From NCBI RefSeq assembly GCF_018408855.1, contig NZ_AP024325.1, positions 310,001 through 374,000 of the forward strand: a stretch of 64,000 bases of DNA. Direction: 5' to 3'. The position numbers and the translations under genes are program-made. This DNA comes from Caballeronia sp. NK8. GTDB lineage: Bacteria > Pseudomonadota > Gammaproteobacteria > Burkholderiales > Burkholderiaceae. Of the stretch, positions 1-64,000 are shown piece after piece (position 1 is the stretch's first letter; each line of letters begins with the position of its first letter). The notes under the pieces were generated by a model that was not told the DNA's origin, ran no database searches, and saw only the letters and a list, made by a program, of their open reading frames with translations.

Positions 1-254
1 CAGACCTGGCCGGGATTCGTCGTGAAGCGCCCGCCGCCGACTGCGCTGGCGATCGGCGCATACGTCCCGACATCGGAGAGACTGTCCCCGAACGACACGA
101 CCTGCAGATGAACGCCGCCCGCCGGTCCGGTGGTGGTGCTCCCGCCCGAGTCGCTTCCGCCCGAGTCGCTTCCGCCGCCGCATGCGGTAAGCAGTGCAAT
201 CAGCATGGCAGAAATTGCTCTGCGGATGCCGGAAGTCATCGCGATATGGCCCAT
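1..254 (-). CDS. GDSL/SGNH hydrolase lipoprotein, N-terminal part (gene runs off the window)
   Basis: Reading leftward from about 254, the frame gives a signal peptide ending in a lipobox (LLTAC), a Gly/Ser-rich linker with a repeated GGSDS unit, then FGDSLSDVGTY, which is block I of the GDSL/SGNH esterase-lipase family with the nucleophile Ser. The mature protein is therefore probably a lipid-anchored esterase at the outer membrane or exported. Only about 84 residues are present and the catalytic Asp/His block lies off the left edge. ATG at 254 has a GGGACGG stretch upstream; an in-frame ATG at 239 is an alternative and would still leave a complete signal peptide. It is divergent from the kinase gene that follows. 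Confidence 0.8.
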   Translation of the reverse strand, partial: MGHIAMTSGIRRAISAMLIALLTACGGGSDSGGSDSGGSTTTGPAGGVHLQVVSFGDSLSDVGTYAPIASAVGGGRFTTNPGQV

Positions 255-415
255 TGCGCGTCCGTCCCATCGTTGGCCTGCGCGGCTTCGTGCGTGGCGA
301 AGGCTCTTCGTCAGGCGGGAATGAAGTCGCGGACGCTGGACCGGCAAGCAAGAAAGATGCGCCTCACGTGCGCTCACGGTCCGCAGCCGATCGAATCGGC
401 TACCATGGGCCGACG

Positions 416-1471
416 ATGCGTTCGAATCCCAGTTCCGAGGGCGCCAAGTTGGACCACTATATCGATCTGGCAAACGACTCTTCCGCGCTCGCCACGCTGG
501 TGCAGCGACTCGGCCTCGCCGATGTCAATGCGGCGGCCACGGCGACACTGACGCCGCTGACGGGCGGCGTCTCCTCGAACATCTTTCGCCTCGATATAGG
601 CGATGAAACCTACTGCCTGAAGCAGGCCTTGCCGAAGCTGAAAGTCGCGAAGGACTGGCTCGTGCCGGTCGAGCGCGTCTATGCGGAAATCGGCTGGCTT
701 CAGACGGCCGGCCGGATCGTGCCGGGTCACGTGCCTGAGGTGCTCGGCGTCGATCGCGAAACGAAAAGCTTCGTCATGACCTTGCTTCCGCCGACCTGTG
801 CGAACTGGAAGCGCGTATTGATGGATGGCCGCGTGGACCCGGCGATCGCGGCGCAACTGGGCGACGTGCTGGGCCGCATTCACGCGGCAACCGCAGGCGA
901 CCCGGACATCGCCGCGCGTTTCGCCACCGACGACATATTCCACGCGATCCGTCTCGAACCCTATCTGGAAGAGGCCGCCCGACAGCATCCCGAGGCGGCG
1001 CTCAGGCTGCGCACGCTGATCGGGCGCACGGCGTGCACCCGCGAAGCGCTGGTTCATGGCGACGTGAGTCCGAAGAACATCCTGCTGGGTCCGCGCGGGC
1101 CGGTGCTGCTGGACGCGGAATGCGCGTGGTACGGCGATCCCGCCTTCGATGTCGCCTTCTGCCTCAACCATTTCCTGCTCAAGGCGGCGCGCGCGCCGGA
1201 TACGCTTGCGGCGCTGATGACGTCGTTCGAGACACTCGTCGCGCATTACGTGCCGCACGTCATATGGACGGAGCCGGACGTGCTGCTCGGACGCGTCGCA
1301 GCGCTGCTCCCGGCGCTGCTGCTGGCGCGCGTGGACGGCAAGTCGCCGGTCGAATATCTCGACGAAAACCGCCGGGCGCGCGTGCGTGTCGCGGCCATCG
1401 AACTGCTCGGGCGGCCCGACAGCACGCTCCACGACATCACCACGCTCTGGCAAAAGGAGTTCTCCGAATGA
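416..1471 (+). CDS. APH-family phosphotransferase (small-molecule kinase)
   Basis: This is a 351-residue protein of the aminoglycoside phosphotransferase/choline kinase fold. The Brenner motif HGDVSPKN near residue 214 supplies the catalytic Asp and the Mg-binding Asn, and LLDAECAWYGDP near 232 is the DFG-equivalent metal-binding segment. The N-terminal lobe carries GGVSSNIFRL as the nucleotide loop. The substrate cannot be read from sequence; family members phosphorylate hydroxyls of sugars, choline, homoserine or aminoglycosides. I start at ATG 416 because the longer in-frame extension has no family-like sequence. The stop overlaps the next start (ATGA at 1468), so the kinase and the enolase-like protein are very likely made together and may act in one pathway. 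Confidence 0.85.
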   Translation: MRSNPSSEGAKLDHYIDLANDSSALATLVQRLGLADVNAAATATLTPLTGGVSSNIFRLDIGDETYCLKQALPKLKVAKDWLVPVERVYAEIGWLQTAGRIVPGHVPEVLGVDRETKSFVMTLLPPTCANWKRVLMDGRVDPAIAAQLGDVLGRIHAATAGDPDIAARFATDDIFHAIRLEPYLEEAARQHPEAALRLRTLIGRTACTREALVHGDVSPKNILLGPRGPVLLDAECAWYGDPAFDVAFCLNHFLLKAARAPDTLAALMTSFETLVAHYVPHVIWTEPDVLLGRVAALLPALLLARVDGKSPVEYLDENRRARVRVAAIELLGRPDSTLHDITTLWQKEFSE

Positions 1472-2745
1472 GTCGAATCGAAGCGGTGCATGCGCGGCGT
1501 ATCTGGGATTCTCGCGGACGGCCGACCATCGAAGTGGAGATCGTCACCGAGTCCGGCGCGCGCGGACGCGGCATCGCGCCCGCCGGCGCATCTCGCGGTT
1601 CGCGCGAAGCGATGGAACTGCGCGATGGCGGCGCGGCGTTCGACGGCAAGGACGTGAAGACGGTCATCGCGGGCATCGGACGCGAGATCGCGCCCACGCT
1701 GAGCGGGTTCGACGTATCGGAGCAGGCCGCGATCGATGCGATGCTGATCGCGCTCGACGGCACCGCGGACAAGTCGCGGCTCGGCGGCAATGCGCTGATC
1801 GCGACATCGCTCGCGGTATTGCACGCGGCGGCGCATGAGTCGGGGCTGCCGCTGTGGCGCTACGTGGCCGGCGACGAGGCAGTGCGGCTGCCGCTTCCGC
1901 AGATCCAGATTTTCGGTGGCGGCGCGCATGCGCAACGGCGCGTCGACGTGCAGGACTTCATGGTGATTGCGACGTCAGCCACGAGTTTCGCGCAGGCGCT
2001 GGAGATGACGGCGGAGGTCTATCTCCACGCGGGCAAGCTCATGCGCAAGCGCGGCGCCGCGCAGGGCGTGGCCGACGAAGGCGGATGGTGGCCGGCATTT
2101 TCCAGCAACGAAGAAGCGCTGGACGTGCTGGTCGCGTCGATCGAAGCGGCGGGCTTGGTGCCGGGCACGGACGTGGGCATCGCGCTGGACATCGCCGCGT
2201 CGGAGTTCGGCAAGGGTGGACAGTACACGCTCGGTCTGGACAACGCGCGACTCGACACCGACGCGATGATCGAGAAGTTGCTGAAGTGGATCGAGCGCTA
2301 TCCGATCGTGTCGATCGAAGACCCGTTATCGGAAGACGATGAAGCCGGCATGATCGCGTTCACGCGCGCGGCGGGCAGCAAGGTGCAGATCGTCGGCGAC
2401 GATTTTCTGGTCACCAACGCCGCGCTCATCGAAGCGGCCGCGTCGAAAGGCGCGTGCAATGCCGCGCTCATCAAGCTCAATCAGGCCGGCACGGTGACCG
2501 AAACGCTCGCGGCGCTGCGGGCGGCCAAAGCGCACGGCTATGCGTCGATCGTGTCGGCGCGCTCAGGCGAGACCGAGGATGTCGCGATCGTTCATCTCGC
2601 CACGGGCTGGAACGCGGGGCAACTGAAGGTCGGATCGTTCGCGCGCTCCGAGCGCATGGCGAAGTGGAACGAGGGCATTCGCATCGAGGACGGCCGGGAG
2701 CGGCCTGCGGGTTTCGCGTCGGCGTCGGTGTTGGCGGGTCGCTGA
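1468..2745 (+). CDS. divergent enolase paralogue
   Basis: This 425-residue protein aligns over its full length with enolase (2-phosphoglycerate dehydratase, about 430 residues). Metal ligands are present (D241, E284, D311), as are E204 in the DEGG motif, K336 in LIKLNQ, K387 and the substrate-loop His154. Several near-invariant positions differ. The phosphate/lid loop GASTG reads GASRG (Arg43). The catalytic Glu in QEFM is Asp163. The SHRSGE motif is SARSGE (Ala364 for His). This is unlikely to be the housekeeping glycolytic enzyme, whose gene normally sits beside pyrG or kdsA. It is translationally coupled to the upstream kinase, which suggests dehydration of a phosphorylated compound. That function is inference. 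Confidence 0.85.
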   Translation: MSRIEAVHARRIWDSRGRPTIEVEIVTESGARGRGIAPAGASRGSREAMELRDGGAAFDGKDVKTVIAGIGREIAPTLSGFDVSEQAAIDAMLIALDGTADKSRLGGNALIATSLAVLHAAAHESGLPLWRYVAGDEAVRLPLPQIQIFGGGAHAQRRVDVQDFMVIATSATSFAQALEMTAEVYLHAGKLMRKRGAAQGVADEGGWWPAFSSNEEALDVLVASIEAAGLVPGTDVGIALDIAASEFGKGGQYTLGLDNARLDTDAMIEKLLKWIERYPIVSIEDPLSEDDEAGMIAFTRAAGSKVQIVGDDFLVTNAALIEAAASKGACNAALIKLNQAGTVTETLAALRAAKAHGYASIVSARSGETEDVAIVHLATGWNAGQLKVGSFARSERMAKWNEGIRIEDGRERPAGFASASVLAGR

Positions 2746-2813
2746 GCGGGGCGATCCGCGCCTCGAGCATGTCGGGGACTTTGGGCGGCGCTATAGACGC
2801 TTCGCAGGGCTTC

Positions 2814-3026
2814 GCTTTTCGCCGGATCCCGTTTTCGCGTCGGTCTATTGGTGTTGCCCCTGTGCGGGGCGGCAGTCACTTTCTTTGCTGCTGCAAAGAA
2901 AGTAACCAAAGAAAGCAGCTTGAGCCGCCCGCGGTCACACGCAATTTGGGTGTTCTTCTCGTTGTTCGTGGCCTGTGTAGCGAGTGCCCTCGTAGGCCTA
3001 ACCGGGCTTGGACCGCGCACGGTCTG
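2814..3026 (+). repeat. intact copy of a ~213-bp dispersed repeat (left, inverted relative to the right copy)
   Basis: The segment contains the core CTTTGCTGCTGCAAAG at 2883-2898. Its reverse complement matches 3224-3367 without gaps (roughly 93 percent by eye) and then continues into 18877-18945, again without length change. It therefore shows what the right copy looked like before the island inserted. No convincing protein is encoded; open frames here are by-products of the repeat. The extent and symmetry suggest a MITE-like or REP-like element found elsewhere in this genome, which is inference from one window. Confidence 0.85.
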
Positions 3027-3223
3027 TCACATCGCACCACGTGCGCGACTGGTTCAGCACCAAATAGCTCCGGCCCGCTTCGCGGCCGATGGGTCAATCG
3101 GGTCCGCGTGTGCTTCTGCGTTTCTCATTTCTCGTTGGTTTCCCTTGCATACCCCACGGCAGCGCGCAGCGCTGAGCCGGAACTGTTTCGTGCTGAACCA
3201 GCGCGCTCAAACGACTAGCTAGT
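3027..3223. other. spacer between the inverted repeats, no gene seen
   Basis: This 197-bp spacer separates the two repeat arms. It has its own shorter inverted repeat, CTGGTTCAGCAC at 3049-3060 and GTGCTGAACCAG at 3190-3201, so the transcript or single strand could fold as a nested hairpin. No start codon with a ribosome site and no recognisable protein was found. Confidence 0.6.
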
Positions 3224-3367
3224 CAGACCGTGCGCGGTCCAAGCCCGGTTAGGCCTACGAGGGCACTCGCTACAGAGGCCACGATCGAGGAGAAGAATGC
3301 CCAAATTGCGTATGACCGCGGGCGTCTCGAGCTGCTTTCTTTGGTTACTTTCTTTGCAGCAGCAAAG
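3224..3367 (-). repeat. right copy of the repeat, proximal part (interrupted by the island)
   Basis: This 144-bp block is the inverted counterpart of 2883-3026 with no gaps. It stops matching exactly at the end of CTTTGCAGCAGCAAAG (3352-3367). The missing distal part of the copy is found at 18877-18945, so the element was split by insertion at its palindromic core. Confidence 0.85.
3351..3367. other. attL, 17-bp direct repeat at the left island boundary
   Basis: TCTTTGCAGCAGCAAAG is repeated in the same orientation at 18860-18876. The core is almost palindromic (CTTTGC/GCAAAG). A tyrosine integrase gene begins about 210 bp inside this boundary. Joining the outer flanks at this site reproduces the intact repeat copy at 2814-3026. 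Confidence 0.8.
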
Positions 3368-3380
3368 CTAGTATCGTTCA

Positions 3381-3544
3381 AGTTCAGTTCGGAAAATATC
3401 CGTCTAGTTCAGTTTTAGCGCCCTGAGAGCCTTTTTCCATAAGGGTTTGGTAACATAAACAATAGAAAACAAACCTAAGCTAAATCAAACAAACCTAAAC
3501 GGAACTAACTCGAAGTGTTGGATGGGGTGTTGGATTGAAAAGCC
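3381..3544. repeat. clustered short direct repeats inside the left end (candidate integrase arm sites)
   Basis: AGTTCAGTT occurs at 3381-3389 and 3406-3414. AAACAAACCTAA occurs at 3467-3478 and 3487-3498, a 20-bp period. A GTTGGATG-rich block at 3516-3544 resembles one at 18783-18810 just inside the right end. Repeats of this kind next to attL are typical of arm-type integrase or excisionase binding sites; that role is inferred. The AT-rich stretch also serves as the integrase leader region. Confidence 0.45.
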
Positions 3545-3577
3545 CTGCCTTCCAGCCCTGAACAGGACGACTCTATC

Positions 3578-4831
3578 ATGCGCACCATCAATAACCTGAC
3601 CGACGCCGCAATTAGGGCCCGCACCGCGTCAGGCAACATGAGCGACGGCGGCGGCCTGCTCGTGCAGGTCACGAAGACAGGCGGCAAGAGCTTTACGTAC
3701 CGCTATCAACTGAACAAGGTGCGCCGGGACATGGGCCTCGGCCCGTATCCTCTCCTGAGTCTGTCGGCGGCGCGCGAACTCCGCGACGAGCTTGCCCGGT
3801 TGGTCAAGCAGGGCATCGACCCCATCGAGCACAAGCGCGACACCCGCATTGCGGCGGCGGCGGCGCGTGCGAAGCGTGTCACCTATGCGACAGCCTGTGA
3901 AGCATTCATGGCAGTTCGTTCCAAAACGCTCAAGACCGACAAGCAGGTGAAAAGCTGGAACCGCACCTTCGCACTGGCGGGCAAGGTCCTGAGCGGCCTG
4001 TATATGCACGAGGTCAGCCGTCAGCACATTATGTCGTGCCTCGACCCCGACTGGCTCGAGAAAAATCCGACCGCGACCGAAAACATGCTGCGCCTGCACG
4101 CCCTGTTCAAGTGGTCGATCGTGCGCTATGAACTCGGCACGACGAACCCGGCCGCGATCGATGAACTGCTGCAACTGCTGCCGAAGCTCACGAAGGAAGC
4201 AGAAGCTGACGAAGCCGAGAATGATGGCCGCGCAGCCCTGCCGTGGGCTGACCTGCCTGCGTGCATGACGAAGGTGAGGGCCGACGACACGGTGGAAGCC
4301 CGCGCGATGGAGTTCATCGTCCTGACCGGCGCACGCCTCGAAGAGGCGCTGCAACTTACATGGCAGGAGCTTGACCTCACCTCCAAGAAATGGACCGTGC
4401 ATAAGAGCCGCATGAAAGCAGGCAAGACGCAGACCGTGCCGCTGGCTGTCCAGGCGGTTGACCTGCTCAAGGCCCTGCCGACCTATAACCGAGGCGAGCC
4501 GAAGCCCGAGGGCCTCGTATTTACGGCTCAGCGCGGCGGCAAGGTGTACGGCGCGACCCTCCTGAAGCTCCTGCGCCGCATCGGTTACACCGCTGAGCAG
4601 GTCACGACCCACGGCATGCGCAAGTCGCTGCGTACCTATCTGGGCGAGGTCTTGAAGGTCCGTGAAGAGGTCGCCGAGGCGGTCATCGCGCACGACACCC
4701 GCAGCCGCATCCGCAAAACCTACGAGCGCACGCGCTTCTACGATGAGCGTGTTGGCCTGATGACGAGGTGGGCCGACTTCACAGACGAGCGCGTCGCAAA
4801 GGTCGCGAAGCTCCCGAGAGATGCGGCCTGA
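3578..4831 (+). CDS. int: tyrosine-type site-specific integrase
   Basis: This 417-residue protein has an N-terminal DUF4102-type arm-binding domain (SDGGGLLVQVTKTGGKSF and GLGPYPLLSLSAAR in the first 60 residues), a central SAM-like core-binding region, and a C-terminal catalytic domain. Visible catalytic residues are Arg in TGARLEEAL (~251), His-x-x-Arg in HGMRKSLR (~345-348), a second His in AHDTRSR, and the nucleophile Tyr in KTYERTRF (~382). It belongs to the P4-like integrase group and should catalyse integration and excision of the island between the 17-bp repeats. It lies next to attL and reads inward. Confidence 0.93.
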   Translation: MRTINNLTDAAIRARTASGNMSDGGGLLVQVTKTGGKSFTYRYQLNKVRRDMGLGPYPLLSLSAARELRDELARLVKQGIDPIEHKRDTRIAAAAARAKRVTYATACEAFMAVRSKTLKTDKQVKSWNRTFALAGKVLSGLYMHEVSRQHIMSCLDPDWLEKNPTATENMLRLHALFKWSIVRYELGTTNPAAIDELLQLLPKLTKEAEADEAENDGRAALPWADLPACMTKVRADDTVEARAMEFIVLTGARLEEALQLTWQELDLTSKKWTVHKSRMKAGKTQTVPLAVQAVDLLKALPTYNRGEPKPEGLVFTAQRGGKVYGATLLKLLRRIGYTAEQVTTHGMRKSLRTYLGEVLKVREEVAEAVIAHDTRSRIRKTYERTRFYDERVGLMTRWADFTDERVAKVAKLPRDAA

Positions 4832-4950
4832 AGAAGACCGCTTAGCTAGTCACCCGGTCCATTACCCATCGTAAAATGTGCGCAAGCAGGCTTTCGAAGT
4901 CATTTCAAACCTGCGAAAGTGACGATTCAACCGCAATCTAAGGATCCGCC

Positions 4951-5319
4951 TTGAGCAACAGCAAAATGCATGAGCATTTCAATAAAATTGAGGCCGAATT
5001 GGAAGCGGCAGTCGCCGCGACCAACGACCACGAGGAAGTCGTGTGGCGGCTTGATCGCCTGCTTTCGAAAGTGAGGGGGGTTCGCTTTTCTTCGAGCTTT
5101 GCCAAGTTCGGCGAACAGTTCGTGAAGGCGAGCGATGTTCCTCGACCGGCGGATGGCGAACCGGCGGTGCAAGCATTTAAGGAAGGTCAGAAAGTTCGAA
5201 CAAGCGATGGGTATCTTGCATATGTGGGTTACTACGACCGCAAAGGAAGCGTCGTCGTTAATGTTGTGTTTCAAGCCACCGAGTATAAGGAAAGTGATCT
5301 CAAGCATTCGCCAGTTTGA
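4951..5319 (+). CDS. conserved hypothetical, coiled-coil plus SH3/KOW-like C-terminus
   Basis: The protein is 122 residues. I use TTG at 4951 because AAGGAT sits just upstream with normal spacing; an in-frame ATG at 4966 is an alternative. The N-terminal half is predicted helical and charged. The C-terminal ~45 residues read FKEGQKVRTSDGYLAYVGYYD followed by alternating beta pattern, which looks like a small barrel (SH3/KOW-like). No family was recognised. It sits alone between the integrase and hsdR, and could be a regulator or accessory of the restriction system, but nothing proves this. Confidence 0.55.
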   Translation: MSNSKMHEHFNKIEAELEAAVAATNDHEEVVWRLDRLLSKVRGVRFSSSFAKFGEQFVKASDVPRPADGEPAVQAFKEGQKVRTSDGYLAYVGYYDRKGSVVVNVVFQATEYKESDLKHSPV

Positions 5320-5454
5320 TCATGACCACCACGGTCACGCATAAGCGTCAAATTCGAAGGTTTCATGTAACTGCGCGGGAAAAAGGGCATCTCATTTTCA
5401 CGGCTGATCGATTTTGGCGTATTCTCCTCACACAAAAACGACAGACCGACAATC

Positions 5455-8400
5455 GTGAGCCATTCCGGGAACTTCAGTTTTCTTGCCGAGCACTCGCCAC
5501 TTCTCGCGCAGCTTGGCACGGCCGCCGAGAACGTTTTCGCCGCCGATCCCAACACGACACTGATCAAGCTCCGCCAGTTCGGGGAAGCGATGGCGCAGGA
5601 CCTCGCCGCGCGCTTGGGCGTCGAGTTCCAAGAGATGAGTCAGGCCGACCTGCTCTACCGGCTGGAGCGAGAGGCCGGGCTCGACCGAACTATCCGTGGT
5701 CTTTTCCACACGCTGCGCGTTGAAGGAAACAAGGCCACTCACGAGTTCACGACGAAGCACAAGGAGGCCATGGACGGCCTCAAGGTCGCTCGCGCGCTCG
5801 CCATCTGGTTTCACGAATCGTTCGGCAAGCAAGGCACGGCATTCAATCCCGGGCCGTTTGTTCCACCCTCGGACCCCAGCGCACACCTTAGGGATCTTCA
5901 GAACGAGATCGATCAGCTCAAGGCGCAACTGAAAGCCGCCTCGCAAACGCTCGAAGACAATCAGCAGCTCACCGACCTCGTCGAGCAGGAGAAGCACGAG
6001 TACGAGACGCTCGCCTTGCAGATGGACGCGGAGGCGAAGACGTACAAGGAGCTTGCATACGAACAAGAGGCAGCTCTTAAGAAAGCCCAACAAGAATTCG
6101 ATGCCAAGATAAAGCAGTTCCAAGCGCAGCTTGACGCCAAGCAAGCCAAGGAGGCGCAGGCAAGCACGAAGAAGGCGACGAAGAAGCTCGTGCTGAGTGA
6201 AGAGTTGACGCGCATTCTCATCGATCAACAATTAGTCGATGCTGGCTGGGTCGCGGACACACAACAATTGTCATATAGCAAGGGCGCACGGCCCGAGGCA
6301 GGAAAGAATAAAGCCATCGCCGAATGGCCCACACTGGGACAGCAGTCTGCCGACTACATACTTTTTGCGGGTCTGATGCCGATCGCGGTGGTGGAGGCGA
6401 AAGCCATCAACAAAAACGTCGCCGGGAAGATCGGACAGGCAGAGCGATACTCTCGCGGCTTTCAAATTACACTGGATCACTCACCGGCCTGGAAAGTAGC
6501 CGGCCAACACGGACCATGGCCGGACGGGCAAGGTGGATTTTTCCAAGTCCCATTCGCCTATTCGTGCAATGGCCGACCCTATATTGAGCAATTGCGCGAA
6601 CAGAGTGGCACGTGGTTCCGCGACCTGCGGGCGTCATCGAATCTGGCCGATGCGCTGGTCGGTTTTCATCAACCGGATGGTCTGATCGATCGTTTGAAGC
6701 GTAGTAAGGAAGACGCCGAAGCCAAACTCGCGCAGGAAGGCTTCGATTATCTTAGACTGCGCGATTATCAAATCAGGGCGATTCAGGAAGTCGAATCGGC
6801 CCTGACGGAAGGGCAGCGCGCCATTCTCGTTGCGATGGCAACCGGCACGGGCAAAACGCGAACCATTATTGGCCTCATGTACCGGCTGCTGAAAGCGGAG
6901 CGCTTCCGACGCATCCTTTTCCTCGTAGACCGCACCGCGCTGGGCCAGCAAGCGACCGACGCATTCGACGAGGCGCTGCTTGAGCAGAACCAGCCGCTGT
7001 CCAGTATCTACAATGTCGCGGAGTTGGGCGACATGTCCGCTGAGGCTGAAACGCGCATCCAAGTCGCGACGGTGCAAGCTATGGTCCGGCGCATTTTGCA
7101 GTCTGAATCGCCTCCGGGCATCGACGAGTTCGACTGCATAATTGTCGATGAAGCACATCGCGGCTATACACTGGACCAAGAGATGACCGAGGGCGAGTTG
7201 GTCGTGCGCGATCAGTCGCAATACCTGTCGAGCTACCGCAGGGTTCTAGACTACTTCGACGCAGTGAAGGTCGGACTCACCGCAACGCCGGCTAAGCATA
7301 CGACGGAGATATTCGGCAAACCCGTCTACACCTACTCCTATCGCGAGGCCGTCGCCGATGACTGGTTGATTGATCACGAACCGCCGATCAGGTACGAGAC
7401 GCTGCTATCGAAGAACGGAATCAAGTTTGACAAAGGTGAGAAGGTCACAGCCATCAATATGGCAACTGGGGAGTTACAACTCTCTGAGCTCGACGATGAG
7501 CTGAATTTCAATATTGAGTCGTTCAACCGTCGCGTCATCAGCGAGCAGTTCAACAAAGTCATCTGCACAGAGTTGGCGAAGGAACTGGACCCGTTTGGCG
7601 AAGAGAAGGCTCTTATCTTCTGCGCCACCGACCTGCACGCGGACATGGTTAAGCGTCTGCTGGATGAGGCCTTCAAGGAACTATATGACGATGACTATAA
7701 CGAAGCTGCGGTCCGCAAGATCACCGGTCAATCAGACAAGGTGAGTCAGCTAATTCGCCTGTACAAGAACGAGCGATTCCCCAGCATTGCAATCACCGTG
7801 GACCTACTTACAACGGGCATTGATGTACCTTCGATTTCTCATCTTGTCTTCCTGCGCCGCGTGCGGTCGCGGATACTTTATGAGCAGATGATCGGACGTG
7901 CCACGCGCCGATGCGATGAAATTGGTAAGACCGTCTTCAAAATCTACGATCCAGTGGACATCTACGCGGCGCTTGAGAACGTCACGACGATGAAGCCGCT
8001 CGTCAAGGATCCGAACGTAACTATCGAGCAGCTCATTGATGAACTTACCGACCCGGCGAGCTTCGATGCACCGGGCAGCACGCCCGAAAGAACGCACGCT
8101 CATGAAGCCCTCGACGCCCTGAACCAGAGCCTTATGCGCGTGTTACGAAAGGCCGCGCATCAGGCGGAAAGAAAGCCGGCGTTGAAGGAACGGCTCGCCC
8201 AGCTTGAACAAACATGGGGCGTCCCTCCGAGCGAACTTCACGAACACCTTCACAAGCTCGGCCCAGCCAGCGCGGCCGATTTCCTGCGTCAGCACAAACA
8301 TCTAGTTGACCAGCTCGCTGAGGTAAAGCAACTTGCGGGAACGGACCAAATGCCGATCATCTCGGATCACGCGGACGAATTGGTGCGCCGCGAGCAGAGC

Positions 8401-8919
8401 TACGGCGAGTTCGGCAGGCCAGGCGATTATCTCGACAGCTTCACCGGCTTCATTCGCGAGCAGGTGAACGAGTCAGTGGCGTTGTCAGTCATCGTTAATC
8501 GACCGAAGGACCTGACGCGCGCGGATCTGCGCGCCGTTCGCCTGCTGCTCGACGCAAACGGCTATACGGAAGCGAAGATCAAAAGCGCGTGGCGCAACCA
8601 GACCAATCAGGAGATAGCCGCCAGCATCGTTGGCTACATCCGGAAGGCTGCGTTGGGTGAGGCTCTCATCCCCTTCGACCAGCGCGTTTCGCTTGCGATG
8701 GAAGGTATTTACAAGATGACCAACTGGACGCAATTGCAGCGCAATTGGCTTCAACGACTGGGGAAGCAACTCGTACACGAGGTAGTCATCGATGAGCAGT
8801 TCGTCAACAGCACGTTTGCCAACGACGGTGGCGCGAAGCTGTTGAACAAGAGACTAGGCGGCAAGCTCGACGACGTGCTGGAAGGGCTCGCCGAGGCTCT
8901 TTGGCCGCAAGTGGCATAA
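5455..8919 (+). CDS. hsdR: type I restriction endonuclease subunit R
   Basis: This 1154-residue motor/nuclease subunit starts at GTG 5455. Domains in order: DUF4145-like N-terminus (residues ~10-120), a charged coiled-coil (~130-235), the HsdR_N nuclease domain with the PD-(D/E)xK element ending in VVEAKA (~312), and a superfamily 2 helicase with Walker A ATGTGKT (~462-468), DEAH (~565) and GLTATP (~606). The C-terminal ~250 residues resemble the EcoEI R C-terminal domain that docks on the methylase. It translocates DNA using ATP and cuts unmodified DNA at a distance. Length and all motifs look intact. No strong ribosome site precedes the GTG. Confidence 0.93.
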   Translation: MSHSGNFSFLAEHSPLLAQLGTAAENVFAADPNTTLIKLRQFGEAMAQDLAARLGVEFQEMSQADLLYRLEREAGLDRTIRGLFHTLRVEGNKATHEFTTKHKEAMDGLKVARALAIWFHESFGKQGTAFNPGPFVPPSDPSAHLRDLQNEIDQLKAQLKAASQTLEDNQQLTDLVEQEKHEYETLALQMDAEAKTYKELAYEQEAALKKAQQEFDAKIKQFQAQLDAKQAKEAQASTKKATKKLVLSEELTRILIDQQLVDAGWVADTQQLSYSKGARPEAGKNKAIAEWPTLGQQSADYILFAGLMPIAVVEAKAINKNVAGKIGQAERYSRGFQITLDHSPAWKVAGQHGPWPDGQGGFFQVPFAYSCNGRPYIEQLREQSGTWFRDLRASSNLADALVGFHQPDGLIDRLKRSKEDAEAKLAQEGFDYLRLRDYQIRAIQEVESALTEGQRAILVAMATGTGKTRTIIGLMYRLLKAERFRRILFLVDRTALGQQATDAFDEALLEQNQPLSSIYNVAELGDMSAEAETRIQVATVQAMVRRILQSESPPGIDEFDCIIVDEAHRGYTLDQEMTEGELVVRDQSQYLSSYRRVLDYFDAVKVGLTATPAKHTTEIFGKPVYTYSYREAVADDWLIDHEPPIRYETLLSKNGIKFDKGEKVTAINMATGELQLSELDDELNFNIESFNRRVISEQFNKVICTELAKELDPFGEEKALIFCATDLHADMVKRLLDEAFKELYDDDYNEAAVRKITGQSDKVSQLIRLYKNERFPSIAITVDLLTTGIDVPSISHLVFLRRVRSRILYEQMIGRATRRCDEIGKTVFKIYDPVDIYAALENVTTMKPLVKDPNVTIEQLIDELTDPASFDAPGSTPERTHAHEALDALNQSLMRVLRKAAHQAERKPALKERLAQLEQTWGVPPSELHEHLHKLGPASAADFLRQHKHLVDQLAEVKQLAGTDQMPIISDHADELVRREQSYGEFGRPGDYLDSFTGFIREQVNESVALSVIVNRPKDLTRADLRAVRLLLDANGYTEAKIKSAWRNQTNQEIAASIVGYIRKAALGEALIPFDQRVSLAMEGIYKMTNWTQLQRNWLQRLGKQLVHEVVIDEQFVNSTFANDGGAKLLNKRLGGKLDDVLEGLAEALWPQVA

Positions 8920-9001
8920 TTTCGAGCCGAACACCAACGGGGATCGCTACGCCGTGTGAGCCGAGCCGCAATCCCACGCCACCTTTCAGAAATAGGGTCC
9001 T

Positions 9002-10459
9002 ATGACCAACAACGAGATCGTCCAGAAGCTTTGGAACCTGTGTGATGTGCTTCGCGACGATGGCATCACGTATACCAACTACGTAACCGAGCTGGTCCTG
9101 CTGCTGTTCATCAAGATGGAACATGAGAACACCCAGAACGGCCTGCTCGACAAACACAAGCTACCTGAAGGGGCACGCTGGCCTGATTTGACCGGCAAGA
9201 GCGGCTTGACCCTTCTGAATCATTACCGCGCGATGCTGCTGTCGCTCAGCCAAAGCACCGACAAGTTGATCGCGGCAATATATGCCGATGCGCAGACGAG
9301 CCTGAAGGAACCCCGCCACCTTGAGCAATTGGTCAAAAGCCTCGACGCAATCGATTGGTTCTCGGCGAAGCGAGACGGACTCGGCGATCTGTATGAGGGC
9401 CTGTTGCAGAAGAATGCAAACGAGACCAAGTCGGGCGCAGGCCAGTACTTCACTCCGCGCCCGCTCATTGACAGCATCATTCACATCATGAAGCCGCAAG
9501 CGGGTGAGACGATTCAAGACCCAGCGGCAGGCACCGCAGGCTTCTTGATTGCGGCGGACGCCTACATCAAGGCACAGACGGACGACCTATACGACCTGAA
9601 CGAAAAACAGCGGACGTTCCAACGCAACAAGGCGTTTCTTGGCATGGAGCTGGTGTCGAGCACGCGGCGGCTTGCGTTGATGAACTGCATGCTGCATGGC
9701 ATGGAGGGAGATGATGAGGGTGTCGTCCACATCGGAAATACGCTCGGAAATGCGGGGGCGGCCCTTCCCAAGTCGGACATCATTCTCAGCAATCCGCCGT
9801 TCGGTACGGCGAGAGGAGGTGGTGGCCCGACGCGTGATGATCTCACCTTTGAAACGAGCAACAAGCAGCTCGCGTTCTTGCAGCATATCGTGCGACATCT
9901 CAAGGATGGCGGACGCGCGGCAGTGGTCTTGCCCGACAACGTGCTGTTCGAACCGGGTGTCGGTGCTGACGTTCGGCGCGATCTAATGAATAAGTGCAAC
10001 CTGCACACCGTTCTGCGTTTGCCGACCGGAATCTTCTACGCGCAAGGTGTGAAAACCAACGTGCTCTTCTTCCATAAGGTAAGCCAGTCTGCGACGGGCG
10101 CTACGAAGCAGGTGTGGGTTTATGACCTTCGCGCAAATGCTCCAAGCTTCGGCAAGCGAACACCGCTTCAACGAGGGTATTTTGCCAAGTTTGAGGCTGC
10201 ATACGGTGAAGCAGCAGACGGCAGCAGCTTGCGCACGGACGAAGGCGAAAGCGGGCGATTTCGCTCCTTCTCCCGCGAATGGATCAAAGCCCGCGAAGAC
10301 AGCTTGGACATCGCTTGGCTCAGGGACGAAAGTTCGGAAGCTAATCAGGACTTGCCGGAACCGATCGTGTTGGCTGGAGAAGCGATGAATGAACTCAAGA
10401 GTGCAGTGGCTGACCTTCAAGATATCCTGCGTCAGCTCGGCATGCAGGAGGTCCAATGA
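9002..10459 (+). CDS. hsdM: type I restriction-modification methyltransferase subunit M
   Basis: The 485-residue N6-adenine methyltransferase has an N-terminal helical HsdM_N domain (NEIVQKLWNLCDVLRDDG), SAM motif I DPAAGTAGF (~173-181) and catalytic motif IV NPPF (~263). With HsdS it methylates the recognition site and with HsdR forms the restriction complex. It begins 82 bp after hsdR. Its stop overlaps the hsdS start (ATGA), indicating coupled translation of the two subunits that form the methylase. Confidence 0.95.
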   Translation: MTNNEIVQKLWNLCDVLRDDGITYTNYVTELVLLLFIKMEHENTQNGLLDKHKLPEGARWPDLTGKSGLTLLNHYRAMLLSLSQSTDKLIAAIYADAQTSLKEPRHLEQLVKSLDAIDWFSAKRDGLGDLYEGLLQKNANETKSGAGQYFTPRPLIDSIIHIMKPQAGETIQDPAAGTAGFLIAADAYIKAQTDDLYDLNEKQRTFQRNKAFLGMELVSSTRRLALMNCMLHGMEGDDEGVVHIGNTLGNAGAALPKSDIILSNPPFGTARGGGGPTRDDLTFETSNKQLAFLQHIVRHLKDGGRAAVVLPDNVLFEPGVGADVRRDLMNKCNLHTVLRLPTGIFYAQGVKTNVLFFHKVSQSATGATKQVWVYDLRANAPSFGKRTPLQRGYFAKFEAAYGEAADGSSLRTDEGESGRFRSFSREWIKAREDSLDIAWLRDESSEANQDLPEPIVLAGEAMNELKSAVADLQDILRQLGMQEVQ

Positions 10460-11904
10460 ACGAATTACCCAATGGATGGGAAGAGTGTTCACTGGATGAA
10501 ATCGTAAGCGACGTTAGCTACGGCTACACCGCCAAGTCGAGTGCCGATAGTGGCGATGCACGAATGCTGCGAATCACCGATATTCAGAATGACAAGGTGG
10601 ATTGGGGACGCGTTCCCTTCTGCGAGATTTCAGATACGGTAAAAGAAAAGTATCTGCTGCGCGAAATGGATTTGGTGTTCGCGAGGACCGGCGCGACGGT
10701 TGGCAAAAGCTTCCTCCTTCGGGAGCATGTGCCGAATGCGGTATTCGCTTCGTATCTGATTCGTGTGCGATGCGTAGATCAGGATATGGCTGGCTATTTA
10801 AAGCGTTTCTTTGACTCACCAGCTTACTGGAATCAAATTACCGAATTCAGCGCTGGCATCGCGCAGCCGAACGTGAATGGCTCTAAGCTTAAGGCGTTAA
10901 AGGTGCCACTGGCGCCATTGGGCGAACAGAAGCGCATCGCTGACAAGCTGGACACCACGCTTGCGCGCGTCGATGCGTGCCGAGAACGGCTCGACAGCGT
11001 GCCGGCGATTCTGAGACGATTCGAAAAGTCCGTCGTCGCCGCCGCCACGTCGGGACGTTTGACAGAGGATTGGCGAGCAGACGGCGCCGCTCGCGGGCAT
11101 GATGCATCAAACGAACTGAAGCTCTGGCACTCGCAAAGGGCCAAGACGGAAAAGAAGCTCCTCACTCCTCCAGATACTACCTACTGGGATCAAGAGATTC
11201 CGACCGGCTGGACCGTTGCGAGCGTTCACGAATTTGCGGAATGCCTTGATCGATTGCGCGTTCCGATCAAGCGAGAGGATCGCAAAAACACGCAGGGACT
11301 CTATCCCTACTACGGCGCCAACGGAGAAGTGAGCCGGATCGACGAGTATATTTTCGACGATGAACTCGTTCTCGTCACTGAAGACGAAACGTTTTATGGT
11401 CGTGAGAAGCCAATTGCATACCGATCCAGCGGAAAGTGCTGGGTAAACAATCACGCCCACGTCCTGCGTGCGTCAAGCCCTGCAGCGAACGACTATCTCT
11501 GCTACGCGCTGATGTACTACGATGTTATCCCGTGGCTGAGTGGAACCACTGGCCGAGCGAAACTCACGCAGCAAGCGCTGAACCGTCTCCCAATAGCAGT
11601 TCCACCCGAAGTGGAGCTGGTTGAAATTGTCCGCCGCGTCTCTATCCTGATCGCTTTTGCCGATCGCCTACAAGCCCGTGTCGCGAAAGCCAAAGCTGCC
11701 GTGGATTGTTTGACGCCGGCACTTCTCGCAAAAGCCTTCCGTGGCGAACTAGTTCCGCAGGATCCCGATGATGAGCCAGTCACAGAACTGTTGAAGCGGT
11801 TGACGAAGCAACGGTCGGGCGAAAGTAAGGCGGCCAAAGGCAAACGCGCAAAGCGCGCCGCTGCCATCGCACTCGGCGAACAAGAACCGGCGTCCGTTGC
11901 GTAG
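10456..11904 (+). CDS. hsdS: type I restriction-modification specificity subunit S
   Basis: The 482-residue subunit has the two-half layout of HsdS. Target recognition domain 1 is about 1-150, ending in PLAPLGEQKRIADKLD, which opens the central conserved helix. Target recognition domain 2 is about 245-400. The C-terminal conserved helix ends LLAKAFRGELVPQDP. The two recognition domains are unrelated in sequence, so the site should be bipartite and asymmetric; the actual sequence cannot be predicted. It is translationally coupled to hsdM and is the last clear gene of the hsd operon. Confidence 0.95.
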   Translation: MNELPNGWEECSLDEIVSDVSYGYTAKSSADSGDARMLRITDIQNDKVDWGRVPFCEISDTVKEKYLLREMDLVFARTGATVGKSFLLREHVPNAVFASYLIRVRCVDQDMAGYLKRFFDSPAYWNQITEFSAGIAQPNVNGSKLKALKVPLAPLGEQKRIADKLDTTLARVDACRERLDSVPAILRRFEKSVVAAATSGRLTEDWRADGAARGHDASNELKLWHSQRAKTEKKLLTPPDTTYWDQEIPTGWTVASVHEFAECLDRLRVPIKREDRKNTQGLYPYYGANGEVSRIDEYIFDDELVLVTEDETFYGREKPIAYRSSGKCWVNNHAHVLRASSPAANDYLCYALMYYDVIPWLSGTTGRAKLTQQALNRLPIAVPPEVELVEIVRRVSILIAFADRLQARVAKAKAAVDCLTPALLAKAFRGELVPQDPDDEPVTELLKRLTKQRSGESKAAKGKRAKRAAAIALGEQEPASVA

Positions 11905-11927
11905 CATTTTGCGCGGCGCGCCCCGAC

Positions 11928-12044
11928 GTGGAGGAACGCGCTGCGAGATCCGCTCTTCTGCACGCCGCACTGGCAGCAGTGTTCGGCGCGGTGCCACCGC
12001 GTGACCACATTGAGACAGTGCGCGCAGCTCTCGAAACCTGGTGA
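11928..12044 (+). CDS. possible 38-residue small protein after hsdS
   Basis: A GTG-initiated frame gives VEERAARSALLHAALAAVFG followed by a short amphipathic helix and ends at TGA 12042. The frame is open upstream through the hsdS stop in another phase, so it could also be a vestige of a longer reading frame. A GGAGG lies right after the start, not before it, so initiation is doubtful. No family recognised. Confidence 0.25.
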   Translation: MEERAARSALLHAALAAVFGAVPPRDHIETVRAALETW

Positions 12045-12066
12045 ACTACACAGGAAGAAGAACGAA

Positions 12067-12090
12067 GCCCCGACATGTCCGGGGTTTTTT
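12067..12090 (+). terminator. rho-independent terminator after hsdRMS
   Basis: CCCCG pairs with CGGGG around a short loop at 12068-12084, followed directly by six T. It lies 160 bp after hsdS and ends where the convergent AlpA-like gene stops, so it separates the two transcription units. Confidence 0.7.
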
Positions 12091-12302
12091 CATCCTGCGG
12101 GCTTCTGCAAGCGCTTGCGTTTGAGTTCCTTGGCCTCTTCTGCCTTGAGCAGGATATAGGCTCGCAGGTCATTCGTCAGGAAGTAGGAGTTATTTCTGCC
12201 CAAAGTGAACGCTGCAGGAAAGTCCGGGTCGTTCGCTTCGAGCCACTGAATCGTCATGACCGATTTTCCAAGGAGCTTCGCCGCTCCCTTACGGTCAACC
12301 AT
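12090..12302 (-). CDS. AlpA/excisionase-like DNA-binding protein
   Basis: The protein is 70 residues. MVDRKGAAKLLGKSVMTIQW is a MerR-like/AlpA winged-helix recognition segment in which the gene name-giving helix-turn-helix reads KGAAKLLGKSVMTIQ. A basic tail (EAKELKRKRLQKPAG) follows. Proteins of this size in integrase-carrying islands act as excisionases or as regulators of integrase expression. An upstream TTG in frame (12350) would add 16 residues with no family-like sequence, so ATG 12302 is preferred. It converges on the hsd operon. Confidence 0.65.
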   Translation of the reverse strand: MVDRKGAAKLLGKSVMTIQWLEANDPDFPAAFTLGRNNSYFLTNDLRAYILLKAEEAKELKRKRLQKPAG

Positions 12303-12393
12303 GTCGATGTCCGTATCGGTCAACCCTGACGTGGTTGACCTGATAGACAACTACACGCCGCCGCAACCTGAACCCAAGTCGCAGGATGCCTAA
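12301..12393 (+). CDS. possible 30-residue leader-like ORF
   Basis: A short frame starts ATG at 12301 (in-frame ATG also at 12307), ends TAA at 12391 and is followed two bases later by the start of the lipoprotein-like gene. Sequence is acidic and Pro-rich at the end (YTPPQPEPKSQDA). Tight spacing suggests translational coupling to the next gene. It lies antisense to the upstream edge of the AlpA-like gene, so it may be fortuitous. Confidence 0.25.
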   Translation: MSMSVSVNPDVVDLIDNYTPPQPEPKSQDA

Positions 12394-12395
12394 CG

Positions 12396-12740
12396 ATGCG
12401 AACCGATCAGAAAGTCATGTGGCGCTTCGTGCTGGTCGCGCTGGTCGGGGCGGTCGGCGTATGCGCGGTCGCCCTCGTGCTGACCTCGTGCGGCTCAGTC
12501 AATCCTCCCGGCACGATGGCCGGCCACAATACGACGCTCCCTGCGCAGCCTGCCTGCCTGCTCTTTTGCTTCGCTGAGGTCCGCTCAAGCATCGACACGC
12601 CGACCCCGGCCAGCAGCGTGCGAGACAGCAAGGGCAAGCAGGCCACGCCGCCTGTCGTGGTCCCGCCGCCTGTCATTAACTCTGCACCTGTCACGCCTGC
12701 TCAGAAGGGCACGCCCTCAGGCTCGAACAGCAGGCCATAG
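12396..12740 (+). CDS. small putative lipoprotein, Pro/Ser-rich
   Basis: The 114-residue protein has a hydrophobic N-terminal segment (residues ~9-30) ending in a lipobox-like LTSC, then a low-complexity tail rich in Pro, Ser, Thr and Lys. Two extra Cys pairs occur near residues 54-58. It resembles small entry-exclusion or lysis-type lipoproteins of plasmids and phages in general layout only. No family is recognised. It may be co-transcribed with the 49-residue gene that follows. Confidence 0.45.
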   Translation: MRTDQKVMWRFVLVALVGAVGVCAVALVLTSCGSVNPPGTMAGHNTTLPAQPACLLFCFAEVRSSIDTPTPASSVRDSKGKQATPPVVVPPPVINSAPVTPAQKGTPSGSNSRP

Positions 12741-12822
12741 CGGGCCATAGGAGGCTTGGCAGGTCAGAGCCGCTGCAACGGTATCCCCAACCGCAGTAAC
12801 AGCCCTATCGGAGCTTTAAGCG

Positions 12823-12972
12823 ATGAAGGTCAAGATCGAGAACCTAGGCGACGTGGGTATACGTGTCATTAGCGACCACGATAACATCAACGACACGGTA
12901 TTGGAGGCAGGCGCGACAGACGTGTTCGAGTCACACGACGAGGGTGTTATCGAGCTTCGGGAGTTTGATTGA
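12823..12972 (+). CDS. small acidic hypothetical protein, 49 residues
   Basis: The frame MKVKIENLGDVGIRVISDHD and onwards encodes a compact acidic beta-rich protein with a balanced hydrophobic pattern, ending IELREFD. A GGAG lies about 10 bases upstream of the ATG. It is too short for standard gene callers but has the coding texture of the small accessory genes in this block. Function unknown. Confidence 0.5.
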   Translation: MKVKIENLGDVGIRVISDHDNINDTVLEAGATDVFESHDEGVIELREFD

Positions 12973-13028
12973 CGGTGCGGAAGCAGAGCCGCGAGAACAG
13001 GCCTGAGCAGGCCTATAGGAGGAAGGCA

Positions 13029-13049
13029 AGGCCCGCGCAATGCGGGCCT
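13029..13049 (-). terminator. hairpin ending the leftward small-gene operon
   Basis: AGGCCCGC pairs perfectly with GCGGGCCT around a 5-base loop. It lies between two convergent units, 8 bp past the stop of the last leftward gene and 57 bp past the last rightward one. The T tract is poor on either strand, so it may work as a weak bidirectional terminator. Confidence 0.5.
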
Positions 13050-13056
13050 GTGCGGA

Positions 13057-13365
13057 TCATGCCGTGCGACCTCCCGAAACAAGTTTGAGGGTGTTGGTCG
13101 TCACGACCGCGCCCTCGGGCAGGTAGTCGAGACCTGTGCTGAAGTAACGAAGCTCATGGCCGTGCATGAAGTAGGCATAAGCCTGCTCCATCGTGCCCCG
13201 ACCCCTGCCGCGTGTCACGATGAACTCGTGACCGATGCCGTCGAGCATGCCGATCACAGTCCGCACGCCCCGGATCGAAGGCCATGAGGGTGTCTTGCGG
13301 GCATACAGTTCACAGGCCTGTCCATTGCATACCACATAGCCTCGCGGGTACGGATGCTTAGCCAT
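13057..13365 (-). CDS. conserved hypothetical island protein
   Basis: The 102-residue protein starts at ATG 13365, which overlaps the stop of the upstream gene by eight bases (ATGGCTAA), so translation is coupled. It mixes short beta segments with basic loops (RGRGRGTMEQAYAYFMHGHE) and a C-terminal VVTTNTLKLVSGG strand. No family is recognised. It is the last gene of a leftward operon of seven small genes; an upstream in-frame start at 13425 would overlap the previous gene by 68 bases and is less likely. Confidence 0.6.
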   Translation of the reverse strand: MAKHPYPRGYVVCNGQACELYARKTPSWPSIRGVRTVIGMLDGIGHEFIVTRGRGRGTMEQAYAYFMHGHELRYFSTGLDYLPEGAVVTTNTLKLVSGGRTA

Positions 13366-13648
13366 TGTGCTGCCTGCCTTGATGGTCAACCCATGCGGCC
13401 TCAGCCGCTTTCCACGCCGCGTCATCGTTCATGACATAGCTGAGGTCCATATAGCCGTCGATCGAATAGCCGATCAACTGCGCGAACTGCTGCCGGTCCT
13501 CGGCTGAAAACTTCAGCATCGCCAGCTTGTTCATGTCGACGCCGCCGTTATCAAGCAGGTACTCGACAAGGCGGTTGCGCTTGAATCGCACGGTGCCGTC
13601 ACGGTCCCTCACGAGCGGCTGCATCGGATGCTTCGGTTGCGTCGTCAT
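13358..13648 (-). CDS. conserved mobile-element hypothetical protein
   Basis: The 96-residue protein contains RFKRNRLVEYLLDNGGVDMN and a following EDRQQFAQLIGYSIDGYMDLS stretch. I recognise this pattern as a widespread short protein of plasmids, phages and islands in Proteobacteria, function unknown. It is predicted all-helical and probably DNA- or protein-binding. It is coupled downstream to the 102-residue gene. Confidence 0.7.
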   Translation of the reverse strand: MTTQPKHPMQPLVRDRDGTVRFKRNRLVEYLLDNGGVDMNKLAMLKFSAEDRQQFAQLIGYSIDGYMDLSYVMNDDAAWKAAEAAWVDHQGRQHNG

Positions 13649-13650
13649 AG

Positions 13651-13869
13651 TTATCTCCCTGCTTTGAGCCTCAGTGTTTCGAGCACGTCAGCGAATGCGG
13701 AATAGAAAGCGAAGCTGGTCGCGTCGCTCGTGTCATGCAGCACGAAGCGGCTGCCGTAAAGCGCTCGCACGGTGTACACCGCCCCGGTCGGCAGCTTCAC
13801 TGAAACCTCAATGCCTTTCGCATCCCGAACCAATCCGAGCGTGAGTGTTTCGATTGTTTGATAGGTCAT
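13651..13869 (-). CDS. small hypothetical protein
   Basis: This 72-residue protein is predicted to be a small beta domain (LGLVRDAKGIEVSVKLPTGA, then VYTVRALYGSRFVLHDTS) with a C-terminal helix. The start ATG at 13869 overlaps the preceding stop (ATGA), typical of a tightly packed operon. No family is recognised. Confidence 0.6.
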   Translation of the reverse strand: MTYQTIETLTLGLVRDAKGIEVSVKLPTGAVYTVRALYGSRFVLHDTSDATSFAFYSAFADVLETLRLKAGR

Positions 13870-14126
13870 TCGGTCCTCGTGATTTTGAAAAAGCGGAAGT
13901 TATCGCCTGAGCCGTCATGACGAAGGCCGAAGTGCAAGACAAGCTCGAAGGCCGCGCCGGGTGCGTGCTTCGCTGCGATCGCGATAGCCTTGTTGCAGGC
14001 ATTGCGCTTGTCGCCGTTCGTCTCAGGCTCAAGCATTGAGTCGCCGACTTCGAGCCGGGTCAAGCGCCATGCAAGCGATCCCGCCTGCAAGGTGCCGAGT
14101 AGTTCCCTCACAGTGCTGCTGCTCAT
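13866..14126 (-). CDS. small hypothetical protein
   Basis: An 86-residue protein starting MSSSTVRELLGTLQAGSLAW. GAGAGG lies 10 bases before ATG 14126. An ATG at 14144, formed as TAATG with the upstream stop, would add six residues and is a real alternative. The C-terminal half is beta-rich (GAAFELVLHFGLRHDGSGDN). No family is recognised. Middle gene of the leftward operon. Confidence 0.55.
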   Translation of the reverse strand: MSSSTVRELLGTLQAGSLAWRLTRLEVGDSMLEPETNGDKRNACNKAIAIAAKHAPGAAFELVLHFGLRHDGSGDNFRFFKITRTE

Positions 14127-14143
14127 GGCGAACTGACCTCTCA

Positions 14144-14494
14144 TTACATTAAGACCCAAAAAATGTGCTGGCGTACATGGTCGAGTGTCATCTTGGGGCT
14201 GGCGTCATTGCCGCTGCGCGTGCTGCCGACCCACAATCCCTTGCCCGCAAGCTGCTGATACGGGAACAGGTCACAGAAGAAAAACGCCTGCTCGTGTCGG
14301 TCTAAGCCGAGGTCGTCCACGTAGATGGCATCGTCCTGTGACTGCTCAGGCCTGACGGCATCGATACAGTCACAGTCGAGCAGCTTGTATAGCTCTTTCA
14401 GTGACTCAGGGCCGCGACCGCCTGAGGGCCGCACGACTTCAGTTATCGTTCCCGCGAACGGGTCAATCAGATATGCCTTGATAGGTTCAGCCAT
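14144..14494 (-). CDS. DUF3846-like protein
   Basis: The 116-residue protein reads IKAYLIDPFAGTITEV, then YKLLDCDCIDAV, DDAIYVDDLGL and QAFFFCDLFPYQQLAGKGL. This is the layout of the DUF3846 family found on phages and mobile elements, which is of unknown function. It lies within the leftward operon with the downstream start overlapping or adjacent to its stop. Confidence 0.65.
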   Translation of the reverse strand: MAEPIKAYLIDPFAGTITEVVRPSGGRGPESLKELYKLLDCDCIDAVRPEQSQDDAIYVDDLGLDRHEQAFFFCDLFPYQQLAGKGLWVGSTRSGNDASPKMTLDHVRQHIFWVLM

Positions 14495-14506
14495 TTGAAG
14501 CTCCTG

Positions 14507-14719
14507 TTATCCCTTCCATCCGAGTGACTCGGTGACATGGCCAGGGAGATACCCGACCTGTTCGCCTTCGCCGAGATAGACCATGAAGCCTTCGTCGGTC
14601 AGTACCTCGATCACGTTGCCGATCCTGCATTCCATCGGCCAACTCGGTTGATGTGCAAAGCGCACTTGAGCGCTCGGCGGTACACCTTCCAAAATCTCAA
14701 TCAATTCTGCTGCGGTCAT
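14507..14719 (-). CDS. small hypothetical protein
   Basis: This 70-residue acidic protein starts MTAAELIEILEGVPPSAQVR, a helix followed by an antiparallel beta pattern (IGNVIEVLTDEGFMVYLGEG). An AGGA-like ribosome site precedes the ATG. The N-terminal 'xLIxxLxxxPPxAxV' pattern is common in short regulatory or DUF proteins of mobile elements, but no specific family was identified. Confidence 0.6.
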   Translation of the reverse strand: MTAAELIEILEGVPPSAQVRFAHQPSWPMECRIGNVIEVLTDEGFMVYLGEGEQVGYLPGHVTESLGWKG

Positions 14720-14755
14720 GTCCTGCTCCGGTGATCTGTTTGTCGTTGTGATGGC

Positions 14756-15043
14756 TTAGCGGCGGCGCTTGCTTCTGCCGCCACTCGTCAGGAGTGTGGC
14801 GACGACCATGAAAGGAAACATCAGAATCGCGAAGAGGATGCCGAGGCCGACTTGTGACTTGACCTCGCTCGGCGTGACCTTGCTGGTATAGCGAAGGCCT
14901 GTGCCGGGAATGCTCGTGCTAACGCGCCCCTTGCTGTTATAGGTGACACCCTTGCCGCCGAATGAATAGCTCGTGCCGCTCTTGCTCAGATTGACACGGA
15001 CGCCGGGGAGCAGCTTGAATGACTTCCTGAAAGACCAACCCAT
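14756..15043 (-). CDS. DUF4236 domain protein, membrane-anchored
   Basis: The 95-residue protein begins MGWSFRKSFKLLPGVRVNLS and continues with SGTSYSFGGKGVTYNSKGR and PGTGLRYTSK, which is the DUF4236 signature. A transmembrane helix follows (LGILFAILMFPFMVVATLL) and a basic C-terminus (GGRSKRRR). ATG 15043 is chosen over GTG 15052 because AGGTGA lies five bases before it. It is the first gene of the leftward operon, downstream of a 19-bp palindrome. DUF4236 function is unknown. Confidence 0.8.
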   Translation of the reverse strand: MGWSFRKSFKLLPGVRVNLSKSGTSYSFGGKGVTYNSKGRVSTSIPGTGLRYTSKVTPSEVKSQVGLGILFAILMFPFMVVATLLTSGGRSKRRR

Positions 15044-15121
15044 TTTGTTCACCTGCTGTAGGCATCTGCTGCCTCACTGTTTGTTCCTGCTGAAACATTC
15101 AGGGCAGGACTCCATACTATC

Positions 15122-15140
15122 TACCCCACCAAGTGGGGTA
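15122..15140. promoter_or_regulatory. 19-bp palindrome upstream of the leftward operon (candidate operator)
   Basis: TACCCCAC-CAA-GTGGGGTA is a perfect inverted repeat with 8-bp arms, 79 bp upstream of the DUF4236 start. It is not followed by T residues on the minus strand and sits where a promoter is expected, so an operator is more likely than a terminator. The AlpA-like protein is one possible ligand; that is inference. Confidence 0.5.
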
Positions 15141-15253
15141 AACGGCGCAAAGTTGGCGAACCGCTCTAAGTGGCTGAGGCCTTATGCAGCAAGGCTGATA
15201 GGGCGAGCCGAATGATTCAGAAGGGGCTTACGAGGGGGATACGACAGGGGGGA

Positions 15254-15355
15254 TTAGTCAGGCGGGACGAACGCCGCCATATAGAGAACAGCCACAAACA
15301 CGAGCAGCGGCATCAGCACAGCAATCAGCCATGCCATCAGCCGCGCTCGCTTCAT
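15254..15355 (-). CDS. possible 33-residue single-pass membrane peptide
   Basis: The frame reads MKRARLMAWLIAVLMPLLVF, continues as a hydrophobic helix, and ends AAFVPPD with TAA at 15254. A positively charged N-terminus followed by about 22 apolar residues is typical of small membrane proteins. The ribosome site is weak. It lies upstream of the leftward operon in the same orientation. Confidence 0.4.
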   Translation of the reverse strand: MKRARLMAWLIAVLMPLLVFVAVLYMAAFVPPD

Positions 15356-15424
15356 GATCGAGGATCATCCTATGTCTCGACCGGCGCCGTGGGCTTCGGT
15401 CCCTCGGTTCTCATGCTCAAGTGA

Positions 15425-15795
15425 TCGACGCATGCTGTTTCGGACCGCAGACCTCCTGCCGCAGGACCGCTGACGAAAAGCGAGCGTCGTCGCGATGCGC
15501 TGCATCAGGCCGACTGTGGCCATGATCGGCCCATCGTCAGGCTGGCCGTCTGGGATAAACATGTCGAACTGTGTTCGAGAGCTTGAATGCGTTGTCGTAG
15601 TCCTATGAAGTCGTCCGACACCGCTGCGACGGCCTCGACGATATCGGGAAGCAAGCCGCTCATCAGATTACCTTGGCGCGTCAGCAGATCAATGCGCTCG
15701 CCGCCCTTCCGAACGAGACAGCGATTCGGGTCGGACTTGTAGATGCACCTTTGCGGTGTTGTCTTTCGGGCTGATCGCGGCGCGCGACATCAACC
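15425..15795 (-). pseudogene. decayed leftward coding region in three phases
   Basis: A natural-looking start, MSRAAISPKDNTAKVH, lies at about 15790. The plausible continuation is in another phase (IYKSDPNRCLVRKGGERIDL, then MSGLLPDIVEAVAAVSDDFI at 15662) and after another shift becomes MFIPDGQPDDGPIMATVGLM at 15562. The phase changes suggest at least two frameshifts in a former gene of about 120 residues. Alternatively these are two overlapping short genes. No family is recognised. Around it, 15356-16160 shows no other supportable gene. Confidence 0.4.
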
Positions 15796-16160
15796 GCCCA
15801 CCTGCTGGAATCGGCCATCAACGGCATTTCGATATCTGCGCTAGGCCGTTCGAACAACCGCTGCTCGAACAGCCGTTAGGCAGACCGCGTAATCATCGGG
15901 CGCCAGCGCTGTGCCGGCTTTCTTCCCACCTTCTCGACGGTGCGTGGAAGGCCGGAGTGACCGCGGTAGCAAAAGTCGTCAGCAGTTGGCATCGCGGGAG
16001 CCGCCGTCGTTTTCACCTTACAAGAGGCCAGGGCGTAGTCAATTGTGGCAAGGGCGCAGTAAGAAAAAACTTGCCATTTTGCCATTTAGTTCTAAAACGA
16101 ATTGTGACCCGATCCGGGAAGTCGTTGCCCGAAAAATAACGCTACGCAGGAGCGGCTGCG
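15796..16160. other. intergenic stretch before the radical SAM cassette
   Basis: No convincing gene was found here. AT content rises toward the right. A tandem TTGCCATT TTGCCATT at 16071-16086 could supply a -35 element for the downstream cassette, with TAAAAC-like sequence following. Imperfect repeats around GTTCGAACA and CTCGAACAG occur near 15850-15875. Open frames across it lack start signals and coding texture. Confidence 0.4.
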
Positions 16161-17684
16161 ATGAAATTGAGACAGGCTCAGACCGACCTCCATCGCTCGA
16201 CCAAAATGGATGTGGAAAGATTAGATCATTACGTTCCTATCAACTGGTTGCCGAGGGAGGCGACTCGCGATCGCAGCACTGACAAACGGATGAACACCCA
16301 AGTCCTGCTGGATGCGAGCCCCCCGTTGAGCTTAAAGTTTCCAAACGTCTATTTGAGACGCAGAGGGGCGACACGAATCCTTTACGCCCCATTAAAAGGA
16401 CTCGTCCTTGAGGTAACTGAAGAGGCGGCCAGCCTTATTGAGGCCCTGAAACAAGGACCGGTGGAAGGACGGCAGGGCAACGTGGAGGAATGGACCGCAT
16501 TACTCTCCTCCCTTGACGATGTTGGAATTGCGAAAAGCGATTCCGATCACTCGGCTTTATCCCACCGGGAAAAATTTAGGCCGACACACGTAACGCTTTC
16601 GCTAACGACTGGATGCAATTTGCGTTGCGTATACTGCTACGCTCGAGCGGGCGAGAAATCTCGAACTATGCCTTTTTCGCTAGCGAGGGCGGCTATCGAG
16701 TTCGTAGCTACCAACGCGATCAGACAGAACGCCCCGAGCTTCGGTATAACATTTCACGGTGAAGGCGAGCCAACATACGAATGGCAACTTTTTCGGCAGG
16801 TCGTCGAGTACGCAGAAACTGTCGCTCATCAGTTAGCTCTCGGAGTGACGTTTGCCATGACAACAAACGCGCTTTGGGGCCGCGCTCAGAGGGCTTTCAT
16901 CGTGGACCGCTTTTCCGATCTATCGATTTCACTTGACGGCTTACCGGAAGTGCAAGCAGCTCAACGTCCTACGATATCCGGCAAAGACGCTTTCAAGACA
17001 ATTCTTGCAAACCTTATCGAAGTAGGTGAAAAAGGCGTTCCATGCGGGATCCGTTCGACCATCATGCCAAATAGCGTTGATCGCATGGTCCCGTTTCTAG
17101 AATTCATCGCCGCTAACACGAAAATAACGAATGTGCGTCTTGAACCGATTTTCGACTCGGGAAGAGGCGCAGATCTACCGATTGACAACTCATCTTTCGA
17201 CCTAAGATTCGCAGAAAGATTTACGGAGGCCCAGGCACGCGGTCGTGAATTGGGGTTGTCTGTAAGTTATTCGGGGTGCAGCGACATCAATCACAGCGGT
17301 AATTTTTGCGGGGCGACGGGGTCGAATCTCAACTTCACAGTGATGAGCCATGGAGTGGTTTCTTCATGCTATGAAATTAATGAGCCCACGCATGAATTGG
17401 GCGAGTTTTTTATATATGGGAAATTTGACGAGCAAACTCAAACTTTCGAATTCTTGCCTGATCGGATGGACCGTCTCATGAACTTTTCCACTAAAACCAA
17501 CAGCCCATGCGCAAGCTGTTTTGCACAATGGAACTGTCGAGGTGATTGTTTATCTCGATACTCAAAGAAGAAGCTGTTGGGCGGCGGCGCCTCTCCACGT
17601 TGTTCACTCAACCAAGCGCTGGCAGACGCTCGTCTTGTCAATTCATTGGAATCTCAGTCATTTGGTTCGGGAGATGCATCGTGA
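16161..17684 (+). CDS. radical SAM/SPASM peptide or protein maturase
   Basis: A 507-residue enzyme. Residues ~55-125 resemble the PqqD-like/RRE region that binds leader peptides (PNVYLRRRGATRILYAPLKG). The radical SAM cluster motif is C152-x3-C156-x2-C159, followed by GEGEP (~200-204). The C-terminus has a full SPASM signature: C383, G398-x4-C403, then C450-x2-C453-x5-C459-x3-C463 and C481, predicting two auxiliary Fe-S clusters. Enzymes of this layout modify side chains of ribosomal peptides or proteins (PqqE, AlbA, anaerobic sulfatase maturase). AGGAG eight bases before ATG 16161 supports this start. The stop overlaps the next start (GTGA). Lower GC than the chromosome points to transfer. 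Confidence 0.9.
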   Translation: MKLRQAQTDLHRSTKMDVERLDHYVPINWLPREATRDRSTDKRMNTQVLLDASPPLSLKFPNVYLRRRGATRILYAPLKGLVLEVTEEAASLIEALKQGPVEGRQGNVEEWTALLSSLDDVGIAKSDSDHSALSHREKFRPTHVTLSLTTGCNLRCVYCYARAGEKSRTMPFSLARAAIEFVATNAIRQNAPSFGITFHGEGEPTYEWQLFRQVVEYAETVAHQLALGVTFAMTTNALWGRAQRAFIVDRFSDLSISLDGLPEVQAAQRPTISGKDAFKTILANLIEVGEKGVPCGIRSTIMPNSVDRMVPFLEFIAANTKITNVRLEPIFDSGRGADLPIDNSSFDLRFAERFTEAQARGRELGLSVSYSGCSDINHSGNFCGATGSNLNFTVMSHGVVSSCYEINEPTHELGEFFIYGKFDEQTQTFEFLPDRMDRLMNFSTKTNSPCASCFAQWNCRGDCLSRYSKKKLLGGGASPRCSLNQALADARLVNSLESQSFGSGDAS

Positions 17685-18145
17685 GCGAGAAGAAAAATAT
17701 TTTAGACGCAGCGGCAAAAACTGGAGCTGCGTCCACGATTCCCGGCATCGACAGGCGAACGTTGCTAAAGACTGCTCTTAGCCTGAGTGGGGTGATAGCG
17801 GGCAGTACGGTAGGCTCAGAATCATTTGCGGCGGACTGCAGCTGCAATAAAGAAAGCGGCTGTGCATGTGTCGGCCATGAAAGATGTGTGTGCATCGGGA
17901 ACACAGGGCCAACGCCGACGCCGACTCCAACGCCGAACAGCAAACTGGATGAAGGCACACCTAGCATTGATGGAGTGATCAAACGAATCGGCCCCTCGGA
18001 CAGTGTGATAACGCTAGACAACGGTAAGACATACAAGCTCGATATAGAGGACCTTAAGGGATTGCGCAAAGGGGAGTCGGTCCAACTGAAGCCGTTTGGA
18101 AACCCGTCTGACATGAAGGCCATTCTTTCTAAACCACGCAAATAG
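17681..18145 (+). CDS. Tat-exported protein with three CxC repeats, candidate radical SAM substrate
   Basis: A 154-residue protein begins at GTG 17681 inside the radical SAM stop codon. It has a twin-arginine signal (IDRRTLLKTALSLSG) and likely cleavage near SFAA. Directly after cleavage come three 8-residue units, CSCNKESG, CACVGHER and CVCIGNTG, placing CxC every eight residues. A Thr-Pro repeat linker leads to a C-terminal ~50-residue beta domain (GVIKRIGPSDSVITLDNGKT) that resembles DUF1344. Tat export implies the protein folds or is modified in the cytoplasm first, in keeping with modification by the coupled enzyme. The repeats could instead bind a metal cluster. Function is unknown. Confidence 0.8.
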   Translation: MSEKKNILDAAAKTGAASTIPGIDRRTLLKTALSLSGVIAGSTVGSESFAADCSCNKESGCACVGHERCVCIGNTGPTPTPTPTPNSKLDEGTPSIDGVIKRIGPSDSVITLDNGKTYKLDIEDLKGLRKGESVQLKPFGNPSDMKAILSKPRK

Positions 18146-18167
18146 CTCTACCAGAGGGAAACTCGCA

Positions 18168-18482
18168 ATGGCGGCTCACCTAAGAGGACGTACGGTGAAA
18201 CTTCGTCGTTTCGCGTTGGCATTCTTGAGCACCATGACGGTTGCGCTTTGTGGTTGCTCTGTCGCGGGCTCGTCGGACCATGACGCGGGCGGGCAGGCTG
18301 CTACGCGCGCTGAAGCGAAGGGCGCAAGCTTACAGTCGGCCAATATCTGTATCGACGCCGGCATCCAATATTCTCCCGGCGGCGTGACGAGCAGATGCAT
18401 CTACTGGACCACTCGATGCGCTCAAGCAAAATGCAAGCGATGCCAAAACGACGGAACTTGGTCAGGCGAATACTCGTGCTAA
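18168..18482 (+). CDS. Cys-rich secreted lipoprotein
   Basis: The 104-residue protein has a signal peptide with lipobox VALCGC, so it should be lipid-anchored after export. The mature C-terminal ~45 residues hold six Cys (NIC, SRC, TRC, AKC, KRC, YSC), compatible with three disulfides or a metal site. GAGGG nine bases upstream supports ATG 18168; GTG 18195 is an alternative that leaves the signal peptide intact. It follows the CxC-repeat gene by 22 bp and completes the cassette. No family is recognised. The same frame stays open for 88 codons after the stop. Confidence 0.7.
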   Translation: MAAHLRGRTVKLRRFALAFLSTMTVALCGCSVAGSSDHDAGGQAATRAEAKGASLQSANICIDAGIQYSPGGVTSRCIYWTTRCAQAKCKRCQNDGTWSGEYSC

Positions 18483-18859
18483 GAGGGTCTATCGCGTGCG
18501 GGCGCGCCCACGACGCTTGATGTCTTCGTCTGCCAGCCTTCAGGTCAGTTCACGATCTATGCGCGGACTCACGAGGCCACTGTTAATGGTCGCCGGTTGG
18601 CACATAAAGCCCAGTCCAAGGCTTTAGCAAAGTGCGTGACTCGCACAAGTTGCGAGCCATGTCGTTCATCACCGAACGCTCCTAGGGCTATCCTTGTTCC
18701 TGTGTCCCAAGGCCTTGCAGGACGGGCGTGTATCGTTTTCGTCCCCTGACCAAAATCCCTTCCATCAGTGGCGAGGTGCGACTGTTGGCTGGAATGTTGG
18801 ATGGAAAGCCGAATTTTCCTTGAAAACCCCTATTTATAAAGGTTTCAGGCTCGTAACCG
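18483..18859. other. right end of the island: in-frame open extension and end repeats, no complete gene
   Basis: From the TAA at 18480 the same phase is open to TGA near 18747 and has coding texture (VFVCQPSGQFTIYARTHEAT), but it has no ATG or GTG with a ribosome site. It may be a truncated continuation of the Cys-rich lipoprotein. A GTTGGATG-type block at 18783-18810 resembles 3516-3544 at the left end. The remainder up to attR shows no gene. Confidence 0.45.
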
Positions 18860-18876
18860 TCTTTGCAGCAGCAAAG
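18860..18876. other. attR, 17-bp direct repeat at the right island boundary
   Basis: This is the second copy of TCTTTGCAGCAGCAAAG, in the same orientation as 3351-3367. The bases to its left have no counterpart in the intact repeat copy, while those to its right continue that copy exactly. Confidence 0.8.
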
Positions 18877-18945
18877 AAAGTGACTGCCGCCCCGCACAGG
18901 GGCAACGCAAATAGACCGACACGATCACGGGATCCGGCGAAAAGC
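18877..18945 (-). repeat. right copy of the dispersed repeat, distal part
   Basis: This 69-bp block matches the reverse complement of 2814-2882 base for base in length, with about eight substitutions. Together with 3224-3367 it rebuilds a full copy of the repeat, which shows that the island split it. No gene is present from here to 19010. Confidence 0.85.
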
Positions 18946-19010
18946 CAGAAACGTGTAATGCGCTTTCGCCAGGAAACTTTCCATTCCTTAGAAAAGGTAC
19001 AAAACTCGCT

Positions 19011-19307
19011 CTAGCGCCAGTAACCGGCCGCATAGTGTCGATATCCCCAGCCGGGACGCCCCCAGTAACCGACCGCGACGGACGGTGCATACACCGGCGC
19101 AGGCGGCGCGTAATAGGGCATCGGCGGCGGCCCATAGACCGCGACGGGCGCGACCGGAACCACAGGCGCCATCGGCGCAATGACGACGGGCGCCACCGGC
19201 ACGACCGGCATGCCGACGCTCATCCCGACGAACACATGCGCCTGCGCGCAATTCACCAATCCGATGCCGCACAGCGTAGCGACGGCGACATAACCGATCT
19301 TTCTCAT
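19011..19307 (-). CDS. exported Pro/Val/Tyr-rich small protein
   Basis: The 98-residue protein has a signal peptide (MRKIGYVAVATLCGIGLVNC, AQA cleavage) followed by low-complexity repeats of the PVVPVAPV type and a C-terminal Tyr/Gly/Trp-rich segment (GYWGRPGWGYRHYAAGYWR). GGAGAAGGATC just before ATG 19307 decides the start. Proteins of this type are common in Burkholderia as periplasmic or surface proteins of unknown function. It lies immediately outside the island. Confidence 0.75.
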   Translation of the reverse strand: MRKIGYVAVATLCGIGLVNCAQAHVFVGMSVGMPVVPVAPVVIAPMAPVVPVAPVAVYGPPPMPYYAPPAPVYAPSVAVGYWGRPGWGYRHYAAGYWR

Positions 19308-19418
19308 GATCCTTCTCCTGGAAACGCGGTGCGGCGTGGACACGCATCGGTTGAGAAAGATTGTCGACGTCCTGAATGAGCGAAGAATGAGGGACGTGCA
19401 GTCGCACGCGCGATTACG

Positions 19419-20468
19419 TCATTCGGTTTCGCAGTCGTTACAGGTGTTGTCGATGTAGCGCGCCGCCTTGCCTCGCTCCGGCGGGCTGATCTGCATATAG
19501 CCGCCATCGAGGACGTTATGACGGACGATGTTGCGGCTATAGTCGACGCCGCCTTCGCCGTTGGACCCGCCGGTGATGTTGCCGCCATTGACCATGCGGT
19601 TGCATTCGAGAATATTGCCGCCGGAATCCTGCGTGGCGTCGTTGTTCTCGGGGCCCATGCGGCAGTTGTCGGCCAGGTTATAGGCGATACGCCCGTTCAC
19701 CGAGCCCACCAGCGCGATGCCGTAGAGCGGACAGTTGGCGAAAGAATTGAACACCAGCACGGCGCCGGTTCCGCCGCCTTGCCCTTCGGTCTGAAACATC
19801 GACTGGCCGAAGAAGTCGCGGAAGCTGTTGCCCGCGAGGACGAAGTTGTCCACCGCACCGTTGGTCTGAACCGGAATGTCGTAGTGGCCGGGGTTCTCCC
19901 AGTCGCGCACGCGGGTCGGATTCGCGCCCACGAAGTTGCAGCCGACGAGACTGTTCCCCGTCGAAGGGCCTTCGTAGTTGAACATGTTGCTGTCCGCGCG
20001 GACCGTCTTCCTGAGCGTCACGCCGGGTTCGCACTGGATATGCCGGTTGCTGGCCGTGACCACGACCGTGTGATTGAGCAGATAGGTGCCGGCGGGGATC
20101 AGGACGTCGCCCGCGTCGACGGCGGCCTGGAACGCTCTGGTGTCGTCCGTGGTGCCGTTGCCCTTGGCGCCGAAATCCTTCGGGCTGCGCGGGTCGATCA
20201 GTTTGGGCGGCGTGAAGGACGTCTGCGGGCAACTGGCCGTGGGCGGGACCGGTGAGCTGTTGAGACTCGCGCTGGGGACGCTTTCATCGCGCCCGTATCT
20301 GATCTTATGCCACCAGCGTCTGAAATTACCCGTCGAAAGGTGGTCCTGGATACGGCCGTCCTGCCACGCCGCGTAGGCCGTCTGCACCTGTTTCGTCACA
20401 CCCGGAATGCCGACTACCACTGCCGCCACGCCAACCAGTAACACGCCGATCACGATGGGTTTTCTCAT
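19419..20468 (-). CDS. exported right-handed beta-helix protein (pectate-lyase superfamily fold)
   Basis: The 349-residue protein begins with an uncleaved or signal-type hydrophobic helix (residues 5-22). A linker follows, then the entry motif KDFGAKGNGTTDDTRAFQAA, which opens Pectate_lyase_3 type beta-helix domains. The remainder is repeated short beta turns with Asn ladders (NSLVGCNFVGAN, NIVRHNVLDGG). Such proteins bind or cleave polysaccharides; no catalytic set could be assigned. A pair of Cys near the end (CNDCETE) may form a disulfide. The gene stands alone. Confidence 0.75.
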   Translation of the reverse strand: MRKPIVIGVLLVGVAAVVVGIPGVTKQVQTAYAAWQDGRIQDHLSTGNFRRWWHKIRYGRDESVPSASLNSSPVPPTASCPQTSFTPPKLIDPRSPKDFGAKGNGTTDDTRAFQAAVDAGDVLIPAGTYLLNHTVVVTASNRHIQCEPGVTLRKTVRADSNMFNYEGPSTGNSLVGCNFVGANPTRVRDWENPGHYDIPVQTNGAVDNFVLAGNSFRDFFGQSMFQTEGQGGGTGAVLVFNSFANCPLYGIALVGSVNGRIAYNLADNCRMGPENNDATQDSGGNILECNRMVNGGNITGGSNGEGGVDYSRNIVRHNVLDGGYMQISPPERGKAARYIDNTCNDCETE

Positions 20469-20605
20469 TTGCTTCAGCCCACCCTAAAAACGAATTTCAA
20501 TTTGTACCATCCATGATAGCGGTGTTGGTTTACACGTCCGAAATCGTACTTGGGCGGGAACCGTCAGCCGGGTGAACGGCCGAAGGTTCCCGCCCGCCCT
20601 ATGCC

Positions 20606-23600
20606 TCACGCGCGCCGGACCATGCCGCCATGGCCGCGGCTCGGCGCTTCGGGCGCATGCGCGACGCCATAGTCGCCATCGAGCGCGGCGGCGGCGGCAT
20701 ACACACCCGGCTCTTCGATGACGCCCGCATGGTTGCCCGGCACTTCCGCGACCGTCAGGCCACGGCGCGCGATGTTCCGCCAGAGCGGCAGCGGGTCGCC
20801 GCGGTCCTGCTCGCGCGAGGCCGCGCGCACATAGACGATCCGTCCGCCCTCATACGGTCTGGGCCGATAGTTGTTCATCGCGGTGCGGCAGGTGTCACGC
20901 AGCCGTCGCAGCACCGGCGGCATCGGATGGGCGGTTGGAGCTGCCTGCGCGCTCGGCACGCGGCCGAGCCGCATCGCCAGCTTGTTCGTGGCGGCGACGA
21001 ACTTGGCCGCGACGAAACCCGCGCGCTCCTGCGGCTTCATCTTCGTGAACGTCTTCCATAGACGGCTCACGTAGTCGCGCCGGAAGTCCAGCCACGCGAA
21101 CCACGGCAGCCAGCGTTCCTGCACGTAGGTATCGAGCAGGCACACGAACTCCGTTTGCTCACCCGCGCCAAACAGTTGCTGCGCAATTTCGAGCGCCACG
21201 AGTCCGCCGAACGAAAAGCCGGCGAGCGCATACGGACCGGTTGGCTGAACCTTGCGAATCTGCTCGACGTAGGTCCTCGCCATATCTTCGACGCGGCGTT
21301 GCGGCGGCGTTTCGCCATCGAGCCCGAGCGCCTGCAGGCCGTACACCGGACGCTGCTTGCGCATCGAGCCGATGAGCCGCGTGCATTCGAGCACCGATCC
21401 CGTCACGCTGTGCACGAGAAAGAGCGGCGTGCCGTCGCCTTCGCGCATCGGCACCAGCACTTCCGATGTCTCCGGCAGCGCGCCGTTGTCGATCACGTCG
21501 GCGAGCTGGGCGATGGTCGGCGCGCGCAGCATCGTGGCAAGCGGAATCGGCCGTCCGATGAGCGGCTGCAATTCAGCGAGCAGGCGCGCGGCGAGCAGCG
21601 AATGGCCGCCGAGTTCGAAGAAGTTGTCGTCGCGGCCGATCGGCGCGAAGGCGAAAAGCTGCTCCCATTTCGATCGCAGCAGCCGTTCCAGTTCCTCGCG
21701 CGACGCGTAGCTTCGCGGCATCTCATCGGACTGATGCCGCAGGGCCGGGTGCGCGCGGATCGCATCGAGCGAGGCGGGGTTGCGCAGCGCTGCCACGTTG
21801 GTCACGTCGAGTCCGTTGACCGCGTTGCGCACGGCGGCTTCCGTGAGCTTGCCGCTATGCGTGAGCGGCAGATCGTCGACGGCGGCGATCACGTCCGGCA
21901 CATGTGCAGCGGACGTGCGGCGCACGAGTTCGCGACGAATCCGCGCGATGAGCGGCCCGTTGAGCTGCGCGCCCGGCTTGAGCGTGACCAGCAGCACGAG
22001 ACGCTCGCTGCCGGTCTCCCTCACGCGTTGCTGCACGACGATGCCGTCGCGAATCCCGGGAATGTCGTTCAGCACGCGGTAGATCTCGCCCGGCCCGACA
22101 TTGATGCCGCGCACGACGAGCACGCCATCGCTGCGCCCGTGCAGGCGCGCCGTGCCGCGCGGCGGAAATTCGATCTGGTCGCCATGCGTCCACACGCCGG
22201 CATTGGCGCTGAAATAGGCCTTGTGGAAGCGCTCGCCGGCCGGGTCGTTCAGAAACCCGAGCGGGCGCGACGGGAACGGATTCACGCAGACCAGTTCCCC
22301 GACGCCTTGCGCACGCGCGCCGTCGCGCCACGCCTGAACGTCGAACCCGAGGCTCTTGCACTGCGCTTCGCCCGCATACACGGGAAGGTTCGGATTGCCG
22401 AGCACGAAGCAGCCGAGGATGTCGGTGCCGCCGCAAATCGATTGCAGGCGCAGGGGCTTCACCTTGTCGCGGACCCATTCGAACTGCGCGTCGAAGAGAA
22501 TCGCGCCCGTCGACATCATCGAATGAAGCGCGCTCAGATCGAATTCGCGCGAGGGCACGAGCCCGCCGTCCTCGCACATTTTCAGATAGGCGGGGCTCGT
22601 GCCGAATACGTTGACGCGCTCTTCGGCGACGAGCCGCCATAACGTATCGACCGATGCGATTGGTCCGTCGTAGGTCACGATTTCGACGCCCGATGCGAGC
22701 GCTGACAACTGCCAGTTCCACATCATCCACGCACAGCTCGTGTGGAAGAACATGCGATCGCCGGGCCGCAGGTCGCAGTGCAGCCGATGCTCCTTCAGAT
22801 GCTCGATCAGACTGCCGCCCGTGCCATGCACGATGCATTTCGGCTTGCCGGTCGTGCCCGACGAGAACATGACGAAGAGCGGATGATTGAAGCCGAAGCG
22901 TTTCCATTGCACGCGTTGCGGGTCGCCAGCGGCGACGAGCGCGTCGAGCGAATTGACGGTTGGCGTCGCGTGTACGGCCGATGGATCGCCGTCGAGGCTG
23001 ACGATGCCCGCGAGCGATGGCAGCGCATCGGCGAGCTGGGAGATCTTCTGCGCGAGCGGCGTGCCGGTGTCGAAAGGCTTCGCTGCGCTATGCGCGAACA
23101 GGAAGCGCGGTTCGAGCTGCGTGAAGCGATCGAGCAAGGTTTCGATGCCCATCTCGGGCGCAGCCGTAGATAGCGTCGCGCCGATGGCGGTCACGGCAAG
23201 CGCGGTGACGATCGCGTCGGCGTCGTTGCGCATCACGGCCGCAACGCGGTCGCCTTCGCGCATCCCCAGATGCGTGAGAGCGTCGGCGAGGCGGGCAACG
23301 CGCTCGCGCAGCTCGCCGCGCGTGAAGCGCACGCGACGGCCATCGGCATGACAGGCGATGAGCGCGGGCGCATCGGCGCCGGTGATCGACAGACCGAGCA
23401 GGTTCTCCGCGTAGTTCAGCTTCACACGTGGAAAGAAGCTCGCGTGCTCGCAGGTATCGCCTACGCAGACCGGTTCCGCTTCGCCCGACCACGTCAGGCC
23501 CGGCGGCCACTGCATGAAATAATTCCAGAATGTCCGGAATTCCCGGACCGAGAAGTCGTGCAGCGCGGCGTAGTCGTCGAATGAACGCCCCGTGCGTGCC

Positions 23601-23710
23601 TGCAGCGCCGCGGTGAACACGGTCATCTGCGATGGCGTGGCGCGCTCGGGTGGTGGATCGAAAAGCGGCAGGCGTGTCTTCGCCTCGTTGGGCGATTCCG
23701 AACGATTCAT
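20606..23710 (-). CDS. acetoacetyl-CoA-synthetase-like adenylation / carrier / thioesterase fusion
   Basis: This 1034-residue protein is an A-T-TE single module. Residues ~25-640 resemble acetoacetyl-CoA synthetase: N-terminal cap FRTFWNYFMQWPPG, AMP loop SSGTTGKPK (283-291), GGTD (427-430) and the C-terminal catalytic Lys621 in THSGK. A peptidyl/acyl carrier domain follows with the phosphopantetheine Ser704 in GGHSLL. A type I thioesterase completes it: GFSFGG (Ser833), Asp860 and His994 in GNHAGV. It should activate a small carboxylic acid, probably a keto or hydroxy acid, load it on the carrier and release or cyclise or dimerise it. There are no other biosynthetic genes adjacent. It needs a phosphopantetheinyl transferase from elsewhere. 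Confidence 0.88.
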   Translation of the reverse strand: MNRSESPNEAKTRLPLFDPPPERATPSQMTVFTAALQARTGRSFDDYAALHDFSVREFRTFWNYFMQWPPGLTWSGEAEPVCVGDTCEHASFFPRVKLNYAENLLGLSITGADAPALIACHADGRRVRFTRGELRERVARLADALTHLGMREGDRVAAVMRNDADAIVTALAVTAIGATLSTAAPEMGIETLLDRFTQLEPRFLFAHSAAKPFDTGTPLAQKISQLADALPSLAGIVSLDGDPSAVHATPTVNSLDALVAAGDPQRVQWKRFGFNHPLFVMFSSGTTGKPKCIVHGTGGSLIEHLKEHRLHCDLRPGDRMFFHTSCAWMMWNWQLSALASGVEIVTYDGPIASVDTLWRLVAEERVNVFGTSPAYLKMCEDGGLVPSREFDLSALHSMMSTGAILFDAQFEWVRDKVKPLRLQSICGGTDILGCFVLGNPNLPVYAGEAQCKSLGFDVQAWRDGARAQGVGELVCVNPFPSRPLGFLNDPAGERFHKAYFSANAGVWTHGDQIEFPPRGTARLHGRSDGVLVVRGINVGPGEIYRVLNDIPGIRDGIVVQQRVRETGSERLVLLVTLKPGAQLNGPLIARIRRELVRRTSAAHVPDVIAAVDDLPLTHSGKLTEAAVRNAVNGLDVTNVAALRNPASLDAIRAHPALRHQSDEMPRSYASREELERLLRSKWEQLFAFAPIGRDDNFFELGGHSLLAARLLAELQPLIGRPIPLATMLRAPTIAQLADVIDNGALPETSEVLVPMREGDGTPLFLVHSVTGSVLECTRLIGSMRKQRPVYGLQALGLDGETPPQRRVEDMARTYVEQIRKVQPTGPYALAGFSFGGLVALEIAQQLFGAGEQTEFVCLLDTYVQERWLPWFAWLDFRRDYVSRLWKTFTKMKPQERAGFVAAKFVAATNKLAMRLGRVPSAQAAPTAHPMPPVLRRLRDTCRTAMNNYRPRPYEGGRIVYVRAASREQDRGDPLPLWRNIARRGLTVAEVPGNHAGVIEEPGVYAAAAALDGDYGVAHAPEAPSRGHGGMVRRA

Positions 23711-24052
23711 GGTTGGGCTCCCTCAGTGGTAATGGCTTCACCGTGTCTTGCCGGCTTGCCTTTTTATTTTTGAAACTGTGGTTCGTCATCTGGCGCCTTG
23801 AGCGCTCTCACTTTGATGAGGTCCGTTCCCGGGCGGACCGCAGTCATCGATGATCAAGGTTATCCAGCCAGATCGCGCCGCAATGTGCGGCGCAAGACAA
23901 AAGTCACTGGCTGATCGATGCGAGGCCGTCGGCTTCGGCAAGGTTGGCTGAAAACGGCGATTGATTGGCATTTCGTTCTCGATGGGTTGCCGTTCGTTGT
24001 ATGGCAATACTGTCGCCGCCTGGCGAATATTCCCGTCGCTGGCGTCGCTCAC
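23711..24052. other. intergenic region between the A-T-TE gene and the metal operon
   Basis: Nothing convincing is encoded on either strand. The region carries the divergent promoters of the leftward A-T-TE gene and, at its right edge, of the metal-efflux operon. Confidence 0.5.
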
Positions 24053-24068
24053 ATGACAAAAATGTCAT
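24053..24068. promoter_or_regulatory. CusR/CopR-like box upstream of the metal-efflux operon
   Basis: ATGACA-AAAA-TGTCAT is a perfect 16-bp inverted repeat, 72 bp before the first gene of the operon. It closely resembles the box of OmpR-type heavy-metal response regulators (E. coli CusR box ATGACAA-N2-TTGTCAT). The response regulator encoded at the end of the operon is the obvious ligand, giving positive autoregulation. Binding is inferred. Confidence 0.65.
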
Positions 24069-24139
24069 CTCTTTCTCATGATGGCGCACCGGCAGTGTCG
24101 CAAACTCGATACTCAGTCATCCAGATCATCGAGGCAAAC

Positions 24140-24412
24140 ATGCTTCCGACACGAACCGTCATACTCCCGGCCGCCCTCGTTGTCCTGTTCTCCGGGTGCG
24201 CGTCATCGCCAGAACTCAGCGCATCCGGAGGCAAGACGAGAGAGCAGGCGCGAGCCGAACTCGATCAGGCGTGGCGCGATGGATGGCTGCCGAACAAGCG
24301 CTCCGAATATCCGCCCACCGAAGCGACGCGGGAGCGCAACAAGAAGCGCTATGCCACCAAGTACCCGGAAGACTCGCCGAACGAGGCGTCGCTTTCGAGG
24401 CACGCGGACTGA
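24140..24412 (+). CDS. DUF4148 lipoprotein, first gene of the metal-efflux unit
   Basis: The 90-residue protein has a lipoprotein signal (VVLFSGC lipobox) and a DUF4148-type helix, KTREQARAELDQAWRDGWLP followed by YPPTEATRERN. The family is small, exported and almost confined to Burkholderiaceae, with unknown function. It lies between the metal-regulator box and czcC, 156 bp ahead of czcC, so it probably belongs to the metal response. A second DUF4148 gene lies at the other end of the cluster. Confidence 0.75.
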   Translation: MLPTRTVILPAALVVLFSGCASSPELSASGGKTREQARAELDQAWRDGWLPNKRSEYPPTEATRERNKKRYATKYPEDSPNEASLSRHAD

Positions 24413-24568
24413 AGGTTTCGCGCGATCGATCGGGCGCGCCAGCGTCGACATCGATCGCCATTGATTCGTATATCGAAACGAATGGCATACGAAAAAATTC
24501 ATGTTCGCGTCATCGTCACACGCCGGACAGACCGTAGCATTCGTCACAGCGTTTCTTTATCCACCATC

Positions 24569-25822
24569 ATGGTCCTACGCGCTTTTACTGCGGTGCTGCT
24601 GATGTCGGTTGTGCCCGCGCTGTACGCGCAAGCGCTGGCCGATTTATCGCTTGCCGAGGTGCTCGGTCTCGCGGCCGACGCCAATCCGATGCTGCGCGGT
24701 GCGCGCGCCGGCGTGAGCGCGTCCGAGGGTGCGTTCATGCAAGCCGGCGCACGGCCGAATCCGTCACTCTCTTTCCTCCAGGAAGGTTTCGGTGGCACCG
24801 ATCGCACGTCGACCGCCGCCGTGAATCAGCCGATCGAACTGGGCGGCAAGCGCGGCGCGCGGCTCGACGTGGCGTCATACGGCAGGGAGGTGGCCCTGGC
24901 CACGCTCGACAGCAGCAGCGCCACGCTGCGGGCCCAGGTGATCGCAGCGTTTTACGGACTGCTCGCCGCGCAACGACAGTTGCAGGTCGCGGAAGAATCG
25001 GCCCGGATCGCCACACGCTCCGCCGACCTGGCCGACAAGCGGGTGAAAGCGGGCAAGGTGTCGCCGGTCGAAGCCACCAAGGCCAGGGTCGCGGCGAGCG
25101 GCGTGCAGATCGAAGTCGTCAATGCGCAGGCGCGCGTCTCGACGGCCGCGGAAAAGCTCGTCACGGTCACGGGCGCGCCGTCGGTGCGCGATCGAAACGT
25201 GCTCGACGACATCGAAGGCATACCCGAGGTCGACGCCTACTCCGAGCTTGCCCCCCGTCTCGACGATGCGCCGCTGACGCGTGCCGCGCGAGCCGAAGTG
25301 CTGCGCTCCAATGCCGCGATTTCTGTCGAACGCGCGCGGCGCATTCCGGACATTACGGTGACGGCCGGCGTGAAGCGCGTCGTCGCCGGAGGGCTTCGCG
25401 ACAATCAGGCTGTCATCGGCGTGTCGATTCCGCTGCCGCTCTTCGACACCAACAAGGGCGCGCTGCTCGAAGCGACACACAAGGCCGAGCAGGCACAGGC
25501 CGACTTCGATACCGAGCGGGCCAACCTGCGACTCGAATTGACACAGGCTTACGCGAACTACGAGCGCGCAAAACAGGAGGCGTCGCGGCTCAAGGTCGAT
25601 GTGCTGCCCGCCGCTCGTCAGGCGCTCGACGCGATGTCGCGCGGTTATCAGCTAGGCAAGTTCAGTTTCCTCGACGTTCTGGATGCGCAGCGCACGCTCT
25701 TTCAGGAGCAGTCGCGGTACGTGCAGGCGCTCAAGGATGCGCATCTCGCCGTAGCCGATATCGGCCGCCTCACCGGCACGCCGTTGCCGGCTGCGAGCGT
25801 CAGTCCATCCACCGCTCCCTGA
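24569..25822 (+). CDS. czcC: outer-membrane channel of heavy-metal RND efflux (CzcC-like)
   Basis: A 417-residue TolC-family protein with a signal peptide (to about residue 21) and two OEP repeats, recognisable by LSLAEVLGLAADANPMLRGA and the later EARLRLELTQAYANYERAKQ-type coiled-coil helices. The C-terminal FSFLDVLDAQRTLFQEQ is characteristic of the CzcC/CusC group. It forms the trimeric outer-membrane exit duct for the pump. ATG 24569 is chosen at the beginning of the signal peptide. The adaptor gene follows 10 bp later. Confidence 0.9.
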   Translation: MVLRAFTAVLLMSVVPALYAQALADLSLAEVLGLAADANPMLRGARAGVSASEGAFMQAGARPNPSLSFLQEGFGGTDRTSTAAVNQPIELGGKRGARLDVASYGREVALATLDSSSATLRAQVIAAFYGLLAAQRQLQVAEESARIATRSADLADKRVKAGKVSPVEATKARVAASGVQIEVVNAQARVSTAAEKLVTVTGAPSVRDRNVLDDIEGIPEVDAYSELAPRLDDAPLTRAARAEVLRSNAAISVERARRIPDITVTAGVKRVVAGGLRDNQAVIGVSIPLPLFDTNKGALLEATHKAEQAQADFDTERANLRLELTQAYANYERAKQEASRLKVDVLPAARQALDAMSRGYQLGKFSFLDVLDAQRTLFQEQSRYVQALKDAHLAVADIGRLTGTPLPAASVSPSTAP

Positions 25823-25832
25823 GGGATTCGCC

Positions 25833-27290
25833 ATGCCGCGTTCCAGACTTCTCGCGATCACTGTGGCTGCCGTCGGGGTGAGCATCGCGCTTGCCGTGCT
25901 GGTGACGACGCTCAGGGCGAAGCAGACCGATGTTGTCGGCGATGGCGCATCAGTCGCAGCGGGCAGCCCGCACGGCGGCACGATGGTCAAGTCCGGCGAT
26001 CTCACGCTCGAAATCGTGCTCTCCGAAAAGCCCGACGACGCTCGCATCATTCTGTATCCGTCCGCGGGCGGCAAGCCGCTGCGAAACGGCGTGACCGCCA
26101 CGGTGCAACTGAGACGCGCGCAAGGAACCACCGAAACCATCCGCTTCATCGCCGCCGGCAACAGGCTGACGTCCGCGCAATCCATCGCGAAGCCACACGT
26201 GTTCGAATCGACGCTGCAGGTCCTATGGAACGGCAAGCAGGCGACATTCGAGTTCGCGCGCAGCGACGGCGCCATCCCACTGGATGCGCAGCAAATGCGC
26301 AACGCCGGCATCGATGTCAGGAAGTCCGGGCCCGCGCAGATCGAATCGATCGTCCAGGTGCCGGGAGAGATTCGCTTCAACGAAGACCGCACGGCGCACG
26401 TCGTCCCGCGCGTGGCGGGCATCGTCGAACAGGTTGCGGTTTCGGTCGGCGAAACGGTCCGGAAGGGCCAGTTGCTTGCTGTCGTCGCCAGTACGGACCT
26501 CGCTGACCGAAGGAGCGAACTCCTGACGTCGGAGCGCCGACTCTCCGCCGCGCGCACGGCTTACCAGCGGGAAAAGATGCTCTGGGAGGAGCGCATTTCC
26601 GCGGAGCAGGATTATCTGCAAGCTCAAGTCCAGCTCCGTGAGGCGGAGATCGCGGTGCAGAACGCACGGCAGAAACTCATTGCGTTGAACGCAAACCCGG
26701 GCGAAGGCGCGCTGAATCGCTATGAGCTGCGCGCGCCATTTTCAGGAACCATCGTGGCGAAACACGTCACGCCGGGCGAGGCGATCGCAGCCGAGGCGAA
26801 CGTGTTCACGCTCTCCGATCTCTCGACGGTATGGGCGGAAATGGCCGTGCCCGCGCAGCACTTCGATGCGGTCCGCGTGGGCCGGACCGCGATCGTCAAG
26901 GCGGCCGCTTTTGCTTCGAGTTCGCAAGGCCCGATTTCGTATGTGGGCGCCTTGCTCGGAGAGCAGACACGCTCGGCGCAGGCTCGCGTTGTTCTGCTGA
27001 ATCCTGACGGCGCGTGGCGTCCCGGCATGTTCGTGAACGTGTTTGTAAACGCCGGGGGGCAGACTGTCCCGGTCGCGGTCGTCAGCGACGCGCTGCAGGA
27101 GATCGACGGCTCGCCCGCCGTGTTCGTCGCGACGCCGAAGGGGTTCGTCGCGCAGCCCGTCAGGACAGGCCGCAAGGACGACCGCATGGTCGAAGTGGTG
27201 AGCGGCCTGTCCGCCGGTCAGCAGTACGTCGCGTCCAACAGCTTCGTGCTGAAGGCCGAACTCGGCAAGGGCAGCGTCGAGGAAGAGTGA
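25833..27290 (+). CDS. czcB: heavy-metal RND efflux periplasmic adaptor (CzcB-like)
   Basis: A 485-residue membrane-fusion protein with an N-terminal membrane anchor (LAITVAAVGVSIALAVLVTT). The first ~130 residues form an extra beta domain typical of CzcB, not seen in drug-efflux adaptors. The biotinyl-lipoyl halves (GIVEQVAVSVGETVRKGQLL and RAPFSGTIVAKHVTPGEAI), an alpha-hairpin between them, and beta-barrel and membrane-proximal domains follow. It bridges CzcA and CzcC and may bind metal in the periplasm. No His-rich metal tail is seen. Confidence 0.9.
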   Translation: MPRSRLLAITVAAVGVSIALAVLVTTLRAKQTDVVGDGASVAAGSPHGGTMVKSGDLTLEIVLSEKPDDARIILYPSAGGKPLRNGVTATVQLRRAQGTTETIRFIAAGNRLTSAQSIAKPHVFESTLQVLWNGKQATFEFARSDGAIPLDAQQMRNAGIDVRKSGPAQIESIVQVPGEIRFNEDRTAHVVPRVAGIVEQVAVSVGETVRKGQLLAVVASTDLADRRSELLTSERRLSAARTAYQREKMLWEERISAEQDYLQAQVQLREAEIAVQNARQKLIALNANPGEGALNRYELRAPFSGTIVAKHVTPGEAIAAEANVFTLSDLSTVWAEMAVPAQHFDAVRVGRTAIVKAAAFASSSQGPISYVGALLGEQTRSAQARVVLLNPDGAWRPGMFVNVFVNAGGQTVPVAVVSDALQEIDGSPAVFVATPKGFVAQPVRTGRKDDRMVEVVSGLSAGQQYVASNSFVLKAELGKGSVEEE

Positions 27291-27322
27291 CATCGACGCT
27301 TCCCAGTTCACAGGACCATTCA

Positions 27323-30300
27323 ATGTTCGAGCGACTTGTTCGTTTCGCGATCTTTCACCGCTGGCTGGTGATGCTGGCCGTCGTCAGCGTGGCGGCGTTC
27401 GGCGTCTTCAGCTACCAGAAGCTGCCGATCGACGCGGTACCCGATATCACCAACGTGCAGGTGCAGATCAACACATCGGCGCCGGGCTACTCGCCCCTCG
27501 AGTCCGAACAACGGATCACTTATCCGATCGAGACGGCGATGGCGGGCCTGCCGAACCTGAGTCAGACGCGTTCCATCTCGCGCTATGGCCTGTCGCAAGT
27601 CACCGTCATCTTCAAGGATGGCACGGACATCTACTTCGCTCGCCAGCTCGTCAACGAGCGCATTCAAGAGGCCAGGGAAAAGCTGCCCGACGGCATCGCG
27701 CCCGCGATGGGCCCCACGTCGACCGGACTGGGCGAGATCTACCTGTGGACCGTCGAGGCGGGCTTGTCCGCTCGCAAGCCGGACGGCACGCTCTACACGC
27801 CCGCCGATCTGCGCGAGTTGCAGGACTGGGTGATCAGGCCTCAGTTGCGTAATGTGCCCGGCGTCACCGAAGTCAATTCCATCGGCGGTTATGTCAGGGA
27901 GTTTCGAATCGCGCCCAATCCCACGAAACTGATGTCATACGGATTGACGCTCGCAGATATCGTCAAGGCCGTCGAACGAAACAACGATAACGTGGGCGCG
28001 GGCTACATCGAAAAGCGCGGCGAGCAGTATCTCGTTCGCGTGCCGGGTCAGGCCGGCTCCGTCAACGACATCGCGAACATCGTGCTCACGAACGTGAGCG
28101 GCGTGCCGGTGCGCGTGAAAGACCTGGCTCAGGTCGATGCGGGCCGCGAGCTTCGCACGGGCGCCGCGACGTCGAACGGCCGGGAAGTGGTGCTGGGGAC
28201 GGTCTTCATGCTGATGGGCGAGAACAGCCGGTCCGTTGCGCGTGCCGTCGCCCGCAAGATGGGCGATGTGAACCGGACCCTGCCGGCCGGCGTGCGCGCG
28301 ATCCCGGTGTACGACCGGACCGTGCTGGTCGAGAAAGCGGTCAACACGGTGAAGAAGAACCTGCTCGAAGGCGCGGTGCTCGTGATCGTCATTCTGTTCA
28401 TGTTCCTCGGGAACATGCGCGCGGCCATCATCACCGCGCTCGTGATTCCATTGTCGATGCTGATGACCTTCACCGGCATGGTGAACGCGAAAGTGAGCGC
28501 GAACCTGATGAGCCTCGGCGCGCTCGATTTCGGCATCATCGTGGATGGCGCCGTGGTCATCGTCGAGAATTGCGTGCGGCGTCTTGCTCACGCCCAGGCG
28601 GCAGCGGGCAGGCCGCTCACGCGGGAAGAACGTTTCGCGGAAGTGTTCGGCGCGTCGCAGGAAGCGCGCCGGGCGCTCATCTTCGGTCAGCTCATCATCA
28701 TGGTGGTCTTTCTGCCCATCTTTGCGCTCACCGGCGTCGAAGGGAAGATGTTTCATCCGATGGCCGTCACCGTCGTCATGGCGCTCGCAGCGGCGATGGT
28801 GCTGACCGTCACCTTCATTCCGGCAGCGGTCGCGCTGTTCATCGGCGAGCATGTCGCGGAGAAGGAGAATCGCGTGATGGGCTGGGCGCGGCGCGCCTAT
28901 GAACCGGCGCTCACGCGCTTCATGAGCCGGCCAAAGCGCGTGATGGTTGGCGCGGTCGTGATCGTCGCGGCCACGACGGCGCTTGCGACGCGCCTGGGCA
29001 GCGAGTTCATTCCGAGCCTGAACGAAGGCGATCTGGCCGTCGCCGCGCTGCGCATTCCGGGCACGAGCCTGTCGCAATCGCTGGAGATGCAAAAGAGCAT
29101 CGAGCGAACGCTGAAGGAGAAAATCCCCGAGATCGACCGCGTATTCGCGCGCACCGGCACGGCGGAGATCGCCGCAGACCCCATGCCGCCAAACTTGTCT
29201 GACGCCTATGTGATGCTCAGGCTAACCGATCAATGGCCCGATCCCCGCAAGCCGCGCACCGAGCTCATCAAGGAAATCGAAGCCGTGCTCGCCACCTTGC
29301 CCGGCAACGCGTACGAGTTCTCGCAGCCGATTCAGCTGCGCTTCAACGAACTCATCTCCGGCGTGCGCAGCGACGTCGCGGTGAAGATCTTCGGCGACGA
29401 CATGACCGTGTTGAGCGATACCGGCGAGAAGATCGCCGCCGCGCTGCGCAAGGTGCCGGGCGCCGCCGAAGTGAAGGTCGAGCAGACGACGGGTCTGCCC
29501 GTACTGACCATCGATCTGGTGCGCGACAAGCTGGCCCGCTATGGCATCACCGTGGCCGACGTGCAGGACACGGTCGCGGCGGCGGTGGGCGGACAGAAGG
29601 CGGGCACGGTGTTTCAGGGCGACCGGCGGTTCGACATCGTGGTGCGCCTGCCCGATGAGCTTCGCTCGGACATCGAGGCCATCAAGCGGCTGCCCATCGC
29701 GCTGCCGCCGCCCGCATCCTCCGCGCCTCGCGCGTCGATGCTTCAGGCGCCGTATGTCCCGCTCGACGAACTGGCGACGGTCACGGTCGGACCGGGCCCC
29801 AATCAGATCAGCCGCGAAGACGGCAAGCGCCGGGTCGTGGTGAGCGCCAATGTGCGCGGCCGGGACGTGGGTTCCTTTGTCGCCGAGGCACGCGAGCTGA
29901 TTCAGCAGGATGTGCAGGTGCCGGCGGGATATTGGGTGTCGTGGGGCGGACAGTTCGAGCAATTGCAGAGCGCGAGCGAGCGGCTGAAGCTGGTCGTGCC
30001 GCTCGCGTTGTTCATGGTCTTCGTGCTGCTGTTCGTCATGTTCGGCAATGTAAAAGACGGGCTGCTGGTCTTCACCGGCATTCCGTTCGCGCTGAGCGGC
30101 GGGGTCGTTTCGCTGTGGCTGCGCGGCATCCCGCTCTCCATCACCGCCGCGGTCGGATTCATCGCGCTGTCGGGCGTTGCCGTGCTGAACGGCCTGGTCA
30201 TGATTTCGTTCATCCGCAATCTGCGCGAAGAAGGCGCGCCGATCGACGCAGCGGTGCGGGAAGGCGCGCTGACCAGACTGCGCCCCGTTCTCATGACCGC

Positions 30301-30538
30301 CCTGGTCGCATCGCTCGGTTTCCTGCCGATGGCGTTCGCGACGGGAACCGGATCGGAAGTGCAGCGACCACTCGCGACGGTCGTCATCGGCGGCATTCTG
30401 TCGTCGACGGCGCTGACGCTACTGGTCTTGCCGGTGCTTTATCGTGTGTGCCATTCGATGTCGTTCAGAAGCAGCGCGCGTCGCGGTTTGACGACGCGAT
30501 GGCTGCAAGACGCACGTGTCAATAAAGGAGATGTGTAA
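27323..30538 (+). CDS. czcA: heavy-metal RND efflux pump, inner-membrane transporter (CzcA-like)
   Basis: A 1071-residue HME-RND transporter with 12 predicted transmembrane helices and two large periplasmic loops. The start MFERLVRFAIFHRWLVMLAV and PIDAVPDITNVQVQI are standard for the family. TM4 carries DFGIIVDGAVVIVEN (~401-415), whose acidic residues form the proton relay of divalent-cation pumps such as CzcA, which favours Co/Zn/Cd over Cu/Ag. It drives proton-coupled export across the envelope. ATG 27323 fits the family start. Its stop abuts the response-regulator start. Confidence 0.93.
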   Translation: MFERLVRFAIFHRWLVMLAVVSVAAFGVFSYQKLPIDAVPDITNVQVQINTSAPGYSPLESEQRITYPIETAMAGLPNLSQTRSISRYGLSQVTVIFKDGTDIYFARQLVNERIQEAREKLPDGIAPAMGPTSTGLGEIYLWTVEAGLSARKPDGTLYTPADLRELQDWVIRPQLRNVPGVTEVNSIGGYVREFRIAPNPTKLMSYGLTLADIVKAVERNNDNVGAGYIEKRGEQYLVRVPGQAGSVNDIANIVLTNVSGVPVRVKDLAQVDAGRELRTGAATSNGREVVLGTVFMLMGENSRSVARAVARKMGDVNRTLPAGVRAIPVYDRTVLVEKAVNTVKKNLLEGAVLVIVILFMFLGNMRAAIITALVIPLSMLMTFTGMVNAKVSANLMSLGALDFGIIVDGAVVIVENCVRRLAHAQAAAGRPLTREERFAEVFGASQEARRALIFGQLIIMVVFLPIFALTGVEGKMFHPMAVTVVMALAAAMVLTVTFIPAAVALFIGEHVAEKENRVMGWARRAYEPALTRFMSRPKRVMVGAVVIVAATTALATRLGSEFIPSLNEGDLAVAALRIPGTSLSQSLEMQKSIERTLKEKIPEIDRVFARTGTAEIAADPMPPNLSDAYVMLRLTDQWPDPRKPRTELIKEIEAVLATLPGNAYEFSQPIQLRFNELISGVRSDVAVKIFGDDMTVLSDTGEKIAAALRKVPGAAEVKVEQTTGLPVLTIDLVRDKLARYGITVADVQDTVAAAVGGQKAGTVFQGDRRFDIVVRLPDELRSDIEAIKRLPIALPPPASSAPRASMLQAPYVPLDELATVTVGPGPNQISREDGKRRVVVSANVRGRDVGSFVAEARELIQQDVQVPAGYWVSWGGQFEQLQSASERLKLVVPLALFMVFVLLFVMFGNVKDGLLVFTGIPFALSGGVVSLWLRGIPLSITAAVGFIALSGVAVLNGLVMISFIRNLREEGAPIDAAVREGALTRLRPVLMTALVASLGFLPMAFATGTGSEVQRPLATVVIGGILSSTALTLLVLPVLYRVCHSMSFRSSARRGLTTRWLQDARVNKGDV

Positions 30539-31222
30539 ATGCGAATCCTGATTGTCGAAGACGAACAGAAAACCGGTTCGTATCTGAAGAAAGGGCTGAC
30601 CGAGGCGGGATACGTCGTCGATTGGGTACAGGATGGCATCTCGGGTGAGCATCAGGCCGAATCGGAAAGCTATGACCTGCTGATCCTCGACGTCATGCTG
30701 CCCGGTCAGGACGGGTGGACGCTGCTCGAAAAGATCCGGCAGCGCCACTCGACGCCCGTTCTGTTCCTGACCGCGCGCGACGAGGTCGGCGACCGCGTGA
30801 AGGGCCTGGAACTCGGCGCCGACGACTACCTCGCCAAGCCGTTCGACTTCGTGGAACTGAGCGCCCGCATCCGCTCGGTGCTGCGCCGCGGCCAGTCGCG
30901 CGACGTCTCCACGCTTCGCGTGGCTGATCTCGAACTCGACCTGAATCGACGCAAGGCGATCCGCCGGGGCGACACGATCCTGCTGACCGCGAAAGAGTTC
31001 ACGCTCCTGTGGCTGCTGATCCGTCGCGAAGGCGAAGTGCTGCCGCGCGCGACGATCGCCTCGCAGGTCTGGGACATGAACTTCAGCAGTGACACGAACG
31101 TCGTCGACTCCGCGATCCGCCGCCTGCGATCGAAGGTCGACGAGGGCTACTTTCCCAAGCTGATCCACACCGTGCGCGGCATGGGCTACGTCCTCGAATG
31201 CCGAGACGTCAACAAATGTTGA
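30539..31222 (+). CDS. czcR: OmpR-family heavy-metal response regulator
   Basis: The 227-residue protein has a receiver domain with phospho-acceptor Asp51 ([14 protein letters not shown]), conserved Thr/Lys ([12 protein letters not shown]), and a winged-helix OmpR/PhoB output domain ending [13 protein letters not shown] and [11 protein letters not shown]. It groups with CzcR/IrlR/CopR/CusR by its [19 protein letters not shown] linker. AAAGGAG nine bases upstream supports the start, which directly follows the czcA stop. It probably binds the ATGACA-AAAA-TGTCAT box at 24053. Confidence 0.92.
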
Positions 31223-32619
31223 TCCGGCGTTTCCTGCCCCGGACATTGCGTGCGCGGCTGACGGTCCTCATCGTTCTTTCGACGTCCGCGATTCTGACCA
31301 TGAGCGGCGTGGCGCTCTATGGAGCCTTGCAAAGCCGGCTCGAATCGATGGCAGAGGAACAGATGATCAGTGCGTTGAACGCGTTGCAGTCGCACCTCGG
31401 CGAGATGCGCGACACACCCGCGATTCCGGCCAATCGCGCGCTTCTGGTCGATGAATTGCATGGGCACCGACAGATGGAGCTTGCCATTTCCGACATCGAC
31501 GGACGCGGCCTGGTCACGACAGGCGGGTTCAGGTCGTATCCGTACATACGGGCAGTGGAACCGGGACAGACGCCGCGACTGGTTGCACGAGACGGGTCGA
31601 CGCTCAGTTACCTCGTCGCCGATGTGTCGCTCGCAGGCGCGAATGGGCCGCATGTGCGCGTGACGATTCAATACGACCGCAGCAGCGATGTCGCCTTGCT
31701 GCGCGCTCATGCCCGCACCATCATCGTCATTCAGTTGCTGGGTGTCCTGCTCGCGGCGGCACTGGCATTCGGCATCGCGCTCGTCGGATTGAGTCCGCTT
31801 CGCCGGCTGGTGGCACGAGCCGAGCAGATGTCTTCCACGGGACTGGCTCAGCCGTTCGATGATCTCGACGCGTCGGGCGAACTCAAGGAACTGGAGCGCG
31901 CATTCAATGAAATGCTGCAACGGCTCGATGAATCATTTACCCGGTTGAGCCAGTTCTCGTCGAATCTCGCGCACGACATGCGTACGCCGCTCACCAATCT
32001 CCAGGCCGCCGCGCAGGTCGCGCTCTCGCATCCCCGCAGCGCGGCCGATTACCGGGACGTCATCGAATCGAGTATCGATGAGTATCGGCGGCTGTCGGGA
32101 ATGATCGAGGATATGCTGTTTCTCGCGCGATCCGAGCGTGTCGACGCGAGCATCGTAACGGTCAGACTCGATGCTGCCGCCGAAGCGGAGCGCGTCGCGA
32201 ACTACTACGAATCGATGGCGGAAGAGGCCGGCGTGGGCATCGTCGTGCAGGGGCGCGCGCAGGTCGATGCGGACCTGCTGCTGTATCAGCGGGCGCTGAG
32301 CAATCTGATATCGAATGCGCTCAGGTTTGCGCCGCGAGGCACGGTCATTCGCGTCGATTGCAATGCGTCGCCGGACTCGACGACGGTCGCCGTGTCCGAC
32401 GCGGGCCCCGGCATAGAGGCTGCGCACATCGAGCGGATCTTTGAACGGTTCTACCGCGTCGACCCTGCGCGACACAATTCCGCTGCGGGAACCGGGCTTG
32501 GGCTTGCGATCGTGAGATCGATCATGGAAAGCCATGGCGGGGTGTGCCGGGTTCACAGCGAACCCGGCGTCGCCACGACGTTCTCCTTGCGTTTTCCCAG
32601 CTCGGCGCAGTGCGCGTGA
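31216..32619 (+). CDS. czcS: heavy-metal sensor histidine kinase
   Basis: A 467-residue kinase: TM1 near residues 15-37, a ~125-residue periplasmic sensor domain, TM2 near 165-190, HAMP, H-box [11 protein letters not shown] (His ~253), N-box [11 protein letters not shown]1 DAGPGI and G2 GTGLGLAI. This is the heavy-metal sensor type that phosphorylates the CzcR-class regulator. ATG 31216 overlaps the end of czcR; an in-frame ATG at 31198 is possible. The periplasmic domain has no Cys/His cluster that identifies the metal. Confidence 0.9.
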
Positions 32620-32648
32620 ATGGCGCGCATCGCGACGCGCCATCTTCG

Positions 32649-32948
32649 CTATTTCGTGGTCGGCGGGGTCGCCGATGCCTGGCGGCTCACGCCCTGATCG
32701 TGATGATCGGTTGCAGGCGATTTCTCGCCGCGATGAGTCGTGGCCGCGTGAACTTCCTTGTTGCGTGCGACCATCGCGTCCGTCGGCGGGTACTGGGTTT
32801 TGGTGCTCGGCGTGATCCCGTCGTGCTGGGCCTGTACCAGTTCCTGCTGGACCTGCTGACGGGACTTTTGTGCCAGTGCGGATTGAGAGATCAGGCCGAA
32901 CGATATGCCCGTAATCGCGAGCACGACTGCGCTGTGAGTTGCCCTCAT
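32649..32948 (-). CDS. DUF4148 exported protein at the far end of the metal cluster
   Basis: A 99-residue protein with a cleavable signal (AVVLAITGISFGLISQSALA) and a DUF4148 core, SRQQVQQELVQAQHDGITPS then YPPTDAMVARN. The tail is His/Thr-rich (VHAATTHRGEKSPATDHHDQ), which could bind metal; this is inference. GGAG precedes ATG 32948. It converges on the sensor-kinase gene and has two TGACGC/GCGTCA dyads upstream, so it is regulated separately. Confidence 0.75.
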   Translation of the reverse strand: MRATHSAVVLAITGISFGLISQSALAQKSRQQVQQELVQAQHDGITPSTKTQYPPTDAMVARNKEVHAATTHRGEKSPATDHHDQGVSRQASATPPTTK

Positions 32949-32977
32949 TGCTGTTCTCCAGGTTTCGACGCGCCAAG

Positions 32978-33028
32978 TGACGCGTCATGAGAGCAGTATG
33001 TAAGGTAGACAGTGCGTCAGCGTGACGC
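32978..33028. promoter_or_regulatory. two related dyads upstream of the second DUF4148 gene
   Basis: TGACGCGTCA (32978-32987) is a perfect palindrome and GCGTCA-GCG-TGACGC (33014-33028) a perfect dyad built of the same half-sites. Both lie 30-80 bp before the DUF4148 start. They are candidate operators; the regulator is unknown. Confidence 0.4.
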
Positions 33029-33090
33029 GAACATGAGAAATGCGGCGGGGACGCTTCGTTTGACAAACGGAATGCTGCGACCCCACCCCG

Positions 33091-34626
33091 TCACTCGTGA
33101 AGACGAAACGTCTCCACCGCCGTCCGCAAGGCCCCGGCCTGATCCTCCAGCGACTGCGCCGCCGCCGCCGCTTCCTCCACCAATGCCGCGTTCTGCTGAG
33201 TCACTTCATCCATCTGCGTGACCGCACGCGCCACCTGCTCGATGCCGCTGCTTTGCTCTTCCGATGCCGCCGCGATCTCACCCATGATGTCGGTCACACG
33301 CTGCACCGCCGTGCTTATCTCGGTCATCGTGCGGCCCGCCTCATCGACCAGCGCGGTGCCCGATTGCACGCGCTCGACCGAATCGTCGATCAGTTCCTTG
33401 ATTTCCTTCGCTGCCGCCGACGAACGCTGCGCAAGCGAGCGCACTTCGCCCGCCACGACCGCGAAGCCGCGTCCTTCTTCACCCGCGCGCGCCGCTTCCA
33501 CCGCCGCGTTCAACGCGAGAATGTTGGTCTGGAACGCGATGCCTTCGATGATCGTGATGATGTCCGCGATCTTCGACGAACTATGGTTGATCTCGCCCAT
33601 CGTCGTCACGACTTGCGACACGACATGACTGCCCTTGCCCGCGATCTCCGATGCATTTGCCGCCAGCACGCTCGCCTGACGCGCGTTGTCGGCGTTCTGC
33701 TTGACCGTGCCGGTGAGCTCGTCCATGCTCGACGCGGTTTCCTGAAGCGCCGATGCCTGTTCTTCCGTGCGCGAGGAAAGATCCACGTTGCCCGCGGCAA
33801 TCTGCTTGGTCGCGGACGCAATCGATTCGCTGCCGCCGCGCACCGTGCGAACGGTTTCGATGAGGCTCGCCTGCATGGTCGCGAGACCGTGCAGCAACTG
33901 ACCCATTTCGTCGTTCGACGTCGCCTTGACGCTGCGGCGCAGATCGCCGGAAGCGATCGCATCGAACTGGGCGAGCGCCGCATCGAGCGGACGGGAGATG
34001 CGGCGGCGCAGCGAGATCCACGTATAAAAGGCCGCCGCCACGCCGATCAGAATCGCGACGATGCAGCCGATGCGGAACATGCCGAAAATTTCCTCACCTT
34101 CGTCATACGAGGCCTTGGCCTGTTCGAATTGCAGCTTGCGCAGCGCGGCGCCCGTCTTCGCGAAGTCGTTGAACGCGGCCTGCATCGCGCTCGCGTCGGC
34201 GAGGATCTTCGCCTGATCCTTCGCGCGCACGTCGGCATAACCGTCGTCGATCAGCTTTTGCAGCGCGAGACGCTGCGCGTTGAAGTTGTCCGCGAGCTGC
34301 TTTTCGCCGGGGCCTTGCGGCAGGCCGGTGTAGGTCGTCCATGCGTCGTCGGAGGTCTTGCGCATCAGCGCGCCGCGTCCGATGGCATCTTCCGCGCCCG
34401 GCGTGCCGACATTCAGCGCCGCACGGTCGAAGCTCAGGCGCTCGCGCGCCATGAACATTTCCGCATTGCCGACCGACACCGCGCTCGGCATTTCATTCGT
34501 GAAAAGGTTGTGCGTGACCGAATTGGACCGGCTCATGCCGATCAGCCCGACCATGCCGATCGCGATCAGCAGCGCGCTCAGAAGCGTCATGGCCAGGGCC
34601 AGTCGGCCTTTGATTGTGGAAAACAT
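33091..34626 (-). CDS. methyl-accepting chemotaxis protein
   Basis: A 511-residue chemoreceptor: TM1 (residues ~10-30), a ~150-residue four-helix-bundle periplasmic domain of the Tar/MCP type, TM2 (~190-212), HAMP with [19 protein letters not shown], and a cytoplasmic signalling domain with the hairpin [20 protein letters not shown]. It senses an unknown ligand and controls CheA. No C-terminal CheR-docking pentapeptide is visible. The start at ATG 34626 follows GAGAGAG. There are no che genes nearby. Confidence 0.92.
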
Positions 34627-34864
34627 AGCTCTCTCAAGGTGGCTGCATCGCAGGGACGCGAGCGCGGGGGCGGCGATGCTTCGCCTGCTGCGCGGCCGAT
34701 GAAACCCATCGGCTGACCTGTATAACGACCGCGCCGCGAACGCCTTTAGGAATTGCTTAAAAGCTACGAAAGGCTTACGGCGCGCGATCGCCCCCTGATT
34801 CAAGGGCTTTCGATTTGAAAACCGTTCTAAACTTCATGCGGATTCACACTCGATATGGCCGCGT

Positions 34865-35866
34865 ATGCCCGCCGATGCGCCGCAGCAATTCCGTCTCGCC
34901 AGCGAGATCAAGGTCTGGACGCTCCTGCACGCAGCCATCGCGCTGTTGCCGTTCGTCGTGCTCGCGCTCGCGACCGGCAACGCGATATGGATGAAGGCGT
35001 CGCTGCTCGCGATCGGCGCCGTCATCGCCGAGGACAAGCTCGCGCTCAGGCCGCCCGGCGTCATCGCGTACGGGCTCGCGGTGATCGCGGGCACCTATCT
35101 GCTGCTGCTCGCCGAGCTGGTGCCTGCGTTCTTCGTCATCGCGTGCATGACGCTCGCGGCGGGCGTGATTCTGTTCGCATCGCGCGGAAAGAAGCTGCGC
35201 GCGCTCGGCAACTGGACCTTCCTTCCGGTGCTGATCCTCGCGAACGAACTGCACGGCGGTCGCACCGTCGATGCGTTGTTGCGCGAGACGCCCGCGTATC
35301 TGCCGTATCTGCTCGTGGCGCTCGTGCCCTCGGTGATTTCCGCGACGATACGCTCGCGCGGCAAGCCCGCCGCGCGCTGGTCCAATCTCGACGATTTCGG
35401 CCCGCGCGCGCCCTTCGGCGAAGATCTCGCCGCGATGCTCGCGGGCGTCGGCATCGCGGCGATGATGGTCGTGTACTGGCATATGGATCGCGCGCAATGG
35501 GTGATCTGGGGCGCGGCCAGCATCGTGACGGGCACGGTGGATACGGCGCGCGTGAAGCTGAAGCATCGCGCGTTTGGGGTGATGACGGGCGTGCCGCTCG
35601 GCATGTTGCTCGGGCGCTATGTGGTGCCGCATTCGAGCATCGCGGTGACGCTCGCGACACTCGCGGTGTTTCTCACGCTCGTCGCGTTCCAGCGCTATGT
35701 CGTCGGTTATTTCATGCGCTGCGTGTTCGTCACGCTCGCGATCATGCTGGCGAATCAGTCCACCGCCGATGCCTTCGAGCGAATCACGCATGTGCTCGCG
35801 GGCGGCGTGATCGGCATCGTGTGCGTGCTCGGCGTGCATGCGGCGGCAAGCCGTCTGTCACGATGA
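34865..35866 (+). CDS. FUSC-family inner-membrane protein
   Basis: A 333-residue polytopic protein with about ten hydrophobic segments in two halves, the arrangement of the aromatic-acid exporter/fusaric acid resistance (FUSC) family, here without the long soluble domain. The central loop (IRSRGKPAARWSNLDDFGPR) separates the halves. It may export aromatic or hydrophobic weak acids. The ribosome site at ATG 34865 is weak. The regulator-like gene begins 22 bp downstream, suggesting an operon. Confidence 0.75.
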   Translation: MPADAPQQFRLASEIKVWTLLHAAIALLPFVVLALATGNAIWMKASLLAIGAVIAEDKLALRPPGVIAYGLAVIAGTYLLLLAELVPAFFVIACMTLAAGVILFASRGKKLRALGNWTFLPVLILANELHGGRTVDALLRETPAYLPYLLVALVPSVISATIRSRGKPAARWSNLDDFGPRAPFGEDLAAMLAGVGIAAMMVVYWHMDRAQWVIWGAASIVTGTVDTARVKLKHRAFGVMTGVPLGMLLGRYVVPHSSIAVTLATLAVFLTLVAFQRYVVGYFMRCVFVTLAIMLANQSTADAFERITHVLAGGVIGIVCVLGVHAAASRLSR

Positions 35867-35888
35867 AGGCGGTCTTGGCGGGACGCGC

Positions 35889-37109
35889 ATGGATTCGCTG
35901 ATCACGGCGGCCGCGCGCGCGCTCGCCGCGGGCGATCCGCTCGGCGCGCTGAACCGCATCGCGCTGCGCGAGGATGCGAGCGCGCTCGCGTTGCGCGGCA
36001 TCGCGATGGCACAGCTCGGCGACTTCGTGCGTGCGCGCGCGCTAGTGAAAAGCGCGGCGCGCGCGTTCGGCACGAAAGAGGCGCTGGCGCGCTCGCGCTG
36101 CATCGTCGCGGAGGCGGAGATCGCGCTGGCATCGCGCGATCTCACGTGGCCCGCGAAAGCGCTCGATCACGCACGCGCGATTCTCGACGCGCATGGCGAT
36201 CATGTGAACGCCGCGCATGCGCGCTATCTGGAAGTGCGTCGCGCGCTGCTCATCGGAAGGATCGACGATGCCGCGCGTATGCTCGCCGAACTGGTTCCCG
36301 ACACGCTGCCGGCAGCATCGCGCACCGCGCATGAACTGATCGCGGCGGGCATCGCGATGCGCCGTCTTCAGACCCGCGCCACGCACGCCGCGCTCGAACG
36401 CGCGACGCAAGCCGCGCGGCAGGCGGCGATTCCCGCGCTCGCCGCCGAAGTCGAGAGCGCGTGGCGCATCCTGAGCACGCCCGCGGCGCGTCTTATCGCT
36501 CAAGGGAACGAGCGCCTGCTTCGGCTTGCCGAAGTGGAGGCGCTGTTCGCATCAAATACATTCGTCGTCGATGCATGCCGTCTATGCGTGCGCGAGGACG
36601 GCACGTCGATCTCGCTCGCGACGCGCCCCGTGCTGTTCACGCTCGCGCGCATGCTCGCGCAGGCCTGGCCCGGCGATGTGCCGCGCGATGCGCTCATCCT
36701 GCGCGCGTTTCGCATCAGGGAAGCGGACGAGACGCATCGTGCGCGGCTGCGGGTCGAAATGGGCCGCTTGCGCACGCTGCTGCGCGCGCTTGCGGACATC
36801 GATGCGACGCCGCGCGGCTTCGTGCTGAAGCCGCGCCACGCGCGCGAGGTGGCCGTGCTCGCGCTGCCCGTCGAAGACGAATACGCGCCGCTGCTCGCAT
36901 TGCTGTCCGATGGCGAATCGTGGTCGAGTTCCGCGCTTGCGATTGCGCTCGGCGCGAGCCAGCGCACCGTGCAGCGTTCGCTCGATGCGCTCGCCGCGAG
37001 CGGCAAGGTGCAATCGTTCGGGCGTGGCCGCGCGCGCCGCTGGACCACGCCGCCGATGCCCGGATTCACGACGGCCTTGTTACTCCCCGTCGAGCTCGCG
37101 AGTGATTAG
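35889..37109 (+). CDS. HTH transcriptional regulator with helical-repeat N-terminus
   Basis: A 406-residue, Ala/Arg-rich protein. Residues 1-200 are predicted helical with TPR-like spacing. A middle segment (VVDACRLCVREDGTSISLAT, then LILRAFRIREADETHRARLR) resembles the winged-helix output part of OmpR/BTAD type regulators. The C-terminus has a second helix-turn-helix, SSSALAIALGASQRTVQRSLDALAASGKV. It probably regulates its own operon with the FUSC and beta-propeller genes. The start at ATG 35889 lacks a strong ribosome site; the exact N-terminus is uncertain. Confidence 0.7.
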   Translation: MDSLITAAARALAAGDPLGALNRIALREDASALALRGIAMAQLGDFVRARALVKSAARAFGTKEALARSRCIVAEAEIALASRDLTWPAKALDHARAILDAHGDHVNAAHARYLEVRRALLIGRIDDAARMLAELVPDTLPAASRTAHELIAAGIAMRRLQTRATHAALERATQAARQAAIPALAAEVESAWRILSTPAARLIAQGNERLLRLAEVEALFASNTFVVDACRLCVREDGTSISLATRPVLFTLARMLAQAWPGDVPRDALILRAFRIREADETHRARLRVEMGRLRTLLRALADIDATPRGFVLKPRHAREVAVLALPVEDEYAPLLALLSDGESWSSSALAIALGASQRTVQRSLDALAASGKVQSFGRGRARRWTTPPMPGFTTALLLPVELASD

Positions 37110-37147
37110 CATGAAGTCACGATCAACGACGCACGGAGGATAACGAC

Positions 37148-37786
37148 ATGAAACGCGCAAAGGCGGAAATCATCCGCGAATACGGACCGTTTGCGGACAT
37201 CGAAGGCGTGCACGGCGTGACCTGGGACGGTGAGCGTGTGTGGTTCGCCGCCGGCGACACGCTCAACGCCATCAATCCCGAGAGCGGAGAAAAGGAGCGC
37301 ACGCTCAACATCGCGGCGCATGCGGGCACGGCCTTCGACGGCGAACATCTGTTCCAGATCGCCGAAGACCGCATCCAGAAGATCGATCCGAAGACGGGAC
37401 ACGTGCTGTCGACGATTCCCGCGCCCGGCGGCGGCGCCGATTCGGGTCTCGCGTGGGCCGAAGGCACGCTGTGGGTCGGTCAATACAACGAACGCAAGAT
37501 TCATCAGGTCGATCCGGAGAGCGGCGCGATTTTGCGCACGCTCGAGTCGAATCGCTTCGTCACCGGCGTGACGTGGATCGACGGTGAACTGTGGCACGCC
37601 ACCTGGGAAGGCGACGAGAGCGAACTCAGGCATATCGATCCGCAATCGGGCGAGGTCATCGAGCGGCTCGACATGCCCGAAGGCATGGGCGTATCTGGGC
37701 TCGAATCGGATGGTCAGGACCGCTTCTTTTGCGGCGGCGGGCGCACCGGCAAGGTGCGGGCCGTGCGCAAGCCCAAGCGAGGTTGA
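37148..37786 (+). CDS. glutamine-cyclotransferase-like beta-propeller protein
   Basis: A 212-residue protein with repeated blades of the form GVTWDGERVWFAAGDTLNAI, HLFQIAEDRIQKIDPKTG, TLWVGQYNERKIHQVDPESG. It resembles plant-type glutaminyl cyclotransferase or SGL-like five-bladed propellers but has no signal peptide, so it would be cytosolic. CGGAGG upstream of ATG 37148 is a clear ribosome site. It follows the HTH gene by 38 bp. The enzymatic role is unproven. Confidence 0.7.
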   Translation: MKRAKAEIIREYGPFADIEGVHGVTWDGERVWFAAGDTLNAINPESGEKERTLNIAAHAGTAFDGEHLFQIAEDRIQKIDPKTGHVLSTIPAPGGGADSGLAWAEGTLWVGQYNERKIHQVDPESGAILRTLESNRFVTGVTWIDGELWHATWEGDESELRHIDPQSGEVIERLDMPEGMGVSGLESDGQDRFFCGGGRTGKVRAVRKPKRG

Positions 37787-37823
37787 GGTCTCGATCCTTA
37801 CTCGGCTCGTGAGTTTGCCTTCC

Positions 37824-38183
37824 TCACCTGCAACTCACATGTGCATAGTTTGTTGAATCGACTTCATAACTGCAAAAATCGATCCGCTTTTCGATGATGA
37901 ACTTACGGGTTTGTCCGTCGAGGTACGCGCACTGGATGTTGATTTCTCTGCCCTTGTCGTACACGTATGAAAGCTTGCTCCAGAAGCCGTGGACGCTATC
38001 TCCCGACTCCGCCATCAAGGAGATTTTGTCAGCGGGAGGGCCGTCAAATATTTGGAAATAGCCTGGTTGCGTGTCCTCGATGACCGGGCAGTCGAATTGC
38101 ATTGCGTTCGCGCCCTTGCAGGCGATGGAAAACCAAAGGGCAAATGTTAATGCAGTGCAAATCTTATTTGCGTTCCACGACAT
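37824..38183 (-). CDS. STY0301-like exported protein, probable partner of the upstream amidase
   Basis: A 119-residue protein with a signal peptide (ICTALTFALWFSIACKGANA) and mature part starting MQFDCPVIED. The pattern of FDGPPADKISLMAES, INIQCAYLDG, and a final pair of Cys (CSYEV, SCR) fits the STY0301 family of small periplasmic proteins. ATG 38183 with GGAA upstream is chosen; ATG 38201 is possible. It overlaps the end of the upstream amidase-like gene by 20 bp. That arrangement, a periplasmic protein coupled to a cell-wall-active one, suggests immunity or inhibition. Confidence 0.65.
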   Translation of the reverse strand: MSWNANKICTALTFALWFSIACKGANAMQFDCPVIEDTQPGYFQIFDGPPADKISLMAESGDSVHGFWSKLSYVYDKGREINIQCAYLDGQTRKFIIEKRIDFCSYEVDSTNYAHVSCR

Positions 38184-38604
38184 AAAATTCGTTTCCGTCA
38201 TTAGCGGGGAGTGGATTTGCGAACAACAAAGTGCGCTCGCCGATGGGCTTGTTTGGTGTTACGTACTGATCCCAGACTACAAGGCCGCCGCTGACCTGCC
38301 GGACGAAGATCGCTGCATGCATGACCGTTCCATCGTCGTTGAAGCGCGCAATCACGGTCCCCTCAGAAATATACCGGTTGTCTTTGACGCGCGCCCCTTT
38401 CTTCCACGCCGTTGACACCGGCAGTCCTGGCGTAACTGTTTGTACGTATCCTACGCACCCTCCGCAGAAATCTGGCCATCCCTGAGTCTCTTTGGGAGGA
38501 GGCTTATGTCGCTCGAATGGTCCGAGTCTAGAGGAGGGGACGCAGACAAAGTGGCTTTCCGGAGCAGCGGCATTATCACGATAACTTCTGCTGACAAATG
38601 GCAT
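38164..38604 (-). CDS. BPSL0067-family protein (NlpC/Tae4-like amidase effector candidate)
   Basis: A 146-residue protein. The core has Cys50 in CGGCVGYVQ, GTVIARFNDDGTVMHAAIF with His96, and WDQY with Asp112. This Cys-His-Asp order and spacing match the BPSL0067/Tae4-like papain-fold amidases that cut peptidoglycan peptides and serve as type VI effectors. There is no signal peptide, as expected for such effectors. GC is lower than the neighbours. ATG 38604 is preferred; an upstream ATG 38676 would add 24 unlike residues. No other secretion genes lie nearby, so it is an orphan pair with the exported gene that overlaps it. Confidence 0.65.
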   Translation of the reverse strand: MPFVSRSYRDNAAAPESHFVCVPSSRLGPFERHKPPPKETQGWPDFCGGCVGYVQTVTPGLPVSTAWKKGARVKDNRYISEGTVIARFNDDGTVMHAAIFVRQVSGGLVVWDQYVTPNKPIGERTLLFANPLPANDGNEFYVVERK

Positions 38605-38707
38605 CGAATTATTTTGTGTTGTTGAATTTTTCAAAGTGGCGCGAATTGCACTACTGAGTAAATATATGGGTGGCATTCACTAATTAGTATAGTTAAGTAA
38701 CGATGTA

Positions 38708-38721
38708 TTGACGTAGGTCAA
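38708..38721. promoter_or_regulatory. FNR/CRP-type dyad upstream of the GGDEF-EAL gene
   Basis: TTGAC-GTAG-GTCAA is a perfect dyad in the geometry of FNR/Anr/Dnr sites (TTGAT-N4-ATCAA). It lies in an AT-rich island between the divergent BPSL0067 gene and the GGDEF-EAL gene, about 100-115 bp before the latter. It suggests oxygen control of one of them; not proven. Confidence 0.5.
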
Positions 38722-38821
38722 GGGGAAGAAAATTCTTGTCAGCGGCGCGAGCCATGTTGAGATTTTTTACGAGGCACCAAGATCTGTTGGCGCCGAAATC
38801 GGGCGCGCGCAGCAGTCGGTC

Positions 38822-41263
38822 ATGGGTGGCCGACGGAAGGCGTCGCTTCCGCTAGGGCACGCTGAGATGCCGTGTCTGTCCGTTGACCTGGAAAGTCGCG
38901 CCATGCAAGAACGGTCACTAAAGACTTCCGCTGCCTGGCCGATAAACACCGATACAAGCAATCAGCGCAACAGGGCCACAGCGGTGCAGAGCAAAGCGAC
39001 CGATTTCCTCGGAATCATCGGCGAGAACGTCGCCAGGAACTTGCCGTACATCGAACACGCGCGCCGTTTCGATGGGCTCGGTCTCGCTCCGCTCGCCGTG
39101 CTTCTCGCCGCGTGCGGCACCTTTTTCGTGCCGCTGCCGTGGAACGTGCTGCTCGCAGCGCTCGTGATCGGCGCGACGATCGTCGTGCATCGGATGCAGG
39201 AGGCGAACCGCAAGATTTTCGTCGCGCGGCAGGTCGCGAACGGGCTGCTTTCCATCGCCGAGGATTGCCTCAAGCTGCTGTCGCTCGAAGGCCGCATCAT
39301 GTGCATTTCCGAGGTCGGCCGCGGCCTCATCGAAGCTGACTGCGCGGACGATCTCGTCGGTCTCGACTGGCTCGCGCTATGGGACGGCCCCGACGCGCGG
39401 CAGGCGTTCGAGCGCGCGAAGGCGGGTGAGTCGACGTCGTTTTCCGGCGCGTGCCGCACCATGAACGGCAAGCTCAAATGGTGGACGTCGACCTTCGCGC
39501 CCGTCTACGGCGAGCACGGCAAGGTCACGGCCGTGCTGTGCAAGTCGCGCGACATCACGGCGGAGGTGGATCTCATCGACGAGTTGCGCGGCAACGCGCG
39601 CGTGCAGAAGGACATGGAAGATCACGTCGACGCCGTCTTCTGGACCGCGACGCACGATTTCCGCGAGCTTCTGCACGTGAGTTCGGCGTTCCAGCGCATG
39701 TGGGAAATGCCGATGTCCGCGCTCGAAGCCGATCAGACCGCCTGGTCGCAACGCGTGCATCCCGACGATCTGCCCGCATTGCGCGACGAAATGCGTACGG
39801 CGGTGAACACGGGCGCGGCGACGCAGAGCTACTTCCGCCTCTGTCTGCCGCTCGACCGCACGCGCTGGGTGCGCGCGGACATCTACCCGGTAATCGAAGA
39901 AGGCGCGGTGTCGCGCGTCGTGAGCGTGTGCGTCGACGCCACCGACGAGCGCCAGCGCCTGCAGGAACTGCATCGGCTCGCGAATACCGACAGCCTCACC
40001 GGCCTCAGCAACCGCAACGCGATGATGGAAGCGCTGTTGAAGCGCTGCGAATCGGGTGCGCCGTTCGCGTACCTGTTCATCGATATCGACCGCTTCAAGT
40101 CGATCAACGACACGGCCGGCCATATCGCCGGCGACGCGGTGCTGCGCACCATCGCGCGGCGCATTCAGGAGACGCTGCCGGAAGACGCGGTGGCCGCGCG
40201 TCCGGGCGGGGATGAATTCACGGTGATCCTGCCGGGCACGTTCGATCAGGAGAGTATCGCGCGGGCGTGCCGCAAGCTCTCGCTCGCGTGTCATCGTCCG
40301 ATCAAGATCGACTGCAAGAGCCTGACGATGACATGCTCGATCGGCGTCGCGCTGTATCCGGAGCACGGACGCACGCCCGAAGCGCTTTTCATCAGCGCCG
40401 ACATGGCGATGTATGCCGCGAAGCGCGCCGGCCGCAACACGTTCCGCGTGTTCGGCGATCGCGAGAAGGACGATCTCGCGCGCGCGCATCTCGAAGCGGA
40501 ACTGCACGGCGCGATCCGCGAGAATCAGTTCGTGCTGCATTATCAGCCGCAATATCGTGTCGATTCGGGTGAGCTCGTCGGCGTGGAGGCCTTGCTGCGC
40601 TGGAATCATCCGCAGCTCGGGCTGCTCGCGCCCGGCGCATTCGTGCCGGTGCTGGAGGAAAGCGCGCTCATCGCCGAGGCGGGGCATTGGGTCATCCGCG
40701 AGGCGGTGCTGGCGGCGTCGCAACTCGCGCTCGCGCTGCCAGCGGCATGCTCGGTCGCGGTCAACGTGTCGCCGAAGCAGTTTCGCGACCCGCGCCTCGT
40801 GTCCGTGCTGCGGCACGCGATCAGGCGTGGCGGCATCGATTCGGGCCGCATCACGCTGGAAATCACGGAGTCGGCGCTGATCGACAATGTCGACCACGCG
40901 CAGGACGTGCTGTCCAACGTCCGCGCGATGGGCGTGCGCATCGCCATCGACGATTTCGGCACGGGCTATTCGAGCCTCAGCTATCTCGCGCGGTTCCGGC
41001 CGGACGTGCTGAAACTCGACAAGTCCTTCGTCGACAATATCGCGACCGACGTGATGGTTCGCACGGTCGTCGAAGGCGTGATCGATCTCGCGCACAAGCT
41101 CGGCGTGACGGTCGTCGCGGAAGGCGTCGAGACGCGCGAGCAACTCGACCTGCTGCGCGAGGCGCGCTGCGACAAGGTGCAGGGCTTCCTGCTGAGCCGT
41201 CCGGTCCGGCTGGAAAGCCTGATGGAGCAGGCGCACGCGCAGGAAGCCGCGACGCTGCGCTGA
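38822..41263 (+). CDS. PAS-GGDEF-EAL cyclic-di-GMP signalling protein
   Basis: An 813-residue membrane protein. Two hydrophobic segments (about residues 88-120) precede two PAS domains (~140-255 and ~270-390). A GGDEF domain follows with the intact motif RPGGDEF (~462), then an EAL domain with GVEALLRW (~589), NVSPKQF, EITESAL, DDFGTGYSSL and KLDKSFV. Both the cyclase and phosphodiesterase active sites look complete, so it could be bifunctional. In-frame starts at 38822, 38867 and 38903 are all possible; the last has GGAAAG upstream. Confidence 0.9.
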   Translation: MGGRRKASLPLGHAEMPCLSVDLESRAMQERSLKTSAAWPINTDTSNQRNRATAVQSKATDFLGIIGENVARNLPYIEHARRFDGLGLAPLAVLLAACGTFFVPLPWNVLLAALVIGATIVVHRMQEANRKIFVARQVANGLLSIAEDCLKLLSLEGRIMCISEVGRGLIEADCADDLVGLDWLALWDGPDARQAFERAKAGESTSFSGACRTMNGKLKWWTSTFAPVYGEHGKVTAVLCKSRDITAEVDLIDELRGNARVQKDMEDHVDAVFWTATHDFRELLHVSSAFQRMWEMPMSALEADQTAWSQRVHPDDLPALRDEMRTAVNTGAATQSYFRLCLPLDRTRWVRADIYPVIEEGAVSRVVSVCVDATDERQRLQELHRLANTDSLTGLSNRNAMMEALLKRCESGAPFAYLFIDIDRFKSINDTAGHIAGDAVLRTIARRIQETLPEDAVAARPGGDEFTVILPGTFDQESIARACRKLSLACHRPIKIDCKSLTMTCSIGVALYPEHGRTPEALFISADMAMYAAKRAGRNTFRVFGDREKDDLARAHLEAELHGAIRENQFVLHYQPQYRVDSGELVGVEALLRWNHPQLGLLAPGAFVPVLEESALIAEAGHWVIREAVLAASQLALALPAACSVAVNVSPKQFRDPRLVSVLRHAIRRGGIDSGRITLEITESALIDNVDHAQDVLSNVRAMGVRIAIDDFGTGYSSLSYLARFRPDVLKLDKSFVDNIATDVMVRTVVEGVIDLAHKLGVTVVAEGVETREQLDLLREARCDKVQGFLLSRPVRLESLMEQAHAQEAATLR

Positions 41264-41309
41264 CGCGCGTATCATCGCGGCATTCGCGCATGCGAGCCGG
41301 AGACAATCG

Positions 41310-41963
41310 ATGAAAACATCATCCTTAAGCGTTTCACTGGCGGTGCTCGGCTGCGCGATCAGCACGCTCGCGCTCGCCGACGCCGCGCCGCCGTGTCCAG
41401 GCGTGAACGAGGCCAACGCAGGCAGGCTGGTTCAGGTGCGCGACTTCACGCCGGTGAGCCAGCAAAGCAGCGCGTCGCATTTTCCCGGCTCGCGGCTGCG
41501 CGCCGCGCGCAATTCGATGAAGGTCGATCAGAACGCATCGGCGCTGGCGGACGGCATCGTCAAGGCGCTCAACGCGAAGGGCATCGGCGCGTGCCATGTG
41601 ACGGCGCAATCGTCGCCGCCCGGCTCGGGCTGGCTCGTCACCGGCGAGTTCGACGAAACGCTGTCGACGGGACTCGGCGCCGGATTGCCGTCGATGGGTT
41701 CGTCGGGGAAGGACGCGCCCAACACGCACGTCACCGTGCAGCTTGCCGATCTCGCGGCGAGCCCGGACGCGCCGCTCACGCAGATCGACACGAGCAGCGA
41801 GCTGAAAGGACAGAAGTCGGCGGCCGCACCCAAGCCTTACGGCGCGGCGGCGCGCTTCGTCATCAACACGGCCGAATCGATCTCGTCGCTCGACGATCTC
41901 GCGGCGAAGATCGCCGATCAGATCGCGGCGGAAAAGGCGAAGCTCGAAAGCGGCGCGCAATAA
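41310..41963 (+). CDS. exported DUF4410 protein
   Basis: A 217-residue protein with a signal peptide (LSVSLAVLGCAISTLALA). The mature part has VRDFTPVSQQSS, FPGSRLRAARNSM, and LADGIVKALNAKGIGACHVT followed by GWLVTGEFDE, the layout of the DUF4410 family of periplasmic or outer-membrane proteins of unknown function. GGAGACA precedes ATG 41310. It stands just downstream of the GGDEF-EAL gene and upstream of an MFS exporter. Confidence 0.7.
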   Translation: MKTSSLSVSLAVLGCAISTLALADAAPPCPGVNEANAGRLVQVRDFTPVSQQSSASHFPGSRLRAARNSMKVDQNASALADGIVKALNAKGIGACHVTAQSSPPGSGWLVTGEFDETLSTGLGAGLPSMGSSGKDAPNTHVTVQLADLAASPDAPLTQIDTSSELKGQKSAAAPKPYGAAARFVINTAESISSLDDLAAKIADQIAAEKAKLESGAQ

Positions 41964-42049
41964 CGCGAATCACGGCGCAAGAACTGGAGTGCCGGCACGC
42001 GCCGTATCCGTGACGATGAGCCATCTCATCACGTCACGGAGCCACTTCG

Positions 42050-43267
42050 ATGCGCTTTCCTGCTTCTTTTCAGCGCCTTGCCTGGTCGAATCTGCTGGCG
42101 CAATCGGCGGAGCAGATCGGCCTTGCCGCCGCGCCGCTCGCCGCCGTGTTCGCGCTCGGCGCGTCCGCGGTCGATATCGGCCTGTTGCAGAGCGCGCAGA
42201 CGCTGCCGTTCCTGTTGCTGTCGATGCCGCTCGGCGTGATCGCGGACCGCCGCTCGCGCCGCGCGCTGATGACGGTGGCCGAATGCGCCCGCGCGCTCGC
42301 GATGCTCTGCGTGTTGCTGCTCGTGCTGTCGCACGCGTTGACGCTGCCGCTGCTCGCGATCCTCGGCTTTCTCGGCGCGACCGGCACGGTGGCCTACAAC
42401 GTCGCCGCGCCTGCGCTCGTTCCGGCGCTGGTCGAGCGGGGCGCGCTGCCGGCCGCCAACGGCCGGATCGAACTGGCGCGCAGCGTCGCGTATTCGGCGG
42501 GGCCGGCGCTGGGCGGGCTGCTCGTCGGATGGATCGGCGCGGGATGGGCGTACGGTTGCGCGGCGGGGCTGTCGGCATCGGCGGCGATGCTGCTCGCGGG
42601 TTTGCGCGAACCGCCACGCCAGCGCGCCGCCGCGCGTCATTTCCTGACGGAGTTGCGCGAGGGCGCGCGCTTCGTCGCCCGCGACGCGCTGCTGCGCCCG
42701 ATGCTCGCCACCGCCGTGTTCTTCAACCTCGGCTTCTTCACGTTGCAGTCGGTCTATGTGCCGTACGCGGTGCAGCGGCTTGGCTTGAGCGCGTCGGCGG
42801 TCGGCGTGACGCTCGGCGCGTACGGCGTCGGCATGGTATGCGGCGCGCTGGCCGCGCCCGTGGTCGCGCGGCGCATCGCCTTTGGCCGCATGTTGCTGGT
42901 CGGGCCGTTCTGCGGGCTCGCCGCATCGCTCGCAATGGTCGCGACGCTCGCCGCGCCGTCATTCTGGCTCGCGGCGTCGAGCTTCTTCCTGCTGGGCGTG
43001 GGACCGATTCTGTGGACCGTCGGCTCGACGACGCTGCGCCAGGCCATCACGCCCGCGACCATGATGGGCCGCGTCTCGGCGCTCAACAGCACGGCGACGT
43101 ACGGCGCGCGGCCGCTCGGCGCGCTGCTCGGCGCGGCGATCACCGCGCGCTACGGCATGGGGCCGTGCCTCGTCGCGGCGGCGGCGGGGTTCGTGGTGCA
43201 GGCGTGGATCATCGCGGTTTCTCCGGCGGCGCGTCTCGCCGAGGTGCCCGAAGGCGCGCTCGTTTGA
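42050..43267 (+). CDS. MFS transporter (EntS/MFS_3-like exporter)
   Basis: A 405-residue protein with 12 predicted transmembrane helices. The loop 2-3 motif [13 protein letters not shown] is the MFS A-motif, and the N-terminus [20 protein letters not shown] resembles the MFS_3 group, which includes the enterobactin exporter. The substrate is unknown. CGGAG precedes the ATG. Its 3' end overlaps the convergent LysR gene by 59 bp. Confidence 0.85.
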
Positions 43268-44192
43268 CGCTCGCCGTGGGCGGATGAGCAAACATCGGCA
43301 TGCGTTTGAGAATCCAGTCGAGCAATTCCTGCGGTCCCGCCGCGAGTGGCCGCCCGGTCTTCACGAGCAACTTTGCCTGCGCGCTTTCGAACAGCGGATG
43401 CGCGATCGGAATCGTCGTCAGCTCGCCGCTCGCCAGTTCGCGATACGCGGCGAACTCGCCGATCAGCGTCATGAAATTTTCCGCAGCGACGAAGCGCTTC
43501 AGCGCGCCGAGCGAGTTCGTCGTGAGCGTCGGGCGGATCGCGAGATTGTCGGTCGTCTCCAGCATCTTCACGACATGGCCGATGCCGAAGGTCGGCGGCA
43601 TCAGCGCGAGCGGATAGTCGAGCAGATCGCGAATCGTCGCGACGCCGCCGCGCCGCGCCAGCGGATGATCGCGCCGCGCAAGCAGCACGACCGGCTGCGG
43701 CGAGCTCGCGCGAATTTCGATGCGCTCGTGCGGCGGCGGGTTGTACGCCAGCCCGATATGCGCGCGGCTCTGCGCGACTTCTTCCAGCAGGTCGTCGACG
43801 GCGAGCATCTGCACGTCGATTTCGAGGCGCGGATAGCGCGCGCAGAACGGCGCGAGCACGTCGTCGACGAGGGTATCGACATAACCTTCGCTCACCGCGA
43901 GCCGAATCTGGCCCTGCTGCAAACCCTTCAGCGCGTGCAACTGGTCTTCGAGCTTTTCCTGCTGCGAGCGGTAGCCGCGCCAGAATTCGAGCAGATGAAA
44001 CGCCGCCTCGGTCGGCCGCACGCCGCGCGGTTCGCGCTCGAACAGCGTCGTGTCGAGTTCGTCTTCGAGCAATCTGATCTGCCGCGCGATCACCGAAGGC
44101 GACGTATTCAGATGGTCCGCCGCGCCGCGAATCGTGCCGTGCGACAGCACTTCCTGAAAATAGCGCAGCCGTTGCTGATTGATTTCCCGCAT
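43209..44192 (-). CDS. LysR-family transcriptional regulator
   Basis: A 327-residue LTTR. The N-terminal winged helix reads [40 protein letters not shown], and the rest is the periplasmic-binding-like effector domain. ATG 44192 has GGAG nine bases upstream; an ATG two codons earlier is too close to it. The gene is divergent from the MFS/M81 genes with GTTGCTC half-sites between them, so it likely controls that operon. The C-terminal ~15 residues are Arg-rich and overlap the MFS gene on the other strand. Confidence 0.9.
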
Positions 44193-44207
44193 GGTCATTG
44201 TCTCCGT

Positions 44208-44245
44208 GTTGCTCACAGAGCAACGATACGTGAACTTAGTTGCTC
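44208..44245. promoter_or_regulatory. candidate LysR operator between the divergent LysR and MFS genes
   Basis: GTTGCTC-ACA-GAGCAAC (44208-44224) is a perfect 17-bp dyad and a third GTTGCTC half-site lies at 44239-44245. This fits LysR-type recognition plus activation sites within a 123-bp divergent promoter. Confidence 0.6.
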
Positions 44246-44315
44246 TTGCTCGCACAGTCGCACGCGCTCAACATGGCCTTACCCGAAGACGGGGGAGACA
44301 AACCAGGAGACGCGG

Positions 44316-45629
44316 ATGTCGACGATACAGACCCTGCGAGGCGGCGATGCCGTTTCGGCGCTCTACAACAGAATCAACTGGCGGCTCCTGCCGCTGCTCA
44401 TCGTGTGCTACATGTTCGCGTATCTGGACCGCGTGAACGTGGGTTTCGCGAAACTTCAGATGCAAAGCGATCTCGGCTTTTCCGATGCAGCGTACGGCGT
44501 CGGCGCCGGGATTTTCTTCATCGGCTATGTGCTGTTCGAATTGCCGAGCAACCTGATGCTGCCGAAGATCGGCGCGCGCCTCACGTTCAGCCGCATTCTC
44601 GTGCTGTGGGGCATCACGTCGGCGTGCATGCTGTTCGTGCACAACGTGCCAGCGTTCTATGCGATGCGCTTTCTGCTCGGCGTGTTCGAAGCGGGCTTCG
44701 CGCCCGGCATGATCTATTACCTGTCGTGCTGGTACGGGCCGAAGCGCATGGCCCGCGCGATCGCGCTCGTGTTCGTCGCGGGGCCGCTCGGCGGTGTCGT
44801 CGGCGGGCCGCTTTCGGCGTGGCTGATTTCGTCGCTCGCGGGTGTCGGCGGCCTGGCGGGATGGCAGTGGATGTTTCTCGTCGAAGGCCTGCCGTGCATC
44901 GCGCTCGGTGCGCTCGTGTGGCGCGTGCTCGCAAACCGTCCGGCCGATGCGCGCTGGCTCACGCAGGACGAACAGCGCCTCGTCGAAGCGGAAGTCGGCG
45001 GTCATGGCGGGACGTCGCATCGTATCGATTCGTTCAGGGAAATCGCGAAGAATCCGCGCATCTATCTGCTGGCGATCGCGTACTTCTGCATCATCTTCCC
45101 GATCTACGCGATCAGCTTCTGGCTGCCGACGCTCATCAAGGAGCAGGGTGTCAGCGACACGATTCGCCTCGGCTGGTATGCCGCGATTCCGTATGTCGCC
45201 GCCGCGATCGCGATGTACGCCGCCGGACGGCGCTCCGACAAGGTCGGCGAGCGCCGCTATCACTGCGCGCTGCCCGCGCTCGGCGCCGCCGCGCTGCTGG
45301 TGATGACGCCGTATGCATCGGGCAATCTCGTCGCGACGCTCACGCTGCTCACGCTCGCCACGGCTTGCATGTGGATGGCCTACACGGTCTTCTGGGCGAT
45401 TCCGTCCGAAACGATTGCCGGCCCGGCCGCGGCGGGCGGCATCGCGCTCATCAACACGATCGGTCTGTCGGGCGGCTTCTGGGGCCCGGCGGTGATCGGC
45501 TGGGTCAAATCCGCGACCGGCAGCACCAACGGCGGCCTGGTCGTGATGGCGTGCATGGCGGCGCTCTCATGCGTGCTGATTCTGGCGAACCGCCAAACCG
45601 CTGCCGCCGCCAGGGCGCGCACGGCCTGA
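44316..45629 (+). CDS. MFS transporter, anion:cation symporter (ACS) family
   Basis: A 437-residue, 12-helix protein. MSTIQTLRGGDAVSALYNRI precedes TM1; YLDRVNVGFAKLQMQSDLGF is the ACS-family signature after TM1. Such carriers import organic anions (aromatic acids, tartrate, phthalate, sugar acids). AGGAG ahead of ATG 44316 is clear. It is followed by the M81 peptidase gene after 31 bp, so the imported substrate may be the compound processed by that enzyme. Confidence 0.88.
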   Translation: MSTIQTLRGGDAVSALYNRINWRLLPLLIVCYMFAYLDRVNVGFAKLQMQSDLGFSDAAYGVGAGIFFIGYVLFELPSNLMLPKIGARLTFSRILVLWGITSACMLFVHNVPAFYAMRFLLGVFEAGFAPGMIYYLSCWYGPKRMARAIALVFVAGPLGGVVGGPLSAWLISSLAGVGGLAGWQWMFLVEGLPCIALGALVWRVLANRPADARWLTQDEQRLVEAEVGGHGGTSHRIDSFREIAKNPRIYLLAIAYFCIIFPIYAISFWLPTLIKEQGVSDTIRLGWYAAIPYVAAAIAMYAAGRRSDKVGERRYHCALPALGAAALLVMTPYASGNLVATLTLLTLATACMWMAYTVFWAIPSETIAGPAAAGGIALINTIGLSGGFWGPAVIGWVKSATGSTNGGLVVMACMAALSCVLILANRQTAAAARARTA

Positions 45630-45660
45630 ATCTCAATCGATATTCATAAGGATGACGAAC

Positions 45661-47166
45661 ATGAAGATCCTGATCGCTGGATTCCAGCACGAAACGAACA
45701 CCTTCGCGCCGACCAAGGCGAGCTACCAGAGCTTCATTCAGGGCGAAGGCTTCCCGCCGATGGCGCACGGCGACGATGTACTGAAGCTGCGCGACGTGAA
45801 CGTGCCGATCGGCGGTTTCATTCAGTGGGCCGAGGCGCAAGGACATGAACTCATACCGGTGATCTGGGCGGGCGCGAGCGCATCGGCGCATGTGACGAAG
45901 GATGCGTATGAGCGCATCGCAGGCGCGATCGTCGAGCGCGTGCAGCAGGGCGGCTTCGATGCGATCTATCTCGATCTGCACGGCGCGATGGTGACCGAAC
46001 ATCTCGACGATGGCGAAGGAGAGCTGCTGGCGCGCGTGCGCAATATCATCGGCGAAGACCTGCCGCTGGTTGTCTCGCTCGATCTGCATGCGAACGTCAC
46101 CGCGCGCATGGTTGCGCTCGCGGATGCGCTCGTCGCGTATCGCACGTATCCGCACGTCGACATGGCCGAGACCGGTTTGCGCGCGGCGCATCTGCTTGCG
46201 CAGCGCATCGCGCACGGCAAGCCTTTGACGCGCGCGATGCGCCGCGTCCCGTTCCTGATTCCGGTGAACGGCATGTGCACGCTCGTCGAACCCGCGCGCG
46301 GCATGTACGGCATGCTCGAATCGCTTGAAAGGGAAGTCGTGTCGCTGTCGTTCGCGCCGGGGTTTCCCGCATCGGATTTCGATGAATGCGGTCCCGTTTT
46401 CTGGGGCTACGCGCTCGATCAGGATGCTGCGGACAAGGCGGTCGACGCGCTCTACGCGCAGCTCGTGAACGACGAAGCGCGCTGGGACGTGCCGTTCCTT
46501 TCGCCCGACGAAGCCGCGCTTGACGCGATCGACGCGAGCCGCGATGCGACGAAGCCCGTGATCATCGCGGATACGCAGGACAATCCGGGCGTCGGCGGCG
46601 ATTCGAACACGATGGGCATGGTCCGCGCGCTTCTGCGCAACGGCGCGCGCGATGCGGCCGTGGGCGTCATCTGGGACGAGCAGGCGGCGCGTGCGGCGCA
46701 TCGCGCGGGCGTCGGCGCGCGCATCCGGCTCGCGCTGGGCGGTGGGTCGAACGTGCCGGGCGATTCGCCGCTTGAAGGCGAGTTCGAAGTCGAGTATCTG
46801 TCGGACGGGCGCTTTCGTTTCGACGGGCCGATGCTCAACGGCATGTCGGGCGAACTGGGACCGACCGCGTGCCTGCGCATCGACGGCGTGCGTATCGCGG
46901 TGAGCAGCATCAAGATGCAGGTGTTCGACCGCAATCTGTTTCGCGTCGCGGGCATCGAGCCCGAGCGCATGAAGATTCTGGTGAACAAGAGCTCGGTGCA
47001 TTTTCGCGCCGACTTCGAGCCGATCGCGCATCGCATACTGGTCGCGAAAGCGCCCGGCCCGATGGCCGCCGATCCCGCCGATCTGCCGTGGCGTCGTCTC
47101 GATGCGCGCATGCGCGTGCGGCCGATGGGCCCGACGCTCGCGGCGCTGCGGGCGTCGGCTGCGTGA
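45661..47166 (+). CDS. M81 family metallopeptidase (MlrC-like)
   Basis: A 501-residue enzyme beginning MKILIAGFQHETNTFAPTKA, the N-terminal signature of the MlrC/M81 family, with DLHGAMV and SLDLHANVTARM supplying further zinc-site residues and a C-terminal MlrC_C domain (DNPGVGGDSNTMGMVRALL). MlrC was described in microcystin linear-peptide degradation; most homologues have unknown amide substrates. ATG 45661 follows AAGGA with normal spacing, better than ATG 45652. It is co-oriented with the ACS transporter. Confidence 0.88.
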   Translation: MKILIAGFQHETNTFAPTKASYQSFIQGEGFPPMAHGDDVLKLRDVNVPIGGFIQWAEAQGHELIPVIWAGASASAHVTKDAYERIAGAIVERVQQGGFDAIYLDLHGAMVTEHLDDGEGELLARVRNIIGEDLPLVVSLDLHANVTARMVALADALVAYRTYPHVDMAETGLRAAHLLAQRIAHGKPLTRAMRRVPFLIPVNGMCTLVEPARGMYGMLESLEREVVSLSFAPGFPASDFDECGPVFWGYALDQDAADKAVDALYAQLVNDEARWDVPFLSPDEAALDAIDASRDATKPVIIADTQDNPGVGGDSNTMGMVRALLRNGARDAAVGVIWDEQAARAAHRAGVGARIRLALGGGSNVPGDSPLEGEFEVEYLSDGRFRFDGPMLNGMSGELGPTACLRIDGVRIAVSSIKMQVFDRNLFRVAGIEPERMKILVNKSSVHFRADFEPIAHRILVAKAPGPMAADPADLPWRRLDARMRVRPMGPTLAALRASAA

Positions 47167-47206
47167 GATGATTTCATCGAATACATCGAACAAGGAGAAG
47201 CACAAC

Positions 47207-48232
47207 ATGCCGGATGATCAGATCAACGCGTGGCGACGCCGCTTTCTCGGCACAGCGATCGCCAGTGTCGGCGCCATGCAGCTTGGGTTGAGCGACCTGG
47301 TTCGCGCTCAAACGACGCAACGATCGTCGAGCGCGGGCTTTGCCGAGATTCGCCAGATCGACGCGGGCACGCTCAATGTCGGCTATGCGGAAGCGGGGCC
47401 GGCGAACGGCCCGGCGGTGATCCTGCTGCACGGCTGGCCCTATGACATTTACAGCTTTGCCGACGTCGCGCCGATCCTCGCGGCGCAGGGTTATCGTGTG
47501 ATCGTGCCGTATCTTCGCGGCTACGGCTCGACCCGTTTCCTCTCCGCCGATACGCCGCGCAACGGTCAGCAGGCGGTGGTCGCGGTGGACATCATCGCGC
47601 TCATGGATGCGCTGAAGATCCAGAAGGCGACACTCGGCGCGTTCGACTGGGGCGCGCGCACCGCGAACATCATCGCGGCGCTGTGGCCCGAGCGCGTCAG
47701 GTCGATGGTGTCGGTGAGCGGCTATCTGATCGGCAGCCAGCAGGCGAATCGCGCGCCCTTGCCGCCCAAGGCCGAGTTCGCGTGGTGGTATCAGTTCTAT
47801 TTCGCAACGGAGCGCGGCCAGGCGGGCTATGAGTCGAACCGTCACGATTTCAACAAGCTCATCTGGCAACTCGCATCGCCGAAATGGAATTTCGATGACG
47901 CGACCTATGACCGTTCGGCGAAATCGTTCGAGAATCCTGATCACGTCGCGGTGGTGATTCACAACTATCGCTGGCGTCTCGGGCTCGTGCAGGGTGAGGC
48001 GCAATACGACGCGCTCGAACAGCGTCTCGCCGGCGCACCGACGATCGGCGTGCCGACCATCACGATGGAAGGCGATGCCAACGGCGCGCCACATCCCGAT
48101 CCCTCCGCGTATGCGAAGAAGTTCACGGGCAAGTACAGGCATCGCAACGTCGCGGGCGGCATCGGCCACAATCTGCCGCAGGAGGCGCCCAAGGCATTCG
48201 CCGATGCGGTGATCGAAGCCGACCGCATGTAA
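47207..48232 (+). CDS. Tat-exported alpha/beta hydrolase (epoxide hydrolase-like)
   Basis: A 341-residue protein with a Tat-type signal (NAWRRRFLGTAIASVGAMQL). The hydrolase domain has HGWP (oxyanion motif), LGAFDWGARTANI with Asp in the nucleophile position, as in epoxide hydrolases and haloalkane dehalogenases, and GIGHNLPQE with the catalytic His. It would act in the periplasm on an unknown epoxide or halide. AAGGAG lies nine bases before ATG 47207. It follows the M81 gene by 40 bp and may be in that operon. Confidence 0.85.
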   Translation: MPDDQINAWRRRFLGTAIASVGAMQLGLSDLVRAQTTQRSSSAGFAEIRQIDAGTLNVGYAEAGPANGPAVILLHGWPYDIYSFADVAPILAAQGYRVIVPYLRGYGSTRFLSADTPRNGQQAVVAVDIIALMDALKIQKATLGAFDWGARTANIIAALWPERVRSMVSVSGYLIGSQQANRAPLPPKAEFAWWYQFYFATERGQAGYESNRHDFNKLIWQLASPKWNFDDATYDRSAKSFENPDHVAVVIHNYRWRLGLVQGEAQYDALEQRLAGAPTIGVPTITMEGDANGAPHPDPSAYAKKFTGKYRHRNVAGGIGHNLPQEAPKAFADAVIEADRM

Positions 48233-48248
48233 GCGCGAACGACGCTAC

Positions 48249-48676
48249 GAGAGATGCGATTTCTTCTGCCTGCGTCCGGGCGTCTTGCGCGATGTCAGTT
48301 CGTGCATGATTCCGCACGAATCGACCGCGCGCTCGCCGCGGCATTTCTTGCGCAATGCGTTGAGCTGGTCGCGTAGCTTGATCAATTCGTCGATGCGCAT
48401 GCCGACACGGCAGATATGCGCTTCGACGAGCGCATTGATGGCGCAGCAACTCGACGCGTTCGCCTCCGAAGCCTGAAGCAGCGCGCGCACTTCGTCGTGC
48501 GTCATGTCGAGCTCGCGACAATTTCTGATCAGACGCAGGCGCTCGACATGCGTTTCGTCATAGGTCCGGTAGTTGGCTTCCGTCCTTCCGGCTGGCGGAA
48601 GCAGGCCTTCTCGTTCGTAAAAGCGAATCGTATCGGGCGTGCAATTCGTGATGCGCGCCAGTTCCCCAATTTTCAT
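48249..48676 (-). CDS. cadR: MerR-family Cd(II)/Pb(II)-type metal regulator
   Basis: A 142-residue MerR protein: helix-turn-helix MKIGELARITNCTPDTIRFY, then a dimerisation helix, then metal ligands Cys77, Cys112 and Cys121, the spacing of CadR/PbrR (77, 112, 119). It should activate a promoter with a 19-bp spacer on binding Cd, Pb or Zn. Such a promoter lies immediately upstream, pointing rightward (48690-48720). No cadA-type ATPase is adjacent, unlike typical CadR loci. It converges on the alpha/beta hydrolase gene. Confidence 0.88.
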
Positions 48677-48689
48677 CTCGACTTCCTTC

Positions 48690-48720
48690 TTGACCCTGGA
48701 GCCGCTCCAAGGTGTTTACT
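48690..48720 (+). promoter_or_regulatory. MerR-type promoter/operator (19-bp spacer)
   Basis: TTGACC at 48690-48695 and TTTACT at 48715-48720 are separated by 19 bp, the hallmark of MerR-activated promoters. Between them ACCCTGGAGC-C-GCTCCAAGGT (48693-48713) is a dyad with one mismatch, similar to CadR/PbrR operators. It fires rightward, away from the regulator gene, toward the 45-residue ORF and the zinc-ribbon gene. Confidence 0.7.
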
Positions 48721-48749
48721 TGTCATAGTGTCAAGAAAACGGAATCAGT

Positions 48750-48887
48750 ATGTTGCGTCCCGGGAGTATCGGCAAGCCCGGATCGAACAAGAGAAGTTTT
48801 CAAATTCGAAATGATTTAAAGGAATACGAAGCAAATAATAAAACCTTCATCGCCGGGCTTCGGGTGCTGCACAAGCGCTTCATCTAA
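48750..48887 (+). CDS. possible 45-residue basic small protein under the MerR-type promoter
   Basis: The frame reads MLRPGSIGKPGSNKRSFQIR and ends HKRFI before TAA. GGAA lies six bases before the ATG, and the ORF begins 30 bp past the -10 element. It is rich in Lys/Arg/Asn and has no metal-binding Cys or His cluster. It could be a genuine small protein or a vestige of the usual CadA N-terminus; neither is established. Confidence 0.35.
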   Translation: MLRPGSIGKPGSNKRSFQIRNDLKEYEANNKTFIAGLRVLHKRFI

Positions 48888-48912
48888 AGACATCAAGAAA
48901 AAAGGGGAAATC

Positions 48913-49155
48913 ATGAACTTGCTGCGCAAGCTGTTTGGCATCGAGCACGACGGCGGCCGGTACCGTCGCCGCCGGAACGGGAAGGGATACGACCAGCGTT
49001 ATCGCGCAGACGATTACGACGAACGATGGGACCGTCATCCCGGCTCGATTCCGCCGATGCCGCCCGATCTGATCTGCCCGAAATGCCGCAAGTCCAATCC
49101 GCCTGGGACGCCCGTATGCAAGCAATGTGATACGCCGCTGGGCGGAAATCGGTGA
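48913..49155 (+). CDS. small zinc-ribbon protein
   Basis: An 80-residue protein. The first half is Arg/Tyr/Asp-rich (RYRRRRNGKGYDQRYRADDY). The C-terminus forms a zinc ribbon, ICPKCRKSNPPGTPVCKQCD, with two CxxC knuckles. AGGGGAAA lies just before the ATG. Similar short proteins are common in Burkholderia with unknown function. It is downstream of the metal-regulated promoter, so it may respond to metal stress. Confidence 0.7.
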   Translation: MNLLRKLFGIEHDGGRYRRRRNGKGYDQRYRADDYDERWDRHPGSIPPMPPDLICPKCRKSNPPGTPVCKQCDTPLGGNR

Positions 49156-49368
49156 GACGCGTGGTGCGGCGGGCCAGCACCCGCGCCACAGGTTCGCGAT
49201 CTGACCGTGCTTTCAACACATAAACAGAATAATTACGTAAGTTTGTCAAAATGGTTTCACATTGATTTCCTAGAGTAGCGCGTCATCCGGAATATCAGGC
49301 CGCAATGGTCTGAAACGACCACTTCCATCGCCGGTATGTCACCCACAATCAAGGAATCGAAACCACAC

Positions 49369-51339
49369 ATGGCGCAGCCACTCGACCTCTCCCGCCGCAA
49401 GGCACTGAAGATCCTTGCCGGCGCACCGATGCTGCCGCTCGGCGGCACCGCCGTAGCGTCTCTGCTCACGGCTTGCGGCGGCAGCGACAGCAACGCGGCC
49501 ACGCCCACGCCCGCAGCGACGGCCGCGTTCACCACGGCCACGTTCACCGGCATGGCCGCGCCGACGCTCGCCGCGCCCGACGCGATGGCCCGGACCACCG
49601 TCGCCTCGACGCTGACCGCGAACTTCAGCGACGGCAGCAGCCGCGCGTACAAGCTCGCGTATCAGCCGTTCTTCATGACCGGCGACACGGTGCCGAACAC
49701 GACGGGCGGCACGATCGTCGCGGGCGGCTACTTCGATATCGACAATCAGCCGATCATCGACCGTTCGGCTGCGGGCAAGGAACGTCAGTTCTTCTCGGAC
49801 TGCCCGGACGGCACGTCGCTCATCAAGCTCGACAATCCCACGGTGAAGGGCGTGAAGGGCAACACCGTGTTCGCGGTCGTGCAGTTCGAATACACCACGC
49901 GCGACCAGAGCGCGGCCAGCATGTACGGCCGCCTGCCGTCGCCGATCGCCGTGCTCACGCTCGATCAGGACGCAGCGACCGGCAAGCTCTCACTCGTGAG
50001 CTACGCGAACGTCGATACGTCGAAGGCGCACGGCCTGTGGATCACCTGTGGCGCGAGCCTGTCGCCGTGGAACACGCATCTGTCGAGCGAGGAGTACGAG
50101 CCGGACGCGGCGCTGGCATCGAGCGACGCGCAGTTCAAGGCATACAGCCGCAATCTCTACGGCGACGAAACGAAGGCGCGTCCGTATCACTACGGTCATA
50201 TTCCGGAAGTCACCGTGCATCCCGACGGCACTGGCACGATCCAGAAGCACTATTGCCTCGGCCGCATCTCGCACGAGCTGATTCAGGTCATGCCCGACAA
50301 GCGCACCGTCATGATGGGCGATGACGCCACCAACGGCGGCGTCTTCATGTTCGTCGCGGACAAGCAGGCGGATCTTTCGGCCGGCACGCTGTACGTCGCG
50401 AAGTGCGCGCAGACATCGTCGGCGGGCGCGGGTTCGGCCACGCTGACATGGCTCAATCTCGGTCACGCGACGAGCGATGAAATCGAGAACCTCGCCAACA
50501 CGCTGACGATCACCGACATCATGGACGTCGTCACCGACGAAAAGGTCGGCCCGACGCTGGACGCGAGCTACACGCGCATCCACTTCGGCGGCAAGTTCAA
50601 CTGGATTCGCATCAAGCCCGGCATGGAGAAGGCAGCCGCGTTCCTGGAGACGCATCGCTATGCCGCGCTGCGCGGCGCGAGCATGTGCTTCACGAAGCTC
50701 GAAGGCACGACGGTCAACGCGAAGGACAAGATCGTCTACTCGGCGATGTCGCAGATCGTCAAGTCGATGGTGAAGGGCGACGCGCATTCGACCGACATCA
50801 AGCTCGACAAAGCCATCACCGCCGGCGCGGTCTACGCGTTCAACCTGAAGGGCGGCCAGCGCGATCTCGCGGGCGCGGCGATCGACAGCGAATGGGTGCC
50901 GGTCGACATGGCCGCGCCTGCTGCGCTGGTCGGCGAAGACATCGCGGCCGACGCGCTCGGCAATCTCGCGAACCCGGAGCGTATCGCGAATCCGGACAAC
51001 CTCAAGTTCTCGGAGAAGCTGCGCACGCTGTTCATTGGCGAGGACAGCGGCGCGCACGTCAACAACTTCCTGTGGGCGTACAACGTCGATACGAAGTCGC
51101 TGACGCGCATCCTGTCGGCGCCCGCGGGCGCGGAATCGACGGGCCTGCACGCGGTCGACGAGATCAACGGCTGGACCTACATCATGAGCAACTTCCAGCA
51201 CGCGGGCGACTGGGAAAGCGCGCTGCACGGCAAGGTGCAGTCGACGCTCGATCCGCTCATCCGCGCGAACTACAAGGATCGCTTCGGCGCGGCGGTGGGT
51301 TATCTGACCGCTGATCCGGCTTCGATCAAACTGGGCTGA
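49369..51339 (+). CDS. PhoX/DUF839-family Tat lipoprotein, alkaline phosphatase-like
   Basis: A 656-residue protein. The N-terminus DLSRRKALKILAGAPMLPLG is a Tat signal that ends in a lipobox (LLTAC), so it is exported folded and lipid-anchored. The body has the PhoX/DUF839 beta-propeller features: GLWITCGASLSPWNTHLSSE, EEYEPDA, GRISHELIQVMPD, FIGEDSGAHVNNFLW. PhoX enzymes are calcium/iron phosphatases induced by phosphate limitation. AAGGA lies about 12 bases before ATG 49369; ATG 49336 is an alternative. An imperfect Pho-box-like pair (TTGTCA, GTTTCA, 11-bp period) occurs near 49244-49262. Confidence 0.85.
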   Translation: MAQPLDLSRRKALKILAGAPMLPLGGTAVASLLTACGGSDSNAATPTPAATAAFTTATFTGMAAPTLAAPDAMARTTVASTLTANFSDGSSRAYKLAYQPFFMTGDTVPNTTGGTIVAGGYFDIDNQPIIDRSAAGKERQFFSDCPDGTSLIKLDNPTVKGVKGNTVFAVVQFEYTTRDQSAASMYGRLPSPIAVLTLDQDAATGKLSLVSYANVDTSKAHGLWITCGASLSPWNTHLSSEEYEPDAALASSDAQFKAYSRNLYGDETKARPYHYGHIPEVTVHPDGTGTIQKHYCLGRISHELIQVMPDKRTVMMGDDATNGGVFMFVADKQADLSAGTLYVAKCAQTSSAGAGSATLTWLNLGHATSDEIENLANTLTITDIMDVVTDEKVGPTLDASYTRIHFGGKFNWIRIKPGMEKAAAFLETHRYAALRGASMCFTKLEGTTVNAKDKIVYSAMSQIVKSMVKGDAHSTDIKLDKAITAGAVYAFNLKGGQRDLAGAAIDSEWVPVDMAAPAALVGEDIAADALGNLANPERIANPDNLKFSEKLRTLFIGEDSGAHVNNFLWAYNVDTKSLTRILSAPAGAESTGLHAVDEINGWTYIMSNFQHAGDWESALHGKVQSTLDPLIRANYKDRFGAAVGYLTADPASIKLG

Positions 51340-51346
51340 CGATGTG

Positions 51347-51383
51347 ACGACGCCGCGAACGAAAGTCGCGGCGTCGTTTTTTT
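51347..51383 (+). terminator. strong rho-independent terminator after the PhoX-like gene
   Basis: ACGACGCCGCGA pairs perfectly with TCGCGGCGTCGT (12 bp) around a 7-base loop and is followed by seven T. It lies 8 bp past the stop. Confidence 0.92.
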
Positions 51384-51406
51384 GGCTCGTGACGGCACGC
51401 GTGCAA

Positions 51407-51610
51407 TCAGCAGCGCCGCTCGCAGTCGATATATTCGAAGCCCGCCGCGATCGCGTAGCGGATCGCTTCTTCGACGTTCGCGAACTCGCCCGGCAGTCTC
51501 ACGGAACGTTCCATCCCGTTCAAATCCTGGATTCGCGCCGTTGCGGCAAACACATTGCCCTGCCGGACCGCTGCCGGCGTGACCATCATGTCCCTGTAGC
51601 TGAAGACCAT
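51407..51610 (-). CDS. small conserved hypothetical protein
   Basis: A 67-residue protein: MVFSYRDMMVTPAAVRQGNV, then FAATARIQDLNG and FANVEEAIRYAIAAGFEYID. The alternating beta strands with a C-terminal helix and Asp tail resemble short Burkholderia proteins of the DUF6566 type; assignment is tentative. GAGAGAGA lies right before ATG 51610. It converges on the PhoX-like gene across the terminator. Confidence 0.6.
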   Translation of the reverse strand: MVFSYRDMMVTPAAVRQGNVFAATARIQDLNGMERSVRLPGEFANVEEAIRYAIAAGFEYIDCERRC

Positions 51611-51749
51611 TTCTCTCTCTGTCGGATGTCGTCGGTCCCCGGCGTGCGGCGCCGGGGCACTCGTCTCGGTATCGATAAAGCGCCGGACGATCGTCCGGCT
51701 CCTTCTGTTTCAGTTATCGGCACGAGTAGACGTTTCTTTACCGAAAGCG

Positions 51750-53687
51750 CTATGACTGCCCGGGAAACGGCCCGAACGCCTTGCTGCAATCGACCGGCGC
51801 GACCGCTTCCGTGCCGGGCGCTGTGCGCGTGACGCTGACCGTGCCGCCCGTCTTGAACGGCAGCGACGTGCCGCCCGCGCCGATCGTGACGAGCGCATCG
51901 GCGACCGTGAAATTCGCAGGCGCGACATCCGCAATGACGTTGTTCAGCGAGATCGTCAACGGATTCACGACCGGCGGCGCCGGCCAGCCGGAGGTGCCGC
52001 CCGACCAGCCCGAGCCTTGCAGGACCGGACTCGCGGAGCTGAAGCCCTGGAACGTATAGCTCGACGCATTGACGATACGCACGCCATCGAGCGCGATGTT
52101 CCTGAAATTCGGATAGAGCCCGTTGTTCCTTGTGGGGCTGTAGTACGGCGAGAAGATCAGCGCCTGCGGCTTGCCGTCCGTCGACGTCTCCGGCATGCGA
52201 ATGCACACATTCGAATAACGGATGTTCGACACCAGCCCGCTGCGGCTCCAGTCCGACTTGATGCGCAGGCCGTTGTCGGCGCCATCGAGCACGAGATCGT
52301 AGACATTGACGTTGCTCACGCTCGGCAGGACGCCATCGACGGGCGTGACGTCCGGATTGGCCGTGCCTGCGTCCGTGCCCGCCGTCTCGCTGCCGATCGA
52401 CATGCCGTGTCCCGCATAGAAGCGGCTGTGCGCGACCGTGATGTTGTACGTGCGGCCGTTGACCGTGCCGGTGCCGCCCTTGATCGCGATGTTGTCATCG
52501 CCGGTGCGGATGTGCGTGTACGCGATCAGCATGTTGCTCGCATCGCCGGTCAGCTTGCCGGGATTGCCGGGGTTGCTCGTGATCGGGCCGGAGCTCGCGG
52601 GATCGATGCCGTCCGTGTTCTTCGCCGTGTCCGGGCTGTAGTGCATGCCGAGATAGTTCGTCATGGCCTCGTAGACGGCGGTCGGCGTATAGATCTTCAC
52701 GCCCCACGCGGTGAAGCCATCGACGCCGCTCGGCACGACGTGAAACTTCGGCGCATTCTGCAGCGTCACGCGATACAGCGTGAAGTTGCGGCCATTGCTG
52801 ATCTGGATGAGGCGCGGATTGTTCTGCGCGAGGTTCTGCACCTTGTTCGCCATCCAGCCGATATCCCACCAGCTCATCGTACCGTTGCCATCCGGACGCA
52901 TCATCAGGTCCGGATCGTTCGGCTTGCTGCTGACGAGCGGGCTGCCGCCGCGTCCGTCGATGACGCCATCGCCCATCACCGCGCCGTTCGCGATCTTGCT
53001 CGCGTTGATGAGCGCGAGACAGCCGTTGTCGCTCGCGGTGATGATGCCGCAACTCGTGGTGCCCCTGACCTTGTCGTATTGACGCGGATCGCGTGAGGCG
53101 AACAGGGTGACGCCCTTGTCGATCCAGAGCGTGACGCCGCTTTGCAGGTTCAGCGCGCCGGCGACGAACGCGTTCGCGCCGTTCGGGCCGGGGACGAGCC
53201 GCACGGCCTTGTTGGTCGCGAGACCGCTGCTCGACGGGTTTTTGCACGCGTCGAGCGCGGCCTGGATGCGCGCGCTGTCGGGTGCGGTGTTGGTCGAGTC
53301 GGCGTTGTCGGGCAGCAGGCCGTTCGGCTGTGCGGTCAGCGTGGCGGGGAGCGTCGCGCAGATTTGCGGGGGGAGGGGCAGCGTGGGTTCTGGCGGCAGC
53401 GCGGGATCGTAGGTCGTCGTGCCAACCTGGAAGCCCGTCGGCGTCGGTGTCGGCGTCGGGTCCGCCGAAGGCGTGGATGCGCCCGATGCCGGATCGGCCG
53501 ATGCGCCCGATGCTGCCGCATTGCCGTCGTCGCTATTCACGACGTCGCTGGTCGCGGCGGACGTCGTAGCCAGTGACGGCGACGCATCCGAGCCGCCGCA
53601 CGCGCTGAGCGTCAGCGCGATGGACGCGGCGGCGAGCCAGGCGGCGCCATGCTTGACTAGCTGAGAAAGAGCAGGGTTTTGGTTCAA
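51750..53687 (-). CDS. GH28 polygalacturonase lipoprotein
   Basis: A 645-residue exported enzyme with a lipoprotein signal (LTLSAC, Cys30), a Ser/Ala/Pro-Thr linker to about residue 85, then a beta-helix catalytic domain. All four GH28 active-site blocks are present: NTD (357-359), GDD (396-398), GHG (426-428) and RIK (475-477). It hydrolyses pectate to (oligo)galacturonate at the cell surface. Upstream is a perfect ATGTC-GTAT-GACAT dyad, and the divergent gene encodes a porin that could take up the products. Confidence 0.9.
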   Translation of the reverse strand: MNQNPALSQLVKHGAAWLAAASIALTLSACGGSDASPSLATTSAATSDVVNSDDGNAAASGASADPASGASTPSADPTPTPTPTGFQVGTTTYDPALPPEPTLPLPPQICATLPATLTAQPNGLLPDNADSTNTAPDSARIQAALDACKNPSSSGLATNKAVRLVPGPNGANAFVAGALNLQSGVTLWIDKGVTLFASRDPRQYDKVRGTTSCGIITASDNGCLALINASKIANGAVMGDGVIDGRGGSPLVSSKPNDPDLMMRPDGNGTMSWWDIGWMANKVQNLAQNNPRLIQISNGRNFTLYRVTLQNAPKFHVVPSGVDGFTAWGVKIYTPTAVYEAMTNYLGMHYSPDTAKNTDGIDPASSGPITSNPGNPGKLTGDASNMLIAYTHIRTGDDNIAIKGGTGTVNGRTYNITVAHSRFYAGHGMSIGSETAGTDAGTANPDVTPVDGVLPSVSNVNVYDLVLDGADNGLRIKSDWSRSGLVSNIRYSNVCIRMPETSTDGKPQALIFSPYYSPTRNNGLYPNFRNIALDGVRIVNASSYTFQGFSSASPVLQGSGWSGGTSGWPAPPVVNPLTISLNNVIADVAPANFTVADALVTIGAGGTSLPFKTGGTVSVTRTAPGTEAVAPVDCSKAFGPFPGQS

Positions 53688-53722
53688 TTATTGTGCCTCT
53701 TTGTAAAACGATCGAATCGATA

Positions 53723-53736
53723 ATGTCGTATGACAT
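53723..53736. promoter_or_regulatory. dyad upstream of the polygalacturonase gene (candidate GntR-type operator)
   Basis: ATGTC-GTAT-GACAT is a perfect 14-bp palindrome 36 bp before the GH28 start, in the divergent promoter shared with the porin gene. Half-sites resemble those of FCD-type GntR regulators and part of the operators near garD (ATGACAT). Confidence 0.5.
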
Positions 53737-53905
53737 CATGCGGATATTAGGCATCCGAATGAAAGAAGCGATATCTGGTGTTCGCCCTTAAGCCAGTTCG
53801 ACGGTTTCGCTTCGGCCCCGATTCGTGCCGGTTTTCCTGGATGGTGCTAATGTGCGGCCAATCGTTTTCTCTCAACCGAACAGAACCCGCATGGAGTCGT
53901 CGACC

Positions 53906-55015
53906 ATGAAAGTTCGTCTCTGGAAAGCGGCAGGTCTTTTGATGCTCGTCAGTTCGGGCGCGGCGGCGCAGACAAGTGTCACGATGTACGGCCGTATCGA
54001 TGGCGGCATCGAGTATCTGAATCACATCGCGAACGGCACGGGCGGCAGCGACTCGCGATGGAGCGCCGAAGGCGGCGACTGGGGCACCAGCATGTGGGGC
54101 CTGAAAGGCAGTGAGGATCTGGGCGGCGGCCTGAGCGCGGTCTTCGACCTCGAAACCGCCATTCAGATCATGAACGGCACGACTGGCGGCGGGCGTCTGT
54201 GGTCACGCCGCGCCTATGCCGGGCTGAATTCGAAGACCTGGGGCCAGTTGCAGGCGGGGCGCAACCTGTTCATCGACAGCGACGGCGTGTGGGAATTCGA
54301 TCCCTTCGTGCAACAGGCGGTATCGTCGGCATCGCTCGTGCGCGGGCGCAACTGGCAGCAGACGAGCAATAACGTCGAGTATCACAGCCCCGTGTTTCAT
54401 GGCTTCGACGTGCAGGGGCAATACGCATTCGGCAATCAGCCGGGCGCGTTCAATCAGGGCGCGCAGGGCGAGTTCGGACGCTCCGAAGGCGTCATGCTGA
54501 CGTATCACTCGACCCTGTTCGACGTGCGCGGCATCTACGATGAGTTGCGCAGCCAGAACGGCAAGCTGGACAACATCTTTCAGGCATCGCGCGAAGTCTT
54601 CGTCGGCGCGAACGTGAGAATCGACAAGTGGAAGGTGCAGGCCGCGTACACGCATTACGCCGCGCCCGATTCGCCCGCGGGCGTGGCCGATAGCGCCGAT
54701 CACTACTGGCTCGGCGCGACCTATCAGGCGACGTCCGCATGGGCCGTCACGGCAGCGGGCTTCTATATCCACGTCGGCGAAGGCGCGGGCGATGCGGCGC
54801 ACGACCCCGCGAGCCACGCAATGCTGTACGCGCTCGGCACGACCTACAACTTCAGCAAGCGCACCTTCCTGTACGGCACGGTGGCCTACGTGCGCAACAG
54901 CGCGAACGGCTCGTTTTCGGTCTTCGCGACACCGCGCGATGCCGAACCGGGCACGAGCCCGATGGCAGGCGAATCGCAGACGGGCGCGTACATCGGGATG
55001 ATGCATGTGTTCTAG
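53906..55015 (+). CDS. Gram-negative trimeric porin
   Basis: A 369-residue 16-strand porin of the betaproteobacterial OmpC-like family. It has a signal peptide (GLLMLVSSGAAAQ), first strand SVTMYGRIDGGIEYL, repeated strands such as SMWGLKGSEDLGGGLSAVF, and a terminal Phe (GAYIGMMHVF) as required for BAM assembly. GGAG nine bases ahead of ATG 53906 fixes the start. It is divergent from the polygalacturonase, which suggests co-regulation and uptake of acidic sugars. Confidence 0.92.
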   Translation: MKVRLWKAAGLLMLVSSGAAAQTSVTMYGRIDGGIEYLNHIANGTGGSDSRWSAEGGDWGTSMWGLKGSEDLGGGLSAVFDLETAIQIMNGTTGGGRLWSRRAYAGLNSKTWGQLQAGRNLFIDSDGVWEFDPFVQQAVSSASLVRGRNWQQTSNNVEYHSPVFHGFDVQGQYAFGNQPGAFNQGAQGEFGRSEGVMLTYHSTLFDVRGIYDELRSQNGKLDNIFQASREVFVGANVRIDKWKVQAAYTHYAAPDSPAGVADSADHYWLGATYQATSAWAVTAAGFYIHVGEGAGDAAHDPASHAMLYALGTTYNFSKRTFLYGTVAYVRNSANGSFSVFATPRDAEPGTSPMAGESQTGAYIGMMHVF

Positions 55016-55035
55016 CCGCGCCCGTCATCGCCCGG

Positions 55036-55785
55036 TTACGCGTGTGCGCGCGCCAGCCACTGCTCGAGGCTGATGCTTCCACGACGCGCGACGCCGGTCG
55101 GCACGAGCGAGTCTTCCGTGATCGTGCCGCCGAAGTACGTCGCCTTCGGATCGACGACGATCTCGCGTGTATCGCCCTGCGCCTTCAGATACTCGCCGAC
55201 GATCCGGTGCAAGGGCGCGCGCTGCGGCCCCGCGATATCGGCGATGCCGTTCAGCGGCGTATCGAGCGCGGCGTCCGCGACGAAGCCCGCGACGTCATCG
55301 GCCGCGATCGGCTGAAACTGTCCCGTCGACAGATGCACCTTGCCGTCCTGCATGCCCGCGTCGGCGATGCCGCCGAGGAACTCCAGGAACTGCGTCGCGC
55401 GGACGATCGAATACGGCACGCCCGATTCCGCGATCAGCTTTTCCTGTGCCACTTTCGCGCGGAAATAACCGTTGTCCGGCATGCGATCCGTCCCGACGAC
55501 AGACAGCGCCACATGATGCTGCACGCCCGCTGCGGCTTCGGCCTTCACGAGGTTCGTGGTCGACGCGCGGAAAAACGCCATCACGTCATCCGGCGCCCAC
55601 GAGGGCGCGTTCGACACGTCGATGACGACCTGCGCGCCGCGAAGCGCTTCATCCAATCCCGCGCCCGTCACCGAATCCACGCCGTTGCGCGGCGACGCGG
55701 CGACTGCCTCGTGGCCCTTCGCGCGCAGAATCGCAACCGTCTTCGCGCCGATCAAACCCGAACCGCCAATGACGACGATCTTCAT
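55036..55785 (-). CDS. NAD(P)-binding NmrA/SDR-like oxidoreductase
   Basis: A 249-residue protein with a Rossmann motif MKIVVIGGSGLIGAKTV and NGYFRAKVAQEKLIAESGVP in place of the classical YxxxK, typical of atypical SDR/NmrA proteins acting on NAD(P)H-dependent reactions or as redox sensors. GAGGTG lies just before ATG 55785. It is divergent from the MocR gene with a 91-bp shared promoter region. Confidence 0.85.
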   Translation of the reverse strand: MKIVVIGGSGLIGAKTVAILRAKGHEAVAASPRNGVDSVTGAGLDEALRGAQVVIDVSNAPSWAPDDVMAFFRASTTNLVKAEAAAGVQHHVALSVVGTDRMPDNGYFRAKVAQEKLIAESGVPYSIVRATQFLEFLGGIADAGMQDGKVHLSTGQFQPIAADDVAGFVADAALDTPLNGIADIAGPQRAPLHRIVGEYLKAQGDTREIVVDPKATYFGGTITEDSLVPTGVARRGSISLEQWLARAHA

Positions 55786-55818
55786 GATGCACCTCGCTGG
55801 ATAAGTGAAAGTGAAGTC

Positions 55819-55831
55819 ATTGTGTGACAAT
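55819..55831. promoter_or_regulatory. ATTGT-GTG-ACAAT dyad in the SDR/MocR divergent promoter
   Basis: A perfect 13-bp inverted repeat centred between the two divergent starts. It could be the -35/-10 region operator for either gene. It is distinct from the block that follows at 55852-55879. Confidence 0.4.
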
Positions 55832-55851
55832 CATGGCTTAGCAGAAAGGGA

Positions 55852-55879
55852 CAAGAATCGTCGATTCAACTAGTCCATG
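55852..55879. promoter_or_regulatory. candidate MocR operator, copy A (overlaps the MocR start codon)
   Basis: CAAGAATCG-N8-ACTAG-N-CCATG occurs here and again at 58488-58515 with identical spacing. This copy includes GAATCG-T-CGATTC, a perfect dyad. Its position over the MocR start suggests autorepression. Confidence 0.55.
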
Positions 55880-57352
55880 AACCGTGACATGCCGACCACT
55901 GACCATGCGTTGAACATAGAGATCGACCGGCGCGAAGCTTCGCCGATCTACCTGCAGATTTGCGAGCGTTTCAAGGCGGCGATCGCGGCGGGTCACCTGA
56001 AGCCCGGCGACCGGGTGCCCGCGCTGCGCGCGCTCGCGACGCAACTGAATACTGCCCGCGGCACGGTCGAGATGGCGTATAACGTCCTCGTCGATGAGGG
56101 TTATTTGCAGATGCGCGGCGCGGCGGGCACGTTCGTGTCGACGTCGCTGCCGGGCGCGGTGACACCCGCGCGCACGAGCCGCGAGCGCGCCGATGCACCG
56201 CGTGCGAAGCGCACGCAGGCCGACACCGATATCGGCAACGACGCGAAGCCGCTGCGTCCCGGCTTGCCCGCGCTCGACGCGTTTCCGCGCAAGGTCTGGA
56301 GCCGGCTCGTCGCGTATCGCGCGCGCGGCGGCGATCCCGCCACGCTGAGTTATCCCGATCCGTCCGGCTATCGCCCGTTGCGCGAGCGCATCGCAACCTA
56401 TCTCGGCCTGTCGCGCGGCGTGGAGTGCGTGCCGGAGCAGGTGTTCGTCACGAACGGCTATCGCGCGACGCTCGAACTCATCCTGCGCGGTTTCGCGAAG
56501 CCCGGCGACCGCGCGTGGTTCGAAGAGCCGGGCTATCTGCTCGCACGAAACTTTCTCGTCGATGCCGGCATGCGGCTCGTGCCGGTGCCCGTCGATCATG
56601 AAGGACTCGACGTCGACACTGCCCGCGCGCTCCATGACGATGCGCGCTTCGCATTCGTCACGCCTTCGCATCAGAGTCCGCTCGGCGTGACGCTCTCGCT
56701 CGCGCGGCGCATGAAGCTGCTCGACTGGGCGAGCCGCGCGGGAAGCTGGATCGTCGAGGACGATTACGACAGCGAGTTCCGCTACGTGGGCCGTCCGCTG
56801 CCCGCGCTGAAGAGCCTCGATCGCGACGACCGCGTGATCTATTGCGGCACCTTCAGCAAGGTGCTGTTTCCGGGTTTGCGGCTTTCATACGTGGTCGCGC
56901 CCGAACGGGCCGTCGCGCGGTTCGGGCAGATCACGAAGAGCATGAATGCGGGATCGCCGTATCTCTATCAGGCGGCGGTGGCGGACTTCATCGCACAGGG
57001 GCATTTCGCGCGGCATCTGAAGCGCATGCGCGCGCTCTACGCCGAGCGGCGCATGCTGCTCATGAATGCGATCCTGAAGGCTTTCGGCGACAGGGTCAGC
57101 ATCGAACTGCCGACCGGCGGCATGCATCTCGTCGCGATCTTCCATGCAGGACGCGACGGACCCATCGACGACATGGCGATGGCCGCACGCGCGCGCGAAG
57201 CGGGTCTCGCGGTGCTCGCGCTATCGGCGTGGTATCTGAACGCGCGCGCGAAGCATGCGTTGCGCGGGATCGTCGTCGGCTTTGCGAATGTCGCCGATGC
57301 CGCCGAAGCGGCGCGCCTCGCGGGCATGCTTCGGCGGGCCTACGACGGTTAA
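55877..57352 (+). CDS. MocR-type (GntR/aminotransferase) regulator
   Basis: A 491-residue chimera. The N-terminal GntR winged helix reads PIYLQICERFKAAIAAGHLK, GDRVPALRALATQLNTARGT. A ~30-residue linker leads to a type I aminotransferase fold with the PLP Lys in GTFSKVLFPGLRL (~327) and Asp/Tyr contacts (VEDDYDSEF). MocR proteins bind PLP and control vitamin B6, GABA or other amine metabolism; the specific ligand is not readable. The start codon is embedded in the repeated operator block. Confidence 0.9.
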   Translation: MNRDMPTTDHALNIEIDRREASPIYLQICERFKAAIAAGHLKPGDRVPALRALATQLNTARGTVEMAYNVLVDEGYLQMRGAAGTFVSTSLPGAVTPARTSRERADAPRAKRTQADTDIGNDAKPLRPGLPALDAFPRKVWSRLVAYRARGGDPATLSYPDPSGYRPLRERIATYLGLSRGVECVPEQVFVTNGYRATLELILRGFAKPGDRAWFEEPGYLLARNFLVDAGMRLVPVPVDHEGLDVDTARALHDDARFAFVTPSHQSPLGVTLSLARRMKLLDWASRAGSWIVEDDYDSEFRYVGRPLPALKSLDRDDRVIYCGTFSKVLFPGLRLSYVVAPERAVARFGQITKSMNAGSPYLYQAAVADFIAQGHFARHLKRMRALYAERRMLLMNAILKAFGDRVSIELPTGGMHLVAIFHAGRDGPIDDMAMAARAREAGLAVLALSAWYLNARAKHALRGIVVGFANVADAAEAARLAGMLRRAYDG

Positions 57353-57966
57353 AGCGCGACGGCGTCATCCGATGCGAAGAGCGCGTGTCGCGCGATCTCG
57401 TCGCGTGCGCTACGCAGCGCTTCGGCCACGGCGTCATGGCCGTGCACGAGTCCTTGCAGCAAGAGGAAATGCAGATTCTGCAAGCCGATCGAGCCGAGCG
57501 CGTAACGCAGATACGGCGTGAGGAAATCGCGCTGGCGCGCGTGCTCGCCGCTATGAAACCCGCCCGATCCGACGATCACGAACGCGGGCCGGTCACGCAT
57601 CAGTCCGAGCTTGCCTTCGGGCGTCGCGGCGAACGTGCGGTGAATGCGCAGTACATAATCGATCCACAGCTTCAGCGCGGCGGGGACGGTGAAGTTGTGC
57701 ATCGGCGTGTTGATGATCAGCGCGTCGGTCGTTTCGATTTCGCGGATCAGTTGTTCGGAGACGTCGAACCGGGTCGCATCCGGCTGGCGCGAAGTGATCG
57801 CGCTCGCGTAATCCTGCGTGATGGGCGGCAATGGCGCCGCCGCGAGATCGCGTTCGACGATCTCCACGCGCGCCGTCTTGCGCAACATCTCGATCATCTC
57901 CAGCGCGAGCTGGTAGCCATGACTCGCGTCGCCGTGCGGGCTCGCATTGATGAAGAGCACTTTCAT
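57349..57966 (-). CDS. FMN-dependent NAD(P)H oxidoreductase/azoreductase-like flavodoxin-fold protein
   Basis: A 205-residue protein beginning MKVLFINASPHGDASHGYQL, the FMN phosphate loop of the AzoR/quinone reductase group, with INTPMHNFTVPAALKLWIDY and VGSGGFHS further on. It likely reduces quinones or azo/nitro compounds. The ATG overlaps the stop of the GNAT gene (ATGA), so the two are co-translated. Its stop lies 4 bp inside the end of the convergent MocR gene. Confidence 0.88.
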   Translation of the reverse strand: MKVLFINASPHGDASHGYQLALEMIEMLRKTARVEIVERDLAAAPLPPITQDYASAITSRQPDATRFDVSEQLIREIETTDALIINTPMHNFTVPAALKLWIDYVLRIHRTFAATPEGKLGLMRDRPAFVIVGSGGFHSGEHARQRDFLTPYLRYALGSIGLQNLHFLLLQGLVHGHDAVAEALRSARDEIARHALFASDDAVAL

Positions 57967-58427
57967 CGCGCGGCCTCCGTGCCGTTGCCCGTCAACGGCT
58001 GGACGAAGTGCATGCCCTTCGCGAGCAGGCCGTTGCGATAGTAGAAGCGCTGCGCGAGCGCCATGTGCAGGCCGGTGTCGAGGACGAAATGCGCGCAGCG
58101 CGAATGGCGCGCGATCTCGCGGACCTTGTCGAGCAATTGCGCACCGATGCCGCTGCGATGCAGCCGCGCCGTCACGACGAGATCGTCGACATAGACAAAA
58201 CGGCCGTACAGCGTATTCGTTTGCGTGCGATAACCTGCGAGGCCGAGGATCGCGCCGTCTTCGTCGCATGCCGCGAGCAGGCGATAGCATTCCTCGCGTT
58301 GACGGCGCATTTGCGCGCCGAACGCGGCGGCGTCGGTCAGATGCGGGCGCAGTTCCTTCATGACGTCGAAGGCGCGCGTCCAGTCGTCGGGCGAGTCGAG
58401 ATGCCGAAAGGTGATCGAAGTGTCCAT
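57963..58427 (-). CDS. GNAT-family N-acetyltransferase
   Basis: A 154-residue GNAT protein with VYVDDLVVTARLHRSGIGAQ, the acetyl-CoA binding motif A (R/Q-x-x-G-x-G/A as RSGIGA), and RFYYRNGLLAKGMHF at the C-terminus. The acceptor is unknown. GGAG precedes ATG 58427. It is the first gene of a two-gene unit with the flavodoxin-fold reductase, downstream of operator copy B. Confidence 0.87.
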   Translation of the reverse strand: MDTSITFRHLDSPDDWTRAFDVMKELRPHLTDAAAFGAQMRRQREECYRLLAACDEDGAILGLAGYRTQTNTLYGRFVYVDDLVVTARLHRSGIGAQLLDKVREIARHSRCAHFVLDTGLHMALAQRFYYRNGLLAKGMHFVQPLTGNGTEAAR

Positions 58428-58487
58428 GCGTGTTCTCCACGTTGCATGCCGCCTACGATATCGGCGCGATGACACAGCCCAAAGAGC

Positions 58488-58515
58488 CAAGAATCGCGCT
58501 TTGGACTAGGCCATG
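58488..58515. promoter_or_regulatory. candidate MocR operator, copy B (between GNAT and MOSC genes)
   Basis: This is the second occurrence of CAAGAATCG-N8-ACTAG-N-CCATG, with identical spacing to copy A. It is 60 bp upstream of the GNAT gene on one side and about 45 bp upstream of the MOSC gene on the other, so it could control both. Confidence 0.55.
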
Positions 58516-58560
58516 TCCGGCCACGGGTAGAATCGGACGGACTATTTTCGATTCCCGCTC

Positions 58561-59055
58561 ATGGCGCTCAATCCGGATTCCCCTCTCGCCCGTCTCATGA
58601 ACGCGCCCGTGAAGGCGGGCCGCGTCGAATGGATCGGCTTGCGTGAAGCGCGGCGCGCGCCGCTCCGTGTGGTCGAATCGGCGCTGGCGATCGAAGGCAT
58701 CGGTCTCGATGGCGATCACTACAGCCGAACGGACGGCAATCGCCAGGTCACATTGATTCAGGCGGAAAGCCTGCGCGCGATCGCGAGCCATCTCGGCCTC
58801 GACGACGTCGCGCCGGGCGATCTGCGGCGCAATATCGTCACATCCGGCATCAATCTCAATGCGCTGAAGGGGCAGCGTTTTCGCATCGGCGACGCGGTGC
58901 TCGAAGCGAGCGGCGAGTGTCATCCGTGCTCGCGCATGGAGGAGACTTTCGGCGTGGGCGGCTATAACGCGGTGCGCGGTTTCGGCGGCATCACGGCGCG
59001 CGTGATCGTCGGTGGAGGGATCGGGCTCGCGAGTCTGGTCGAGCCATTGCGATGA
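58561..59055 (+). CDS. MOSC-domain protein
   Basis: A 164-residue single MOSC domain. GIGLDGDHYSRTDGNRQVTL, the conserved Cys in GECHPCSRMEE, and NAVRGFGGITARVI match the family of molybdenum-cofactor or pyridoxal sulfurase-linked domains that transfer sulfur or reduce N-hydroxylated compounds. No Mo-enzyme partner is next to it. It is divergent from the GNAT/reductase pair across operator copy B. Confidence 0.9.
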   Translation: MALNPDSPLARLMNAPVKAGRVEWIGLREARRAPLRVVESALAIEGIGLDGDHYSRTDGNRQVTLIQAESLRAIASHLGLDDVAPGDLRRNIVTSGINLNALKGQRFRIGDAVLEASGECHPCSRMEETFGVGGYNAVRGFGGITARVIVGGGIGLASLVEPLR

Positions 59056-59108
59056 TCGGATAAGATACTGCGCCCCGTATCATCAACTCATAACGTGGAG
59101 TGCTTTTC

Positions 59109-59441
59109 GTGATCCAGCCGAGCAACGTATTCAAGGATAACCTCGCCCAATTGCCTGCCATCGATGGCATCGAGCGCATCGATCTGGTCGACGGCCGGGG
59201 CGATGTGGTCGCGAGTATCGAGAACAAGCCGGGCAAGCAGGGTTCGCTGGCGGTCTACAACTACGTGCAGCAGACGTTCGGCACGCTCGACGCGAAGGCC
59301 GCGCAGCACGCGCTTGCCGTGTTCGCCGAACATACCGCCGATGCGCGCAACCGGCCGGGCGCGCATCCGAATGTGGATCGCCTGCTGGCGATCGTCGATG
59401 GCGGCGAAGCGCTGCGCATCGACGTGATTCAGGCGAGTTGA
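59109..59441 (+). CDS. DUF2322 family protein
   Basis: A 110-residue protein whose NVFKDNLAQLPAIDGIERID, ASIENKPGKQGSLAVYNYVQ and HTADARNRPGAHPNVDRLL segments match DUF2322, a small conserved family of unknown function in beta- and gammaproteobacteria. GGAG lies eight bases before GTG 59109, which is preferred over GTG 59100. It is followed by a strong hairpin. Confidence 0.85.
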   Translation: MIQPSNVFKDNLAQLPAIDGIERIDLVDGRGDVVASIENKPGKQGSLAVYNYVQQTFGTLDAKAAQHALAVFAEHTADARNRPGAHPNVDRLLAIVDGGEALRIDVIQAS

Positions 59442-59448
59442 TGCGTGA

Positions 59449-59475
59449 GCCCGTTCCGCCATCGACGGAACGGGC
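59449..59475. terminator. hairpin between convergent DUF2322 and permease genes
   Basis: GCCCGTTCCG pairs perfectly with CGGAACGGGC (10 bp, 7-base loop). The T tract is short, so it may be a bidirectional, weakly Rho-independent terminator. It lies 8 bp past DUF2322 and 13 bp before the permease stop. Confidence 0.7.
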
Positions 59476-59487
59476 TTGCAAGTCCAA

Positions 59488-60840
59488 TCAGGCGCGCAAT
59501 TCCACGCGCTTGATGTCCTTCACGATCACGAGATAACTGAACACCGTGATCAGCGCATTGATGCCGACGAACGCCAGCGCGCCATTGAACGAGCCCGACT
59601 GCGCGACGAGATAGCCGATCACGATCGGCGTCACGATCCCCGCCACATTGCCGAACATGTTGAAGATCGACCCGGAAAGCCCGATGGCTTCCTTCGGCGA
59701 CGTATCCGCGACCACGGCCCAGCCCAATGCGCCGATACCCTTGCCGAAGAACGCGAGCGACATCAGCGCGACCACGACCCAGTCCGTATCGACGTAATTG
59801 CAGCCGATGATGCACGACGACAGCAGCATGCCGCCGACGATCGGCGCCTTGCGGGCCAGCGTGAGCGAGCAGCCGCGGCGGATGAGGCCATCGGAGATCA
59901 CGCCGCCGAGCACGCCGCCCGTGAAGCCGCAGATGGCCGGCAGCGACGCGACGAAGCCTGCCTGCAGAATCGTCATGTGACGCGCCTGCACGAGGTAGAT
60001 CGGGAACCACGTCAGGAAGAAGTACGTGAGCACGTTGATGCAGTACTGCGCGAGATACACGCCGAGCAGCATGCGGTTGGTCAGCAGTTGCTTCACGACC
60101 GGCCAGCCCACGCTGTTCGACTTCGCCTGCGCCGCGCCGCCCGCGCGGTGATGACCGCTGACGAGACCGCCGCCTTCCTCGATGTATTCCAGTTCCTGCT
60201 TGTTCACGCGCGGATGGTCGACCGGATTCTTCATCACGGACAGCCACGTGAGCGCGAGCAAGAGACCCGCCACGCCCATCACGATATACACGTGATGCCA
60301 GCCGAAAGCGTGCGTGAGCCACGCCATCAGCGGCGTGAACACGACGGCCGCGAAGTATTGCGCGGAGTTGAAGATCGCCGAAGCCGTGCCGCGCTCTTTC
60401 GTCGGGAACCAGCTCGCGACGACTTTCGCATTGGCCGGAAACGCGGGCGCTTCCGCCGCGCCCATCGCGAAACGCAGGACGAACAGCGCCGTCACCGCCG
60501 TGGCCGCGCTGCCGAGCAGGCCGATCGAGCTTTGCAGCAGCGTGAACAGCGACCACAGAAAAATGCTCGCCGCATACACGCGCCGCGCGCCGAAGCGATC
60601 GAGCAGCCAGCCCGCCGGCACTTGCGAGAGCACGTACGCCCAGCTGAAGGCCGAGAAGATGTAACCCATGCGGATGGCATCGAAGCCGAATTCGGCGCGC
60701 ATCGCCGAACCGGTCACCGACAGGGTCGCGCGGTCCGCGTAGTTGAACGTCGTGATCACGAAGATCAGCAACAGGATGAGATAGCGCACGCGGGTGCGCT
60801 TCATGACGTCTGCGGGATTCGCGGTACGGCTCATCGACAT
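59488..60840 (-). CDS. gudP: galactarate/glucarate-type MFS permease
   Basis: A 450-residue ACS-family MFS carrier with 12 predicted helices. NYADRATLSVTGSAMRAEFG is the family signature after TM1, as in the D-glucarate/D-galactarate permeases GudP and GarP. AGGGGAAG lies just before ATG 60840. It is followed upstream by kdgD and divergent garD, which supports a sugar-acid substrate. The gene symbol is by family and context; it could be the galactarate-specific homologue. Confidence 0.82.
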   Translation of the reverse strand: MSMSRTANPADVMKRTRVRYLILLLIFVITTFNYADRATLSVTGSAMRAEFGFDAIRMGYIFSAFSWAYVLSQVPAGWLLDRFGARRVYAASIFLWSLFTLLQSSIGLLGSAATAVTALFVLRFAMGAAEAPAFPANAKVVASWFPTKERGTASAIFNSAQYFAAVVFTPLMAWLTHAFGWHHVYIVMGVAGLLLALTWLSVMKNPVDHPRVNKQELEYIEEGGGLVSGHHRAGGAAQAKSNSVGWPVVKQLLTNRMLLGVYLAQYCINVLTYFFLTWFPIYLVQARHMTILQAGFVASLPAICGFTGGVLGGVISDGLIRRGCSLTLARKAPIVGGMLLSSCIIGCNYVDTDWVVVALMSLAFFGKGIGALGWAVVADTSPKEAIGLSGSIFNMFGNVAGIVTPIVIGYLVAQSGSFNGALAFVGINALITVFSYLVIVKDIKRVELRA

Positions 60841-60972
60841 GGACTTCCCCTTTGATTCGATCGTGCTGATGCACGGAGGGCCGCAACAGCGGCCCTCATG
60901 GGCGAAGCGACGCACGGCGCCGTTGCGGCGCCACGCGTTCCCACGCTTCGCTGTCTCCTTCCGTGATGCTGC

Positions 60973-61890
60973 TTACTGCGCGCCGAGCTTCTTGATCAGC
61001 GCGTCGAGTTGCTCGAGCTCTTCTTCCGTCAGATCGGTCAGCGGCGCGCGCACCGGACCCGCATCGTGGCCGACGAGCTTCGCGCCCGCCTTGACGATCG
61101 ACACCGCATAACCCGCCTTGCGATTGCGGATCTTCAGGTACGGCAGGAAGAATTCGTCGATCAGCTTGCCGACGGTCGCGTGGTCGTCCGCCGCGATCGC
61201 GCGGTAGAAGTCCATCGCCGTCTTCGGGATGAAGTTGAACACCGCCGACGAGTACACCGGCACGCCCAGCGCCTTGTACGCCGCTGCGTAGACTTCGGCC
61301 GTCGGCAGGCCGCCGAGGTACGAGAAGCGGTCGCCGAGACGGCGGCGGATCGTCACCATGTTCTCGATTTCGCCCACGCCGTCCTTGAAGCCGATCAGGT
61401 TCGGGCAGCTGTCCGCCAGTTGCTCCAGCATGTCGGCGTTGAGCTTAGAATTGGCGCGGTTGTAGATGATCACGCCCATGTTCGGCACGGCCTTGCACAC
61501 TTCCTCGGCGTGCACGCGGATGCCATCCTGCGACGCTTCCGTCAGATAGTGCGGCATCAGCAGCACGCCTTGCGCGCCTTGCTTCTCGGCTTCCTGCGCG
61601 AACGCGATGGCCGTGCGGGTCGGGCCGCCGGCGCCCGCGAGGATCGGCACCTTGCCGCGGCACACTTCGGTGGCCGTCTTCACGATCTGCGAATATTCGG
61701 GTTGCGTCAGCGAGAAGAACTCGCCCGTGCCGCCCGCGACGAACAGCGCTGAAGCACCGTACGGAGCCAGCCATTCGAGGCGCTCCGCGTAGGTATCTGC
61801 GCGGAAGTTGCCTTGTTGGTCGAAGTCCGTCACGGGGAAGGAGAGCAGGCCTTCGGAAACGATTTGCTTCAGTTCTTGCGGTGTCGTCAT
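60973..61890 (-). CDS. kdgD: 5-dehydro-4-deoxyglucarate dehydratase
   Basis: A 305-residue DHDPS-superfamily enzyme. GGTGEF (53-58) binds the carboxylate, Tyr143 in IIYNRANS, and Lys169 in [10 protein letters not shown] forms the Schiff base. IIYNRAN and the N-terminal LSFPVTDF are typical of KdgD, which dehydrates and decarboxylates 5-keto-4-deoxyglucarate to 2-oxoglutarate semialdehyde. ATG 61890 is chosen as the family start. The permease lies 132 bp downstream in the same direction; garD is divergent. Confidence 0.92.
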
Positions 61891-61936
61891 GGTGAATATC
61901 TCGTTGGTCAGCGACCGGCGGGTGCCGAGCTTATAA

Positions 61937-62044
61937 GTCATCGTACAACATGAGATGACATCGGACAACCTTTTTAAGCCAATAGAATCAACGGATACGG
62001 GTAAATACTAAGCAATTGTGACTCTCTATGTTGTAGGATGACAT
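61937..62044. promoter_or_regulatory. three FCD-GntR-like operator sites in the kdgD/garD divergent promoter
   Basis: GTCATCGTACAACAT (61937-61951), ATGACATCGGACAAC (61955-61969) and ATGTTGTAGGATGACAT (62028-62044) are variants of one site, the first and third in opposite orientation. They flank the promoters of the divergent kdgD and garD genes and would let one GntR-family sugar-acid regulator, not in this window, control both. The ligand would be galactarate or glucarate. Confidence 0.65.
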
Positions 62045-62092
62045 AACTCCAGCCGCAAGCCGCGCGGTGTGTCCGCTCAAGGATTCGTCAGA

Positions 62093-63685
62093 ATGAATCA
62101 GTCCCCTCTCTATATTCGCGTCCACCCGGACGACAACGTCGCGATCGTCGTCAATGACGGCGGTTTGGGCGAAGGCGCCGCCTTCTCCGATGGCCTCGTG
62201 CTGCGCGAGCGCGTGCCGCAAGGCCACAAGGTCGCGCTGAAGGATCTCGCGGAAGGCGAGGCCGTGATCCGCTACAACGTGGTGATCGGCTATGCGACGA
62301 AAGCGTTGCCGAAGGGAAGCTGGGTGAACGAGCACGTCACGCGCATGCCGGCGTCGCCGGAATTGCACGACCTGCCCATCGCGACGATCAAGGCGCCGGA
62401 CGAATCGCCGCTGGACGGCTTCACGTTCGAGGGCTATCGCAACGCGGACGGCTCGGTCGGCACGCGCAACATCCTCGCGATCACGACCACCGTGCAGTGC
62501 GTCGCGGACGTGGTGCAGCATGCGGTCACGCGCATCAAGGCGGAACTGCTGCCGCAGTATCCGAATGTCGACGATGTCGTGAGCCTCGGTCACACCTACG
62601 GCTGCGGCGTGGCGATCGACGCCCCCGACGCGATGGTGCCGATCCGCACCGTGCGCAACATCGCGCTGAATCCGAACTTCGGCGGCGAAGTGATGATGGT
62701 GAGCCTCGGCTGCGAGAAGCTGCAGCCCGAGCGCCTGATGCCGCCGGGCACCATTCCGATCGCGGCGGCAACGGCGCAGACGGAAGACGTGGCCGATATC
62801 GGCGACAACACCCACGATGACAACGGCGGCACGGTCGTCCTGCAGGACGAGGCGCACGTCGGCTTCGGCTCGATGATCGATTCGATCATGCGGATGGCCG
62901 ACACACATCTGAAGCGGCTGAACAATCGCCGTCGTGAGACGTGTCCGGCGGCGGATCTCGTGGTCGGCGTGCAATGCGGCGGCAGCGACGCGTTTTCCGG
63001 CCTGACGGCGAATCCGGCGGTCGGCTTCGCGACGGATCTCATCGTGCGCGCGGGCGGGACGGTGATGTTCTCGGAAGTCACGGAAGTGCGCGACGGCGTC
63101 GCGCAACTCACGGCGCGCGCGGCGAACGGCGACGTGGCGCAGGCGATCATCCGCGAGATGCAGTGGTACGACGATTACCTGAAGCGCGGCGGCGCGGACC
63201 GCAGCGCGAACACCACTCCAGGCAACAAGAAGGGCGGGCTGTCGAACATCGTCGAGAAGGCGATGGGGTCGATCGTCAAGTCGGGCAGCTCGGCCATTTC
63301 CGGTGTGCTGTCGCCGGGCGAGAAGGTGACGCAGAAGGGTTTGATCTACGCGTCGACGCCCGCGAGCGATTTCATCTGCGGCACGCTGCAACTCGCGTCG
63401 GGCATCAACCTGCATGTGTTCACGACCGGGCGCGGCACGCCTTATAGTCTCGCCGAAGTGCCGGTGCTCAAGGTCGCGACGCGCTCGGATCTCGCGCGCC
63501 GCTGGCACGATCTGATGGATGTGAACGCGGGCACCATCGCGACGGGTGAAGCGACCATCGCCGATGTGGGCTGGGAGCTGTTCCGGCTGATGCTGGATGT
63601 TGCGAGCGGGAAGAAGCAGACGAAGGCGGAGGCGTTGAAGCTGCATAACGCGCTCGTGCTGTTCAATCCGGCGCCGGTGACGTGA
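62093..63685 (+). CDS. garD: galactarate dehydratase (UxaA family)
   Basis: A 530-residue enzyme with the N-terminal SAF/UxaA domain ([20 protein letters not shown]) and the large UxaA_C domain: [72 protein letters not shown]. It dehydrates galactarate to 5-keto-4-deoxyglucarate, the substrate of the neighbouring KdgD. AAGGA nine bases before ATG 62093 decides the start over GTG 62069. Confidence 0.92.
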
Positions 63686-63713
63686 TTCGAACCGCGCTCG
63701 CTGCAGGAAAAAC

Positions 63714-63741
63714 TGCCTCGCCTCGTGCGGGGCATTTTTTT
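63714..63741 (+). terminator. rho-independent terminator after garD
   Basis: TGCCTCGC pairs with GCGGGGCA (one mismatch) around a 5-base loop and is followed by seven T, 28 bp past the garD stop. Confidence 0.85.
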
Positions 63742-63784
63742 GGCACGATGGAGTCGGTCCAACTCGTCGCCCGGGCGTGAACCC

Positions 63785-64000
63785 ATGACACCCATCCCCC
63801 GCACCGTCTGGGCCTTAGGCTTCGTCAGCCTGTTCATGGACCTGTCTTCCGAACTGGTGCATGCGCTGCTGCCGATCTACCTCGTCACGACCATGGGGAT
63901 GAGCGTCACCGCGCTTGGCGCGCTCGAGGGCGCAGCCGAAGCGACCGCGATGATCGTGAAGATATTCTCCGGATCGCTCAGCGACTGGCTCGGCCGCCGC
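63785..64000 (+). CDS. MFS transporter, N-terminal part (gene runs off the window)
   Basis: 72 codons are present: MTPIPRTVWALGFVSLFMDL, then SSELVHALLPIYLVTTMGMS and GSLSDWLGRR, which is the MFS A-motif after TM2. This resembles the MFS group of drug/quinolone-resistance-type exporters in Burkholderia. The rest lies beyond the right edge. Its start is 44 bp after the garD terminator, so it is a separate transcription unit. Confidence 0.8.
   Translation, partial: MTPIPRTVWALGFVSLFMDLSSELVHALLPIYLVTTMGMSVTALGALEGAAEATAMIVKIFSGSLSDWLGRR

What the first reader, a model, noticed from the sequence alone, without database searches (positions are those of the whole stretch)
16161..18482. Radical SAM/SPASM maturase coupled to a Tat-exported CxC-repeat protein and a Cys-rich lipoprotein
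Seen: a complete SPASM enzyme with a possible leader-recognition N-terminus; a GTGA overlap with a gene encoding a Tat signal, three CxC units spaced exactly eight residues, a Thr-Pro linker and a DUF1344-like domain; and then a lipoprotein with six mature Cys. Known: SPASM enzymes modify Cys, Tyr or other side chains of ribosomal substrates, and Tat exports proteins that fold or acquire modifications first. Inference: the 8-residue CxC repeats are the modification target and the lipoprotein is a partner at the membrane. I know of no described system with this combination.
Basis: partly seen in the sequence, partly recalled or inferred. Interest (0 to 1): 0.88.

Follow-up and report, generated by a model that had tools for sequence, protein, structure and literature searches.

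The report
Radical-SAM maturase for Tat-exported CxC proteins
A mobile island in a Burkholderia-type bacterium carries an enzyme that probably chemically modifies a cysteine-repeat protein before it is exported folded through the Tat pathway; similar enzyme-and-cysteine-repeat pairs turn up in many distant bacteria and some archaea, and I found no description of them.

Summary
A complete RRE-radical SAM-SPASM enzyme (16161 or 16290 to 17684) overlaps by GTGA a gene (17681-18145) for an RR-signal protein with three CxC units at 8-residue spacing, a Thr-Pro linker and a DUF1344-like domain; a Cys-rich lipoprotein gene follows. A Methylobacterium-like relative (44%) has a Tat-type protein with the same CxCVG[NH]..RCxCIGN core. 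The residue after CxC is V/D/N/E/Q in 92% of partner motifs, 28% elsewhere. Nearest characterised enzymes are CteB, PapB and QhpD, so I favour Cys thioether cross-linking in the cytoplasm, then Tat export; the chemistry is inferred. The lipoprotein has no homologue and is not supported as a part. The cassette lies on a 16.25-kb island absent from a 94-95% identical relative. New variant of a known kind.

The parts
16161..17684 (+). Radical SAM/SPASM maturase gene (507 aa from ATG 16161 with good SD; 464 aa from ATG 16290 as in the database copy)
16332..16529 (+). Predicted RRE (RiPP recognition element) domain of the enzyme, residues about 15-80 of the 464-aa form
   Evidence: AlphaFold secondary structure E21-25 E28-33 E38-42 H44-54 H65-76; VIA alignment with CteB 5wgg spans model 18-456
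16614..16637 (+). Radical SAM cluster motif CNLRCVYC
   Evidence: C109, C113, C116 invariant in the 26 aligned rows (window included)
17307..17603 (+). SPASM cysteines C340 to C438
   Evidence: invariant C340, C360, C407, C410, C416, C420, C438
17681..18145 (+). Tat-type CxC-repeat protein (GTG start, overlaps enzyme stop): proposed substrate
   Evidence: the database copy P0002 is a truncated 85-aa call
17681..17830 (+). Putative Tat signal: long n-region, DRRTLLK, h-region, SFA/AD cleavage
   Evidence: sequence; RR plus hydrophobic test; similar signals in L099 and L001; curated Tat models do not match
17837..17893 (+). CxC core CSCNKESGCACVGHERCVC, three CxC at 8-residue period
17909..17935 (+). 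Thr-Pro linker
   Evidence: sequence
17966..18142 (+). DUF1344-like small beta domain (weakly OB-like in a moderate-confidence model)
   Evidence: no Foldseek match at E<=0.001
18168..18482 (+). Orphan Cys-rich lipoprotein gene (alternative start 18195); membership in the system not supported
2759..19010 (.). Genomic island carrying the cassette (integrase ORF 3578-4831, type I restriction-modification ORFs 5455-11904, named by reading)
   Evidence: in G004 the flanks lie 9 bp apart (C72:292033 and 292043) at 94-95% identity

Best explanation
A two-gene maturation and export cassette. (1) The RRE domain of the SPASM enzyme holds the N-terminal part of the freshly made CxC protein (inferred from the CteB-like fold). 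(2) The enzyme uses SAM radicals to modify the CxC region in the cytoplasm; by kinship with CteB, PapB and QhpD the likeliest reaction is Cys thioether cross-linking, with the residue right after each CxC (N, V and I here; V/D/N/E/Q in the family) as a candidate acceptor. (3) The modified protein is exported by Tat, which tolerates folded or cross-linked cargo, and its DUF1344-like domain ends up outside the membrane tethered to the modified module. My sub-estimates: the enzyme acts on this protein 0.8; on the CxC region 0.75; thioether chemistry 0.45; Tat export 0.75. Shown: anatomy, fold prediction, co-occurrence, motif conservation. Inferred: recognition, chemistry, order of steps, cell location.
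Against: No chemistry measured. L001, in the window's own clade, has the Tat-type protein but a single Cys and no CxC. 19 of 53 strong loci show no CxC-cluster gene, and I set that test's criterion after having seen CxC ORFs in the listing. The window protein has no homologue in the protein database beyond its own truncated copy and none in plasmids. Curated Tat models do not match it. D/E acceptors as used by PapB and QhpD do not follow the window's CxC units (N, V, I). Neighbourhoods of P0004, P0005, P0006 and P0012, the other members of the clade, could not be read. CxC is also a metal- and Fe-S-ligand pattern (PMC6231123, passages).
Confidence: 0.6

Rival explanations
1. The enzyme does act on the CxC protein, but not by thioether formation: for example C-C cyclophane bonds or epimerisation at the V/I-G-H/N/Y residues, leaving the cysteines free to bind a metal or an Fe-S cluster, which the protein carries folded through Tat.
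For: His, Asn or Tyr recurs three residues after the second Cys, with V-G before it; [quoted passage not shown] other radical SAM RiPP enzymes make C-C bonds or epimerise (PMC8326336, passages); the Cys-rich exported bufferins chelate copper (PMC12452194, passages).
Against: The best structural and profile matches are thioether formers; V/D/N/E/Q, not an aromatic, is the most restricted position.
Confidence: 0.25
2. An antimicrobial or signalling peptide system: the CxC protein is a precursor from which a small modified peptide is cut and released.
For: The cassette sits on a mobile island; related enzymes on Edwardsiella and Salmonella plasmids lie with a 57-59-residue peptide gene, an ABC transporter and S8 protease genes.
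Against: By reading, no protease, dedicated transporter or immunity gene adjoins the pair in the window; a folded domain follows the CxC core; in 10 of 34 partner proteins the CxC tail is fused to WD40 repeats.
Confidence: 0.1
3. Chance neighbours: the enzyme serves another substrate, such as the lipoprotein, and the CxC protein is an unrelated gene.
For: Window protein and lipoprotein are orphans by sequence; one clade member lacks CxC.
Against: Association in 34 of 53 loci against 6 of 63 controls; shared CxC[VI]G unit in a close readable relative.
Confidence: 0.05

Closest known systems
CteB, SCIFF peptide maturase (PDB 5wgg, 5why)
   Different: 20% identity; SCIFF profile 78 bits against a 425 cut-off; substrate here is a signal-bearing multidomain protein, not a 45-residue peptide
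PapB/PapA (freyrasin), ranthipeptide maturase NF047865
   Same: Best NCBIfam score (109 bits); repeated Cys units as target
   Different: Far below the 340-bit cut-off; PapA uses CX3D/E units, here CxC[VDNEQ]
QhpD/QhpC, quinohemoprotein amine dehydrogenase maturation
   Same: Maturase gene directly before and overlapping its substrate gene (peaB and qhpC in L108); cross-links made in the cytoplasm, product goes to the periplasm
   Different: 95 bits against 453; QhpC loses a 28-residue leader and leaves by an ABC transporter; here an RR signal is present and, by reading, no such genes adjoin
Bufferins and other MNIO-modified exported Cys-rich RiPPs
   Same: Cys-rich precursors with an export signal in place of a plain leader (PMC12452194, passages)
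   Different: MNIO enzyme with DUF2063 partner and Sec signals there; radical SAM and Tat-type signal here; the words Tat and twin-arginine do not occur in that paper's main text

Membership tests
Radical SAM/SPASM peptide maturase with RRE | CX3CX2C radical SAM motif and radical SAM fold | tested here: met
   PF04055 47.4 bits (cut-off 29.5); CNLRCVYC; fold
Radical SAM/SPASM peptide maturase with RRE | Seven-Cys SPASM signature | tested here: met
   C340-x14-G-x4-C360 ... C407-x2-C410-x5-C416-x3-C420 ... C438, all invariant in A1
Radical SAM/SPASM peptide maturase with RRE | RRE-like N-terminal domain | tested here: met
   Predicted strands and helices aligned with CteB from model residue 18; a prediction only, not folded and searched on its own
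PapB ranthipeptide maturase (NF047865) | Score at or above curated cut-off | tested here: not met
   109.2 against 340
QhpD (TIGR03906) | Score at or above curated cut-off | tested here: not met
   95.5 against 453
SCIFF maturase (TIGR03974) | Score at or above curated cut-off | tested here: not met
   78.3 against 425
Ranthipeptide chemistry | Thioether from Cys S to a non-alpha carbon of the acceptor | not testable with these tools
   needs mass spectrometry or NMR
Tat substrate | RR motif, moderate h-region, AxA-like cleavage site | tested here: inconclusive
   DRRTLLK, best 12-residue mean hydropathy 1.53, SFA/AD by reading; but no curated Tat model matches this protein
Tat substrate | Export depends on TatC | not testable with these tools
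   needs a tatC deletion experiment
Bufferin/MNIO system | DUF692/MNIO maturase | tested here: not met
   the adjacent maturase is PF04055 radical SAM; no separate search for MNIO genes elsewhere was made
RiPP in the strict sense | Leader cleaved from a modified core | not testable with these tools
   only a signal-peptide cut is predicted

The most novel reading that the evidence does not exclude
A previously undescribed, cross-domain class of radical-SAM protein maturation in which short CxC[V/D/N/E/Q][G/S/A][H/Y/N/V] modules are modified while attached to exported folded proteins (WD40 propellers, DUF1344-like and other domains), and in which the extended n-region of a Tat signal doubles as the leader bound by the maturase: in relatives a P-x-[VIL]-[YF]-x-[VLI] element stands exactly 16 residues before RR in 12 of the 13 proteins that have it, so one N-terminal segment would couple modification to folded export.
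Probability: 0.45. Interest if true: 0.87.

Novelty: new variant of a known kind. Interest (0 to 1): 0.74.

Why it matters
Radical-SAM peptide maturases are mostly known for small secreted peptides and a few cofactors. Here one family recurs with CxC modules, in many cases fused to exported, often large, folded proteins with Tat-type signals, from a Burkholderia-type bacterium to Chloroflexota, and with short CxC peptides in some archaea. If the CxC units are modified, this is a general way to put stable Cys-derived chemistry on extracytoplasmic proteins, and it makes concrete, cheap tests possible: which bond, which residue, and whether a Tat signal can serve as a maturase leader.

Tried and rejected
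Lipoprotein as a system part: database search (only itself), plasmids (none), 61 relative genomes (besides itself three weak matches, which on reading look like chance matches, one with stops inside). Set aside for lack of support, not disproved.

Neighbourhood of the Neorhizobium galegae homologue (P0004, 47%): tried through samples of the order, family and genera and not reached. These gave rarity figures at E<=1e-30: 1 of 397 (order sample; the one is the centre genome itself), 2 of 397 (family sample; centre included), none of 99 and none of 57, and one partial match (108 bits) of 148. The drawn samples overlap.

Substrate homologues by sequence: only itself; plasmids none. The family link comes from neighbourhood and motif, not from overall sequence similarity.

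Structure of the CxC protein alone: mean pLDDT 56.8, the C-terminal beta domain mostly at 74-83; fold search gave OB-like and cold-shock-like chains at E 0.015 and weaker, none at E<=0.001; not used as evidence of function.

Tree labels: I labelled L009, L034, L055 and L067 as having no CxC partner; one search shows that all four have one, so the 15 label changes there rest on four wrong labels. Enzymes under 380 or over 660 aa were left out of that tree. The dereplicated count (21 of 43) misses L009, L034 and L055 likewise; corrected by hand, 24 of 43. A2 (34 proteins) left out second copies in L002, L018, L021 and L038 and the partners of L009, L032, L034, L037, L055 and L067; one of its 34, L001, has no CxC.

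A diagnostic HG[GE]GEP in place of GGEP: in 34 of 46 strong-locus enzymes of the tree set, so common but not universal.

Papers: searches (open-licence PMC only) turned up nothing describing Tat-exported or WD40-fused CxC substrates of radical SAM enzymes. Four of them returned nothing; 31 and 73 one paper each; some showed 12 of 13 and 10 of 22 papers. Searches were for known relatives. Read as passages: PMC9413430, PMC7876137, PMC12452194, PMC8326336, PMC6231123 (its CXC is a cluster ligand inside the enzyme) and PMC4289311 (no CXC or Tat in its text). The rest were seen as listings only.

Full report
WHAT IS THERE. The enzyme ORF runs from 16161 (good Shine-Dalgarno) or 16290 (start of the database copy; most of the 26 aligned rows begin near it) to 17684. 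It has the radical SAM motif CNLRCVYC and a canonical seven-Cys SPASM set, invariant in all 26 aligned rows, the window's included. The next gene starts with GTG at 17681, overlapping the enzyme's stop (TCGTGAGC), with GGGAG seven bases upstream. Its product: 23 residues, then DRRTLLK, a hydrophobic stretch, a possible SFA/AD cleavage site, CSCNKESGCACVGHERCVCIGN, a Thr-Pro linker and a DUF1344-like domain (21.6 bits, just under the cut-off of 23.1). Shuffling the mature part gave three or more CxC in 0.11% of 200,000 trials and the 8-8 spacing in none. The database copy of this protein is a truncated 85-residue call that lacks the signal and the CxC core except for its last Cys.

RELATIVES. 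The protein search gave 65 hits; apart from the window's own copy the best are 42-48% identical, among them proteins of Neorhizobium, Methylobacterium, Methylocystis and Roseiarcus and unnamed sources. A tree of 86 enzymes puts the window in a fully supported clade (100/100) with six of these: P0004, L099, P0012, P0005, L001, P0006. The DNA around only two of the six could be read. L099 (Methylobacterium-like, 6.5-Mb genome) has, divergently transcribed 357 bp away and flanked by what read as transposase genes, an 88-residue protein with an RRRLLIWAGKLAGT...AYA/Q signal and the core CTCVGNTCNSNAPVRCSCIGNC, matching the window's CACVGHERCVCIGN in motif order. L001 (alphaproteobacterial MAG) has, overlapping the enzyme stop as in the window, a protein with a similar signal (RRRDLLKKALALAGVIGVST) but one Cys and no CxC; this is evidence against a strict pairing, or a degenerate partner. 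The enzyme is rare and scattered: at full strength only the window's genome of 61 relatives (26 others had weak partial matches of 62 bits or less), and, counting the centre genome, 1 of 397 and 2 of 397 genomes in two alphaproteobacterial samples.

ASSOCIATION WITH CxC PROTEINS. Having seen CxC ORFs in many neighbourhoods, I then set a fixed test: does an ORF with two or more CxC within 50 residues lie within 2 kb on the enzyme's strand, with 4-kb blocks elsewhere in the same loci as controls? Of 53 loci with tblastn E<=1e-31, 34 had one (25 with three or more); of 63 control blocks 6 (3): Fisher p 4e-10 and 1e-7. Of the 27 weaker homologues 2 had one, controls 3 of 35, so the link belongs to this family and not to SPASM enzymes in general. 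The 34 are my 30 hand-read cases plus L009, L034, L055 and L067, which read as real partners. After thinning to 50% identity the count is 21 of 43 by the hand list, 24 of 43 with L009, L034 and L055 added. Record titles put the cases in Chloroflexota, Bacteroidota, KSB1, Armatimonadota, Acidobacteriota, Planctomycetota, Actinomycetota, Thermodesulfobacteriota, Bipolaricaulota, Nitrospirota, two CPR groups and archaea, besides the window and L099. 19 of 53 have none.

THE CxC UNIT. In 34 partner proteins (A2; L001's has no CxC, L100 gives two) there are 155 CxC motifs. The residue after the second Cys is V, D, N, E or Q in 143 (92%; mean per protein 0.88), against 28% of 142 CxC motifs in other genes of the same loci. 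The next is G, S or A in about half, the one after mostly V, Y, D, H or N. Eleven proteins carry CxC[VI]G[HNYQ]. Units repeat at 6 (37 times) or 8 residues (30 times): the window's 8-residue period is one of two family periods, and a Coriobacteriia partner (L019) reads CSCVGHSTCSCVGHSTCSCVSH. Eighteen of the 34 have RR plus a hydrophobic segment; thirteen of these carry P-x-[VIL]-[YF]-x-[VLI] before RR, at exactly 16 residues in 12 of 13; fourteen proteins end in [HG]YW[YH]Px. Ten match WD40 models. None of the 11 NCBIfam families matched describes the tails, nor any of the 25 Pfam families shown of 83. The window protein shares the RR signal and the CxC unit but not the 16-residue element or the C-terminal hexapeptide, so it belongs to a separate branch.

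HOW IT MOST LIKELY WORKS. RRE binding of the N-terminus, radical modification of the CxC region in the reducing cytoplasm, then Tat export of the modified protein. QhpD (three Cys-to-Asp/Glu thioethers in QhpC, cytoplasmic, product periplasmic; PMC7876137, passages), PapB (Cys-Xn-Asp, n 0-6, also Glu; PMC9413430, abstract and passages) and CteB are the nearest characterised enzymes, which is why I put thioether formation first at 0.45. The restricted position after CxC includes D, N, E, Q and V, residues with an abstractable beta or gamma hydrogen (inference), but the window's units have N, V and I there, so this is a prediction to be tested and not a result. CXC is also a common [2Fe-2S] ligand pattern (PMC6231123, passages), so a metal- or cluster-bearing module stays open, as does the purpose outside the cell.

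THE LIPOPROTEIN. It sits 22 bp downstream (49 bp from the alternative start) and has six Cys, but nothing links it to the system: no homologue, no comparable gene by reading in L099 or L001. Some Chloroflexota partners seem themselves to carry a lipobox after RR (for example SALAGC), so membrane tethering may occur there by another route (inference).

THE ISLAND. In G004, a congeneric genome 94-95% identical in the flanks, window 1450-2758 and 19011-21400 lie side by side (C72:290725-292033 and 292043-294442), so 2759-19010 is an insertion. It holds a tyrosine-type integrase ORF (3578-4831), a type I restriction-modification set (5455-11904) and the cassette near its far end (names from reading, not from a search). 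The host genome is 9.2 Mb and not named by the tools; Burkholderia-type is my reading, with Burkholderia the commonest name among plasmid matches of a neighbouring stretch that holds metal-efflux genes, which is weak evidence.

NOVELTY. Eight searches of open-licence papers turned up no description of radical SAM enzymes with Tat-exported or WD40-fused CxC substrates; two of the lists were capped and most papers were seen as listings. The MNIO survey calls export signals on RiPP precursors highly unusual and speaks of Sec ones (passages). I therefore rate this a new variant of a known kind: known enzyme superfamily and general logic, substrate class and export route for which I found no description.

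Noticed in passing
L012:2195-3601, L023:2990-4336, L025:3213-4571, L027:9325-10677, L028:1061-2443, L100:2402-4925 and others: Tat-type proteins, many with WD40 repeats, with CxC tails ending HYW[YH]P[NT]; this kind of C-terminal hexapeptide is shared by 14 of 34 partners across phyla, meaning unknown.
   Followed up: partly
L012, L016, L023, L025, L027, L028, L100: By reading, a second radical SAM gene, and in several a small PqqD-like gene, lies near the enzyme and the Tat-CxC gene, suggesting two-enzyme maturation in these branches.
   Followed up: no
L003:7253-7945, L004:1462-1944: By reading, a Tat-type signal followed by a PqqD-like domain is encoded just before the enzyme, with a separate CxC protein after it: signal and recognition domain on a different protein than the CxC tail.
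   Followed up: no
L018:9328-10611, L021:6957-7601, L006:9359-9574: Archaeal partners are short peptides, several copies in a row in L018 and two in L021, whose N-termini share an [YFL]RL-like element, looking like classical leader-core precursors.
   Followed up: no
L101:4202-9602, L102:4012-9410: Edwardsiella tarda and Salmonella plasmids carry a related radical SAM gene with a 57-59-residue hypothetical gene (the Edwardsiella one Gly-rich), an ABC transporter and S8 protease genes; no CxC seen.
   Followed up: partly
L103:6173-6559: Methylocystis iwaonis plasmid: an ORF with nine CxC, not in the annotation table, directly after a more distant radical SAM gene.
   Followed up: no
window 2807-3373: Roughly 560-bp repeat with many copies on both strands in this genus, at one edge of the island; a shorter related repeat lies at 18853-18881 near the other edge.
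   Followed up: no
window 20606-23710: Large minus-strand gene that reads like an acetoacetyl-CoA synthetase fused to a carrier domain and a thioesterase (by eye, no search).
   Followed up: no
window 24461-32619: Heavy-metal efflux RND set with two-component regulator; similar genes in Burkholderia plasmids.
   Followed up: partly
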